Shown here piece after piece: positions 1 to 64,000 of a DNA stretch of 64,000 nt (its first letter is position 1; every line of letters starts with the position of its first letter). The DNA comes from Peribolospora baueri (taxonomy: Eukaryota; Basidiomycota; Peribolosporomycetes; Peribolosporales; Peribolosporaceae): contig JAMDHS010000013.1 of the NCBI GenBank assembly GCA_029717555.1, positions 270,868 to 334,867 on the forward strand, written 5' to 3'. The notes under the pieces were generated by a model. That model saw only the letters and a program-made list of their open reading frames with translations. It did not search any database and had not been told where the DNA came from. A program made the translations under genes and the position numbers.

Positions 1-21
1 GCCTTGAGCTCGCTCGCCAAG

Positions 22-3000
22 ATGGCCCCCCTTTCCCCGTCTAGCCACCGCTTCCCTCCCGCCACCTCCATGTCCTCCTCGGGCCCCCTCGGCGCTCAGA
101 CTCCGGACGGCGACGAGAACGACAACGACAACGACGACGACGACGACGTCGACGTCGAGCCGCTCGTCGACCTTGGCGATTCGACTGCTGCTTCCCCCGC
201 TCCCACCCTTCACACGCCCGATCCTCATCTCCTCTTGGCATTGCCCGACGAAGGGACCCCTGGACGTCTCCAACGTCCTCGCCGTATCAGTTCACCCGTC
301 ACCCCCGGCCAGGGCACAGACAAGCGTCGCCTCGCGGGAAGGATGCTGTCCGAAGGCGCCGGCGGGGACGAGGACGCTGTGGATGACGCCTCTGTCACCG
401 ATGCCGGCTTCTCCACGCCCGGCCGCGGAGGCGATCGCGTTCGTCGTCTCTCTTTCAAGAAGCGCCGCGCTCCCTCCCGGTCTTTCGCCTCCAACCTCGG
501 CAACCGAGCCAGCCGGCTCCTTGAACGGGCGAGCTTTGGTACGTTGGGCAGGACGCGCAGCCAGGGGTCTCCCAGGCCGAGCTTCAACGAGGGCATGGAC
601 TGGCGGGCTGTCGTTGGGAGCCCCATGAACGAGAGGCCTCCGATCCCCAGCTTGATCCCCAACGCGAACGCTCCGCCCTTCTCCAACCCCATCCCGACTT
701 TGCCGCTGGTGGTGCTTTGTATCGTGAGTGGCGCGATAGGGGGCACAAAGAACGCCTGCTGGCGGGCGTTAAGGACGATTCTGGCCTGCGCTCACCTCAC
801 CCTTTGCTTCCTCCGTCCCTTTTCAGACGATCTTTGGCGAGTTCTGTTCGGCTGGTGTGGCGGGACCGTTCATGTTTTTCATGATCAAGGACTTTGGCGT
901 AGGCAACGGCACCGGCCCAGATGGTACGGACGACGAGGCGGCCGTCGGCTTTTGGGCCGGCATCACCGGTGCGTACTCCCGCCTCCATGTCCGCTGGCCG
1001 TTCAGGCGAGCGTGTTCAAAATCTCATTGGCCTCGCTTCGTCTCCTTCTGTCGCTCCAGGCTCCGTCTTCTTCTTTGCCCAGTTCCTGACCTCCCTTCTT
1101 TGGGCCTCCGTGGCCGAGAAGCACGGTCGTCGGGCGGTTCTCTTCGTCTCCCTGCTGGGAAACGCTACGACCGTTCTCATCTTCGGCATGAGCACCAACC
1201 TCGGCATGGCCATCACCGCTCGCCTCGCCCAAGGGCTTTTCAACGGCGCCGTCGGCGTGGCCAGAGGAGCGGTTAGAGATCTCACCGATTCGACCAACGA
1301 GGGCAGGGCATACGCTATCCTGGGGTAGGTGATCGGCGCCGTCGTTGGAGCCTGGGCGATCTGCAAACCGACCATTCTGTCTTCTGTCTCTCAGATTCTG
1401 CTGGGGTATGGGCGGTATCATGGGCCCGATCATGGGTGGCCTTTTGGAGTGCGTATCGAAAGCCCCTTTTTCATGACGTTCGTCTTGAGGTCGATTTTGA
1501 TCGGTCGTCCTCGGCTCATTTTCATTTTTTGCACACTAATTTTTTTTCCCTTTCCGGGTCTTACAGGCACCCTGCTGAGAACTATCCCGGTCTGTTCGGA
1601 CGCACCGAGTTGCTCAAGACGTATCCCTACGTTCTTCCCTGCGCCATCTCGTCCGCCATCGTCTTCGCTGGCGCTTTACTCTGCTGTTTCCTCGGGTACG
1701 ATGGCGGCGTTCGGACCGGTGCGATTCACCTCCCAATCGAGAAGGACAACGTCGAGCGTGCAGTCAGTGCAGCGGGCAGCATCAGGCGCAAGGTGTCGAA
1801 GAGGCTGAGTGGTTATTTCGTGAAAGGCGGCAAAAGGACCGATGGGGAGGCCACGCCGTTCAATCTTGATACCAGGCCAGGCAGCGCGGCCTACAGTCCC
1901 TTGTCCATGGCAAGGACGGACACTCGGGAGGAGGTCACCGGCACGCCTGCCAGCCAGCATACCGTCCTGACCCGGACGGAAGACCCCACTTTGGAGGCTC
2001 ACGGCGGCCGGGGCCGGCACTATTCGTTCGTGTCGCGAACATCAGCTCGTCATCGCGGCATCCTCGGAGAGGGCTCGGCGTACGGCTACGAGCCGAGGCG
2101 CTCGGTCAATTTTGGCCGAACTTTCAGCCAATCCAGTCTGAGCCAGGGCCTGCATCGCAGGGACACCGGACAGTCCATCTACCGTGACCCACGTCGGGTC
2201 AGCTTTATGAGCACCGACCCGTACGCGCCTGATATCGAAGACGTCGAGCGCCGGGAGATGGCACGCCAGCAGCCGCAGAATCTCAACTTTGCACAACGCT
2301 TCCTTCTCGCCAACGACGACAACGTCTTCTCCATCACCGACCTTTGGGTCTCCGCCGCGATCAACAACGACGAGGGATATGAGTACAGAATCGAGGATGA
2401 AGAGGTGTTCGACGACGAGACTGAAGACGACAGGGACGACGACGACGATTACTTCGATCGTCAGACCCTGGACGCGGACGACGATGATCCATTTGTCGGA
2501 TCTACCCCCACCGACCTCTCTCCGCTGGGTCACCGGCTGCCCGGCAACGCCGTATCCAGGCGCGATCGGCTTCCCTCCGCATCATCTAACTCTGCCTTGA
2601 ACGCTGGATCACGCGCAACCTCACGTCGCAGGTCCTTCAGCCCAAACAATGCGCGGCGGCCATCGGCCTCAGCCGGCGGACTCGGACTCCACGTTCCACG
2701 ACCTGGAATGATGAGACGCACGTCCAGCACGAGCAATCGCATTCCCAGCATTTACGCCAACACGGGCTTGCAAACTCCTTCAGGTGGCGTGCCCACGGCG
2801 ACCGCCCCTGGTTCGCCTGCGGCTGGCTCGCTGGGCGCCGGAGGGTTTGAGCGCGATCCGCTCAGCCTAGCGCCAGGGCTGGGCGTGATCGAGGAGAGCA
2901 GACCTGGGATGAGGCTGCCGAGCGGGGAGGTCTCCGAAACCAGTCAATGCACGGGTCGCGCGGCCTCGGAGGCGACACAGAGACAAGGAGCGACGGCGGC

Positions 3001-4097
3001 GGCGGCGGTGGAGGAGAAGAAGCCCCCGAGTCCGTTCAGCCTCTTGCCGTTGAACGTGATCGCTCATTTCGGCTTTATTGGGTTCATCTCGACCGTGTTC
3101 GATCAAGTGTTCATGTGAGTGCATGCGGTGTCGCCGAACTCGTGGTCAGACGGGGCTCGTCCTGACCCCCTCCCGTCCCGCGTTCGATCATTACGCGCTC
3201 GCGCAGGTCTTTCCTCGTCACCAACTATGCCGCTGGCGGATTGCAGCTCACGGCCGCACACTATGCCGAGCTCATCGCCGTGAGTAAACCCGGTGTGTGA
3301 AGAGCAGCGCTCAGTGCGGGAAGAAACTGATCCGATCCGACATTGCGTGCGTTCCCCTGCAGTGCATGGCCTTCGCGCAGATGTACTTCCAGTTCCGCTT
3401 CTATCCCAAGGTCGGCCCCCCTCAGGGCCCGTTGTCGCACTTGTCGATGTATCGCATTGGCCTGGCCGCGTACGTGCCTTGCTATCTCTTGTTCCCCTTC
3501 CTGCGCGCCTTCCTCCACCCGGTGAGTTTCGGTCGTTTGCGGGCTGCCTTCGACGTCATCGATGCTGAACGGCCTTTCATGTCCTTACGCCTCCCCGGCC
3601 ACGCAGCACACCGACTTCTTTGTCATGACGGCCATGATCTTCTTCACCGCGATCCGCTACTTCAGCAACGTCTGCGCCTTCACCGCCATCACCGTGCTCA
3701 TCAATGCTCAGACGCCACCGCATCTCATCCCTCTCGCCAACGGACTCGCTCAGACCGTCAGCTCGGCGGCGAGGTTCGTCGGCCCGATCCTGGGAGGAAT
3801 GGTGTGTTGGCATCCCCTTCCTGTTGTTGAAGTGGTGCACAAGCGCTGACGGTGACGGTGATTTGGCTTCTTTCTTTGCCTTGATAGGTTTGGGCATACA
3901 GTATCGAGGGTGGCCCGGACGGCAGACCGTTTCCGTTCAACTATTATCTAGGCTTCTACACGTGAGCGCTGACCGCCCTGTTCCTCGCCTTGTCCCTCTC
4001 GACGCGAAACCTAGACGCTCACGTCCCGCTCCTTTTCATACGCAGCGTCGCCCTGCTGTCCTTCATAGCGCTCGTACACAGCGTCGTGCTACGATGA
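22..4097 (+). CDS. MFS transporter with a large acidic cytosolic loop
   Basis: Ten exons can be joined: 22-723, 827-968, 1060-1324, 1395-1448, 1567-3114, 3207-3279, 3363-3521, 3607-3801, 3888-3961, 4046-4097 (1087 aa). Seen: a long hydrophilic N-terminus with a D/E run, then helices beginning PTLPLVVLC, a GEFCSAGVAGPF motif, and the MFS loop signature in WASVAEKHGRR followed by ARLAQGLFNGAVG. Exon 5 carries a loop of roughly 400 residues, rich in S, R, D and G, between the two six-helix halves. The second half (exons 6-10) is hydrophobic with VGPILGGM. This layout matches fungal major facilitator proteins related to yeast YCR023C and zinc-induced-facilitator types; the substrate cannot be read. 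The first ATG in the window is at 22 and another in frame lies at 70. The frame is open to the window edge, so the true start may lie upstream. Confidence 0.85.
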
Positions 4098-4964
4098 TGA
4101 TGACCTTTCCCTCGCCCAACTCGGCGTCCGTCTCTAGTCTCCTCGATCCACCGGAGTTTCTTCTTGAACACTTGTGTACCCCTCTTCCCCTGTACAATCG
4201 ATTCGTTATTTCTTATTTCTCCACCATCGCAGGTTCCGAATATCTGCATAGTAATGTGGCTTGGGGGAGAAAATAGCGCCGATGCGCCACGAGGCTATCG
4301 ACCCAGTAGGGTAGGGCCAAGGTCGGGCGGGACCCAGCTCGGAAGCCGACAATCGCACGACCGGGACCTGCTCGCAACAAGCGCCACCAGAGGGACGTCG
4401 TCCTTGACATGACATATATGTACAACGTAGCGGAGGTAGAGAAAAGGATTGGGCCGGAAGACGGATCTGTACGAGTGAAGAGGAAGTTGGGCGTCTTGAG
4501 TCTCACCCCGCCCATGTCTCGTGTCCTTTGGCCCTTGGCAACCCGGCTGCTCGGGACTTAAAGGCCCCATCGGCTTGTATCGATATGGGCTGTTCGGAAG
4601 TGCCCTTGTGCTCCACTCATCATCAACTCGGGTTTTTCGCCTGCTCCCCCCTCTCCCATGCCCTGCCTAATCATATTTTCTAGTCTTGCGACAGCTGCAG
4701 AAAATGACGCGCGAAATGTGACCTCCACTTGTAGCAAGATCGCAGCGCTGGGTGTACGAGGTGTAGAGAGAAGGGCCTGCAATGTGAGTAGATGGCGGCA
4801 AAGTGGCCCGGCCTCGTGTGGCGCTCCGGCCCACCGCCGACGTACTTTTTTTCTGACCTCTGGCTCATATTCTGTTGCGGACGACAGGCACCGACGGCTA
4901 CGTTCAAGGATTAAAGGATAGGAAACTCAACCGGACTGGCAAGCGGATCGAGTTAGCAAAGTGA
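4098..4964. other. Intergenic region after the MFS gene
   Basis: No gene is supported here. The stretch contains the MFS 3' region. I looked specifically for a Zn2Cys6 cluster (six spaced cysteines with basic residues) that could belong to the transcription-factor remnant downstream and found none on the plus strand. Confidence 0.5.
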
Positions 4965-5042
4965 GGGTCGCTGAAGACGTTACGATTCGCCATTCTCGAT
5001 CTTCATCCTTCTGACCATGTTGACGACTGCCTCGCACGACCT

Positions 5043-7485
5043 GTGAACGACCATAGAGCGGCATATGGTGATCCTCGCACCTCGTCCTCGCACGGGCCAC
5101 CTGTTGCCTCCCAGAAGACCCCCGAGCCCGGGCCTGGCATCGTTGTGACGCACCTCATGTCCCAGTTCGTCGACACGGACCTGGCTCGGAACGCGTTCAA
5201 TGTGTCCTTCACCTCGCACCTCGTCAACAGCTATTTCCACACCGCCAACTTACAGTTCCCCATCGTAGACCGGCGCGCCTTCTACGAAACTTTGGCCGCG
5301 GCTCAGTACCAACCCACCAAGATGAAAGGACACGGACCGGTCCTCGTGGCCACCATGCTGGCATGGGGTACCAGGTTTACGGACACGCCGATCGTGTTCG
5401 ATAACAGCATCTTGGCGAAAACCACCGGCTCTTCGGGCCCCGGATCGAAACCCGATTATGGCTTGGCGCGGGAAGGGTTCTGTTGAAAAATGCTTAAACA
5501 AGCACTCGATTTTGCTGACAGGAGGGGGATCATGCGGTGAGCACGGGACCTTGCCAAACCGTGCGCTCCCTCTTCCTTGCAGCTGGTTGAACGTCCTCCG
5601 AATTTCTTCGCCCTTGTCCCTTTTTGACGCACGGCCCCGCATTCGCAGGGATCCAACCCCAGAAGGCGTCCAAGCTCTCATGATCCTCGCTATCCTCGTC
5701 AACGACCCGTCTCAGTCCGTCCTCATCAACTCGATCGCCTGGGAGCAGGTGACGGCGCTGCACTTGGATAACTATGTGGACCTTGGAGGCAGCGAGGTGG
5801 AGAAGGTGGACACCGTCTTGTCGAAGATTCGTTCCAAAAGGATTTTTTGGTGTGCCTGGATCAAGTGAACTCCTTGCCTGGTCGGGCGTCACAGCACATC
5901 ATCAGATTGTTAAATTGCCCGGCTTGCCGACTGGCCTTGTGTCATGCTCCTCTTTCCACGGGTACTCCCGCAGTGATGCGATGAATTCTTACGCCTTGCG
6001 GCGTCCACCTTACTTGTGCGTACCCATATCCCAGTCTCCTTTTTTTGTCTCGTCCTGGACGTTGATGGCCTCACCCTGCGGACGTCCACAGCGATTGCGA
6101 GAGTCCAGTCCTCGTCGCCCCCGAAGTTTTCCCCCTGCCGATGGAAATCACTGGACAGGACGCAAACTCGAGTCCCACTGAGGCGATCATGGGCATCAAC
6201 AAAGACATCCAGCTCACCTCGGATGCGGGCACCACCTTTCTCATCATCGGCTTTCCCCAGATCGGTATGATCGCCCGTTTCATAGGCAAGCACATCACCA
6301 GCACGCCCCTTTTACGGACCGTTCGGCCTAGCGGTGGGATAGAGGTGACCCAGGCGAGGGAGCTGGTGAAGACATGCGCACAGGCCTGGGAGTATTTGGA
6401 GACTTGCTAGTGAGCTTGGCCGAACTGGACCGCATCGTCTTCTGTCCGCTCGTCTTGACCCTGACATCGTATGTCGATCGATCATTCTCTGCAGCACTTT
6501 CTTCGACCGATGTGTCGTTCTTGCTCGACCTCACATACACAAATTGGTCCCCATGACGCCCGTGTCCTATATTGGTGAGTCGCAAGCATATGTACACATG
6601 CTCTCTCTCCGATCTGCAGCTAACTGGTGACCACGTCTGATCGGCCGGCGCGCAACAACTGGAATTAAATCGTGCCAGACATCCCTCTACATCGTCACCC
6701 ACCTCATAATTGAAGAAATCTTCACCAAGAACGTTCTCGACCGATCAACGGCGTCCGTCCGCCGCTCCGTCCCTACGGCGGCCGGTTTGGGCGATACTTC
6801 GCAGGACGAGGCGACGGCGTTGCTCACGAGCGATACTCGTCGCATCACACGCTCTTGTCGGTCAGGAGGATGGCCAAACTGGTCTCCCTCCTCCTCCCCA
6901 CCAAATTCCTTCGCTCCGGAGGACAAGTGATTCGCAACATCATCACCCACGTCGCCGTCTGGGTCGCGCACATGCCGACGAGGGAGAGTGGCGCGGCGTG
7001 GGTGCAGCGCAAAGGTTTGGCGACGGAGGACTGGACGTGGGAAACGAAATGCCGCGAGGTGGGATGGTTGCTGGAGGGGATGGGAGGTGAGCAGCTCGGG
7101 TGCTGTTGGGGCATCATCGGGGAGATGGTGACCCCAGGTGAAAGGGATCCTGAAGAGTGTCGAGGAGAGGGATACCGGGAGGCTCAGGGCCGCTGCTGCC
7201 GCCAGCGCCGCCGTTTCGGGCCCTCCTGTCTCTTCACTCGCGGGCGCCACGTCGACAGGCGCAGGCCGTCAAGCCGACCGTCACTACCACGGTGGGCGAA
7301 ACGCGCTGCAGGACGATGGGTTCTCTTTCTCGACCACCGCGGTCAATCTTCCAGACACGATGTTGCTGCCTCCTGCCATGTCGGCCCGCGTCCGAGCCGA
7401 GCTGCAGAAGAACCCCATGTTCGATGGTTCGCCCGGTTCGGACGCGGCCCTGTCTTCTTCTTTGGACGGCGAAAGAGTCGTTTAG
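5043..7485 (+). pseudogene. Degenerate fungal-specific transcription factor (Fungal_trans-type middle region)
   Basis: Exons that read as one protein are about 5043-5536, 5649-5864, 5974-6015, 6092-6409 and 6495-6574. They carry the fungal transcription-factor middle homology region: LVNSYFHTANLQFPIVDRR, then PTPEGVQALMILAILV, then SYALRRPPYF and WEYLETCYTFFDRC. Several things are wrong. An in-frame TGA at 5484-5486 interrupts clearly coding sequence, which continues as KMLKQALDFADRRGIMR. No ATG precedes the conserved part in frame, and no Zn2Cys6 cluster is visible. After 6575 the coding-looking segments (near 6679-6850, 6855-7086 and 7138-7485) lie in different frames and cannot be joined by normal splicing. 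I infer a decaying or 5'-truncated gene. Assembly error at several points is the alternative, but neighbouring genes are intact. Confidence 0.65.
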
Positions 7486-8137
7486 GTCTCGTCCTCCCTC
7501 CGTCGCGTGTGCCCCATGTGCGGCGCCCTATTCTTCCCCGCTCATCGTTCTTTTCCAAGCCGGCGGCGTCGTCGTCCCTGCACGTGTACCCATTGTACTT
7601 GATCACCCACCCCTTCTGTGTACCCCTCGTATTGTAGCTGGGAGCTGCCTGTGTTTGTTCCGTTGGCTTAGTCATCATAGTCGTCATCGTTCTGGTATCT
7701 TCTGTGATCGACCAGGCGCGCAGTTAGGCGGCGCTGCGCACGTCTCTCGCACGCGGACCCACACCGTCACTGGTGCCCGCCCCGCTGGCGGCGAGGCTGG
7801 ACAGGCCGGAAGAGGGATCGTCGACGTTACCACCACCTCCATTCCCACCACCACCTACCCACTTCACCACGCATCCTTCTATACACGAGTGAGTCCATAC
7901 AGCGCTCGACTCGCCTCTTCTTGCTTCTCGAACGCGCCGCCCCCAGCCAGGCGAGGCGGGCGCGTTCGTTGATCGGAAGCCGATCGTCCTTTTTTTCTTT
8001 TTTTCCGTTTCTTCCTCGTGCCCACTTCCTTTGTCCGTTCACCAACTCGCTTCGCGTCACGCTTTGACTTCGCTCGCGCTGCTCGTCTCGTCTAGATCTG
8101 CTCCCATCCCTGACCCCTCTGCTGCCCGCTCCTTCCC
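7486..8137. promoter_or_regulatory. Leader and promoter region of the cyclophilin gene
   Basis: No gene is supported. The last 150 bases before 8138 are strongly pyrimidine-rich (runs such as tttttttctttttttcc near 7990), as is usual just upstream of highly expressed fungal genes. Confidence 0.4.
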
Positions 8138-8752
8138 ATGTCTTTCGCTCGTCGCTTCCTCTCCACAGCTTCAACGGCCATGTCCAACGTCTTCTTCGAC
8201 ATCGTGAGTCCCCATTCCATCTCCTGCTGCCCTCCTCGTGCAGAGACGCCGCTCGCTCACCTCTCCCGTCTTTCACCACAGTCCTCCAACGGCCAGCCCC
8301 TCGGCCGCGTCACCTTCAAGGTGCGTGTTCACGTTTTCAGCCCTCGGTCGCGCACGTTCTGAAGCGAATCGACGTGTGACCACGTGGGCCGGCCACTTGC
8401 TGTCCCTCTCGGCATCCACGATTGGAGTTGCTCACCTCGAGTTTCGCAATCTTGCTTGATGAATTAATTGACTTTCGCACATCCAACAGCTCTACGATGA
8501 CGTGAGTATTGGCTTTTCCTGCTGATCTGCTGAGAAGGTCACCCGCATGCTGACGAGCTCTATTCTCCCACACTACGTGATCAACCATTCAGGTCGTGCC
8601 TCAGACCGCGAGGAACTTCCGTGAGCTCGCCACCGGCCAGCACGGCTTCGGCTACGAGGGCTCCAGCTTCCACCGTGAGTTTCTGTCCCCGAGGCCATGC
8701 CTTCTTCTTCCCCTCGCTCACCGGACCTCTACCATCGATCGAATCCTTAGGC

Positions 8753-8785
<33 letters not shown>

Positions 8786-9398
8786 TTCACCCGCGGCAAC
8801 GGCACTGGCGGCAAGTCGATCTACGGCGAGAAGTTCGCTGACGAGAACTTCCAGATCAAGCACACCAGGCCTTTCCTCCTCTCGATGGCTAACGCTGGCG
8901 TGAGTCCTGACTCTTGTCGTCGTCCGACGAGAGCCCGCAGGTCGGCCGACTGCTCAAGAGTTTCTCACCTGTTTACGATAACTGCCCCCCTCCGCTCTGT
9001 AGCCCAACACCAACGGCAGCCAGTTCTGTGAGTCTTATTACCAAGTCTCCACCGATAAGTTCTCCTTGATCTTCACCTTATTTACTGACCTCGACCCGTT
9101 TGACCTTGCCGTCGGCTCTGCTTCCGATTCTTTCAGTCATCACCACTGTCCCCACCAGCTGGCTCGACGGCAAGCACGTCGTCTTCGGCGAGGTCGTCGA
9201 GGGCGTTGACGTCGTCAAGCAGAGTGAGTAAAAAGATGTGGCCGTGTCGTTTTTGAGGACAGCCACCATGGGTCCAGGTCTGACATGTCCTTACGCACTG
9301 TGCTCTTCACGCCATCCCCGTCCGTAGTCGAGGGTCTCGGCTCCCAGAGCGGCAAGACCAAGGCGAACGTCAAGATCGAGCGCTCTGGCACCCTCTAA
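8138..9398 (+). CDS. CPR1: Cyclophilin (peptidyl-prolyl cis-trans isomerase), possibly dual cytosolic and mitochondrial
   Basis: Eight exons: 8138-8203, 8281-8319, 8490-8501, 8593-8674, 8751-8899, 9003-9027, 9137-9223, 9328-9398 (176 aa). The protein has the full cyclophilin-A core: the catalytic arginine in [15 protein letters not shown], then [27 protein letters not shown] and [13 protein letters not shown]. It should isomerise Xaa-Pro bonds and bind cyclosporin; the drug-contact tryptophan in SWLDG is present. From the second ATG (8180) the protein is 162 aa, the usual length of the cytosolic enzyme. From the first ATG (8138) it gains 14 residues, [14 protein letters not shown], which look like a short mitochondrial presequence. 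Exon 3 is only 12 nt. Seven introns in 1.26 kb is dense even here. Confidence 0.95.
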
Positions 9399-10545
9399 AT
9401 TCGGACCGGTTGTCAGCCTGTCGGCCTGATGCGCGGATGACCAGGATATCGTATTCCTTTCGTTTCAACCTCTGTCCACTCCGTTGGGCTGTTTCTCGCT
9501 CTCAGTCGTTTAGTCGTAGCGGTCTCTGCCGGATGACCGTCGAGTGGACGCTGCATATAGAGCGAGGAAGGTCCGATGACGTCGAATGAAATTGAATCCC
9601 AGCGTGACTTGGGCGTCTGTGTGGCGGAGTGGGGCGACGGGGCAAAGGTGACGTCCGTGCCGGGTTCGAAGCCGACCGTCGTGGTCATGGTTAAGGCCGC
9701 TCACGTGGAGGTGAGAAGCGTGGGACGGAATATGTGTGAGTACGCCCATCCGACAGGCAGCCGGTCAGGCGTGTGTGCATTCCTTTTTCGATCGGTAGCA
9801 CCTACCACTGCCTCCGGAGACAAACCTATACGCGAGGCAGGAGGCGAGCTTGTCAAAGTGCCCGAGGATTCCGTCATGTGCTTGATCCACGGGTGGGTGC
9901 CTGCCGTATGCGCCGGCGGCAGAGGGGCGCACGCTGAGCTTGATGAGATGTATAGATGTCGAGTAGCGCTGCGAGGAAGTAGGCTTTGCTTCAAGACGAC
10001 GAAGGAATTTGAGGTACGTCGTCCTCCTCCTCGTCCTCGTCCTCGTTCGTCGCGGTTCCATTTCCTCATCATCGCATCGCAGTGGTGCGGGAGAGACAAG
10101 ACAGACAGACTGACATCACATCGACGATGACAAAGACCGAGTCGGCCGAGACGAACGAGGCAAGCCGATGAGACAAGATCAGCGTCCGTCCTCCACCTCC
10201 ACCGACGAACACCAACCATCTCGTCCCCGTTTCCGTTCGCCGCCGAAGGCTCGTCCTAGAGCGGTCCTAGAGCGGTCGCACCGGTTCGGAGGACGAACCA
10301 CCTCCACTCTTCGGCTTGCAGAGCTCGACGACGGATGAGATAGGAAAGATCGATCGACGAAACCGCTGGCTGGTGAAGGGACGGGACGGAGACAGACATG
10401 AATGAAAAATGGGCTCGTCCCTCCCAGATGCCCCTGCCCATCCCGCTCACCTCCTTTCTCTTTTCCTGCCTTGTGCGTCCTTCTCGCTCACCCACCCATC
10501 ACTTTCCCGACAGCTTCCTGTTTCGATTTTGTAAGGCTCGCAGGC
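9399..10545. other. Intergenic region between cyclophilin and SDR genes
   Basis: About 1.1 kb without a supported gene. An ATG-led plus-strand frame at 9576-10130 (184 codons) is open, but it has no recognisable domain and overlaps an equally open minus-strand frame. I treat it as chance in GC-rich DNA. The final 150 bases before 10546 are CT-rich and probably hold the SDR promoter and leader. Confidence 0.4.
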
Positions 10546-12071
10546 ATGGCTGACGCCCTCAAGAATATGGTCAACAAGGTTGCCGGCAAGGACGACAAGA
10601 AGCTCATCCTCGTCACCGGCGTGTCCGGCTTCCTCGGGGCACATGTGTGAGCAGCAGTGGCGATTTCTCGATGGGCCCTGCCAGCCAGGTACCAATCACG
10701 TCGAGCCAGAACTCTTTGTTGATTTTACCCTCCTTCCCCATCGCCTTCTCGCTTCGCTACAGCGCCCTGGCCGCCCTCCAACGCGGTCACACCGTGCGCG
10801 GCACGGTCCGCTCCGACGCGAAAGCGCAAGCCGTCAAGGCATCTCCGCATTTCAAGAAGTACTCCGAGGCGGGCAAGCTCCAATTTGCGATCGTCGACGA
10901 CATCGCCTACGGTGACCTGTCCCAGGCCATCGCCGGCGTCGACGCCGTCGCCCACGTAGCCTCGCCCTTCCACTACAGAGGCGAGGACTACGAGCGCGAC
11001 TACTATACGCCCGCCAGGGACGGCACGCTGAACGCCTTGAAAGCCGCCGCCCAGGAGCCCAAGGTCAAGGCCTTGGTCGTCACCAGTTCGTTCGGCGCCG
11101 TGGGCGACTTTTTCAACGAGTATGACATAAAGTCGCCCCTCAACGGTATGATCTACACGGAGAAAGACTGGTTGCCCACGACACCGGAGGTGTGTTAATA
11201 GCTCGTCCGACCCGACTGACCGACCGTGTGTTGACCCTCCACGTATCGCCTCTCGTCCCTCTTTCCTTTCCGCATAGCGAGCCGCCGTCACGCCCATGCA
11301 GGGCGAAGCGTACTGCTACTCGAAGAAGCTGGCCGAACAAGCGGCGTATGACTTTGCACGAGAGAACAAAGTGTCGTACAAGGTCTCCACGATGTGCCCT
11401 CCCATGGTCTTCGGACCGGTCGTGCACCCGCTCTCCAACTTGTCCTCCATCAACGAGTCTAGCACGGTCGTCTTGGATATCATCAACGGCTCCCCGCCGC
11501 CCACGAGCTTCCCGGCTTACGCGGACGTGAGAGATGCCGCTCTCGCTCAGTGAGTGCCGCTTGATTTCGCCCTTTCCCTTTCCACCCCGGGCACACGCGT
11601 CATCGCGAGCTTAAGCCTAACCCCTCCCTTTCCACCCATCCCGTCCCGTCCCGTCCCGCCCCGTCCCCAACAGCGTCCTCGCCCTCGAGCAAGAAGCCGA
11701 GGGCCGCTTCCTCATCAACAATGGCCCGTGGGACACGCAGCTCATCGTTGACTTTATCCGCAAGACCTACGGCGCCAAGGCGGCCAACATTCCCGCCGGC
11801 GAGCCTGGACAATAGTAGTGTTCCCTTTTTCCCGCTCCTTACTTCCTGCCAGAAGAGATGGATGTGTCTCGCTGACCATCCGTCCTCGTCGGCCCTTCCC
11901 TCTCCAATCCACGTCCATTCTCCGAACAGCTTAACGGCCAACCCGAAGCTTTACAAGCTCGACGCCTCGCGCTCCGAAAAGGTCCTCGGCCTCCACTATC
12001 GTCCGTTCGAGGAGACGTTCAAGGACGCCGCCGATAGCCTGTACGCCCTGAAAGAGGTCGTTCCTAACTGA
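10546..12071 (+). CDS. NAD(P)-dependent reductase, extended SDR family (dihydroflavonol/methylglyoxal reductase-like)
   Basis: Five exons: 10546-10646, 10763-11189, 11278-11549, 11674-11814, 11930-12071 (360 aa). Residues 24-31 are TGVSGFLG, the TGxxGFxG dinucleotide-binding turn of extended short-chain dehydrogenases. Further on are VDAVAHVASPF, VVTSSFGAV (the active-site serine region) and the catalytic pair Tyr188/Lys192 in YCYSKK. The family includes yeast GRE2 and plant dihydroflavonol reductases, which reduce aldehydes or ketones with NADPH. The exact substrate cannot be read. The first exon codes for a short hydrophilic extension, MADALKNMVNKVAGKD, before the Rossmann fold; a cytosolic location is likely. 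The exon 4 donor (GTAGTG) overlaps an apparent TAG, so reading through that intron would truncate the protein. Confidence 0.88.
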
Positions 12072-12574
12072 GGATGGCTGTTTGCTCGCTCGCTCCGTTG
12101 GACAAGGAAGCGTCCTATGATCCTTGTGGCTGATACATGTATGGTAATCGGAATCGGAACATCTCGACCTCTTTTTTTTTAAGTCGCACGCACGCTTTCA
12201 ACAATTCTGAACGACGCATGGTTTGCTAAGACATCATCCATCGTTCAAAGTCGGCGTGACGTGACGCCACCCGGCGAACGGCCGACCGAGGTAATGAACG
12301 CAAACGGACGGTCGAACGCTCCTTCCCAGACATCGACGCTTCATCTACCACAAGACGATGGAAAGGAAGTGGATACACTATACTCTGGACATACGTATTT
12401 TGTACAGTTTCCTTACTATGATAAAGTTTAACTTAACTCCTCCCCCCCTTCCCTCTTATTTATGATAAGCAAGCTTGCTATGCAATTCACCCAATTTCGG
12501 GACTAGATTTATTTTATAATCCTGCTCGCTCCCCGCCCATTCCGTTCTCCAGTTCCCTCGGACGAACCCGCGTC
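12072..12574. terminator. Convergent 3' region of the SDR and TGS1 genes
   Basis: About 500 bases between two gene ends that face each other. It is AT-richer than its surroundings, with tttttttt near 12173, tatgataaagtttaac near 12418 and tttattttataat near 12509. These are plausible 3'-end and polyadenylation sequences for both strands. No open frame of note. Confidence 0.4.
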
Positions 12575-14619
<2,045 letters not shown>

Positions 14620-14809
14620 CTCATGAAAGATACTGATCGGAGAGTGATCAAGTCACGTGATCCGCCAATTTTTTTTGGGCGGGCCTGCCTTCTCTGCGAG
14701 AGTCGTACATCATTTGCATCACCATCAACGCCGCAAAATCTGCTTTCACGTTACCTTCCTGTTCTCCATCTTTCTTCCCTTTCCATTCTCATTCCCTAAT
14801 TTCACAACA
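14620..14809. promoter_or_regulatory. Divergent promoter TGS1/LHP1 with a GTCACGTGAT box
   Basis: Only 190 bases separate the two start codons. A near-palindromic GTCACGTGAT lies at about 14652-14661 (CACGTG core 14654-14659), matching the RTCACGTG site of Cbf1-like bHLH factors. A CT-rich stretch precedes the LHP1 ATG. Binding is inferred from the motif only. Confidence 0.55.
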
Positions 14810-16858
14810 ATGGCTGATACTGCCACTGCCGGTACCAACGGCACTGGCGTTGCCCCAGCCGCCATACAGACGGAGGACGCTGCGGGCGTCATGAGCAAGG
14901 AGGAGGCTGAGGCCGGTGCGCTCAAGCAAGGTAAGCGGTTCAAACTAAAGGTCTTAGCGATCGACAGGTCTCTACAGAGGCGTATTCCTTCTTGGCATGT
15001 TTGTCCGACCATTGCGCGTTTCGCTTTTGTCTCTTGTCCATCCTGCCATTCTCCATTTCCGTCCGACAGGCGAGTTCTACTTCTCCGACGCGAACTTGCC
15101 CTTCGACAAGTTCCTCTTCATGGAGACGCGCAAGAACGCGGAAGGATGGGTGGACGTGAAGCTTCTGTCGAGCTTTAAGCGCATGCGGCCCTACACCGAC
15201 GTGCTCGGTGTCGAGGGCGTGGCTGAGGCACTCAGGGCCAGCGAAGAGCTGCTCGAAGTTAATGAAGAGGGAACGAGGGTACGCAGGTCCACGGAGCTCA
15301 AGCCACCGCAGAATGATCCGTTTGGTAGGAGCATTTACGCTGTGAGTGCCGTTCTAGTTGAATACCTCAATTGGCAGCTATTATCCGGTCACAGCTGGTC
15401 TGGGAAAGAGCGCAGTCGTCTCACAAGTCGTTGTTTGTCATTGCGCGCTCACAGAAAGGGTTCGGAGAGGAGTATCCGGGTATACAAGAGGACCTCGAGA
15501 AGTTTTTCGCCCAGTTCGGTGACATTGCGGCGGTGAGGATGCGCAGAGAAAAGGACAAGGCCCACGCTTTCAAGGTATGTTTTGTTCTCGACCAATAATG
15601 CAAAGGCCAGAGCTTAATACTAAACCGGGGTCTCATCCATGACGAACTTTGGTTATCTGCAGGGCTCCGTGTTCGTCGAGTTCAAAGAGTTGGACGATAT
15701 GAAGGCCTTCTTGGAGCTCGAACCCAAGCCGAAATGGAAGGACACCGAGCTCCTCACCATGTCCAAGTGAGTTGAGTGACGGACAACGGCGCGTCACTTT
15801 TGCACCTTGGCTTGGCTCACCGCTTTGCACGACTTGCGTTTTAATATTGGCAGGGACGCGTACGTAGACATGAAGATGAAGGAAAAGGGCATTGATCCGT
15901 CCAACAAAAAGCGCGGAATCGGTTCTGGCCCGTCGTCGATGCGCACGTTCAACGCATTCCGAGACGTTATCAATAAGCCAGACGGCGGCGCCGGCGGCGG
16001 CAAGTACAAGAATGCGGAGGCCGGGCCGGTCGAGTTCGACTACCACGGCAAGACGTACGTCTGCGACGCGGATGGCAAGGTGGACGAGAGTCAGATCGAA
16101 TACCCCAAGGGATCGGTGCTCAAGTTCTCCACTGCAGGGCCAGCTGGGCCGAATTGGTGGAGGGAGCTCAGGGTGCGCTATAGCTGCTCCTTATCGTCTT
16201 TGCCTACCCCTTGCCGTCATGTCCTTCACTGGTAAGGCTCGAGAGTAGCCTAAACTGACGTATCTAATTTTCTCCTTTTTCGTCGTCTCACTTGACCTCG
16301 CAATTCACAGACGGTGCTTGATAAAGTCGCAGTGACTTCGTTCGTCGACCTTCCAGAAGGCACAACCAAGGGGCAGGTGGGCTTCAAAGAAAGTGTGACG
16401 GACGGGCAGCTGGATAAGACTCGCGAGGAAGCGTCCAAGGTCGATGGGATTGAGCTGACGTGGGAGAGACTTGGTGGTGAGTCCAAAGGACGCCGGTATC
16501 CTTGCGAATGTCGTCCCTTTCTCTCCTTATGGCGCATTCTGAACCTCCTATTTCTGCTTCACTTCGCCATCCTCCAGAGGAAGAGGAGCGTGCGTTCCAC
16601 ACCGAACGTGTCAACTTCCGTGCTAACAAGGCACTCCAGCAGCGCCGCGACGGTGGCGCTCGTCGCGGTGGTCGTGGTGGTCGCGGTGGACGACGAGGGG
16701 GAGGACGAGGGGGAGGACGAGGAGGCCATGGTGGCGGGGCGAACAAGCGGAAGCGCGAGGGCGACGAAGTCAAAGACACTCCTGCTTCGGCACAGTCGGA
16801 CAAGAGACTCCCGCCGACGATTAGCAAGAAGGCTAAGACTGAGGGGGGCGAAGCCTGA
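14810..16858 (+). CDS. LHP1: La protein (RNA 3'-oligo(U) chaperone)
   Basis: Seven exons: 14810-14930, 15070-15341, 15455-15574, 15663-15766, 15854-16172, 16311-16476, 16578-16858 (460 aa). The La motif begins around residue 41 with GEFYFSDANLPFDKFL; the YFSDANLP signature is nearly invariant in the family. An RRM follows (FFAQFGDIAAVRMRR ... GSVFVEFKE). A second, C-terminal RRM-like part (GSVLKFSTAGP ... KGQVGFKE) resembles animal La more than the shorter yeast Lhp1. After it comes an RGG/GGR-rich tail and a lysine-rich end that probably acts as nuclear signal. La binds the UUU-OH end of Pol III transcripts such as pre-tRNAs and protects them. Its neighbour TGS1 also acts on small nuclear RNAs, but the shared promoter is the only evidence of co-regulation. 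Confidence 0.95.
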
Positions 16859-18291
16859 GGCGTCTTCTTAATTGAGCGCCGGTCGATTTGAGCATAAAAA
16901 TGGCCACAGGGGCCAGTAACGCTTTTGACGCCGTTCGAAGGCGCGAGCGACGTGAGGGAATGTGCACACGGGATGGATGGCCTACCTCTTCGGCGAGGCG
17001 CGCGACGCGAAGGAGGGGAGACCGCAGATGCGTTTATGCGTACGTGTGCGAGTACAGGACATGTGATGTGACTTGTCCGAAACCCTTGGGGCGCTTCTTC
17101 TCTGAACATCCTGGCCTTCGCGTGACTTAGTCCTGGCATCAGGTAGCAACCACGTACAGCTTCCCATAAGCTCGATTTCATCCTGTGGCTGGTCTGATGA
17201 CTTCCTCACCTTCGGCTTTGGTTGTAGCATCCGCTGCTGGCCACAAACCTCGGTGGTAGGATGGGAGGAGAAGGGGTGAGGCGGCAAGCACACTCAATGT
17301 CCGCCTCGTCCTCGTGTCACGTGCAGCGAGCGGCGAGGTTCCGCTGCGGCACGAAGAAGAGACTTCTCTCCCCTCTTCCTCTTTTCTCCTTTCTCTTCTC
17401 AACGACGAGCGCCTCGTCCTCGATCCGGGAGTACGTGGCTCCCACATTGGTAAGAAGGCTCGTTTCTGTCTATCGTCCAACATCCCTTTCGTCGAGTGTC
17501 TCTGTTCTCCGTGCGTACGAGCGATTCGCCTGTCCTTCGACTATCGAGTAAGCACCGCACCGCACCGCACAGCGTCGCACGCCTTGGCGACATTTTTTTT
17601 CTTCTTTCCTACCTCTCCTCCTCTTATTCTTGCCTTCTTTCCTTCCTTCCTTCCTTCTTTCTTCCTCTCACAAACCCACCCGTTTTGCCTAGAGCCCTCG
17701 CCTTCTGCCCTCTCCAGGGCGGAAACCTCCCATGGCGAGAGGCTCTCAACTGACGGCAGTGGAACAACGATCCGTCGGGGAGTTCCGAGGGGCGGAAGTC
17801 AGACACCGCTCTTCGCCCTGTTCCTTCTTCCCTCGGACGAGGGAAGAGGTTCGAGACGGAGGCTTCGTCCACGCTTGGCGCACCTGCGTTGGAATCTTCT
17901 TCGTTGGATGGCGCGTCGAGTACTAAACGTAGTCGACACTTTTTCCCATTGATTTGCTACTCGCCGGCTCTGCTTCAACGTATGTATGTACATACCTCGC
18001 GCTCTGTAGAAGCCAAAGTCCCGGCCGGCCGGCGGCGAATAAAAGGAAAGAAAATGAAACCCAAATGAGAGAGCCAGGCAGAATCAGGGGTGGCCAAATC
18101 AAGGAAGAAAGAAAAAGAGAGAGAGAGGTGGAGACTAGAGAGAGCGTGAGAGAGTGGGGGACGAGGGGAAACCTGCGAATAGATGCTACAGCGAGTGTGG
18201 ACCATACTTGCAACTAGATGAGTGTTTTCTTCCCGACAATTAAATGCGAATAATAGCCCAGGGAATAAACCGGTTCCATCGACACTACCTC
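16859..18291. other. Intergenic region between LHP1 and the bZIP gene
   Basis: About 1.4 kb between convergent genes. It has long pyrimidine-rich stretches, a TTCC tandem repeat near 17633-17665, a CCGCA repeat near 17562 and one CACGTG at 17318. Open frames here (for example 17314-17952 and 17732-17926) have no recognisable domain, and the longest lacks a convincing start. A small unrecognised spliced gene cannot be excluded because the interval is longer than most. Confidence 0.4.
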
Positions 18292-21200
18292 TTAACGTTC
18301 TTCCCTCCCAACTGCATCGCCCGCGCCGACGACCTGCCTCGCACCCACACCCACACCGCCTCCGAGGCTCCTTCTCAACCACCGCGCCAACTCGGCGCCC
18401 CTTAGCCTCTCCGAGCCCGTCAAGCTGAACTGGAGCTTGACGTACTCGAGCGGCTCAGCACCCGCGGCGCCAGAGAGAGACGGAGAGGAGGATAGGTCGA
18501 GCGGCAGGTTGAGCCCGTTGAGGAGCGAGTCCAATTCCGGTCCGATCGCCGGTCCCCCACTCGTCGTCCCGGCACTGGGGTGCGCCGAGACGGAGGACGA
18601 CGACGACGATGGGCGGCGAGCGTCGGCGAGAAGGAGCGAGCGCAGAGGAGCGAGGCGGGGAAGACCGAAATTGAGCACATCGTTCTTGTTGGCGTTGGCC
18701 GGAGGCTTGCGCTCCGAGGAAGAAGCGGAAGAGAAAGGGTGCTGTCGGCTGGGGGAGAAGACGGGGATGCGCCCGGCGCCAGACCTCCCGTTCGCGTTGT
18801 CGTTCGTCGGGCCGTCGCCGCCAAAGTCGGCTTGCTGCTCCGGCTGGCGCTTCTGTGCGGGCAAGTGCGACGAAAAAGACGGAGCCCGCGAGGCAAAGTC
18901 GGAGGCGCGGACGGTGTCGTCCGAAGAAGCGGAGGAGGGTGACAGAGGCCCGGGAGAGGGAGACGGGGAAGGAGAGATGACCTTGTTCACAGCCAACGCC
19001 CCCTCCTCATCCTTCTTCTCGTCCCTCGTGGGCGCACAAGAAGGTGCAGCGGGTAGGAGGATGGTGAGCTTGGTCGCCTCAGGCGCCGCACACCTGTCCT
19101 GGTCTCTGTCTCCTCGGAGCCGCTGCCGAGACATGTCATCGTCGACGTCGACGTCCATCCTTTCTCCGTCCTTCTCCTCGCTCTGCCCGTCCGAACTGCG
19201 CCCCCTCTCCACGTCGTCGTCATCACCGAGGCTGCCACCGGCAAGCCCACCATCGAGCAACTCGACGACCGGCGGACCCGCAATGAACAACAAGGCCGCC
19301 GGCTGCGCGCCGTTCTCCTCTTCCCTCGACGAGCTGCCGCCGCTGCCGCCGACGGGCGCGGAGACGGGGCCGTCAATACTGAGCAGGCTCAGCCCGAGCT
19401 CGCGGCTCACGCGGTCCCAATCCACGGGCTCGAACGTGCGCGGGATGAGGTCCGTGTTCGTGCTCGGACGAGGCGCGTCCGTGTTGCTGTTGCGAGGGAC
19501 ATAGTATGCCACGGCCTTCCTCGTCTCAGGGGTGGAGCCCCCTGACGGCCTATTAGCTCCAGAAGGAGCGGACGAAGAGATGTTCGAAGCCGCAGCGGCG
19601 TCGGGCCAGTCGATGCTGCAGACGGGCAAGAGGTCAGCCACGTCACGAGGCACGTCGGTGATGGTGCACGAGGCAAGGGAGGCGGAGGTTTGGTCGCTGG
19701 ACACCGGAGAGATAGCGAGGTCGCGCTCATCGGAAAGGTGGGAGGTGGGGTGGAGCGAGGAAGGGTCGCCGGAGAAGGAAGAGGAGGCAGCACGGTCTCG
19801 CGAGCGAGAGCGGCGCAAGGTGGTCGAGGAGAGGACGCGACCGAGGGAGAAGGAGGAGCTGAAAAAAATAAAACAATGTAAAGCCAGTCATGTCAGATAT
19901 CTACTCAGAGCGACCAAAGCGTCCAAGCGCATACACGCGCTCTTGGACCGCTCCAAAACCCCGTCCACCCACCTTTCAGTCCCCCAATCAACTCTGGCAA
20001 CACCGTCGCTGCCACCGAGCCCTCCGGCCCCAGCGCGCTGCTGCTGATGTCCGCCAGGCAGTCCGAAGAGAGCGAAGCTAAACAAGATAACCATGAGCGC
20101 CACCCCGCCGGCACCCTTGCGAGCTGCCGCGCTCTCGGACTTTATCGTCGAGGTGCCGTCGCGGTGGTGGTGGGAGTGGTGGGAGGTGGAAGGAGAGGGG
20201 GAAGGGTAGGGAGAAGAGCCTAGGAAGGCGCTCTCCTCCGAGCTGCTCATCCCTCCGGCACCGAGGAAGGAAGGAGCCGAACGAGGCGAGGCGGATGAGG
20301 AGGGCATCGCTGCCGTCGCCGCCGAAGAGGAGGAATGGTCAGGGAAGAGCGATGCGAACACCCCCTTTCCGTTTTCCGCGTCGTCGACGAATGGAGAAGG
20401 CGGCGGGAAAGGGATTGAGACCATCGCATCCTCTGCGCCGGCTCGCATGCCGTCGGCGGGGCGACGGTGTTGCCCGTGCTGCTGTGAACGCGAGTGCGAG
20501 TGCGCGTAGCTTGGGGAGGTGCTGGAGGTTTCAACGCGAAGGTCGGGAGGCTGCGCGGCCTTGCCAGAGGACGAAGTCGTCGAAGCGGGCGGGGTAATGG
20601 AGCCTTCCTCCATTTTGACAGCTCCAGCCGGGGCTCCGGACCAAGCATAAGCGCCAGGCATGAAAGAAGTTTCAGAAGTGGCGCCAGTGTACGACGAAGA
20701 CTGACCTGAGGCCGAAGCCGGCGAAGAACGCTGGGAGCGCAGAGAGGCGAGCTCGACTTGCAAGGCAGCCTCTCGCTGCTTGATGGCGTGCAGCTCGGCA
20801 CGAAGCGACTCGATCTCGCGCATGTGGGCTTGGCGAGACGGGGAAGGGGAGGAAGACGTCGCTGTGAGCGAGTCCATCTTCTCTTTCTTCACGTTCGCCG
20901 TCGTCGCACCGGCCCCCTGCCTTCCCGCGTCAATCGCCTCGCGAACCAAAGACCTCGTTTCCTCCTCCTCCTTCTCCAACCACTTCTCCATCCCCTCGGA
21001 ACAAGCGTCGAACGCGGCCGCCCAAGCGCGATGGAAAGCCTTGACCCTGATCTCGAGCTCCTCGAACTGTTCCCTTTTACGTTGTCGACTGAGGAAGGCC
21101 GCCGCGCGGTTCTTCACCAGCCGAGCCTCGCGCTTGGTCAGACCGGAGACGTCCGGGGGAACGAAGAGAGAGCTGTGACGGGCAGAAGTGTCGATGACGG

Positions 21201-22209
21201 GGAGGCGATTGCCTGAAGAGGTGGAGTTGGTATTCGAGTTAGAGACGCCGGAGGAGGAGGCGGCAGACGGTGATGCGAACGACTCGTTGGCCGAACACGC
21301 CTCGACGGAAGCGCTCCCGTCGTACGATGGCACCGGCGTCATCGACGGCGCCTTGCGCTTGTTCGACTTTTTAGCGCTCTCGCCGCCCTTGTTGCCAGTG
21401 CCTTTGGGCGAAGCTTTCAAGTTAGGTCGACGGGACGAGGCCGCCGAATCTGTCTCCTCGGACTCGAGGCGCCTTCGCTTCTCCCGAGGGCTCTGGCTGC
21501 TGACGGAAGCAGAAGAGGTGGTGTCGTCAGTGAATGGCGAGGCGAGACGGCCGATGCGCGGTGCGGAGTCAGATGAGCCTTCGTCCTCATCGTCCTCATC
21601 GTCGTCGTCATCGTCCGCGGCTCCCCTGCGACTGGCATTGCCCGCACCGGCGCGGAAGGAGAAGATGGAGGAAGGTGCAGGAGCGATGTCGGCCATGCTA
21701 AGGGAGACGGGATCGCTCTCGCTGCCGTTCGCCGCGCCGCTCCAGGTAGGGTTGGAGGCGGAGGAGGATGAAGACCAAGGGACGGGTGCGATGGAAGGAT
21801 CGAGCTGGTGAGGCTCGACATGCTTCAAGCCCGCGCCCGACACGAGGTCCCACGGCGAAGGCGGAGGGTGGGCGAAGAGATGGGAGTCAGAGGCAGGGTC
21901 GAGGCGCATGTCGTCGTATCCCGTCTCCGCTTTCACAGCAGCGTGGGCGGTCCCGGACGTCGAGCCTGTGCTGGCCCAGTCGGGGCCGGAAGCAGAGCCG
22001 GGAGACGCATAGCTGATGGGGTCGTCATAAGCAAGGCTGAAATGGGTGGAGAAAGAGGAAGAGTCGAAGGATTGGGGTTGGTCGAGGAGGTCGTCGTTGA
22101 TGAAGGACTGAAAGCTGGAGTTGGCGTCGTTGGCGCTTGCGAGGCCGCCGGCGTTGAGCTGCGGTGTCGAAGGCCTGGGAGGGGCAGCACCGGGCTGGAA
22201 GGAGGCCAT
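18292..22209 (-). CDS. bZIP transcription factor with an internal transmembrane segment (ATF6/CREB3-like layout)
   Basis: Two minus-strand exons, 22209-19937 and 19858-18292, join in frame through donor GTGTAT and acceptor TTTTTTTCAG (1279 aa). Residues about 356-380 are a bZIP basic region, KREARLVKNRAAAFLSRQRK, with the N-x7-R core. The leucine-rich helix (IESLRAELHAIKQREAAL) starts only near residue 465, so basic region and zipper are about 85 residues apart. At about 700-718 is one hydrophobic helix, GGVALMVILFSFALFGL, followed by about 560 residues rich in S, P and D. The order (N-terminal acidic/serine-rich part, bZIP, membrane helix, large C-terminal domain) is that of animal ATF6 and CREB3, whose cytosolic half is released by proteolysis under ER stress. 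Function here is inferred from layout; no fungal orthologue is named with confidence. Confidence 0.8.
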
Positions 22210-23233
22210 AAGGGGAAGAGCAAGGCGCGGTTGCCTGCTTGAGGTGAGGGAGCGTGCCAGTAACTGGAATGGGTGTAGGAGTGGATGGTGGTGGAGGTGG
22301 TGAGAGAAGAGCGGCCGTTCCAGCCCTCTCCTTCTTCCTTCTCCTTTCTTCTCCGACCTTCCGGTCTTCTTCCGAGGCGGGAGTGGGGGGCGGTGCGCTA
22401 AGGCACGGATGAAACGTGCTCGTTATCGAGCCAAGGTGGATGGAGTAAGGCTAGGTAAGAAGGGATGGAAGGTATGGGACGTGGTGGCTGCAGGGCGAGA
22501 TGTGCGGTGGGTGTTGGGAAGGAAAGGAGGACTTGGACAAGAGAGGGTCGTCGTCGTTGTCGTCGTCGTCTTGTCGTTGTCGTCGTCGTTCGTTGTCGTC
22601 AAGTAGAGCGCGACGTGGAAGTGGAAGTGGACGATGGCGTCCAGACGCGGGCGCACGAAACGCAGCCCAGACATGCCGTGCTGCGGCACATAGACCGGCA
22701 CGTGATGCGCGCAACCCTACCCCCTTTTCCCCTTCCACGTCGACAGCCGCCGTCACCGTCAAGATGTCTCTTTCCAGAGCCTTCCATTTGCATCCATGCC
22801 GATAGCGGCAGACTCCTCTCCGTGGCCTCAGAACGATGAACGTGTCCCTTGTCTCTCTTCCCTGCCTTGCTTCCGTGACGAGCCTTCCTCCGTTCTTTTT
22901 TTGCTCGCTCTGTGCCGGGTCGGCTTCGAACGCGGAGAAGAGGCGAGACGAGACGAGACGAGATGACTTGCATGCCGTCCTCGGGGAAAAGGAAAGAAAA
23001 AGGAAAGCTAAGTGCTGTACGTACGTACATACGGGATCGGAAAGGAGTATCGCATTTGCACATATGCTTGCCTTGCTTGGTGACCGACCACCCTCACCAA
23101 CGGGTTGCGGGAGACAAGGCAGACTGACATGAAAACCCGGCGATCACGTGCCCATCTGTGCATTTTACTGTCCACCTGTCCACCTTCTTCGATCGAGGAC
23201 TAAGTGCTCTCCGTGCACAACCACCTCGACGGA
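22210..23233. promoter_or_regulatory. Divergent promoter of the bZIP and NYN genes
   Basis: About 1 kb between two start codons. It contains CACGTGAT at 22699 and ATCACGTG at 23143 (cores 22699-22704 and 23145-23150), the latter 84 bases before the NYN start. A GTC/GTT trinucleotide repeat lies near 22547-22600. No gene is supported inside; short frames on both strands are repeat-driven. Confidence 0.45.
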
Positions 23234-25103
23234 ATGTCGTCGTCGCCCCTCTGGAGCACCTTTCTCGGTGACTCCTCCTCCGTCAGGACGGCGCGTGCCG
23301 CCGCTCTCGCGCTCAGCGTCACCACCACCCTCGCCGCGTGGCTGCTCTACCGTCAAAGCCAAATAGCTTTTGCGGATCAGAAGACGCAGAGGAAGAAAGC
23401 ACCGAGTCCAGCGGAGAGCGACAACGTCGAATCCCTCCGAGAGGCCTTGGACGCTCTCGAGGAGCAGGGGGAGAGGAATGCCTTGACGCTGGATAGGGAG
23501 AATGTGATGACGAGGAAGAAGGAGGTGGCCGACACAGGTCGGGTAGTTGGGCTGTTCTGGGATTACGATGTGCGAGACCCCCTCTTTTTCTTTTTCAGTC
23601 ACCACTTTCCTGTCCTGATTTTCTAACCTCTCGCAACTGCACGCAGAACTGCGCACCTCCGAAAGGCTCCACGGGCGGACAAGTGGTGGGCAAGCTCCGC
23701 CAGATGGCCCAGAGCTACGGTACCATCTCTACCATGAAGGCTTACCTCGACATCAACCTCATGGAACAAGGCAAGGATGGCGGCTTGCCCCAGGAGAAGC
23801 TCCTTTCCCAGTTGGCTGACTCGGGCGTCAGTCTGGTCTTTACGCCCAAAAGTGGCCGCAAGAACGTGGCCGATCAGAGAGTGCGCCTGTCGACGACCTT
23901 TCTGTGCCCGAGAACGCCTGCCTCACTCCTTCCTTGCTCTTCCTCCTTTCCTCGACACAGATGATCACCGATCTGATGGCCTTTGCAATCGACAACCCCG
24001 CCCCAGCCACGCTCGTAGTCGTCTCCGGCGACCGCGACTTTTCCTATACCCTCGGCACGCTCCGAAACCGACGGTACGAAATCGTCCTCGTGCTGCCGCC
24101 GGTCGGCGCTAACGTTAACGTCAAGCAGCAAGCCAACAAAGTACTCATGTGGCGTGCAGATGTTCTCGGCATCAGCGGCGGCATCGGCACCCACGCCTTG
24201 GAGGAAGAGGCCCCGGCTTTGGCCAACAGCGACATGGCACCAAGCACAAGTTCGTTGGCGTCTCCCAAGAAGAGAGAAAACGCCCCTGAGACGCAAGACA
24301 CGAGGGCCGATCATAAAACTAAGTTCTTTCCCGACGCAGTGTCACCCGCTTCACCCAGCACCCGCACACCAGACGTCTTCGCGCCACTTATCGAAACCCT
24401 AAACGAATATTCAAAACGCGGTATCACCCGCGCTTTCCGTAAACCCATGCTCGCCCAACTCGCGAAGCGCTATCCGTTCGCTGCCTCCTCAACGGGCCTG
24501 GGCAAGAACGATTGGATGGGCTACCTGGCTTTGGCGGAGAGCATCGGTATCATCCAGCAAGGGTCCATGCCGGAAAAGCCAGGATCCGAATGGGTATGGT
24601 TCTCCGACGAGCGACATCATCGACAGCAGCAACAGCTGCCGCTGCAGCAATCTCCGCTGCCGCAATGGCATCAACAGAAGAAGAGCGTGCAGACGAGCGA
24701 TCCCGTCACTAAGCCCTCTGGCACCGGCGGAAGCTCCACCCCTTCGACGCCCTTTTCTTCTCCAATTAAGCGCGGCTCCGACCCGACTGTCCCCGACAAC
24801 CTTCCTTTCGAGCTTCAACCTTTCCTGCCCCTCCTCTCCATCCTAGAGGCCCGCCGTCTCGTGGGCGATATTCGCCCGCTTTGCTCCTATGTCGGCGCGC
24901 AGCTCGGACAGCTCTCCCTCGCCAAAAGCGGGAACCGCAAAGACGTGTACGCCCAAGCGCACACGGACGGGTGGAAGAAATATGCGGAGATCGCCCAGGC
25001 GGAGGGTCTGGTTAAGATCGTCGAGACGGACAAGGAGGGCATATTGGCCGTCAGGTTGAAGAGGAAGTGGGTCGGCGTCGTTCAACCTGCAAATATTGTG
25101 TGA
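23234..25103 (+). CDS. NYN-domain (PIN-like ribonuclease) protein with N-terminal membrane anchor
   Basis: Three exons: 23234-23569, 23647-23880, 23961-25103 (570 aa), all joined in phase 0. Residues about 20-40 form a hydrophobic helix (ALALSVTTTLAAWLLY) followed by Gln/Lys/Arg-rich sequence, so the bulk probably faces the cytosol from an organelle membrane. The NYN fold is read from VGLFWDYDN (Asp110/Asp112/Asn113 across the first splice), then VVVSGDRDFSYTLGTLR with Asp214 and Asp216, and YEIVLVLP. These acidic residues are those expected of the metal site in the MARF1/limkain-b1 and LabA-type NYN nucleases. The C-terminal half contains two helical, winged-helix-like segments (around KRYPFAASSTGLGKNDWMGY and GWKKYAEIAQAEGLVKIV) separated by a Gln/Ser/Pro linker, possibly OST-HTH-like. 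RNA cleavage is inferred. Confidence 0.8.
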
Positions 25104-25834
25104 GATGTGTGGGGGCCGGAGTGGCGCGGCGTAAGAACTCGCAAGGTAGAGGAGCTGCGACATACGATGGGAGCTATACCGTGCACGCCAGGCAGGGCAG
25201 GGCTCGAAGGGCATTCCGGCGAGGAAGGGAGCGGGCGAGGGGGCGTTAAGGCACAATGCCGTATCTAAGTAGTACTCGTCTGCCAGCTGAGCCTTGGCTT
25301 AGCTCCGCGACGGTAGCATAAGCTTCCTGTAGCCCACGTCGGGTATAACCTACACGTTGTCTCTCGTCCCTATCGTCCTGGGCTTGTTATCGGCGCTCAT
25401 GCCCTACCGCGAGGCATCTATCCGGAGACCCGCCTGTGCGCGGCGTACTTAAATTTTCATTTTCAATATGAAGTCTAAGAGCCGGTCTCAGGTCGATTTC
25501 ATCTCATCCTCGATTTAGCAATATCGGGGCGGGTAAGTCGCGTCAGTTTACCCGCCAGTAAGATCGCGACGCACGTCGAACCGGACCCAGCTGGAATTAA
25601 GTGCTCATGTCCGCCACTTGAGACTTGCAATTTGCACGTATCCTTTGCTCTAGACGATGGAGAAAGCTCCGTCCTGTTCATATCGCTCTACAAGCACCGA
25701 CCTCTGCCCCTTGGGCCCGCCTCGAATCTTCCTCACCGGCGCACTCGGTGGAACCGAACAGAACCAACCGTGTACAGTAGAGCGGACAGAGCAGAGCAGA
25801 GCATAGCAGAGTGAGCGCGGCTAGGCCGGAGCTC
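25104..25834. other. Intergenic region between convergent genes
   Basis: About 730 bases. It includes the NYN 3' end, an AT-rich patch (aaattttcattttcaatatga near 25451) and a short AGCAGAGC repeat near 25785-25815. No gene or RNA gene could be supported. Confidence 0.4.
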
Positions 25835-27713
25835 TCAATGGTGCCTGCCGTCACTTCGGTCGGACGAGTGGCCCTGTGCCGTTTTCTGCTGCAGCGTCGT
25901 GAAATCCTCGTCTCCGTGCTTCGACTGAGATAGCCACAGGCAAGTACCGGGGGGGGGGGGGGCGAAGGAGATTAGACAGGTGCAGAAGGAAAGGGACGGG
26001 GGAGAAGGGAAAGGAAGGAGCAACGAAAAGAGGTACAGGTCAGATGGTTCCATCTCGATGGGTCTACGCGATTAGCCCGCACCCCAACACCGGGAAAGAT
26101 CTCGGGAAAAATGTACTCAAGCTCACCCCTTTGACCATCGCTTCGCTGTCAGTCGCCTCCCGCGAGTACCCATGAGCCTCATGGTGCTGAATGCGAAGGA
26201 GGAAGAAACGCATGTGAACGGGAATGGAATGACACATGATCGAAAAGTGATCAGCGACGAATATATTTAGAAACGATTTCCCGTCTCCACCCTTCCCGAC
26301 GAGATCGTTTGAGCAGAAATGAGGAAAAAAGAAAATCGTATCGCCTGACTAACTCACATCGAGGTCGTCCTCGCCAGAAACCTTGTGGACGTGCTCGACC
26401 GTCTTGCTCTGCAATGTCTTAACGTCCAACTCTCCGTTGGGGCTCTAGTTAGAGCCGAGCCGGTGAGCCAGAGAAAGAGCCAATAGGGAAGGACGGAACG
26501 AGAAAGTTCACGGGTAATAGATGGAGACCCACTCACTCGCTCAGCTTTGATCTACGACGATGAATGGATCGACGAAAAAGGGAACGAAAGGAGTGTCTCA
26601 GAGAAGGACTCGACGGGCGGAACGCATGAAGACGAGGTTCCCATCATATGAGGATACGCCATCCCTCCCTCGCCCCACACGCACAAGCACACGCGCCTGC
26701 TCAACGTGACCATCTTACCCACCGTTGCCTCGCTCTCGCTCGCTAGTCTTTCATTCCAGTTCGGCGCTTGTTCGTAGGGAGAGACGGCTTCCATCTGAGA
26801 ATGTGGATGGGACAGAAATGCAGTTAAATGTTAGGTGGGAGGTGGGATCGACAACGTTGAAGGGGTAAGATGATGGTGTTCAAAAGGTTAGCGTCCTGGT
26901 TCGGCGAAAGCGGTAGCGTAGAAGAACACGAGACATCAGTCGTCCCGCGAAGCGAGCCGAAACTTGTCCTCCGTCCACACGACTCCGAAAATACCCCCAT
27001 GATCCATCGTCTGAACGTCCAACGCAGCATAAGTCGATATAAAAGCTGATCCATACCCCGAGCTGCTCCCCGGCATCTCCTTTCTCAACTCAAACGCATG
27101 CTGACCGCCGAACAACCCAGCTTCACCTTCACACGCGCTTCTCCTAAGAAAGAAAGAAACTAAAAGGATAAGGAGTGGGAGGTCTATAATCGTTGGAAGA
27201 AGCGTAGAACGTATACAAACATCCCACGAAAGGGAAAGGAAGAGGACAAGAGAAAGGAGAGAAGGGGAAGGCAGCAACCGTCCCGGATCATCTCCCGCCT
27301 CATCTTGATCCCCTTCGGCCACCGCAGCCATTGCAAACGGAATAATTTCACGAACTGCTCACCGTCACAGTCTTTTTCTTCTCACGATCGACTGAGATCA
27401 TACGGTTGAAGTCCGAGTTCGCATTTGAGGGGTCGACGTCTCTTAGACTGGAAGGCGAGGGAACACAGAAGAGAAAACGGGGCCAGGCCAGGCATCGAGC
27501 GCCGTTGACGCCCATCAGTCGCCCAATTCGCTTCTCTTCCCTCACCTTCATCCTCTTTCCGACTCATTTTTGGCGCTCACGACAAAACACCCACCTGACA
27601 GGAGTAGCATGGTATGCCTTCGGCGCCGGCGCCGGTCGCTGAACGAGGGCAACCGAAGCAAGCGGGGCCCGTGGAGCGTGCAGAGCAGAGCGGAGGACGC
27701 GAGAAAGGATCAT
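25835..27713 (-). CDS. Small conserved-looking mitochondrial protein with a repeated SEA-VK...LQxKT motif
   Basis: Seven minus-strand exons add up to an open frame of 175 aa: 27713-27595, 27447-27363, 26794-26723, 26551-26537, 26444-26358, 26186-26127, 25924-25835. The N-terminus (MILSRVLRSALHAPRAPLAS ... AYHATPVR) is Arg/Ala-rich without acids, a typical mitochondrial presequence. The C-terminal half holds two copies of one pattern: SESEATIKAERSPNGELDVK then TLQSKTVEHVH, and TDSEAMVKGSKHGDEDFTTL then QQKTAQGHS. Exon 4 is a 15-nt microexon (IKAER). The second intron would be 568 nt, far longer than usual. A possible extra phase-0 exon exists inside it (about 27101-26992), but I could not support it. 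I do not recognise the family. A matrix location is inferred from the presequence only. Confidence 0.7.
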
Positions 27714-28052
27714 GACCGGGTGACTTTGAGTGTGTAGAAGGAACACAAGCGGCTACAATGTATGATCGAAGTGAGATGGCGGTAGTCAGACGGCAGCGAG
27801 AGACCAGCTTTATTTCTTGTGCGTCGTCACCCCTTCTCGTCTCTATGAACGCTTGATGGCCGGTGAGTTGATCGAGAGAGCGATCGATCGCCGACATCTG
27901 ACGTCATCGGCATTAAGAAGGCGACTGTCACGTGGATCGCAACATGGCACGTGACCATTTAGTTCAGGACGTCCTTCGACGTCGTTTCCATTCTCATTCT
28001 ACATTCTACCTCTGCAGCTTAACATTTTTGGTGGATTCTTCTCCTTCCCACC
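27714..28052. promoter_or_regulatory. Divergent promoter with CRE and paired E-boxes
   Basis: The 339 bases between the mitochondrial gene and IES2 contain a perfect cAMP-response-type palindrome TGACGTCA at 27899-27906, then GTCACGTG (core 27929-27934) and CACGTGAC (core 27948-27953). The two E-boxes are in opposite orientation, 19 bases apart. Such clustering suggests bZIP and bHLH input; no binding data are implied. Confidence 0.6.
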
Positions 28053-30007
28053 ATGTCCACCGCGGCCACTCCAGAAGAGGAAGACGCACCGCACATCACA
28101 AAGGGAAAGAGCTCCCGCGCCGCCGTACGCCCCTTCGACACCGAAGAGGAGTCCTCTTCGAGCGATCACCGCCGCCGCGATGGTCTGCACAAGGGCGACG
28201 ACAGGGATAGCTCCGATCTAAGCGAGGCTGAAGACGGTGAGGGGGAGCAGGAGCAGGAAGCAGGGGCGGATGGGGAACCAGAGGATGAGGATGTGGAAAT
28301 GGACAATGGTGAGGTAGAGGGTGAGTCGGACGACAGCCAGGACTCTCAGGAAGAAGAGGATGCATCGGACGAAGAGGAAGAACAAGACGAGGAGGAGGAG
28401 GAAGAGGAAGAGGAAGGGTGAGTTTTGGTCCTTTTCAGCCCACCCAAGGTTGGTGGCTTAGAGTATATTTGCGTGAACTTTCCCTCTCTCATCCACTATC
28501 CCGCGACATTTCCGTACGCACAGAGATGAAGAGGAGGACGATGACGAAGAAGACGAGCTGGAAGACGAACTAGATGTAAGGGGCGAAGAGGAAGAAGGTG
28601 GGCAGCAAGGATTATCCCAGGATGGAACTCCACTGAAGGTCACACTCAAGGTCAGCGCTGGAGGTGGTGCTGGAAGCGGAGGGAGAGGTGCGGGGTCCAC
28701 GGCGGTGAAGGACCGGAAGAAGAAGAAAAGCAAGAAGGGTATGTGTCAGAAGGGCAAAGCGTCTTGCCTAGCGCGTTCTCAGATTGATTCTTCTCAACGT
28801 TATTGCTACCATGTTGTCTTTGCCCATACTAACGTAAAAACCGTCGTCGCGTCATGAACCCCACCAATCCAACCCTTGCAGCCAAGTCGTCGGCCAGCTC
28901 CACCTCGTCCGATGAATCAGATGGATTCACAGCCATCGCTTCTCGAAAGACGGCTCGTCAACGCGCAAAGGACAATGAGGACTTGCAGGCCACCTTGCTG
29001 GAGTTGCCATTGGGTACGTCCGGTCCTCTGTGACCTAAGGTCTGATTGGCTCGCGACGCTCATCTTCTATCCCTGTTTTGTTGTCTTCCGACATTATCCA
29101 TCTGTTCTTCACCTTTCTTCACCTTCCTCGAATTTCTCTTCCCCTGTTCACAGATGACCCCTCGAAAAAGAAACAGCTCACGGAATCGGAGATTGCTCTG
29201 AGACGGTCGGAAACTGCCAGGAGGCGGAAGAACCAGAGCGACAAGAAACTTGAGGATGACAAGGTCGAGGTGGGTGGGAACCATTCTACGTAAAGTATGT
29301 CTCCAGAAGTCAGTCGATCGATCTCATGCTGTCATCACCGTCTTGTCGCTTTGAATCACTCGCGTCGCCGAACGCAGACTATTAATCGCCTCCTCAAGAA
29401 ACAAGTCTCGCGCTCCCGCACAAAAGACAGAGGCGGCGAGGCGGGAGGGGGAGAAGGCGGTCATGGTTTTGAATTCGCGGAGGCGCACAAACTGTCTAGG
29501 GCGGAGGAGAAGGCTCTGCCGGGGGGGTTCTTCCGATACATCAGCGGGCGGGAGGGCAGCTCTCTGAGTGTGCCCCTGCCCACGGGTTTGGTTTCCGGTG
29601 TCGTCGGCGTCGTGGGAGGAGCGGGCGGAGAGGGGGAGGACACCGTCGTAGCTGCTCCGAGGGAGAAGAGCGAGTACGAGCGACTGTGGGAGGAGACGTT
29701 CCCTTCCGTCTCCTCCTCCGCCGTCGGCACGACGGCTGTCTCATCGGATTCGATGGACGTGGACGACGTTGGGATGAGAGGGGCTCTCGCCGACGTCAAT
29801 AACTTGCCCAGGTACCCGCCACCTCGACCGAAGTGCAGCGTCGCGGGATGCGGGCAGGAGATGAAGTACCGCTCCGTCAAGCTAGCGAAAGCGGTGTCAG
29901 CGGCGGAGGCGGCTGGTGCGGCGGACGTGGACAGAAATCGAGGCGTGAGTGCAGCGGCGGCGGTGGCTTGTTCGATGGAGCACCTCAAGCTACTCGACGC
30001 GTCCTAG
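28053..30007 (+). CDS. IES2: INO80 chromatin-remodelling complex subunit Ies2 (PAPA-1 domain)
   Basis: Five exons: 28053-28417, 28524-28738, 28882-29013, 29154-29269, 29378-30007 (485 aa). The N-terminal third is a long Glu/Asp/Ser tract. The diagnostic part is LTESEIALRRSETARRRKNQ, which together with DKKLEDDKVETINRLLKKQ forms the PAPA-1-like region of Ies2/INO80B. The C-terminus carries CSVAGCGQEMKYR and a final conserved Cys-x-x-His-like end (ACSMEHLKLL), resembling the zinc-finger end of INO80B. In yeast Ies2 binds the Rvb1/Rvb2-Ino80 core and stimulates ATP-dependent nucleosome sliding in the nucleus. Introns fall inside the acidic tract and inside the PAPA-1 helix. The acid-rich N-terminus is longer than in yeast. 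Confidence 0.88.
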
Positions 30008-30267
30008 CGGCGTCCACGTTTGTGCCCGTCTCTTTCTGTCTCCATGCCGTCCGACGCGTTTTCATGCCACCTCGTTCCTGTACATGTACGTGTACTCTAA
30101 GACAATGTATGCTTCTTAGACATGGACGTGTTCGAGCACAGCTGGAGCGAGGATGACAAGGTTGAGAGCTGGGCCTCTCGTCGAGAGGGCTGCCGGTCCA
30201 TCATCTACGCGTACACGTACAGGCACAATGCTCACTTCCCCCCGGGCTCCGTTTATCCCTCCCGCGA

Positions 30268-31883
30268 TCAACCTCTCCGCGCCTTCTTCCGAGCCTGCCC
30301 GACAGCTTTGTCGAACTTCCCCTTCACCCTTGCCTTCCCGCCCCCTCCAAACGCCTCCTTCTCGTCCCTAGTCCCTCCAGCTGTCTCCCGCGCCCTCTCG
30401 AGTGCGGAAGTCTTCCTACCGCTCTTGCGCAGCACATCGTACTCGTCTCCACGACGACCATCATCACCACCGCCCGTCTTGCTCCTCTTCTTCGCCCGGC
30501 CCCCAGTGCCGCCCTCGGCATCTCGATCGTACCCCCGAAGAAGGTCTCCGAACTCCTCCTCATACCCACCGCCCATCCTCCCATGTCTTCCCTTGCCGCT
30601 CGTAAGACCGGCCCCGCCGAGCGCAACGTCCGCCTCGTCCCTCTTCCTTCGCTTGGCGTCCTTCTTGGTCATTACCAGACGCGTCATATTCTCCTCCTCG
30701 TATTGCGTCATGCGCTCCAGGGCCTTTGCACGTGACGAGCGCAGGTGAGAGGTCTGACCCAGGCCAGAGGCAGAGATGCTGTGCGGGTCGGAGGAGAACG
30801 AGCCTGCTAGGGTCGAGAGGAGGCGGGACGACGGCGCCGACTCTCGGTCCTTGCGTTTGCCTGCAGATATGACAAGTAAAGCGCAAGACCGAAGAGGGTT
30901 AGGGAAGCTCGAAGACCCCCGTGTCTACCCGCGCGATACATACCTCTCTGAGCATTTTCGTCGTACGGCATAGGCGCTAGTTTCGGCGGGCGGTACACCT
31001 CTTCACCAGTAGAAGCGGACGCCTTGCCCATTCGTCCTTTCCCTGCTCCTCCACTCTCCTTGTCCTCGTCTCCCTTGTCCGTGGCGTTGCGCGCTCGTGA
31101 AGGAAGGAGAGCGGCAGGATTGGGCCGGAAGGAAAGCGGATCTGTAAGGCGGCAATGAGCCATGGGACAAACAGTATCGAACTTGTTGAGTGATCGCTTC
31201 ACCGGGCACATGGGCAAAGCGTACGCCAAATTGGGCGGACCAGGAAAACGAAGACTCACCGATCTCCCCCTCCTCCTCTTCCTTCCTTCCACCTCCCAGC
31301 CTCTCCCTGGTCTCCTGATCCTCAGCAGCGCGCACGAGCTTGTCGACCTGGTAGCGCAGCTTGCTCTCCAGCGGACGAATCTTCTCGAGCATGAGCCTGA
31401 TCTTCACCAGCTGCGGGACGATCAGGTACTCGCTGCCCTCCTCATCCTTCCCCCCGGCAGATGAAGGCGGTGGGAGAAGCGTGGCGGAGGAGGAAAGTTG
31501 GGAAGGGGATACATCGGGAGGGTGAATCGGTCGACCGCGGAGCTTGGAGCCAACGATAAGGAGGAGGTGATGGAGGTAGGAGAGCAAGAGGTGGTTCTTG
31601 AGAGAGAGGATGGAGACGCCTTCCGAGTAAAGGAGGGAATCAGTGTCGCGGAGTCTGTCAAAGAGGAGAATGTGGGCAGAAAACCGAGGGGAATGGTTGC
31701 CCAGTTGAGCGACAGACCCTGGTGAAGATAGAGGCTAAGCGATCACCTCCAATCCACTCACTTCTCCAGCGTGGGTTGGGCGGAGCCGTTGAAATTCTTG
31801 AGTTCTGAATGAATGCTCTTGACGAGCTGCAAGAAAGATCGGACCTCTTCTGGAGATCCTGAAGGTTCGTCGGCGGTGCTCAT
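30268..31883 (-). CDS. LCP5: U3 snoRNP-associated protein Lcp5 / neuroguidin (Sas10/C1D family)
   Basis: Four minus-strand exons: 31883-31762, 31654-31260, 31141-30944, 30860-30268 (435 aa). The Sas10/Utp3/C1D helical domain spans about residues 10-150: FLQLVKSIHSELKNF, then GVSILSLKNHLLLSYLHHLL and VKIRLMLEKIRPLESKLRYQ. The middle has the family's YRPPKLAPMPYDE block, and the C-terminus is Lys/Arg/Gly-rich (TRLVMTKKDAKRRKR). Lcp5 acts in 18S pre-rRNA processing in the nucleolus; animal neuroguidin also binds eIF4E. Intron 1 was placed at the CTTTGACAG acceptor because a nearer CAG leaves a frame that stops after 23 codons. The gene ends 260 bases from IES2, which it faces. Confidence 0.88.
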
Positions 31884-32242
31884 GGTTCGGCGAGCTTTTG
31901 TCGTCGAAGATGGGGGAGGCGGGGGCGAGGAGGAGCACGCAGCAAGGAAGCATAGAAAGCTGCATCTCAACTTACTGCGGCTGTCCACCGTCATCCGCCT
32001 TCCTCCGCGGTTCTCCGCCACACCAATGCTATGCGGGACTGCCTAGTCTTCGTACAAGGTTGTCTCGAAACGTATGGATGTCATTCTCGTGCGATGAAAG
32101 TATAAGCTGCGCCCTCTGCGGCTACATCTGCGCCATTATCTACGCGATACCGATGATCCTCGAACCCGTGTGGCCGCTGCAACCCCAGCAAAGTGTCCTT
32201 CCCATCGCCCTAAAGAAAGACGCAATAGACGCCGCTTGTCAC
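31884..32242. promoter_or_regulatory. Region upstream of LCP5, downstream of EMC7
   Basis: About 360 bases between two minus-strand genes. It serves as the 3' end of EMC7 and promoter of LCP5. No distinct motif or extra gene seen. Confidence 0.35.
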
Positions 32243-33400
32243 CTACCGCCTCCTCTTCGCTTTGGCTCCACCACCCAAGGAAGTCCCAGAAGCAGCGCTA
32301 CCCTCTTGTTGCGACGTCGGAGGGCCGTTGAGGAGGCTGTTGAACGCCGAGCCGAAGTCGCCGGACTGAAGTGAGTTGGTCATTTTCGCCATCTGTGCTT
32401 GGTTCTCTTGGAAGTCTTTCATCGCGTCCGGGTCAAGATTATTCTGTGGATGAAGTGTACACCACGGACACAGACGACGGGAATAGGGACGACGAGAAGA
32501 GAAACAATTTTAGGGAGGTCCGTCCGCGAGGTCTCGTCAAACGACGTCGGAAAGGAAACCACGCACCATGAGCTTGGGCAAGACGAACATCATGCCCATG
32601 CCCACGACGGCCATGAGCATCATGGGGTTTCCGAGCAGTCCTCTCAGGTTGAATCCCTCCCTGGGAGCGAAGAAGTCGAACTTGGTTCCGCGAGGCGCGA
32701 CGATGAGCGGGTAAGGCTGCGCGAACGCCCTTTCGGTCACCGACCATGGTTGCCCAGGGAAGTGAAGGCGTATAGTCGGAGAAGGGTTTGGTGTCGTGGT
32801 AGTGGGACTGGGAATGTCCACGCGGTACTGGTTGAAAGCGATGTTCCGAGACTGTACCTCCAGCAAGTAGTTGCCCGGCTCAACGTTTGAACTGCAATAG
32901 GTGGTAGACCAGGAGCACGTTTGCGCGCGGGGGTCGACCGTGGTCAGCGGCGGCCAGTCGAACGGCATATCACAAGCAATGGAACTGACAGAACAAAAGA
33001 GCCATCTCGTCGGAGCATCGTGCTATGCTTGCCGCCGTCGAGTACCACTCTCACTGAAGGACCGATGTGACCGGCGTCTGAGAGGACAGACAAAGCAGCG
33101 ACGCCAGCCATGGATAGGTCAGCCAGCACCGAACATCTTCGTACTTGCGTGCAGACATCACCTGAAGGTAGAAGAACACACTAGGCAGAGCTTCGTTCCA
33201 TTGGATCTGACCCCGGATGTCTGTCGCCGCTACAAGAACGAGTGACGGTAGGGCGACGCTAGCCTCGTGAGAGGGAATGCGTTGAAAGGTCCGAGCGCGT
33301 GAGCAGACGCACGTATGAAACGCAACGTGCTTACCGACGTCTCGTGTTGGTCGGGCACTCACAGCAACAGCAGGAACCGGAATAGCCGTGATTGAAGCAT
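32243..33400 (-). CDS. EMC7: ER membrane protein complex subunit 7
   Basis: Five minus-strand exons: 33400-33363, 33258-33182, 33077-32990, 32891-32567, 32443-32243 (242 aa). The start gives a signal peptide, MLQSRLFRFLLLL followed by VALPSLVLVAA, split by intron 1. Next is the beta-sandwich domain typical of EMC7: TDIRGQIQWNEALP, RVVLDGGKHSTMLRRDGSF, NVEPGNYLLEVQS and YRVDIPSP. A C-terminal transmembrane helix lies around residues 155-175 (NPMMLMAVVGMGMMFVLPKL), and a short cytosolic tail ends in KAKRRR. EMC7 is part of the EMC insertase that places tail-anchored and polytopic proteins in the ER. The whole first exon is only 38 nt. The intron 3 donor is GTCAGT, chosen because it alone keeps the phase. 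Confidence 0.9.
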
Positions 33401-33725
33401 GCTGTAGTTGAGCGTCGAGCTTTGCGCTGGAAGGAAGTCTTCTGATCTTGGCGCTGGCAGCAAGCCGAACTGCGATCGACATCTGGCCTCTCTACTGCTG
33501 CGGCGCAACACGTTCGTTCGGCTTGCGTTTGCTTCTCTATCATGAAGAGGTGCTCTGCTACATTCAGCAAGAGGAATGCGTGGGCGAGTGCGACACAGAC
33601 ATACAGGAGTGAAGAGAGCGAGGAGTCGGATCTCAGAGTCTAAGCAGTTAGTCTAGGCGAAGCGTAGGCGGAATACGTGACGGAGACGCCCATGGCATCT
33701 TATGAGAGATCTAACGCTCCCTCCC
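33401..33725. promoter_or_regulatory. Region upstream of EMC7, downstream of EMW1
   Basis: About 325 bases between tandem minus-strand genes. No separate gene is supported, and no clear regulatory motif was seen. Confidence 0.35.
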
Positions 33726-36695
33726 TCAATCCTTGGACCTCAAACCGGCCAAGATCTCCTTGAGCCTCTCATACTCCGGCTCGTCCTCGAAAGAGTCCTT
33801 GGTCCGGCCCAAGAAGGCGCGTACGATGCTCCTCGCCTGGAACTTCCAGTCCTTCAACGCCGGCTCTGTCCGCCCTTCGCCCTGTCCTCCCTCTCCCGCG
33901 GACACCGCCACCTCCCTGGGCCCGAGGTTCTCCAAATACTCCGCCATCTCCTCCACCTCCTGTGCCGCCTTTCTGAACTTCTCTACACTCGTTTCCGCCC
34001 CTCCCGCGTCATCCGAGCCCGCTCCACACCGGAACGCCTTCAGGTACGCGTCAATCGCCCCGCGGTAATCGCCCCGCCACAGAAGAAGGCGGGCGTAGGC
34101 GCGAAAGGTGCGAGGAGAGGAGGCGATGCGGGGTAGGATGGCCGTCGTGAACAGGCGCTCCACGCGCGGATACAGACCGTGCCCTTCGTTCGGGTTGTGC
34201 TCCACCTTGGTCGCCGTCTCGCCCGCGAGCGCGGACGGCTCTTGCACGGCATCTTCCTCCCTCGACGGAGCCCGAGTGACGGCGTCGACCAACCTTTCCA
34301 GAACATCTTCGTCCACGGCCTTTTCGCCTATCTTGGGCGCCAGAATGTCCACGAGCCTTGCCATGGCCCGACACGCCTCGGAGAGCTCGCCCACGTCGAC
34401 AGCGACAATCATATAGTTGGTCCAGATGCGCCAGCTCTCCTGACTGTGTCGGATGCCTTGGCGGAGCGCGTTGAAGGCGTCGCGCTTTCGAGCGTAGGGC
34501 ACCCCCGAGGCGGTAGGACGCGTCGAGAGCGCACCGTGGCTGAGCGACACGGCTGCCTGCTCTTCATCGTCCTCGTCAAGGGCAGGATCATGAACAGACT
34601 GGACTTTGTCCGCACCTTCCTCCCCCATGCGCAAATACACGCTCGCGAGGTTGTTCCAGCTCTCGCCGTCCTCGTCGTCCAAGGCGACGCACCTCCCGAA
34701 CGCTGTTGCCGCTTCCTCCCAGTCCTCTGCGCGCATCGCCGCGCAGCCGAGGACGAACCATGAGCGCGTGTAGAGCGGGTTGATGGATAACGCCGTCTTG
34801 AGCGGTTCAATAGACTCCGCAAACTCGCCTCGAGCATAGTGGTATCCGCCCAGAGAGCGCATGGCACGAGAGCTCTGATGATGAGACACCTCCCATGCCG
34901 TATGGTAGTGCTTTGGCTCCTTCTCGAGATCACCCAACAGACACCACAGCTTGGCCTTTCTGCCGTCGCTCATCCTGGCCTTGCTCCTCTCCTCTGGAGC
35001 GCGCGCCCCCGTCCTGGACTCCGCGATGCGCACTTCCACCTCCTTCCTCCTCCCTTCGAGCAAATCCCTGACGACCTCGACGCCTTTATCTTCCCTCTCT
35101 AGCAACTGCCAACACGCCACCACGTCTTCCCACATCTCCAGGCGCTCGAAGATCTCCAGCGCCGAGCGCACGACCCCGATGCTGAGGTATCGCTTGGCGA
35201 GTTCGTGCTGCATCTCCCACCTCGACGGCAGTGGCATCGAATGGAAGTATCGCAGTCGCTCCTGAAGCGTCGAGTCTGTCGTCGGCATCTGGTCGATGAG
35301 CGCCTGCAGCTGCAACGCCGAGCGCTCGACGGTGCGAGAGCGGTTGGACTCGAGTCGAGAGCGGAGGAGAAGTGCCATCGTGTGCACAGACCAGTTCATC
35401 GGGTTCTCTAGGACACGAGCCACAAACGCCATCATCTGCTCCGACGTCAGGCCATGTGAGGGGTTCATGTTGCGGATGTTGAGGCAGAGCGCAAGGAGGA
35501 CGCATTGGTCAAGCGGATGTAACTTGGGTTGGGAGCCCGGCTGGATGTGCGAGAGCTTGCCATGCGAAGACTCCGGTTTAGAGGTGGTCGTGTACTTGGT
35601 ATGTTCCAGGAGCGTATCGTCGTTGAGACTGAGCGTCGTAGGCACCGCCGCGGCTCCTGTCTCTCCCTCCTTTTGACCAACTACCGTATCTGGAGAATCT
35701 TGCTTCTCTTTTCCTTCCGACCGTCGCACCACGTTCTCCTTGGCCCCTTCGTCTTGATCATTCCTCTCTTCCCGCTCCCTACTTTCCGCAAGCAGGACGA
35801 GCTGGCTCAGGTCCTTGCTTTGGAACTTGGTCTTCCTCCCCAGTGCGCCCGTAAGCACGTACTCCAAGCCACTCTGCCGCGCCGCTTCAACAAACAGATC
35901 CGCCGCTTCCCGGTCCTGACCGAAGTGGTGAGGCACGAGTCCTCGTTCGAGGGTGAGCCGAGCGTGAAGATCTGATCGCCAGGATGGAGGGAATGCAGAA
36001 ATGTCGGAAGAGGAAGAGGACGAGTCGTAGGCAAGGGAGGAGAGGAGCTTCTGCACGCGAGAAAGAACGTCTTCGGGAACGGGAACGGGCTCGTCAAGAA
36101 GATGCTGATGTACCATTGCGGCTCGAAGTCGCCACCAGTGAATAGACTCTAGTCGCTGGAAGGGTAGAGCAAAGACGAGTTGGGCAAGGACAAGGAAGGA
36201 GGGGTGTTTGGGAAGGTGGTATGCGGGCTCACCGCCGTATTGCAGACGGCCGAGCGCGGAGGCGTGCACATCATCTTCGGACGTCGAACTCGACGACGAC
36301 GGGAGATTCAACACGGCGAGCGGTGTGACGTCGAGATCAGGGCCGGTCCAGTTGGCTTGAACGAAGGCGTGCAGGGCGGCGACGCCGACGGCGAGCATGA
36401 TCAGCTCGTTTTCGTCGTCGGAGACGAAGCGGGTAGACTCCCGGACGACAGAGAGGTTTTCAAAATCGAACACTGAAGACGATGGATCGCGACTGGTCTC
36501 AGGAAAAGACGCGGAGAAAAGCTCCTTCGCCCACCTCGAGGTCAGCGCTTCAGAAAGGTCTCCGTGGACGACCTGTCGAGCAAGTTGGACGGCTGGAGAC
36601 TGCGCTGCGTCCTTGTCGTCCACGTCGCCATGCAGGATCCAAGTACCCTCTATCAAACACCATTGTGCCTCGTTCGGCGAGGCTGAGGAGGCCAT
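33726..36695 (-). CDS. EMW1: TPR protein Emw1 / TTC27 homologue
   Basis: A single minus-strand exon of 989 aa, the only long intron-free gene apart from the last ORF. It starts MASSASPNEAQWCLIEGTWI; the W-C-L-I-E-G-T-W opening is characteristic of this family. The frame stays open upstream to 36971 but has no conserved residues there, so I chose the ATG at 36695. The centre and C-terminus contain TPR units, for example SWFVLGCAAMRAEDWEEAAT and SWNNLASVYLRMGE. The family is eukaryote-wide: human TTC27, yeast Emw1 (YNL313C). The yeast protein is essential and linked to cell-wall integrity; TTC27 has been tied to protein assembly and splicing factors. Low-complexity serine and glutamate linkers are inserted between helices. 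Confidence 0.9.
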   Translation of the reverse strand: MASSASPNEAQWCLIEGTWILHGDVDDKDAAQSPAVQLARQVVHGDLSEALTSRWAKELFSASFPETSRDPSSSVFDFENLSVVRESTRFVSDDENELIMLAVGVAALHAFVQANWTGPDLDVTPLAVLNLPSSSSSTSEDDVHASALGRLQYGGEPAYHLPKHPSFLVLAQLVFALPFQRLESIHWWRLRAAMVHQHLLDEPVPVPEDVLSRVQKLLSSLAYDSSSSSSDISAFPPSWRSDLHARLTLERGLVPHHFGQDREAADLFVEAARQSGLEYVLTGALGRKTKFQSKDLSQLVLLAESREREERNDQDEGAKENVVRRSEGKEKQDSPDTVVGQKEGETGAAAVPTTLSLNDDTLLEHTKYTTTSKPESSHGKLSHIQPGSQPKLHPLDQCVLLALCLNIRNMNPSHGLTSEQMMAFVARVLENPMNWSVHTMALLLRSRLESNRSRTVERSALQLQALIDQMPTTDSTLQERLRYFHSMPLPSRWEMQHELAKRYLSIGVVRSALEIFERLEMWEDVVACWQLLEREDKGVEVVRDLLEGRRKEVEVRIAESRTGARAPEERSKARMSDGRKAKLWCLLGDLEKEPKHYHTAWEVSHHQSSRAMRSLGGYHYARGEFAESIEPLKTALSINPLYTRSWFVLGCAAMRAEDWEEAATAFGRCVALDDEDGESWNNLASVYLRMGEEGADKVQSVHDPALDEDDEEQAAVSLSHGALSTRPTASGVPYARKRDAFNALRQGIRHSQESWRIWTNYMIVAVDVGELSEACRAMARLVDILAPKIGEKAVDEDVLERLVDAVTRAPSREEDAVQEPSALAGETATKVEHNPNEGHGLYPRVERLFTTAILPRIASSPRTFRAYARLLLWRGDYRGAIDAYLKAFRCGAGSDDAGGAETSVEKFRKAAQEVEEMAEYLENLGPREVAVSAGEGGQGEGRTEPALKDWKFQARSIVRAFLGRTKDSFEDEPEYERLKEILAGLRSKD

Positions 36696-36950
36696 AATGG
36701 ACGGCGGAAAACGAGGGCTGAGTATGTACAAGAGGGAAGCAACTCTTCTCTTTCCAAGCCAATCCTTCCCGCGTCGCGTTGCACTTCGGCCTTGCCGCAG
36801 CACAATTATCAGTATAAAGCTGCGGTATGCGCGTAATTCCCACGCTGCGACCGCTTTCTGGCGAAGGGAATTTTCACTCCTTACAAATGTCTTGGTCGAG
36901 CCATCACCATCCACGAACTCCAACCTCAACAACGACCACCCGCCGTCAAA
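36696..36950. promoter_or_regulatory. Divergent promoter EMW1/RPL8
   Basis: 255 bases between the EMW1 and RPL8 start codons. The RPL8 side ends with CA-rich leader sequence (ccatcaccatccacgaactc) typical of fungal ribosomal protein genes. I did not find an obvious Rap1-type site. Confidence 0.5.
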
Positions 36951-38142
36951 ATGGTAGGTTCTGTCGGGCAAAAGAAGGAAGAAGGCAGATGCCAGACGTA
37001 CTATGATGAAGATAAGGATTGCTGTCGACTCACGTCGCTACACATCGTTGCATCTTCTGTCTGTGCTCTCCTACTCCCTCCCGCCCATCTTCGCCTCGCG
37101 CCCCCTGCCGGCTTTCCGTCTTCTTCTCCTCGGCCCCCATAGCCCAAGGCCAAGTCCGGTTCCAGCAAGAAGCCCGCGCCCGCCCCCTACTCCAAGGGCA
37201 AGGCTGCGCCCAAGACGCCTAAGAACCCTCTCTTCGAGGCCAAGCCCCGCAGCTTCAGCGTCGGTGAGTATCGTCACTGGTGTTGCGCAACAAGTTAAAG
37301 ATGGAGCGAGTTTGGAGTAATGTTGCATGCTAACTCGCTGAACGTACACCCTCTTAGGCCAGGACCTCCAGCCCGCTCGTGACCTGACCCGCTTCGTCAA
37401 GTGGCCGGAGTACGTTCGCCTCCAGCGCGCTCGGGTGATCATCAACCAGCGCCTCAAGGTCCCTCCCCCGATCGCCCAGTTCTCCCACACCCTTGACAAG
37501 AACACGGCCACTCAGCTTTTCCGTCTCGTTAACAAGTACCGCCCTGAGTCGAAGCAGGAGAAGAAGGAGCGTCTGGCCAAGCAGGCTCAGGAGGTGGCCG
37601 ATGGCAAGAAGGAGGACCCGAAGAAGGATGGCAAGAAGCCCCTCTTCGTCAAGTCCGGCCTTAACCACGTCGTCGCCCTCGTCGAGGCCAAGAAGGCCAA
37701 CCTCGTCGTCATCGCCGACGACGTCGACCCCATCGAGCTCGTCATTGCTCTCCCCGCCCTTTGCCGCAAGATGGGCGTGCCCTACTGCATCGTCAAAGGC
37801 AAGGCTCGTCTCGGCGCTGTCGTCCACCGCAAGACCTCGTCCTGCCTTGCTGTCCAGGACGTGCGTTCCGAGGACCAGAAGGAGCTTTCTACCCTCGTCT
37901 CTGCTGTCAAGGCAAACTACAACGACAAGTACGAGGAGCACCGCCGCCACTGGGGTGGTGGTGTCCGTGGGCAGAAGAGCCAGCGTAAGTTTTCACTCTC
38001 CCTGGATGAATTGAGGAAAATGTACGGACCAGACCGAGAATTGCTGACCTTTGTCCTCTATTTCCCTGGCTTCTGTTCTGCAGAGATGCTCCGCAAGAGG
38101 GCGAAGGCTACCGGTCAAGCTCTCAAGGATGTCGCGCTCTGA
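36951..38142 (+). CDS. RPL8: 60S ribosomal protein eL8 (L7a)
   Basis: Four exons: 36951-36953, 37143-37263, 37358-37984, 38084-38142 (269 aa). Exon 1 is just the start codon ATG, followed at once by GTAGGT; the reading frame resumes with [20 protein letters not shown]. The eL8 signature is plain: [44 protein letters not shown] and the L7Ae RNA-binding core [13 protein letters not shown] with [20 protein letters not shown]. It is a structural protein of the large ribosomal subunit and binds rRNA near the L7Ae kink-turn. Length is close to yeast Rpl8 (256 aa). An intron at or next to the start codon is common in fungal ribosomal protein genes. It means the true start is easily missed by frame-based prediction, which would pick an internal ATG. 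Confidence 0.97.
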
Positions 38143-38794
38143 ACGAGCTGCAGCGTCCGCACCCTTCCGTTCATCCTCGTTTTGCCATCTCTGCATCCAT
38201 GATTGTACGCTTCATCATCATGCCTCCTCTCTCCCCTATTCATCCGTGACGTCCCTCGCCAACCACGTAAAACTCATGGGCGAGAGGAGAAAATCCCATG
38301 TATGCCCTCTTCTTTTCTTCCTTTCAGTTCCGAGTGATGCCTCCGTTGTTGAGCTGCTCGAGACGAATTGAAAATGGGCCTCTGGTCCCTCTCGCTCTTT
38401 CACTGGCGGATGCGTCGAGACGGGGTAATGAAAAGGGTTCTGTATATTTGTTTGCGGATGTATGTGAGAGGGAGATGTGAGGCACCGCTCGTATTTGACG
38501 TGTCACGTCCCCGTTCACCTGGGCAAACCGACAATAGAGCATAGCAGGCGTTATTTACATCGTCTTGTAGTGGGTGAAGGCTCGAATGCGTCGCTCTTTG
38601 CGTCTCTGCCGTCTCCTTCCCAACCCCTGTTACTCCTCGTTTGGTCGTTTGTTCAGCCCCAGTTCTAGCCTCGGCCATCATCGTCGGTCATCGGACATCG
38701 TTTAGGCTCGTAAAGCCGTCTAGCGTTCGCCATGCGACCGACTGTCGCTGAGCATGCATCACACTCCATTCCGATCAGACAGATGCAGGTCAGA
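38143..38794. terminator. Convergent 3' region of RPL8 and the Mis18 gene
   Basis: About 650 bases between gene ends. AT-richer patches (ttgtatatttgtttgcgg near 38437 and gttatttacatcg near 38550) are plausible 3'-end signals. No gene is supported. Confidence 0.4.
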
Positions 38795-40923
38795 TCACAT
38801 CCGCGCCCTCTTTAACCCCCTACCATTGTCCGGGCCCGACTCCCACTTCTCCAGCTCCAATTCGAGATCCTCCTCCTCCTCCCCCTTCCCCTCGTGATGA
38901 TGGCGACCTTGGTTTGGGTATTGCTGTCGCTCCTGCTGCTGCTGCTTTTGTTGCGCATATGTGTACCGCTCTCTCTCCATCTCCCATTCACCGTACCGTT
39001 GGCCTTGGCCTTGTCCTAACCCTGGAAATGGCGGAGACACAGCGTGTCCATACCCATGCCCATTCCCGGAGTCGTACTCAGAGGGAGGTGGGCCCGTCGT
39101 CCTTCCATTCGCGCTCCTACTACCGTCTCCAATGTGATAAGGACCGGAGAAAGAAGCGGGAGGCCTTGACGACGGCTGTCCTCGTTCTTGTCCTTGTTCT
39201 TCTCCGCGCGAAGAGGAAAGTTTGGCCATGACACCGTCGCCGTCGTAGTCCATGGATCTCGGACGTTGTCGTTGGACAGTCTTTCGGACAGCTGTTGACG
39301 TCGCTCCCGTTCCCGTTGCGGCGCCGGACGCGGAAGAGGCTGAAGAAGCGCTGCGCGATGTGGGAGCTGGTGCTGATCCTGCAGACGCACGGCCAGACAT
39401 TGGGGGAAGTGCCGGCGACGGCGCTCGCGTGGACAAGGATGCTGGTAGCGTGGAGGCGGCGGCCGAAATCGGAGGTCGCAATCTGGTCGACGAGGCTCGA
39501 GATGGCGGTGGTGCGGCTGCCGTTACTGCGTCTCCGCTTCCTTGGCCACTTTCATCTATCATCGTTGCCGCCGCCGCCGCTGTTCCCAGAACGATAAAAG
39601 GTATGCCGTCACTCTTCCTGACAAACGCCGGACATCATAAACCTCCAGAGTCCGTTATCCTGAAAGGACGTCTCACCACCTCGTCCCCCACCTCGTCCCT
39701 TCCCTTTTCCTCTCGTTCCCGTCCCTCCCCTTCCTCTGCTGCTGCCATCGCTAGTTGAAGTAGATGCTCGGGCTGGCGCTTCTTGATCCTGCTCCAGGTC
39801 AACGTCCATGGGTATGCCTACCCATGCTTCGAGGCGCTCGAGACGTTCTCCCATAGCCATGAGGAGAATTTGGATCTGCAGCGTTGCGGCCGAATGGTTG
39901 TGGATGGAGTTGATCGATAGACGAGGTGGAGGTGAACGAGGTGTGAGACAACGAGAGGACAACGAGCACTTAGCGACGTGCCAGAACACAAAACATGAAA
40001 ACAGAGAACGGACCCACCTTCCCTATCATCTCCGCATCCACGACGCTCCTTATCTCTTCATCTTTGCCCTTGCCCTTCCCATTCACATTCGAGGATAAGG
40101 GGCGGGCGGGAACGTTGGCTTGGGGTAGGCGATTTGACGTCGTACCTAGTGGATAACTGAAGAGGATGCGAGCAATGGACATGGTAATGTGTCTTATGAA
40201 AAACATGAGACCAAGACAAGAGACTCACATCGAGACGGCCTGCAGAAGGAGAGTATACGCATCTCTAGTACCCGACGGGACATTAAGAACGCGTCAGGTC
40301 GGGGAACCGAATGTCTCGGGAGCACAGCACGATAGGAAAAAAAGGCTCACCGAATTCCATCAAGCTTCGTGGATGTCGTCCTGTAGATCTTTCCCACTCG
40401 GGACTTGCAGCCCACGCAAGCTAATGGAGCGTAGGTGCTGAGAGGAAGGAAAGAAAAGATCGGCCGGTGCAAGATGTTTCAGTCCACAAAACGCTAGTGT
40501 GTGCCCGATAGGAATACGGAGCGGCGAACAGTACCTTCCAAGGTCAGGAGCGTCCCGATCCCTCGATGTAGACAGCTCGGACAGTTTATCGATGTTATCG
40601 GTAACAGCTGTGGAATCCGACGACATATACGGCCAAAGCAGTCAGTGAAATCTCACGCACGCGCACCAGGGTTTCGATTGCTGCGCAGTACCGCTCTCAC
40701 CTCTCAAAACGACCGCCTGGAGCTCCTGTTTTGCACAGATCCAGTTCCAAGAGTCGCCCAGAATGAGCCTGCAAGCTTTGCACTGAAAGATAAGAGGGTT
40801 GTGCACTGCCGTCGACGTCAACGTCTCCGAGCGTCGTTGCCAAAGAGCGTCGCCGTCCCCGTGGCCGTATGTGTATACTTGCGAGGCCTCCCCTGCTGGA
40901 CGAGATGAGGACGAACGGGCCAT
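38795..40923 (-). CDS. mis18: Mis18-like centromere protein (Yippee/Mis18 zinc domain)
   Basis: Seven minus-strand exons: 40923-40701, 40607-40535, 40437-40351, 40264-40229, 40156-40018, 39875-39677, 39579-38795 (513 aa). The Mis18 domain is read from its two zinc CxxC pairs, Cys48/Cys51 in FQCKACRLILGDSWNWIC and Cys106/Cys109 in STYAPLACVGCKSRVGKIYR, followed by TTSTKLDGIRDAYTLLL. A short amphipathic helix (IQILLMAMGERLERLEAWV) resembles the C-terminal coiled coil that mediates Mis18 oligomerisation. Mis18 licenses deposition of the centromeric histone CENP-A. After the helix comes an unusual 300-residue tail: an RG/GR-rich stretch, serine/proline linkers and a Gln-rich patch, ending in an acidic helix. 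Fission-yeast Mis18 is about 190 aa, so the tail is extra. Exon 4 is 36 nt. Confidence 0.85.
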
Positions 40924-41296
40924 AGCCTGTCGCCGCCGTTATTGCCCGGCAAAGTCAATTAAAGACGTCCAGTGACGATGCCTTCGTCTTGAGTTGTGCC
41001 CGATATGGCGCTAAAGACGCGCCTCTTTCCACGGTCGTGTACGATGACTGCGGCAAGCGAGGCCCCGGCTCGGCGCCTTATTTCTCCACGGCCGCCGCCG
41101 GTTCGCGAGCATTGTCACTTCGCCTCTCCCTTCCATTCCGAGTTGGCCCTGCTTTTCACTTCAAACCCTCGCTTTCAATTTGGACGGCAGGCTTTGCCTC
41201 GTAGTACGGCGCGTCGGTAGGAGCTTTCCTCAACAGCTTCTCCGCTTTTGGAGCAACCGACGTCGACTGCTGCGCCCGATTTGGCTCACTTTCAAC
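40924..41296. promoter_or_regulatory. Intergenic region between the Mis18 and BTB genes
   Basis: About 370 bases with divergent starts on both sides. No clear regulatory motif or extra gene was seen. Confidence 0.35.
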
Positions 41297-42120
41297 ATGT
41301 CCAGCCCCTCCTCTTGCTCGCCCTTTTCCAGCTACGATCAGCCTGCTGATGATGTGGATATCCCTGTGCATCCAGCTTTTGATCATGCGGATGCCGATTT
41401 CTGTATAGTGTCCAAGGCGACCCCTTCCAGCCCGAGCAAGGTCTTCCGCGTCCACAAGGCCAACATGAAGGTGCACAGCACCATCTTTGTTCGACATGCC
41501 GCAAAAGCGAAATAGTCCTCCAGTTTTACTCTTGGAGGAAGACGCGGACGCCGCTTCTTTTTCCGTTTATCTACAACCTCCCTGCGCCCCCGCTCCCACT
41601 TACCAGAGAACTGCTTTTCAATGCCTGCGACGCTGCTGAGAAGTATGACATCAACAGTGCAAAGAATCACCTCGATCTGCTCATGATTACCCTTGCGGGC
41701 GAACCCGACTATCTCAAAGCCGCGGGACTCGTTGAGCAAAGCTCTTCTGATCGTGGCACTACTAGCTCTTCGTCCGTGCCCTGGTGGTGGGACCCTTGCA
41801 CTCGATACGCCTACGCATGCAAGTGGGGTCCGAAAGCGGCGCAACAAGCGACTTTGTATGAGACGCTGTATCATTCGCTTCTGAATATCAGCGACACTAC
41901 CATTGAACAGATGGGCTTGGGGAACTACCGGACCCTCGTTGAGCTGCATTACTGCATTATCACGAGAAAGATCGGAGGGGAACCGCAACAACAATGGCTG
42001 GCCCGGCTCCCTGGTTCGGTATCCGCGTATTTCCCCTCTGACTCCTCTGACTTCGCCACATGGATTTCTGCGCTGAAGGAGAATGCTCCTCCGCTTTCCA
42101 TAATGAGCCCGTCCGGCTGA
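41297..42120 (+). pseudogene. BTB/POZ-domain gene with two frameshifts
   Basis: Three consecutive frames together spell one BTB-type protein of about 270 residues. Frame 1 runs from ATG 41297: DADFCIVSKATPSSPSKVF, RVHKANMKVHSTIF. The match then jumps near 41490-41500 to a second frame (DMPQKRNSPPVLLLEED). Near 41565-41575 it jumps to a third (FPFIYNLPAPPLPLTRELLF, NACDAAEKYDINSAKNHLDL), which stays open to TGA 42118. No GT-AG intron can explain either jump; the candidate intervals are under 45 nt and give the wrong phase. The family is the large set of basidiomycete BTB proteins of unknown role that begin with a short DVxFxxS...F+VHK motif. I infer a pseudogene or recently inactivated paralogue; two local sequencing errors are the alternative. 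Confidence 0.7.
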
Positions 42121-42949
42121 TGAGGCTAGATTGGCTCTGCCTCATGGCCCGCGCGCTCACTGCCGGTCTCGTTCCCGTCGTCATCATCTCTCACTCGTTT
42201 TCAGCCCTTACGCCTCTTTCCCTAGTCCTTATGCCCTTTTTACCGGTGTCCATGACACATGCACAGTGCCCAGAAGTGGACGACCGATATGCTCAGTGTT
42301 TCCACCGTGTCGTTCGATGAAATTCATGTGTACCGATGTTTGTGCGAATAGTTTACACGAGTGCGTAAATGTTCTGCGCGCTATGGCTTTTGCGACTTAG
42401 AAATATGTCCCGCATCCTGTAAGCACGACGAGAGCGTCTAAATCAGAAGTGTGCCAGAAGGAATGAGGCTGGACAGCTGCAGGGCCTTCAAATCGAAGTC
42501 AGGTCGAAGACGAGAACTCATCCGCCTGCAGAGGGTCAGCTTGAAAGCCACAACAAGATTGCGGACATACTTAACCGGAAAAGTCAGGATATGATACTGT
42601 GGAGCAGACGATGGATATCGAGGAAGAATTCAAGACGTCTGCGATCCCTTTGCGTATCGTCATAGTTGTCCAGATCCGGCGCCGCCTTTCGGAAGAACTC
42701 CTTTTCGAGGATCCGCTTCGCGGATGCGCCGCTCCTTTCTCGTCGCTCCCCGCAGCTCTGGTGTGTGTCTCCTGTCTCCTCATCGCTCCAAAACGGCTTC
42801 CCATGGTCGGGCCGTGGGTCTGCGTTGCTTCTCATCCTGTCTAAATAAACATGGCGTGGTCTGAGTGGGACTGGCTATAGCTCTGCGTCTTGTCCGATCA
42901 CGCACACATCGCCGCCTGTAGCCGCGTTCGTGCGACGTCGAGTCGACAG
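42121..42949. other. Intergenic region between the BTB pseudogene and nucleotidyltransferase gene
   Basis: About 830 bases. A minus-strand ATG-led frame at 42835-42584 encodes 83 aa with coding-like character (KRILEKEFFRKAAPDLDNY, then RRRLEFFLDIHRLL). It could be a small gene or a fragment, but I do not recognise it. The rest shows nothing. Confidence 0.35.
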
Positions 42950-45900
42950 ATGACCAGCATCACGTTTGGTTCTTCCTCCCACAATTTCACCCTTCCCAAC
43001 GTTCCCAACCCTGCGACCTGGGCCCCCAAAATTGTCGCAAGCAAGCTGTCGTTCCCTCTTCTCCCTCAAGGGAGCGCGGCTGCGCTCGGCTGGTGGCAAT
43101 CTTCAACTGTGCTTCGTGCGATCGCTCCCCATCTTACCTCTCTCTCCACGTCCACCACAGCCGGCGCAGTTAGGAGGATCGTCTCTACCACCGCAGGCCG
43201 TTACCAACGTCGACGCAGGATGTCTATCCAAACACCCGCGGTCCCTTTTGGACATTTACATGCCCCTGGCCAGCAAGACTTTGTCGACTTTAATGATGCA
43301 GCGGACACCTCCGCCGACTTGGGCCAACCTGGTCCTTCGTCTTCGCCTCCTGGGCAGAAATCGTCTGCCGATCGCCGCCGAAACTCCATAGGTTCCAAAA
43401 GGCAGGGAGCTGCGTCTTCTCCAGTATTGCGCTCACGGAGGTTGGTCAGTAATCATACGCCACCTTCTCGACTATCGTCCGCTCGGCCCTCTGTCGGCTC
43501 CTTTCCCCCCATGACCCGCTCGCGCGTATTCGTCAAAGGCGTCCACCCTGGCGTCTTCTCGGGAGATTCCCTCTGGAACGCTCTCACTCAGTCTTTTGGA
43601 CGCGTGACCGACTACGACGTCCAGTACGCAAAAGGCGTCGCTTACGTAGAATTCGACTCCGTTGAAGCGGCGTCCAAAGCTGTCGCTGCTGGGAATCTGC
43701 GGGTGGGGAATGGCAAGTATGTTGGGATCGAGGAGATAAAGTCCAAGGAAAGGCTTCGTCAAGAGGCGCAAGCGACCGCTACGAGGCAATGGAGGCACGA
43801 AAGGAAAGGGCCAGTACCTCATGTTTTAGGGCCGAGCAAGGGGAGCCTAGCTTCTCTTGAGCGGCACACGGCGAAGTCCGGCGGAGGTCTTGATCCGGCG
43901 CTGAGAGGGACGGCAGGCTCGTATCATCCAAGGTCGGAAGGACTTGCGAGGCGAAGCCATGGTCGGGAGCGTCTCCGTGGGTTTGCCGGTGCGGATGATT
44001 TGGGAGCGCCTGTGCGTCGTGACGCAGAGAATGAGCCTTCCGCAAAATGGGAGGATAAAGCGCAGGCCCTTTCCGATCCGGCGGACGAGGATAGGCTGTA
44101 CAGGAGTTCCGGCTCAGCGTTCGGGTGTCAATTGCGGAAGTTGTCCGAGGTGAACAAATACGTTGCGCTCGTCAGAGGAATCTCAAGGATATTCCTCCCT
44201 TTTATTCCGTCCTCTGACGTTCCTCTGTCATGTTTCTGTACGTCATGTTTCCCTGCACAGATATCAGCACCCACTCAACGCGCCCTCGCTATCCGGCACG
44301 ACGTCACCATGCTCGTGCAGAGTCTCCTTCGGCGTCGTTGGGGTGGCGTCCGAGTCGCCGCCTTCGGCTCCTCCGCCACTGGGCTCACTTCCAATTCTTC
44401 CGACCTCGACTTGGTCCTCCTCGACCCTCGTCGCCCTGGCGGCTCTGCCGCTCCTGTTCCAGACCAAACAAAAAGACTTTTAGATGGCGAGAACCCTCCG
44501 ATGCGGTACGAGCGAGAGGTGGAGCTCCCGAGCTTTTACAACGTGAGAGCCGTCGCAAGGATCCTTCAGAGCAGCGGCATGTTCAGCGACGTTGATCCGA
44601 TCGCCCATGCTAACGTGCCTATTGGTGAGCGCCATGGTCTCCCTGCTTGTGTGTGTCTTCCTTTCAGACTCGCAGCTGATCTCTGCACCTATACACGTGC
44701 CATTCTATCCCCGCATGAAACTTTGCTTTCAGTGAAATTTGTCCATCGATCATCTGGGCTGCCGGGAGACATCAACATCAACGATCGCTTCGGCCTCCAT
44801 AATAGCACGCTCATCCGCACTTATTGCGATCTACGCAAGAACCTGGTCCGTCCCCTCATCACGTTCGTCAAAGTTTGGGCGAAACGGAGAGGGCTGAATG
44901 ATCCTAGTGTCGCGTCTCGGACTCCGTCGTTCTCAAGCTACACTTTGACGCTGATGTGAGTGCTTGCTTTGTTGGATCCGATGTGACGACCATTGGTGTA
45001 ATTGGCCCAAATTTTGGAACTCGTCTCTCCCGACAGGGTCATCCACTACCTCCAACACGTCAAGCTCCTGCCAAACCTCCAATCCCCCTCGCTTCTTAAC
45101 GAGCATCGCATCGAACCCCACTACGTCTGGCAACAAATTCGCAGCAGGCGTCCGCGACAAAGCCGAAAGCGGGCTTTGTCGTCACCTCGAACCGTTCACG
45201 ACGTTTCCTTCATACCCCAGCCCATCGCCTCTGCGAACCTGCCCTCTCCGGCCCCGTCGTTTCCGACCAAAGGGGTTGAGGCATTAGAGCGGATGGCTCG
45301 TGGGTTCTTCGAGTACTATCTCCAGTTCGACACTGTGAATTGGGCCATCAGTATTAAGGAAGATGGCGAGGGTGGCATGTTGAAGAGGGATGTCCCGTAC
45401 AGCGGCGACAAGGGAAGTGGGGCGGTGGGAGCCAGCGATGTGGATGAAGCTCAGGCGGAATTGGTTAGAACGGAGGAGGCTCCCCTAGTGGCCGACATCG
45501 CCTCCAAACCCGTCGCTGGCGGCGAGTTGCTGGCGGAGGAAGGCAAAGAGGATGCCGACGTGGTCGCAGAGGATCCCGTCGTGGCTACCGTCGATCAACA
45601 ACCCTCGGCCGGTCTAACCTCCGTTCCAGCCACGGAAGACTACATACCCCCAACCGTACCTACGCGCGACGGTGTGCCGACGAAGCAACCAAAGGAGTGG
45701 AGTACTCATCCTCTCGTGGTACAGGATCCTTTTCTCACCGAGCGCAACACGGCCAGGAATGTCAGGGACGTCGTGGTGGAGGTGTTTTTTGAGGTGAGGG
45801 ACCGATTTTGGAACGCTCCAATCCATTATCATGTTTGAAGACGCGATGCATCGTCCTGACCACATTTATCCCATCTGCCTCCTGCCCCTTCCGCTTTGCT

Positions 45901-46066
45901 CTCCCGTCGTCACTTCGCCCTCGTGCAGGAGATGGAGCGGGCGCGGAGTCTCCTCTCGGCACCGGACCCTTCGCTGGCCGAGATTATCGCTCAAAGCGAG
46001 CCACGCTATTTCAAAAAACGCGGCAGGAAAAAGAACAAGGGTAACGCTAAGTTGAATGCAGTATAA
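42950..46066 (+). CDS. RRM plus poly(A)/poly(U) polymerase-type nucleotidyltransferase
   Basis: Five exons: 42950-44149, 44261-44624, 44733-44955, 45037-45793, 45929-46066 (893 aa). An RRM lies around residues 190-265 (SRVFVKGVHPGVF ... GVAYVEFDSVEAASKAV). The catalytic domain has the DNA polymerase-beta signature FGSSATGLTSNSSDLDLVLL with two metal-binding aspartates near residues 444-446. The third carboxylate is likely in GLPGDININDRFGLHNSTLI, the usual context in Cid1/TUTase enzymes. A PAP-associated part follows (TFVKVWAKRRGLND ... GFFEYYLQFDTVNWAIS). The RRM-before-catalysis order recalls TUT1/Star-PAP; Cid1-type enzymes usually lack an RRM. It should add U or A to RNA 3' ends, but substrate and choice of nucleotide are not readable. 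The start is the first in-frame ATG; the frame is open slightly further upstream. The C-terminus is Lys/Arg/Asn-rich. Confidence 0.82.
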
Positions 46067-46488
46067 GTAATTATTTGGAGCAAAAATCAAAGAAGTGTCG
46101 AGGAAGAGGGGAAAGAAAGAAAGTATGGCTAGGCAAAAGCGCCAATAGCCTCTCAACGCCTACAGCATCCCCACCAGTGATTGATGATGATAATGACAGA
46201 AAACGAAGGACAGGCTGATGGACGAAGGTGGCGCACTAACCATATCCTCCTTCCTCTCTGCGACCACTCCCGCCTATGCTGTCAGTGGGAAGCTTGTTGT
46301 TATCGTGGACAGACTGGCCGTGATATCGTGTAGACTCTGGAAAAGCACTGCTTAACGCGAGATCAACTAGCGAGCATAAGATTCCGCACGAGGTATTATC
46401 CTAATCATACAAGAAACGGGTCGGTGCTGTGCAAAGGCAAACGTGACCAGGAAGGGGAGTCGATGTCTTCCGGCGAGCGCGAACCTCC
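46067..46488. terminator. Convergent 3' region of the nucleotidyltransferase and GCP2 genes
   Basis: About 420 bases between two gene ends. The AT-rich start (gtataagtaattatttggag, 46061-46080) probably serves polyadenylation of the plus-strand gene. No gene is supported. Confidence 0.4.
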
Positions 46489-49400
46489 TCATCGCGAGGA
46501 CGGGTCGGTGCCGTAGAGTCGCACAACCAGCGGTATGCAAGCTGAGTTTTCGGATTGCGAGAAGTAGGTGATCACGTCACGGTGCATCTGCGATGCGAGC
46601 GAAAGGAGGAAGCCAGGAAGAAAGCGAAGGATTACAGTCGAAGGTCGGTCGGTCGGTCAGTCCGTCATGCACAAACACTAGGAAGGCGAGGCTGACCGCC
46701 AAAACATCCTATGGGGACGCAGTACTAGTTCGCAAGATACTCACGTCGCTATTTTTCTTCCAGTTGCTCTCAAACCTCTCAAAGAAGTCCCATCCTTCCC
46801 TCAAATGCTTCTGCGCCTTCTCCAGATCTGCCTCTGCGCCCTGCTCGTCCCCCCGCAGATCTTTCGCCCGAGAGGATTGAATGAGCTCTGTGAGCAGCTC
46901 AGCTCGTTTGGTCAGTCGGCCGACGTAGCGAGCAAAAGTCATCGCTGTAGCGAGCAGCTTGGAATGGGCCTGCGGCACGAGAAAATAAGAGTGAAAGGTG
47001 GAGAGGTATTCAGTCGTCATCAATTATGCCTCCTGACCATACTGCTGCCCACGGAAAGCGGGTGGACCTCTTTACCATTAGGAGCTTAGATTGGGTGAGC
47101 ATACACTCCTTCAAACAAGTGTTCAGAAAGTCGTCGTGGTGGGCCATGAGCTGATCGACGGTGCGAACCTTGACGAGCCGACTCTCGAGCGTCCTCCAAT
47201 TAGGCTCAATGACCTCATAGGCAGAGTATCCGAGCACCTGCTGCATCCAGAACAGCATCTTGGCGCGAAGGGCGAATATACGTGCCTTCCACATCTCCAA
47301 CTCCGCGTGGTGCGAGTTGGTGCGCCAAACCGAACTGTTGTGCTCCGTCCACACCTCTGCCAGTTGCATCTCACCGCACTTTAGATGAATGAGGTAGCGG
47401 AGAAGAAGCTGGTACCGTAATAGGTACTTGCGCGAGATGACCAGGGACAGAGGGAATTTGACAGAGAAGTCGAAGACAAGAGCCTCAAACCCTGACAAAG
47501 GCACCGGTCCAGGACCGAGGAGAAAAGAAGGTTCAGCGGACGACCAGAGTGATGTGAATCTGCCAAGCTCGGCTCACCAGTCATGGGGCGCTCTTCGGCC
47601 AGCATCTTCTTCACGGCATTGGACTGTGCTTCAGCCCGCCTGCCCGCATCTTCATCTGGATCCGGCGAATCCAGCAAGGCGCCCTTGACGGCATTGACGC
47701 GAAGGAGCCACTTGTAGAGGTTCTCACTCGCCAAACCGACCTTTACGTCATCTTTGAAGGGGTCGCGTACGGTCGCCGAGCCAGGATTCCGCAGTGTCAG
47801 CTCGAGGAGCGACTGAAGTTTGACGATGGACACCTTGCTGACATCCTTCTGGAGCTCCCGGGCTGAAGCGTCGGCGAAAGTGGTGAAGAAGTCGCCTTGA
47901 TCAAGGAAGAAATAGCGCTTAAGCGAGCGCAGACGAGGAAGAAGCTCTTGACGGTCAACAAGGAGCTTGAGTAGAGCTCGATTGGCCTTCGTGTAGGCTT
48001 CCTCTATGCGACGGTAGAAGCTAAAGGATTGTCGACAAAAGAATTGTGAGTCAGACGACATACCGAACTGACCTAAAAGAAGGACTGGGTACTAACCCTT
48101 CGTCGTTCATGGCGACCAGCTCCTCCGCTTTGCCTTTCCGCTTAGCTGCCCCACTCCGTCGTCCGGTAGGTTCCTCGTCGACGCGCACCTCGCCGGCTGC
48201 CTCAGCCACCTCGTCCATTCCGCACTCCCTAAGCACATTCAGATACTTGCCCGCTAGCAAAATCTTGCCCTTCCAAAACTCCAAGAACGGAGGGATCCGC
48301 GCACCGCCTTTGAGAGCCGACGCATCATCCTTCTTCTTTCCTTTGAACGTCGCCTTCTGCTTCTCCTGTGAACCGTCGCGCAGTGTGTAGCGGCGGTCCC
48401 AATAGTCGTCCGAGTAATCGCGCTCGAGGGAGCCGCGGGTGATGTGCTTCGATTCAGCGACCATGAACTCGCCATAGGTGTCGTGCAAAATGCCAGAGTC
48501 GATCCATCGGACGAGCATGTGCGCGTAAGGCTGGGAGGCACGAAGGAGGAGGGATTGATACAGCTGGAGCGCTGCCGGGTCGCTGTAGACGGAAGATGAT
48601 CGCCGGTATGAGTCTTCAGAACCAGGACGATTCTAGACCATGATTAAAAGTGCAAGGACTCACCCGCTCATCTTCATCATTCTCTCCCAGATGGCTGTGA
48701 GCACCTCTCCACCTTTGACCACACCCGGAAGGTCCTCCTGCCCGCCTTCCATCTCCTTCAGAACCCTCTCAAACGCATCGGCCTCGTAATCCTTCTCATC
48801 GTCGCTGAAAGAGTCACTATTGGAGCTATCCTCTCCCTCGCTTGCGTCCAAGTCTTCGATCATATCCTTGGTCAACTCGGAGGTGAGACCGTGAACAAGA
48901 GAAAGGGTGTGCAGAGTAGGGTGTACGTAGAACCAAAACTTTTGGAGGGTGAAGGATGGTGAAGTATTGAACTGGTGCTCAAGTTGCGCAAGCAGGACTT
49001 GATACTCCTGTCCTTCCGGAAAGACGGGCGTCAGGAATGGCAAAAAGATTGACCCTAGGGAACAAAGAGAATGGTCGTCTTGGTGCCGGACTGACCTTAA
49101 GAACGTCCCTGATGGCGGCGCAGAGAGCATGATTGACCGTCCCGTATTCCATGTCGCTTTCCATCTCAACGAAAGCGTCGATGGACGTGAAATACGTGGC
49201 CAAAGGAATGATGCGGTCAACAAGGTCACGGAGGGAAGAATCTAGGAAAAGTCACTAAGTCAGCTCGACGGTCCACAAAATAGCATCAATTGAAACGTTG
49301 CGATGAGCAGTCTCACCGATGGAGGGGTCCATGACGAAACGAGCACCTCGCAACCTCCACTGCTCGTCCGTGGGATCATAGGAGGAATCGAATTCGATGT

Positions 49401-50688
49401 ATTGCCCTTCGATGCCCTGACACAACACAACAAGCGAGGCAAACGTGATCAATACCGGACTAAAGGCCTGTTGAGAACAACAGGCCGGTGTCACATCAAC
49501 CAATATGCAAAGCTCACCATGAGAACGAACAGCAAATCCTCAATGAGCAACGCCTCCTGCAGTTCGACGTCTAATCCCAGCAAGTCAGGCCTGCCTGGCA
49601 ACGGCGACGTCGCAGTTGATGAGGGCCTAGTAGTATGCTCAGACGATACCAGGGTGTCCAGACTGATTCGGCCTTCGCTGGTTGGCGCAGCCGCCGCGGT
49701 CGCTCCTTTCTGGCCGAGTGTCTCCTCGCTGGTTCGGCCGAGGCGGTGTTTCCGGTGGGGAGAGGCCGGCGGGACGCGGCGGTTGAGGGGTGCACGAACG
49801 AAGGATGCTTCGCCGTAGAAAGAGCCGTCCGGGGCGCCTGCAGGTGGGCACCATGAGTGATGGTGGTTTGTAAGGAATGGCCATCATCGGTGAGCAGCGA
49901 CGTCGTCTCTCCGAAGATGTGAGCCCATGCCGGCCAGTCAGGCCGTGCTATAGCACTCACCCTGTCCAGTCTTAAACTTGAAAGCCCTGTCTCCAAGCCC
50001 AGCTGCGAGCTCGGGTAAGGCGTCCTCCTCTTCATCGTCCTCGTCCTCGTCCTCATCATCCTCGTCCTCCGACCTGGCCGCAGACCGGAGGTTCATGTCG
50101 GTCCCGGCCGCGGCTCCAGCATCGGCAGCTCGTTGAAGAGCGCTCGTCTTGTATCGGGCCGTCCGGACGGACCGGATGGTTTCAGTGTACTGGAAGATGA
50201 TGGACATGAAGGCGCATGAGTGAAATAGGGCCTCCAATCCCAAATTTTACCCGTACACGTACTCCCTCACAGACATCGTTTTCTCTTCGCAGAAGACTCA
50301 CCTTGGCCACTCTCTTGGCCGATAGCGCCGTGACCCTTCCAGACTTGCCCAATGCGCTCCGCCTTGGCGTAAACGGAGGGGCTCTCGTAGCCTGGCCAAT
50401 GTCACCTCGCAGACCGCTCGAGCTATTTCGACCTGACGCAGATCCAGAGCCATACGCCGAATCCGGTCTCCGCTCTCGCTCTCCTACATTGCGTGCGCTC
50501 CCGCTCCCAATGGTGCTCGCACTGCTGGGGCGAGAGAGCAGCCGCGAGAAGACACCAGAGTCGTAGGAAGTCGCCCCACCCCGGCTATTCCGTTCTCGTT
50601 CCCGTTCTCCGTCGCGATCGCGAGTGCGGTCTCGCGTGCTGATGACGGAGTCGAGCCTCGACGAGTCGGCAGTGGAGGGTCGGCTCAT
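46489..50688 (-). CDS. SPC97: Gamma-tubulin complex component 2 (Spc97/GCP2)
   Basis: Eleven minus-strand exons: 50688-50302, 50189-49961, 49837-49518, 49416-49317, 49241-49096, 49007-48664, 48582-48097, 48020-47578, 47491-47076, 46969-46745, 46587-46489 (1064 aa); phases agree throughout. The N-terminal 300 residues are R/S-rich and disordered with an acidic run. The first conserved block is LDVELQEALLIEDLLFVLMG, then GIEGQYIEF. GRIP1 follows (SSLRDLVDRIIPLATYF, HPTLHTLSLVHGL, LVRWIDSGILHDTYGEFMV). GRIP2 includes SLKRYFFLDQGDFFTTFAD, PLSLVISRKYLLRYQLLLRY, VWRTNSHHAELEMWKARIF and LLFWMQQ-like helices. GCP2 pairs with GCP3 to hold gamma-tubulin and nucleate microtubules at the spindle pole body. 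The assignment to GCP2 rather than GCP3 rests on overall similarity and is less certain than the family. Confidence 0.88.
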
Positions 50689-50969
50689 GCTCTGCGGAAT
50701 GGACGGAGGTGAGGCGCTCGGAGCAGAACGCCGAACGACGTGGGACGAGGTGTGCTTGCGATGGTCGAAGTGTACCTGACGTTTGTCGTCCGTCCGCGTT
50801 CACGCGTCGCATCACGCTAAACGACCCAGGTAGACTGCGGCTACAGGCACGTGATGATTTCGTTGCCATGGCCTTCGCACAAGTCCTCGCCGCAGTCGCG
50901 AAGGATGGGCCGGCCTCCGACGACTTCTCGTACCCGACGCCCCGTTTCACAAGACGAAAAAGGGACGAC
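50689..50969. promoter_or_regulatory. Divergent promoter of GCP2 and a mitochondrial protein gene
   Basis: Short space between divergent genes. CACGTGAT occurs at 50848-50855, 122 bases before the preferred plus-strand ATG (50970), or 20 bases before the alternative ATG (50868). If the latter is the real start, the E-box would lie within the leader. Confidence 0.45.
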
Positions 50970-52441
50970 ATGACGCTCACAAGGACGCCAGTAGCGGCCG
51001 CGCTGACCGCCGCGCGGCTCGACTTCTCCGCTTCCCGTTCCGCTCTCCGGTTCTCGGGCGAGCGAGGCTGGGCGTTTAGGCGCGCGTGTTCTGCGTCACT
51101 CGTTGACGCTTCTCGAGACTTGCACGTCGCGACTTTTCGACCAAGCGCTCCTGGTGAGTCGCTTTGCAAACAAAAATGCAGGGGCATGGACAACTCCAGG
51201 ATAGCGAGCTGACAGCTGTTTGCTTTCTTCGTCACGACTGGCATGTCCCATTAAGCCCTGAAAAAGCGCAAGGGCACGGCGAAGGAGGCGAGCGAGCTTT
51301 TACCGGAAGACGAGGAGGATGAGGGTGATCTTTTCGGAGTAGTAGAGGAACATTCCGGCGCGGAGGATGTCGTCACCTCTTCCGTCGCTTCCGCTACTAC
51401 CCCAGCATCGGCCTCCGCCGTTGCTGCCGACTCATCTCTTGCCTACCAACGCGAACGCTTCGACAGTCTTTTCGCCTATCTCCGGTCGCGTCTGGAACTG
51501 GAAGGCGGGCCTGTCTCCCATGGCAAACTTCCTAAGAAGAGCACGATTTTACGCCTGGCCTTTGTGGCCACCACGAGGGAGGACGCGGAGAGGCTCTTGG
51601 AGGCGGTGAGGATGTGGAGGGATAAGAGGTTAGGGGAGGTCTTCGAAGCCGACCATCTTCGTGAGTGTTGTCTGAGCATTCTTGCACGCGAACTGTTGGA
51701 GACGCTTTGGAAGGATATCCAACGACTTGGCTAAGCGACGGACAACGTCTCGTTTTTCTTCTCCACTCGCCACGCAACTAAATGACGCTCTCTACGTCTC
51801 CTCCATCTCCCCCTCGACCCACAGTTTCACGCCTTGCCAACATAAACCAGCCCTCTCTCGCTCTCCGTGCCCTCGCCAACCGACCTAGCTACGGCCTCGA
51901 TCCATCACTGGAGTCGTACCGCACGGTGATGCACGGCTTCGAACGGCAGGCTATTGCGCGCGCGCGCAAAGAGTCTGCTGCGGGCAGCCTTGCAGCTGCA
52001 GAAGAGACCATGCTCTCTGAAAACGTGGAGGAGGTCACTCCCGGGGATGTGGAAGAAGGGAAGGAGTCTGAAGGAACAGACGGAGAAGGAGAGAAGGCGA
52101 AGACTCCCGAGGTGGAACTTTTGGATGACGCCTCTCTCGCCGCTGCGCTCTTCCCTCACTTCCTCCCCTCCTCCTCTCCCGACCCCGTCGTTCTATCTTC
52201 CCTCCTCGCCGTCTGCGCTTCTGTTCGGGGGGAGGAAGCAACGAGGCGGGCTAAAGCCGCGGCTGCCCAGTTGGTGGCCGTGCTGAAGGACAGCCAGCGG
52301 GACTGGAAGGCGAGCCTGACCAACAGAGACAAGAAATGGATGAGGCAATCGCTGGAGCGAGGCGCCGATTTGATCGCGGAAGCGGGAGAGCCAGCCATAG
52401 CAGCGGATTTCAAGGCTGCGGCCCAGGACCTTGCGCGTTGA
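50970..52441 (+). CDS. Probable mitochondrial protein of unknown function (helical, PPR-like segment)
   Basis: Three exons: 50970-51153, 51256-51660, 51825-52441 (401 aa). The start gives MTLTRTPVAAALTAARLDF and more Arg/Ser/Ala-rich sequence without acids for about 50 residues, a strong mitochondrial presequence. An in-frame ATG at 50868 would add 34 residues. An acidic linker (PEDEEDEGDLFG) leads to a helical core: LPKKSTILRLAFVATTREDA, ERLLEAVRMWRDKRLGEVFE and PSLALRALANRPSYGLDPSL. The last piece reads like helix pairs seen in fungal mitochondrial ribosome-associated and PPR-type proteins. A second acidic insert precedes the C-terminal helices. I do not recognise a named family. The exon 3 acceptor was chosen at CCCTCGACCCACAG, the only one keeping the frame. 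Confidence 0.7.
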
Positions 52442-52499
52442 CGTCCGGAACGGGTAGTAATGGAATCATATTCGAGTTCGATGTGATGCGATACGACGT

Positions 52500-52532
<33 letters not shown>

Positions 52533-52766
52533 GTTGTGCTCGTATGGCGTTTGCGTAAGGGCGGTTTAAGGTACAATTTGGCATTGTATTGCTTGTCGGG
52601 ACCCGCTTAGCGAGAAAAGCAAAAAAGAAAAGGCCGTCTCCTGGCCGCCCGTTTCGCCGCTCGCCCATCTACAGAAACTCATCCTACGGTTCGGCTCGCC
52701 CTGCCGCCGGGAGCGGACTCAGTCCGGCTGGTTGGAATCGACCGACGGACCCACCACCATATGGCC
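52442..52766. other. Convergent 3' region with a 29-base G tract
   Basis: About 325 bases between the mitochondrial gene (+) and the SMYD gene (-). It is dominated by an uninterrupted run of 29 G at 52502-52530, 61 bases after the stop codon. No gene is supported. Confidence 0.6.
52502..52530 (+). repeat. Poly(G) tract, 29 bases
   Basis: Twenty-nine consecutive guanines in the likely 3' untranslated region of the upstream plus-strand gene. Long homopolymers are prone to length error, so the true length may differ. Confidence 0.85.
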
Positions 52767-55700
52767 TCATCGCCAGCCGATACCCCTATGCTTTCCCTCC
52801 ATCTCCACCTCGTCCAGCATTCTCCCCGCCTGCACGCCCACCATCCCGCCTTGGTCTCCGAACCCTCGTTCCAGCTCGCGCTTCGCCTCGCGGAGCATCT
52901 CTCGCGCCAGCCGGAGCCTCTCGGTGCTGCCGACGGGCGGCAGAGAGGGCGCGTTGGGAAAGCTGAGCGCGCTCGACTTTTCGTCGTCATCATCGTCCCG
53001 CGCTCGTTGCGCTCGACGACCCGAGTCGTCTCCGCTCGCGCCGGAGACGTCGAATTCGACGAGCAAGAGTTTGGCCAACGTGGCCATCTGGACGCCTCTA
53101 GCGGGGTGTCCCTCGGGAAAGACGGGGCCGTCGACGGCCGCTTGCGCTTCGCGTCGCGTGTGCTCGGCCGCGCTCGCTGTCATGCCTTGCAACGCCAACG
53201 TCCCCGCTTGAGCGGCGAGGTCGAAGAGCTCCTGGGCGTACTTCTGCGCTCTGCGAACCTCTGCCGTGATGCTCTCGCCTGGCGGGGGCAGGGAGGGGTC
53301 GAAATAGGCGCCGGCGCCGGTGCCAGGCGGCGGAGGGGGCAAGGAAGCGGAGGCGAGGGAGATGAGGACGGTCTGAGCGAGGCGAAGGAGTGGGAGAAGA
53401 GGGTAGGAGGAGGGGGAGAGGAGGGGAAGGAGGGCGAGAAGAGACGGCTGCAAAATACTGTACGCGCGCTCGTATTCTAAATTGCCGGTCACGAACGGCG
53501 GAAAAGGAGAGGAGAGAAAAAGGATTCAGCACGACGACGGACGGGCCGCTGAGCTGGACCGCTGGATGTCCACCGGCTCACCTTCACGCGCGACGGCAGC
53601 CTCCGCATCTGAGAGGGCCCGAACGCCTCCATCGACGGCTCGTCGTAGGGCAGGGACGTCCGTGGAGAAGCTGGCCCCACAACGCGCGCAAGATCGAGGA
53701 ATGGTCGCGTCTATGGACAAATCTGTCCATGTGCAGCATGGATGACGAAAAAAGAACAAAAAAACAAAAAACAAAAAAAACGCGAGGATGGATGGGATGC
53801 GCAGCCGAAACGTCAGCGGATGGACGATATGAGGATGAAGAATGCATTAAACAAGGTCAGCGTCGAGCTGCGGGACGAGTTGCGACTCACCGGGCATCTT
53901 GGCCCATCCTCCGCATCCCTGAGGACACCGAAACGTCTCCCTAGGGTCGATCCAATCCTGGCCCAACATGAAAACGGAGCGAGAGCCGCCGACGTCGCGG
54001 CTCAACGAGGCCGAGCCGGTGCCGTCTCCTCCTCTCGGCGTAGGTTCGTTCGGCGCAGGTTCGTTCGAGGCTACCAGTCGCGCTGTCCGCACACCGCTTG
54101 GGGAGGAGGGTGCGCCAGCAGCAGACGGTCGAGAAGGAGACGGAGCCATCGCCGTCGCCGTCGCCGCAGGCCGCTCTCTTAAGAGAGCGCTCGCGGAAGG
54201 AAGGAAGGCTCGACTGGCGGCGCAGAGGGTGCAATCGCAGACGAAGAAGTAGCGGTCTTGGAGGGCTTTGTGACGGAAGGGGTAAGGGTCGGAGAGATCT
54301 AGGTAAGAGGTGAGGATCTGGGACGAAGGACGAGAGATGCGGGGAGGAAGGAGACGAAGACGGACGTCAGGGCGCGGCACATCGGCATTAGAAAGAAGTG
54401 AACACGCACCTCCTCTCCAACCTGGACGTCCCTGATAGCGATGACGGCCATCTGCCCCGCCACGCTCCCCCCTGGCCGGGCACCGAGCCAGGGGAAGACG
54501 ACGACGGCGTTGGGGAGACAGGAGTGGTTGAAGAGCGCGGCCGTCGAGCTCATTGCGACGCCGATGGGCGAAAGATCGGGCGCGGATAGGGTGAAGGTGT
54601 TGGTTTGGAACTGAGTGGAGGATGGGAGAGAGGAGGTGAGCGGCAAGGCTTGACTGTCAAGACCCTGCGACCGACCGGCGACTCACCCTCGAACACATAT
54701 CCAACACCTCTGCGGCGCTATCGAAGCCAAAGTCTGCGAACGAGCGGCTAGAGCCATGTTGGCCGCCGTCAAGGACGCCGAGGAAATCGGCGAGCCGCAT
54801 GCTGAGGTTGCCTAACGGTTCTTTCTGCGTAGCCGTGAGGGAGGCGCGATCTGAAGGAAGGGAGAGGAGGAAGAGATGGGCTTCAGGGTGAGTGAAGCGG
54901 TGACGCACAACGAACGACGTCTGCTCACGGGATTGCATGCGCTCCATGTCTCGCCACTGCTCGGGCATAAAGAGAAGGAACGGCACGGCAGGGCGTCAAT
55001 GGGCCTCTCCGTGTCCCTCCCACGGTCGTCCAAGCGACGGGCGCACTCACGGCCTCCATTTCGACCCTCCCCTCACCGTCCACGACTCTTCCCGTGCTCG
55101 TCCTCCTTCCCCACACGACCCTAGCCAAAGCCCGAACGGCGTCTCCAGGGTCTCCTTTCCTCCTGAGCGCCTCGCACTCGTGTTTGTGGCGAGGCCAATC
55201 TCGCTTCTGGCATTTGGGACCGCAATAGTGGACGAGCTTGCACGCTGCGCAGCGGAGGAGGGTCGTCGGTAGGGGAGGGAGGGCGGAGACGGAGGAGCTG
55301 GGGGACGGGGCCGGGGAGGGTTCAGTGGACGAAGGCTCGGAGAAGCAGTGGGAGCAGCGGAGGGGTAGGGCGGAGGAGGAGAGGACGGAGAGGGAAGGCG
55401 TGAGGCGGAGGAGGCCGGTGCCTGTCGAGAGAAAGGATAAAAGAGAGGGCGATGAGCGGGAAGAGAGTGAGTTGGAAGAGCGGGTAGAGAAAAAGAGCAC
55501 GAAAGCAGCCCACCGGGTGTGAGCGCTTTGCCATCCCTGGGCTCCCAGAACACGCCTCTGCCCTTGCCGTCGACGTGGCGAACGACGAGGGAATGGTTCT
55601 CCTCCAACACCTCTCCTGTGCTCGCTTCCCTGATTCGTCGGGATGCGGACGAGTCGGTGACGGCGGTCACCGGCGTCGGAGCGGTGAGCTCGCCTTGATC

Positions 55701-56138
55701 GACGTCCATGCCGACGACGAGCGCTGCGTTCGACTGGCTCTGACTCTCGTCTACGCTCATCGCCGGCGGCGGAGGGAGAGGGCGCTCCAACGCAGGCCTC
55801 TCCAGGCCATCCTCGTCGCCTCCCCCTCCGACGAGCGCACCGCCGCCGCCGCTCTCGTCGGCGGCCTCTTGCTCCCTCCGCTCTCTCCTCCTCGCTTCCA
55901 CCTCTTCCCGCATGAGCTTGGCGGCGGCTGCGAGTCGGGTGGCCGACGCGGCGTCCGGCGGTTGACCAGGTTCGGGCTGCTGCAGGACCTGAGCTTGGAC
56001 CTGATGCGGCGGCAGAGGCGTCGAAAAGCCGATGACGGCCGCCCCCGCCCCCGCCCCCGTCGCCGTCCCCGTGCGGTGCCGGCGGTCTTGCTGTTGCTCG
56101 CGCGAAGCTCGGTCGGCCTTGAGCTTTGCGAAGGACAT
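52767..56138 (-). CDS. SET and MYND domain lysine methyltransferase (SMYD family)
   Basis: Seven minus-strand exons: 56138-55514, 55421-55051, 54956-54687, 54610-54410, 54317-53891, 53722-53582, 53476-52767 (914 aa). The SET N-terminal part includes HSLVVRHVDGKGRGVFWEP. The MYND zinc finger, inserted into SET as in all SMYDs, reads CSHC ... CAACKLVHYCGPKCQKRDW, PRHKHEC. SET resumes in exon 4 with FNHSCLPNAVVVF, the cofactor- and substrate-site motif, then ILTSYLDLSDPYPFRHKALQ and the post-SET cysteines in YFFVCDCTLC. Unusually, an additional pair of CxxC-like clusters follows (CPQGCGGW and CARCGASF). The C-terminal helices (exon 7) resemble the TPR-like domain of SMYD2/3. The family methylates histones or other proteins; which target is not readable. 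The first 200 residues are charged, low-complexity sequence. Confidence 0.88.
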
Positions 56139-56802
56139 GGGTGCGCGCGCGTGGTGGACGCGGAGCGGGGCGGACGAAGGAGATGGGCGAAGGGAGTGTG
56201 CGAATGAGAGTGAAGGAAGGAGAAGAACGAGAGCGGCGGGGTCGAAACGGCTAGCAAGCTAGCCAGCGATCTGGCTGGCTTCGCCGGGGTTGGGTTCATA
56301 AATTTCTCGATCACTCGCACCTCACGTGGTGCGTCACGGACCGATATCGACGTTTCATAGCGCGACGGAAGGAAGTTGTTCGCAGTTGGCAGGCTTAATG
56401 AAGCGATTGTGACCAAGAGAACAAGGTATCGACCGGCTTTCACGCAATTTGATTCCACCACCGAAACCAGGGAGAGCGAGAGAGCGAGTGGCGCTCCTTA
56501 TATAGAGCGCATCTGATCCTCATCCTTTTCCTTCCCATTGTTCCCACGCTCATGCACGTGCATACCGCTGCGGCAACAAGCAAGGGTGGCTTATTTAACG
56601 GTCCCTTTCTTCTAACGTAAGTGCGTTCGTTTGCGTGACAGGGCCGCCTTTTTCATCGACTGCAAAGGAAAGAGAGAGGGAGGGCGTTTTGACGGACGTC
56701 TCTCAGGACGACGGACGAGTTGCCCGTGGTCGAGGTACTAGGCATTGCGGCGTCCGGACCGGAGTTCGTTTAGTTGGGACTCGGCTCGCTGATCGTCTCA
56801 TC

Positions 56803-56803
56803 G

Positions 56804-56834
<31 letters not shown>

Positions 56835-56835
56835 T
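56803..56835 (+). repeat. Compound dinucleotide microsatellite (CT)n(GT)n
   Basis: An uninterrupted CT run passes directly into a GT run. It lies in non-coding sequence, and length variation between strains is likely. Confidence 0.8.
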
Positions 56836-57167
56836 CTTGACAAAGCATTCCAGGAAGCCTTCAAAGTCGGAGGAAAGGGCACATTGATCGTGGGCGCGCC
56901 CAGTTCGGGCCAGCCCGGCTGCCGTATCTCGCGCGATGGAAAAGACGACGACGATGACAACGATGACAACGATGACGAGACGAGACGATGACGATGCCGA
57001 GAGAGTCTTCTCGCGCGCTCATGCTTCATTTCCATTCGCCACTCGTCGGGAATAGGCTCCCCTCGAGGGGGCGAGGAAGGAAGAAAAGGAAGGGATCGAG
57101 AGCATCTTTCGTTCTCGCGGGTGGATCGACAGTGATGTGGCTATCCTATCCAAAACCACTTATCTGT

Positions 57168-57189
57168 CCATCTATCTATCTATCTATCA
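57168..57189 (+). repeat. ATCT tetranucleotide microsatellite
   Basis: About five tandem ATCT units in the same non-coding region. Confidence 0.75.
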
Positions 57190-59354
57190 TTCCGAAGACG
57201 GATGGTCGTGTATGCAAGGCAGCGGGGGGGAAAACACACACAAGCTCAGTCGAGTCGAGTCGGCCTTGCGGTCGACATCGTGGGAGCGAACCAGACGTGC
57301 CGGGCCGTCGCCAGCGGAGCGAACGCCGCTCGGAACCGGATCTCTGCTCGCCTCGCTTTTTTCCTTTTCCTTCATCTCTCGCCTCGCCTCGCTTCGCCCG
57401 CGACGGCTCACTGCACTGCACTGCTACCTCGCTTGGGACGTTGGAAGACGGGCGCGGGCGCGGGGTGGATGGGATTGATGGGATGCGATAGCGATCCGAT
57501 GGCGCGTCGGCTCGGAGAGAACCGGAGGGCGCTGGATGGGATGGGATGGGATGGCTTGGCGGACGAGGACGAGGAGTGGACACGGGGCGGGGGTACCTGT
57601 CAAAGAGGAGTGTCAATCAGTCGATCTGCCTGTCTGGTCTGCGTTTGCTTGCAAGAAAACAGATCGGAGGTGGAAGCGGATCAGTCTGTCAAACGGCGAG
57701 GCAGGTAAGCGACGGCGGCGAGGGACACGTGCGCAGGTCAATAAAGGAGATGAAGAGCGATAGGGAGCGTCCGGGCGACTAGCACGGTTGCTGACGGGCG
57801 ACTCGATGGCGGTGACCATCAGCACGTGGACGGGACGAGGTGGGCGAGATGAGATACGTGGTGTCGCATCGTATGTCCAGTGCTGGCAGTCGGCAAGCAC
57901 GGGTGGCCCGTGCCCACGCGAACGAACGCGTGGACGGGGCCCGATCAATGGATCCCGAATCTCGCCGAGTGCGCAGCCGGGTCGAGGCTAGAGGCTGTGT
58001 GGAAGGGAAGGGTGTTTCGCGGCGGTCGACGTGGACGAAGAAAGAAAACAAATGGAGATGGACGAATGCGGGCCGGTTATCAGCGCGATCAGGGTTCCGT
58101 CGTTGCTGATCAGCGGGCCAGCCAGCCAGCCGGGTCCGTCTCCGTCGCCGTCCTCCCTTTCCACCTGAGCGACTTTTGCGGGGTCGATGGATGAGCAAAC
58201 GGGCGCAAAAGGCGTTTTTGTTTCTTTGCATCGCATTCTAGTCGACCGCCGCCGATCTATGTCAACTAATCGGGTCGAGTCGGGCCCACTTGGGACGGGC
58301 TAGCGTCGGCAAGGGCGGGTGGCGTCGCGGTGGGGATGGAGGCAAGCAAGGTTTGGCGAGCTAGACGACGGATGACGGTGGTTGGCGTGTCTTTCTGTTG
58401 TTGTATGTGGTCGAGCATGACAAGACAACAACAATATAACATTGGATTGCCGATCTGGTATGATTCCCCTGCGCATGAGGACGAGTGTCTATCCCTCTTA
58501 TGCCGCTGCCGACCACGCCCTCCGACCGGTCCGCCGTCCGACCCGCCTCGACCCGACGGCCACCCGTGGCTGAGGAAAAAGAAAAAAAAACTTTTTCCGG
58601 TCGAAGGGAAAGATAAGGAAGCGTTTTCAGGTCCAGTCGGGGGTGCGAGAGAAGAGCAAAGAGAAGGCTGAGAGAAAGAAGACGAACGAAAGTAAAGAAA
58701 GAAAGAAAGACAAAAAAAGAGACAGCGACGAACGCCGGATGACGACCTTCCGGGCAGGAATCTCATCTCCCTTATCGGTTGCCGCCGTCCATCATCATCC
58801 ATCATCGTCCATCGTCCATCATCCTTCGTCCGTTGTCGTCGTCGCCGTCGTCGTACATCGTCGTCCTCATCCATCCTCGTCGACCTCGCTCGCCATCCTT
58901 CCTCCGACATCCCTCCGCCTTCCCTCCGACGACCACCGGCCCCCTTCTCCCACCCCTCCTCGCTCGCACGCCATACCCCCCGCCCCGGCTCTTCCGTCCC
59001 CCTTCCCTTCTTTTTCCGTTTGCATCCTTCCCGATCCTCTCCGGTAAGCACCCAGCCATCTCTGCACCCACAGATACCCACAGATACGCATTGCATCTCA
59101 GCACCACTCCGCCCGCTCGCTTGCTTACCTCCCCCTCCTTCGTCCCCTCCAGCCTTCCTTCTTTCTCGTCCGCGGCCCGCGTCTGCCGTCATCCAAGTCA
59201 CTCGCCTTTTCCCTCCCTCCTTCCTTCTCTGGCCTTATTTCCTTCCCTCTATCTGGCCAGCCTCCCACCCTTCGCCACTCGTTCGTTCGTCGAGTGGACG
59301 CACGTTCGTCATCCGCCGTATAACAACACCACCACCATCCTCACCTGGCTCGCC

Positions 59355-62300
59355 ATGTCCTCTTCCCCCTCCTCGCCGCCCTCCCAACCACCACCCTCTT
59401 CGCCGCTGTCCTTCTGCTCTTCCCTCTCCTCCTCCCCGCCCTCAGCAAAGTCCAAGCTCAGGCCGCTCTTCGATCACAATCACGATCACCCTCACAGCTC
59501 GACGACAACGTCTCACTCAGCGGCCAACGGCAGACCCTCCCTCTCATCAGCCCCGTCCTCCTACTCCGCCTCCGCCATCCTCATCCCCGCCGACGTCCCC
59601 GCCGCCTCCGCCGGCTCAGACGCCGCCAACCTCACCCACGCCTTCTACCCAGGCACTGGCGCTTTCCGCTTTGTCTTTGGCAGCCACAACCCGCACCGAC
59701 ACCCGCTCCTCAATCCCAAGACCTCCCCGCCCTCCGCTCTCGCCCGAGCCGCCGAGAGCGAAGACGCTGCCGCCACCGGCCAAGCTCAGACGCCGACGTC
59801 TCCTCCGCCGATCGCTTCGTCGAACACCGCCGGCGAAGAGAAGATGCCTGTCATCGCTTCACACCGCCTCTCCCGCCCTTCTCCCGCCGTCGCCCCGACC
59901 ACCGCTGCCACCGCTTCCGGCCCGACCACGACCGGCACCGGCACCGGCACCGGCACAGGCACGACCACAGGCACCTCCTTCAAGCCGCCCGCCCACAAAT
60001 CCGCACACCACCTTCACAACATCCCCTCCTCCACCCGCACGCCCCGTAACCTCACCCTCGACTATCTCGTCTGGCTCGCTTGTGAGGCTAGAAGGACGCA
60101 GGCCAGACGCGCCCTCGTCCTCGTACACCGTCCCGGAGTCGGAGCCGCCGCCGACGGAGACGGTCAGTCCATCACACCGGCCAGGACCTATGCCGATTTC
60201 GAAAGGACGAGGAGAGACGGGTTGCAGAAAGCCGTCGATGAGGCGGCCCTCGCGGACGACGACCTCCCCCACGGTCACCAACACCCGGCTTCCCACCATG
60301 CCCCACGCGCCCACGCAGTAGCCTCCTTGGAGCCGCACGCCTCCGGATTCGAAAAGGTCATCGGAGGCATGTTGGGTCCTCCCGCCGTCTCTTCTCGTAC
60401 CTCTTGGGATCGCTTCGATCATGGTGCCGGAGCGGACGTGTCTTTGGAGCCGGCGGCGAGGGAGAAGGAGGCGACGTTGGCCAAGGCCCCTGCCTGGACT
60501 TCAGTCGCGTGGATGGTCTCCGCGGCGGCCGCCGGCTCATCTGAAACGACGACGGCGATGACGACCGCGGCCAGCTTGCCGCTCGAGCTGAGGAGGAGGA
60601 TGGCGCTCGCAGGTCTTCTCAAGGCGGTGTTTGGCCCGCCCTTCGACGCAAAGCCGTCCGGCCGTCCTACCTCCTCCACCGCTCTTTCCCGCCTCGCTGA
60701 CATCAGCGCTGGCTCCTTGCCCGCGGTCGGCGACGGCTCACGCTCCTCCGCTGCCGCCGCTGAGGCCGGTGAAGCGGGTCGTTCGGGCCAGGATTCTACC
60801 GCATATGCAGGAAACTGGCCCGCCGTCGTCGTCCGGCCATCCCTTCCGCCCAATAACGCTAGCGGCCGTCCCCTTCCCACCACCACCACCACCACCACCA
60901 CCACCGCCGCCGCCGCCGCCGCCGCCTATGACGCCCCCACCACCACCGCCGCCGCCTACGATGCCCCCACATCCGGCGTGAGCTTCTTCTCCACCATCCC
61001 GCGCCATCTCCTGGATCGCAAGTTTGCCAGCGAGACTGCCGCCGAGTTTGTTGGCGCTGAGAGGCGGCCGACCGCTTCTTCTTCTTCTTCTTCGTCGTCG
61101 TCGTCGTCTTCTTCGTCTTCACCCCCGTCTCCGTCTTCGTCTGGCGCGGGGGAGATGCGGCACACTGCAGAATCTTCTTCTATATTCCACCCGTCCAACG
61201 GCTCCGCCGCATTCGGCCTCCAAGGCCAAGCCCAAGCCCAATCTCAAGGGCGAGGGCGAGGACAAGGTAGAGCGCGCGCGCCAACAGACCGAGTACCCCA
61301 CATCGACTACCGCATCATCCGGGGCAGGGAAGCCCGGCGACTCGCGAGCGACTTGTTTGCGCGTGGCGTCGAGTGGGAGGAGGCGCAGAGGTTGGCTAGG
61401 GAGAGTGTTGAGTGCTTGGATAATGAGGTTGTTGGAGGATCGCCTGGGGTTGGAGGTGTGAAGAGGCTTGCGGAGGATGTGGAGGAGGATGGAGAGGGGG
61501 AGAGGGAGAGGAAGAGGAAGAGGGAGAAGGTCGATACTTCTCAGTCCCAGTCGCAGCCTCCGACGACGACCACCACCACGCCGACCACGTCGTCGTCGTC
61601 GGCTGGGAAGAAATCCATCGGCAGCAGATCCGCCCCTTCGCTCGCCCGATGCGCCAGACACCATCGGTGCTGCTGTGGACCGTGCGGTCTCGTCGCTGGC
61701 GCGGAGGCCAGGCTGTCGAGTATGGGTCAGCAACAAGAACAACAACAACAGCAGCAGCAGCAGCAAAGCTCGGCTCCATCTGACGGCTCCCTTAAGGTTG
61801 TTCCGCAGGCCATCGCCGTCGGGTACGGCGGATCCCCCGTCGGAGCAGGGTTGATGAGCTTGGCTTGGCGACCGTCGTCCTCGGCTCCTTCGTCGTTTGC
61901 TTCGGCTTTGGGTTCTGCCTCGACGTCGGCGGCTTCCAAGATTGCCTCGACGTCGGCTTCCTCCAAGATTGCCTCGGCGTCCTCGGCGCCGACGACGCTG
62001 CCCGCCCTCGCAGACTCGATCGAGCTCTTCCTCATCCTCTCCGCCAGCGTCGCCAGGCAGCTCGCCGCAGACGTGGCCAAGGAGGTCGACGACGCGTTTA
62101 CCGGCGCCAACGCCGGTCGCCCTCCTTCTTCCGCCGGCGCGGGCGCGTTGGCGAGCGTTGTGGCCAAGACTAAGATGGAAGCTGCGGAGGGAGGCGAGCC
62201 ACTGGCGACAACAAAAAGACACGTCGAGTCCGTCTCCGGCACCGTCACGCCAGACGAGGCGCTTCTCTCCGACGCCTGGCCGCCCGCTAGCTCCGACGGC

Positions 62301-63929
62301 CGCTTCGCCAGGCAAGTCGTGAGGAGCCTCAGGCTGCTCAAGGCAGGCCAGGGTGGCGGCGAGCGCGTCGTGCGCACCACCGCCGGCGCCACTACCCGAT
62401 CTCGCGCTCGCGCTCGCGCTGAGAAATCGAAGCCGTCTGCTCCCGCCGGCGGGGTAGATGTGGAGATGGAGGATGCGGAGCGAGGGGAGGAGATGGAGGT
62501 GGAGGTGGACGCGGATGTGGACGCGGAGATGGAAGAATGGGAGCGTGGCGGATGGCGAGAAGAGTATGATCTGTCCGACCAGGACGGGTACGAGCTGGTG
62601 GATCAACGTCAGCGTCGTCGTCATCGTCGCACCGCCTCTGGATCCGGTCCGTCGGAGGAGGAAAAGGCCGCCGCGTCGGCTTTGTCCTCCATCTCGGCGT
62701 CGACGCGGCGGATCAAGTTGGAAGACTCCCACCAGCACCGGCAGCGTCAGCGTCAGCGTCGGAGGTTGGAGCTCACCGTCCGACCGACGCGCACCTTCTA
62801 CGCCCTCCTCCTTTCCCTCCTCACCCACGCCTGTCTGGAAGGATACCTTTTGCACGGCTGGAAGGGGTCCGCGCCCGTTGATGTCCTCTTCGGCCTCGGC
62901 CTCCCTCCTGGCCGGACGACGCCGTTCGCTTTCGGCACGCTGGCCGGAGGAGGAGCGGGCGAGAAGGAGAAGGACGAGGACGAGGACGAGGAAGAGGGAC
63001 GGGTGCCGTCGTCGCCCTCGCCGTCGTTCCTCGACACCGACCTGGCCGAGGCCAAGCGCGTCCTCCTCTCCTCCTCCGGCGGAGCCATCGAGGCTCTCCT
63101 AGGCGGGCGAATGCATACCTCCGGCGATCCTATGCCGATGGAAGGGGAGGAGGAGGAAGATGGAACAGATAAAGAGGAGGAGGGGGGCAAAGGCAAGGGG
63201 AGGAGGTCCGGTGGAGCTTCGACGCCGCCGCCGGTGGGCGCGCCGAGGAAGGAGTGGCGAGAGTTTGAGCGGTTGATGAAGGAGAGGGCCGCCGAGATCC
63301 TCACTATCTCGCCCGCCTCCGAGGACGGCGTGGCGTACGACGACGACAAGCCGCCGTCGGCCCCGCCCAGCCTGGCCGCACACCTCCTCTCGCTGTCATC
63401 CAAGTACCCGCGCGCGGCACTCGAGCGCAGCCTGCTCGCCTTTTGCGACTCGCTCAACGCCTGGATTGGTCGGCCCGATCTCGCCGGCTACAACGCCGGC
63501 GACGCGTCCCGCTCTCGTTCTGCCTTTGGCTCTGGCTCTGGCTCTGGCTCTGGCTTTGGCTCTGGCTCTGGCTCTGGCTTTGGCTCTGGCTCTGGCTTCG
63601 GTTTCGGCTCGGCTGGTGGCCTCGTCATGCCCGCCAACCCTACGCCGGTATCAGGTTCGGGAACAGAAGCGACTGCAAGTGCGGGGCCGCAGTCTGGGGC
63701 GGCGACGCCGTCGGTCGACGTCTCTTCCGCTGCCTCTTCTTCTTCTTCTGCCTCTGCGACGACCGCCGCCGCCGCGCTCCGCCGACCGTGCCGTCCGAAG
63801 CGACCGACGGTGGAGGAGGAGCGGAAGAGGAGGAAAGAGGCCAGGGAGGCTCTCGGCCTATGGTTCGAGGTCGACGTGGACGTCGTGCTCGTTCAGAGCG
63901 CGGGCGCCGCCGAGGAGGTGAAGGCCTAG
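59355..63929 (+). CDS. Large low-complexity protein of unknown function (1524 aa)
   Basis: One uninterrupted frame from ATG 59355 (context cgccATGt) to TAG 63927-63929. The frame stays open upstream to 58779 without an ATG. I do not recognise the protein. Ordered-looking islands are separated by S/T/A/P/G-rich linkers: ALTHAFYPGTGAFRFVFGS-like near residue 95, RTPRNLTLDYLVWLACEARR near 230, VPHIDYRIIRGREARRLASD near 640, ALADSIELFLILSASVARQL near 890 and RTFYALLLSLLTHACLEGYL near 1145. Basic patches and acidic runs (near 1040 and 1200) suggest a nuclear protein, but this is inference. A perfect GS/GF repeat occupies about residues 1390-1420. The absence of introns over 4.6 kb contrasts with its neighbours. 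Long antisense frames here are a by-product of GC-rich codon bias. Confidence 0.75.
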   Translation: MSSSPSSPPSQPPPSSPLSFCSSLSSSPPSAKSKLRPLFDHNHDHPHSSTTTSHSAANGRPSLSSAPSSYSASAILIPADVPAASAGSDAANLTHAFYPGTGAFRFVFGSHNPHRHPLLNPKTSPPSALARAAESEDAAATGQAQTPTSPPPIASSNTAGEEKMPVIASHRLSRPSPAVAPTTAATASGPTTTGTGTGTGTGTTTGTSFKPPAHKSAHHLHNIPSSTRTPRNLTLDYLVWLACEARRTQARRALVLVHRPGVGAAADGDGQSITPARTYADFERTRRDGLQKAVDEAALADDDLPHGHQHPASHHAPRAHAVASLEPHASGFEKVIGGMLGPPAVSSRTSWDRFDHGAGADVSLEPAAREKEATLAKAPAWTSVAWMVSAAAAGSSETTTAMTTAASLPLELRRRMALAGLLKAVFGPPFDAKPSGRPTSSTALSRLADISAGSLPAVGDGSRSSAAAAEAGEAGRSGQDSTAYAGNWPAVVVRPSLPPNNASGRPLPTTTTTTTTTAAAAAAAYDAPTTTAAAYDAPTSGVSFFSTIPRHLLDRKFASETAAEFVGAERRPTASSSSSSSSSSSSSSSPPSPSSSGAGEMRHTAESSSIFHPSNGSAAFGLQGQAQAQSQGRGRGQGRARAPTDRVPHIDYRIIRGREARRLASDLFARGVEWEEAQRLARESVECLDNEVVGGSPGVGGVKRLAEDVEEDGEGERERKRKREKVDTSQSQSQPPTTTTTTPTTSSSSAGKKSIGSRSAPSLARCARHHRCCCGPCGLVAGAEARLSSMGQQQEQQQQQQQQQSSAPSDGSLKVVPQAIAVGYGGSPVGAGLMSLAWRPSSSAPSSFASALGSASTSAASKIASTSASSKIASASSAPTTLPALADSIELFLILSASVARQLAADVAKEVDDAFTGANAGRPPSSAGAGALASVVAKTKMEAAEGGEPLATTKRHVESVSGTVTPDEALLSDAWPPASSDGRFARQVVRSLRLLKAGQGGGERVVRTTAGATTRSRARARAEKSKPSAPAGGVDVEMEDAERGEEMEVEVDADVDAEMEEWERGGWREEYDLSDQDGYELVDQRQRRRHRRTASGSGPSEEEKAAASALSSISASTRRIKLEDSHQHRQRQRQRRRLELTVRPTRTFYALLLSLLTHACLEGYLLHGWKGSAPVDVLFGLGLPPGRTTPFAFGTLAGGGAGEKEKDEDEDEEEGRVPSSPSPSFLDTDLAEAKRVLLSSSGGAIEALLGGRMHTSGDPMPMEGEEEEDGTDKEEEGGKGKGRRSGGASTPPPVGAPRKEWREFERLMKERAAEILTISPASEDGVAYDDDKPPSAPPSLAAHLLSLSSKYPRAALERSLLAFCDSLNAWIGRPDLAGYNAGDASRSRSAFGSGSGSGSGFGSGSGSGFGSGSGFGFGSAGGLVMPANPTPVSGSGTEATASAGPQSGAATPSVDVSSAASSSSSASATTAAAALRRPCRPKRPTVEEERKRRKEAREALGLWFEVDVDVVLVQSAGAAEEVKA
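63516..63608 (+). repeat. In-frame Gly-Ser/Gly-Phe tandem repeat
   Basis: Tandem ggctctggctctggctttgg-like units inside the last gene encode alternating GSGSGF. Such units expand and contract easily. Confidence 0.8.
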
Positions 63930-64000
63930 TTCGTTTAGATCAGCAGATTCGCCCTTTCGTTTTTTTTTTTTTTTTTTTTTTTTCGTTTTATTATTATGGT
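63930..64000 (+). terminator. 3' end of the last gene with a T tract
   Basis: Just after the stop codon, a run of about 24 T (63960-63983) is followed by ttttattattatgg. It is AT-rich 3' flanking sequence at the window edge. Confidence 0.5.

Follow-up and report, generated by a model that had tools for sequence, protein, structure and literature searches.

A putative membrane-tethered bZIP transcription factor with an ATF6/CREB3-like order in the basidiomycete Peribolospora baueri

We describe a gene of the basidiomycete Peribolospora baueri whose product combines a bZIP DNA-binding region, a single hydrophobic segment and a long C-terminal tail, and which may encode a membrane-held transcription factor. 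It lies in a stretch of 64,000 nucleotides (the window: contig C44, bases 270868-334867; the genome has 22.1 Mb in 178 contigs). Our preferred reading, to which we assign a probability of roughly 0.4, is that of an N-cytosolic, membrane-tethered bZIP protein that acts beside the IRE1-Hac1 branch and is freed by site-2 protease (S2P)-type cleavage after a first cut; membrane tethering as such, summed over this reading and a second one with a different mode of release, is somewhat favoured. The transcription factor would be held at an internal membrane via one helix near the middle of the protein, with the N-terminal 700 residues (the DNA-binding region, helices and clusters resembling nuclear localisation signals) facing the cytosol, and the tail after the hydrophobic segment, 549 residues in length, in the lumen. 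In response to a signal, the tail would undergo a first cut, or be lost, through the action of some protease; intramembrane cleavage, most likely by the site-2 protease of the genome, would then follow, and the freed N-terminal part would pass to the nucleus. We infer membrane insertion, topology, cleavage, protease identity and signal alike, and ER stress is one guess at the signal, made by analogy.

The gene is carried on the minus strand, with its ATG at 22209 and its stop codon at 18292, and codes for a product of 1267 aa in two exons (Table 1). The splice signals read AAAG/GTGGGT...CTGAC...TTTTTTTCAG/CTCC, with the donor at 19972 and the CTGAC ahead of a T-rich CAG acceptor. We scored codon usage against a table built from 5366 codons in seven further long stop-to-stop frames of the window, three of which lack a Pfam match. 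Exon 1 reached 0.31 bits per codon in the claimed frame, the other sense frames gave -0.15 and -0.10, and the best antisense frame 0.07; the corresponding values for exon 2 were 0.28, then -0.10 and -0.11, and 0.14. Taken by segment, residues 1-250, 250-500, 500-745, 747-979 and 980-1267 gave 0.20-0.38 in frame, whereas neither of the remaining sense frames exceeded 0.01; the intron scored negative in all three sense frames. The two-exon gene is real, and codon usage backs both exons in the claimed frames. That the two open frames are instead separate genes, so that the bZIP and the tail would not belong to one protein, is highly improbable: retention of the intron would bring a stop after 27 residues, but exon 2 is coding-like from the acceptor on (0.40 bits per codon for residues 747-860, right after the junction), its first Met is residue 980, so that an ATG start there would leave 233 coding-like codons unused, and good splice signals join both frames.

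Other frames of the window include an adjoining, divergently oriented one with an NYN-domain match (23820-25100, + strand; E 2.2e-9), one with a poly(A) polymerase-like palm domain and an RRM match (42881-44956, + strand), a TPR-repeat frame (33729-37037, - strand), a MYND-finger frame (54928-56250, - strand) and an open frame of 1728 codons with no Pfam match at E 0.01 (58743-63926, + strand).

Table 1. Features of the gene and its predicted product, in window coordinates.
Feature	Residues	Position	Strand	Basis or remark
Exon 1	1-745 and part of 746	19973..22209	-	Open reading frame and coding bias
Intron		19859..19972	-	114 nt, GT-AG, CTGAC branch-like site, phase 2; not coding-like
Exon 2	rest of 746 to 1267, stop	18292..19858	-	Open reading frame and coding bias
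Possible NLS, basic clusters EKRRR and KKSNKRK	241-290	21340..21489	-	Reading of the sequence
bZIP basic region and zipper start	358-393	21031..21138	-	Pfam bZIP_1, E 1.3e-6
bZIP long helix (modelled)	359-433	20911..21135	-	AlphaFold2 single sequence, block pLDDT about 88-93 except ends
Second helix (modelled), coiled-coil-like by eye	457-494	20728..20841	-	AlphaFold2 single sequence, core pLDDT 89-93
Hydrophobic segment, putative transmembrane helix	699-718	20056..20115	-	Hydropathy and shuffles; modelled helix
GRVL, proposed site-1 protease motif	752-755	19831..19842	-	Chance level
Short strand-helix element (modelled)	1218-1243	18367..18444	-	Only tail part with block pLDDT about 70

The DNA-binding region is recognised by the bZIP_1 profile of Pfam-A at 28.8 bits, just above the cut-off of 27.6, over profile positions 4-39 of 64 only; the bZIP_2 match stayed below its cut-off, and the Pfam search of the protein recovered a bZIP and no HLH. 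With the register taken from CREB and extended by heptads, the d positions of the zipper are Leu385, Phe392, Ala399, Gly406 and Lys413, and the leucine zipper is therefore degenerate after its first position. In an AlphaFold2 model built from the single sequence, residues 340-745 (mean pLDDT 56.7) contain a further helix, at 441-451, between the two of Table 1, with disorder after the last; Foldseek returned no match for this model, and a PDB sequence search with the bZIP region reached CREB at E 0.01. The two basic clusters upstream are possible nuclear localisation signals. Matches to Mito_fiss_reg (E 0.0077) and Mis12 (E 0.34), both below the Pfam cut-off, were discounted as products of coiled-coil or low-complexity sequence.

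A search of the organism's own genome with the residues around the bZIP gave the gene itself and one match at E 0.158. When ten basic-region segments were compared, most of the reference sequences having been typed in rather than taken from a database, Arabidopsis bZIP28 scored highest at 97, with human ATF6 at 75 and CREB1 at 71; three of the seven other bZIPs of the genome scored 35-52, one of them being truncated. As the references were mostly typed in and the region is a single short one, the likeness to bZIP28 is a lead rather than a test of descent.

The hydrophobic segment stands alone within an otherwise polar sequence. Over residues 699-717 its 19-residue Kyte-Doolittle mean is 2.18, a value reached in 7 of 2000 shuffles, and its best 15-mer (703-717) attains 2.72, reached in 3 of 5000; AlphaFold2 in single-sequence mode models a helix at 698-715 with block pLDDT of 62-69. 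For comparison, the most hydrophobic segment at the IRE1 locus, which is presumably the membrane helix of IRE1, has 2.72 over 19 residues. Among 16 other bZIP or bHLH open frames of the genome, which are partial, stop-to-stop frames, 14 peak below 1.6. Both exceptions look untranslated: one (L021, peak 1.92) lies before the first Met preceding its bZIP, and the other (L039, peak 2.62) lies in an intron-like stretch and stops just short of its bHLH. In the 20-residue flanks of residues 702-718 the net charge is +2 N-terminally and 0 C-terminally, which weakly favours the N-cytosolic orientation. The hydrophobic core is short and is flanked by GG and GLP, and with approximate Hessa-scale values it sums to only -0.35 over 19 residues and -1.20 over 17. 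The helix-breaking motifs reported for substrates of the site-1 protease (S1P) and S2P are NP, NxxP, PxxP and GxxN (PMC9237531); by eye, none of these occurs in the segment. Taken together, we regard residues 699-718 as a putative transmembrane helix. Several claims of the initial annotation are borne out up to this point: a two-exon gene for a single protein, with splice signals that join the frames and codon bias that fits both exons; a bZIP basic region at about 356-380, now matched by Pfam, together with the start of the zipper, at 358-393; and one strongly hydrophobic helix at about 700-718, which agrees with the measured segment, its rarity among shuffles and its modelled helix.

The main alternative is a soluble nuclear bZIP protein, in which the hydrophobic segment would be an interaction motif or an accident within a long disordered region. 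We consider this possible but not probable. Residues 721-1267, with abundant Ser, Ala, Gly, Leu, Pro, Arg and Asp, form a low-complexity tail with acidic and Ser-rich blocks, which resembles many nuclear regulators; the segment is short, and by a weaker measure, runs of at least 19 residues free of DEKRNQHP were reached in 290 of 5000 shuffles. Two scans of viral contigs and one of prokaryotic contigs yielded no relative that might show conservation, a result with no bearing on rarity. Against solubility stand the chance rarity of the 15-mer and the low peaks of the other bZIP and bHLH frames, with the limits on those partial frames and their two exceptions given above.

The tail itself has four Cys and one sequon, versus 2.9 sequons expected, which together with the lack of a confident fold sets it apart from a typical lumenal domain. 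The single-sequence model of exon 2 has a mean pLDDT of 40.1 (such models are weak evidence), and searches of PDB sequences and Pfam with exon 2, up to E 10, came back empty. As modelled, it is a long tail with no recognisable folded lumenal domain, and the large C-terminal domain of about 560 residues first proposed is not confirmed. The GRVL sequence fares no better as an S1P site. It had been put about 45 residues after the helix and lies 34 residues after it; an RxL within the first 60 tail residues is present in 34% of shuffles, and the tail has six RxL sites, GRVL among them, where 4.15 are expected. The S1P consensus is Rx[LIT][KL] according to PMC9237531; GRVL does not fit this stricter form, whose one match, at 1152, is far from the helix. 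Beside the helix we thus found no site-1 motif better than chance.

We searched the genome for the machinery that would release such a factor. The site-2 protease is represented by one M50 match above the cut-off (PF02163). At its locus (L024, G000:C146:52000-60000), HEAGH and NLLPAWRLDG occur in forward frames at 2088 and 3809, 1.7 kb apart and with no common transcript implied, in a genome where no SREBP was recognised among nine bHLH matches. The subtilisin family (S8) gave six matches at four loci; one piece of each, compared with the PDB, pointed to kexin, tripeptidyl-peptidase 2, generic subtilisins and keratinase/proteinase K (the last from the best 60 of 150 PDB matches). No site-1 protease was among the matches listed for these four loci, in a comparison that carried no positive control, and PF23090 had no match either in this genome or in any control genome. 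Of the S1P/S2P release put forward in the initial annotation, the S2P part therefore has its match in the genome, and the S1P part is left with neither a recognised enzyme at the four S8 loci nor a motif above chance level.

The genome also has signal peptide peptidase (five exon matches at one locus) and a Dsc3_C match (28 of 145 positions, E 3.1e-7). These would serve a tethered protein released by means other than S2P: through signal peptide peptidase, a Dsc ligase with a rhomboid protease, or proteasomal processing. Spt23 and Mga2 are released by proteasomal processing. Fission yeast Sre1 is reported to use Dsc and Rbd2; the same source also describes Phaffia signal peptide peptidase as having no role in Sre1 activation (PMC13026331), which speaks against that enzyme, and we consider release without S2P unlikely.

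S2P-type release is favoured because the enzyme is present, no SREBP was recognised, and S2P loss is reported to bring gene changes independent of Sre1. In two other basidiomycetes, Cryptococcus and Phaffia, loss of S2P is reported to have Sre1-independent effects, gene changes included, and in Phaffia DTT sensitivity is higher in the triple mutant cyp61 sre1 stp1 than in cyp61 or cyp61 sre1; the authors call their observations exploratory and raise membrane-bound factors yet to be identified as a possibility (PMC12732919). Since these effects have no known second substrate, a tethered bZIP protein is a testable candidate class. The tethered reading is plausible on account of a 15-mer that is rare by chance, isolated and modelled as a helix, of the S2P motifs and of the bZIP28-like basic region; against it are the weak Hessa sum, the short core, the helix-breaking motifs missing from it by eye, the single sequon, the want of a confident tail fold and that of a candidate protease for the first cut.

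The absences of SREBP and of the site-1 protease are both results of exon-by-exon searches. The SREBP bHLH carries a characteristic tyrosine, which was found in none of nine HLH matches in the genome; an SREBP-like query recovered three of these nine and nothing further, and DUF2014 had no match, a search that was uncontrolled, as PF09427 matched in no control genome. These searches suggest that the genome lacks SREBP.

The IRE1 branch, for its part, appears to be present. RNase exons of IRE1 were found, and there are seven further bZIP loci, by eye of Atf1/Sko1, Hac1/XBP1, Gcn4, Yap-like (three) and Met4-like types. The Hac1/XBP1-like bZIP (L018, G000:C107:103000-109500, at about 3240-4466) has a coding bias that shifts between frames: at about 3240-3660 two frames show bias, and afterwards mainly the second, whose translation has acidic blocks. 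No GT-AG intron candidate of fitting length was found there, and its best CNG site pairs had weak stems; IRE1 splicing would explain the change of frame, making this a candidate IRE1-spliced mRNA. A scan for paired CNG/CNG stem-loops in the window gene gave one site with a stem of at least 4 pairs and no partner; the scan has little power, as at a threshold of at least 3 pairs it found none in the C107 Hac1 candidate. We set aside the idea that the window gene is itself a Hac1 homologue with an IRE1 intron, given its GT-AG signals and the better candidate on C107. The first suggestion, a pathway "beside or instead of Hac1", thereby narrows to its first half: with IRE1 RNase exons and a distinct, by-eye Hac1/XBP1-looking bZIP present, "instead" is unlikely, and the window gene would act beside IRE1-Hac1.

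Accounts of the unfolded protein response in fungi usually comprise IRE1-Hac1 alone, and a tethered bZIP would, if true, add an ATF6-like arm. The wider proposal that basidiomycetes of this lineage have an S1P-free, S2P-dependent membrane bZIP pathway parallel to IRE1-Hac1, supplying the missing non-SREBP substrate of S2P, is speculative and rather unlikely as a whole. Were it to hold, this bZIP class would perhaps be the main S2P substrate here, as no SREBP was recognised. A tethered fungal bZIP would offer a concrete candidate behind the Sre1-independent S2P effects reported for Cryptococcus and Phaffia (PMC12732919), and would bear on the question of an ancestral or a convergent origin of the animal and plant designs. 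No membrane-anchored fungal bZIP was described in the literature searched, which covered titles and the starts of abstracts, with most subscription journals outside its range.

Among known systems, a fungal NDT80-type family of membrane-bound candidates likewise joins a DNA-binding domain to a transmembrane segment; its DNA-binding domain is different, and in the sections of the source drawn on here bZIP is discussed only for vertebrate ATF6 and CREB3L (PMC13294678). The fungal SREBP/Sre1 system with S2P/Stp1 shares with our tethered reading a membrane-held transcription factor and an S2P in the genome, but the window protein is a bZIP rather than a bHLH protein and carries a single predicted helix, as against two in SREBPs. 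Fungal Hac1/Hxl1 and XBP1 are bZIP proteins like that of the window, and OASIS-ATF6, HAC1 and plant proto-B bZIPs cluster together according to Jindrich and Degnan (PMC4736632). The C107 bZIP nonetheless looks more like Hac1/XBP1, and the window gene's intron has GT-AG signals.

Further parallels are the animal and plant tethered factors. The ATF6/CREB3-like order noted at the outset, a bZIP followed by a single hydrophobic segment and a long tail, is indeed present in the sequence, and animal ATF6 and CREB3 (OASIS), which are released by S1P and S2P, have the same order of bZIP, single helix and C-terminal tail. Their basic regions share 15 of 33 (ATF6) and 12 of 31 (CREB3) identities with the window protein, both sequences being among those typed in; unlike them, it has no recognisable lumenal domain, and Leu occupies only the first zipper d position. 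Unlike the plant bZIP17/bZIP28 system, the genome has no recognised site-1 protease, and no Pfam family matches the tail of the window protein, which also lacks the RRIL that serves bZIP17/28/49 as site-1 site. The basic region of plant bZIP28, likewise typed in, has 20 of 35 identities with that of the window protein, the most among the ten compared. In plant bZIP17 and bZIP28, as in the window protein with its putative helix, the bZIP is N-terminal to one helix and the tail exceeds 300 residues; for plant bZIP28, cleavage by S2P in the absence of S1P has been reported, which sets a precedent (PMC9237531).
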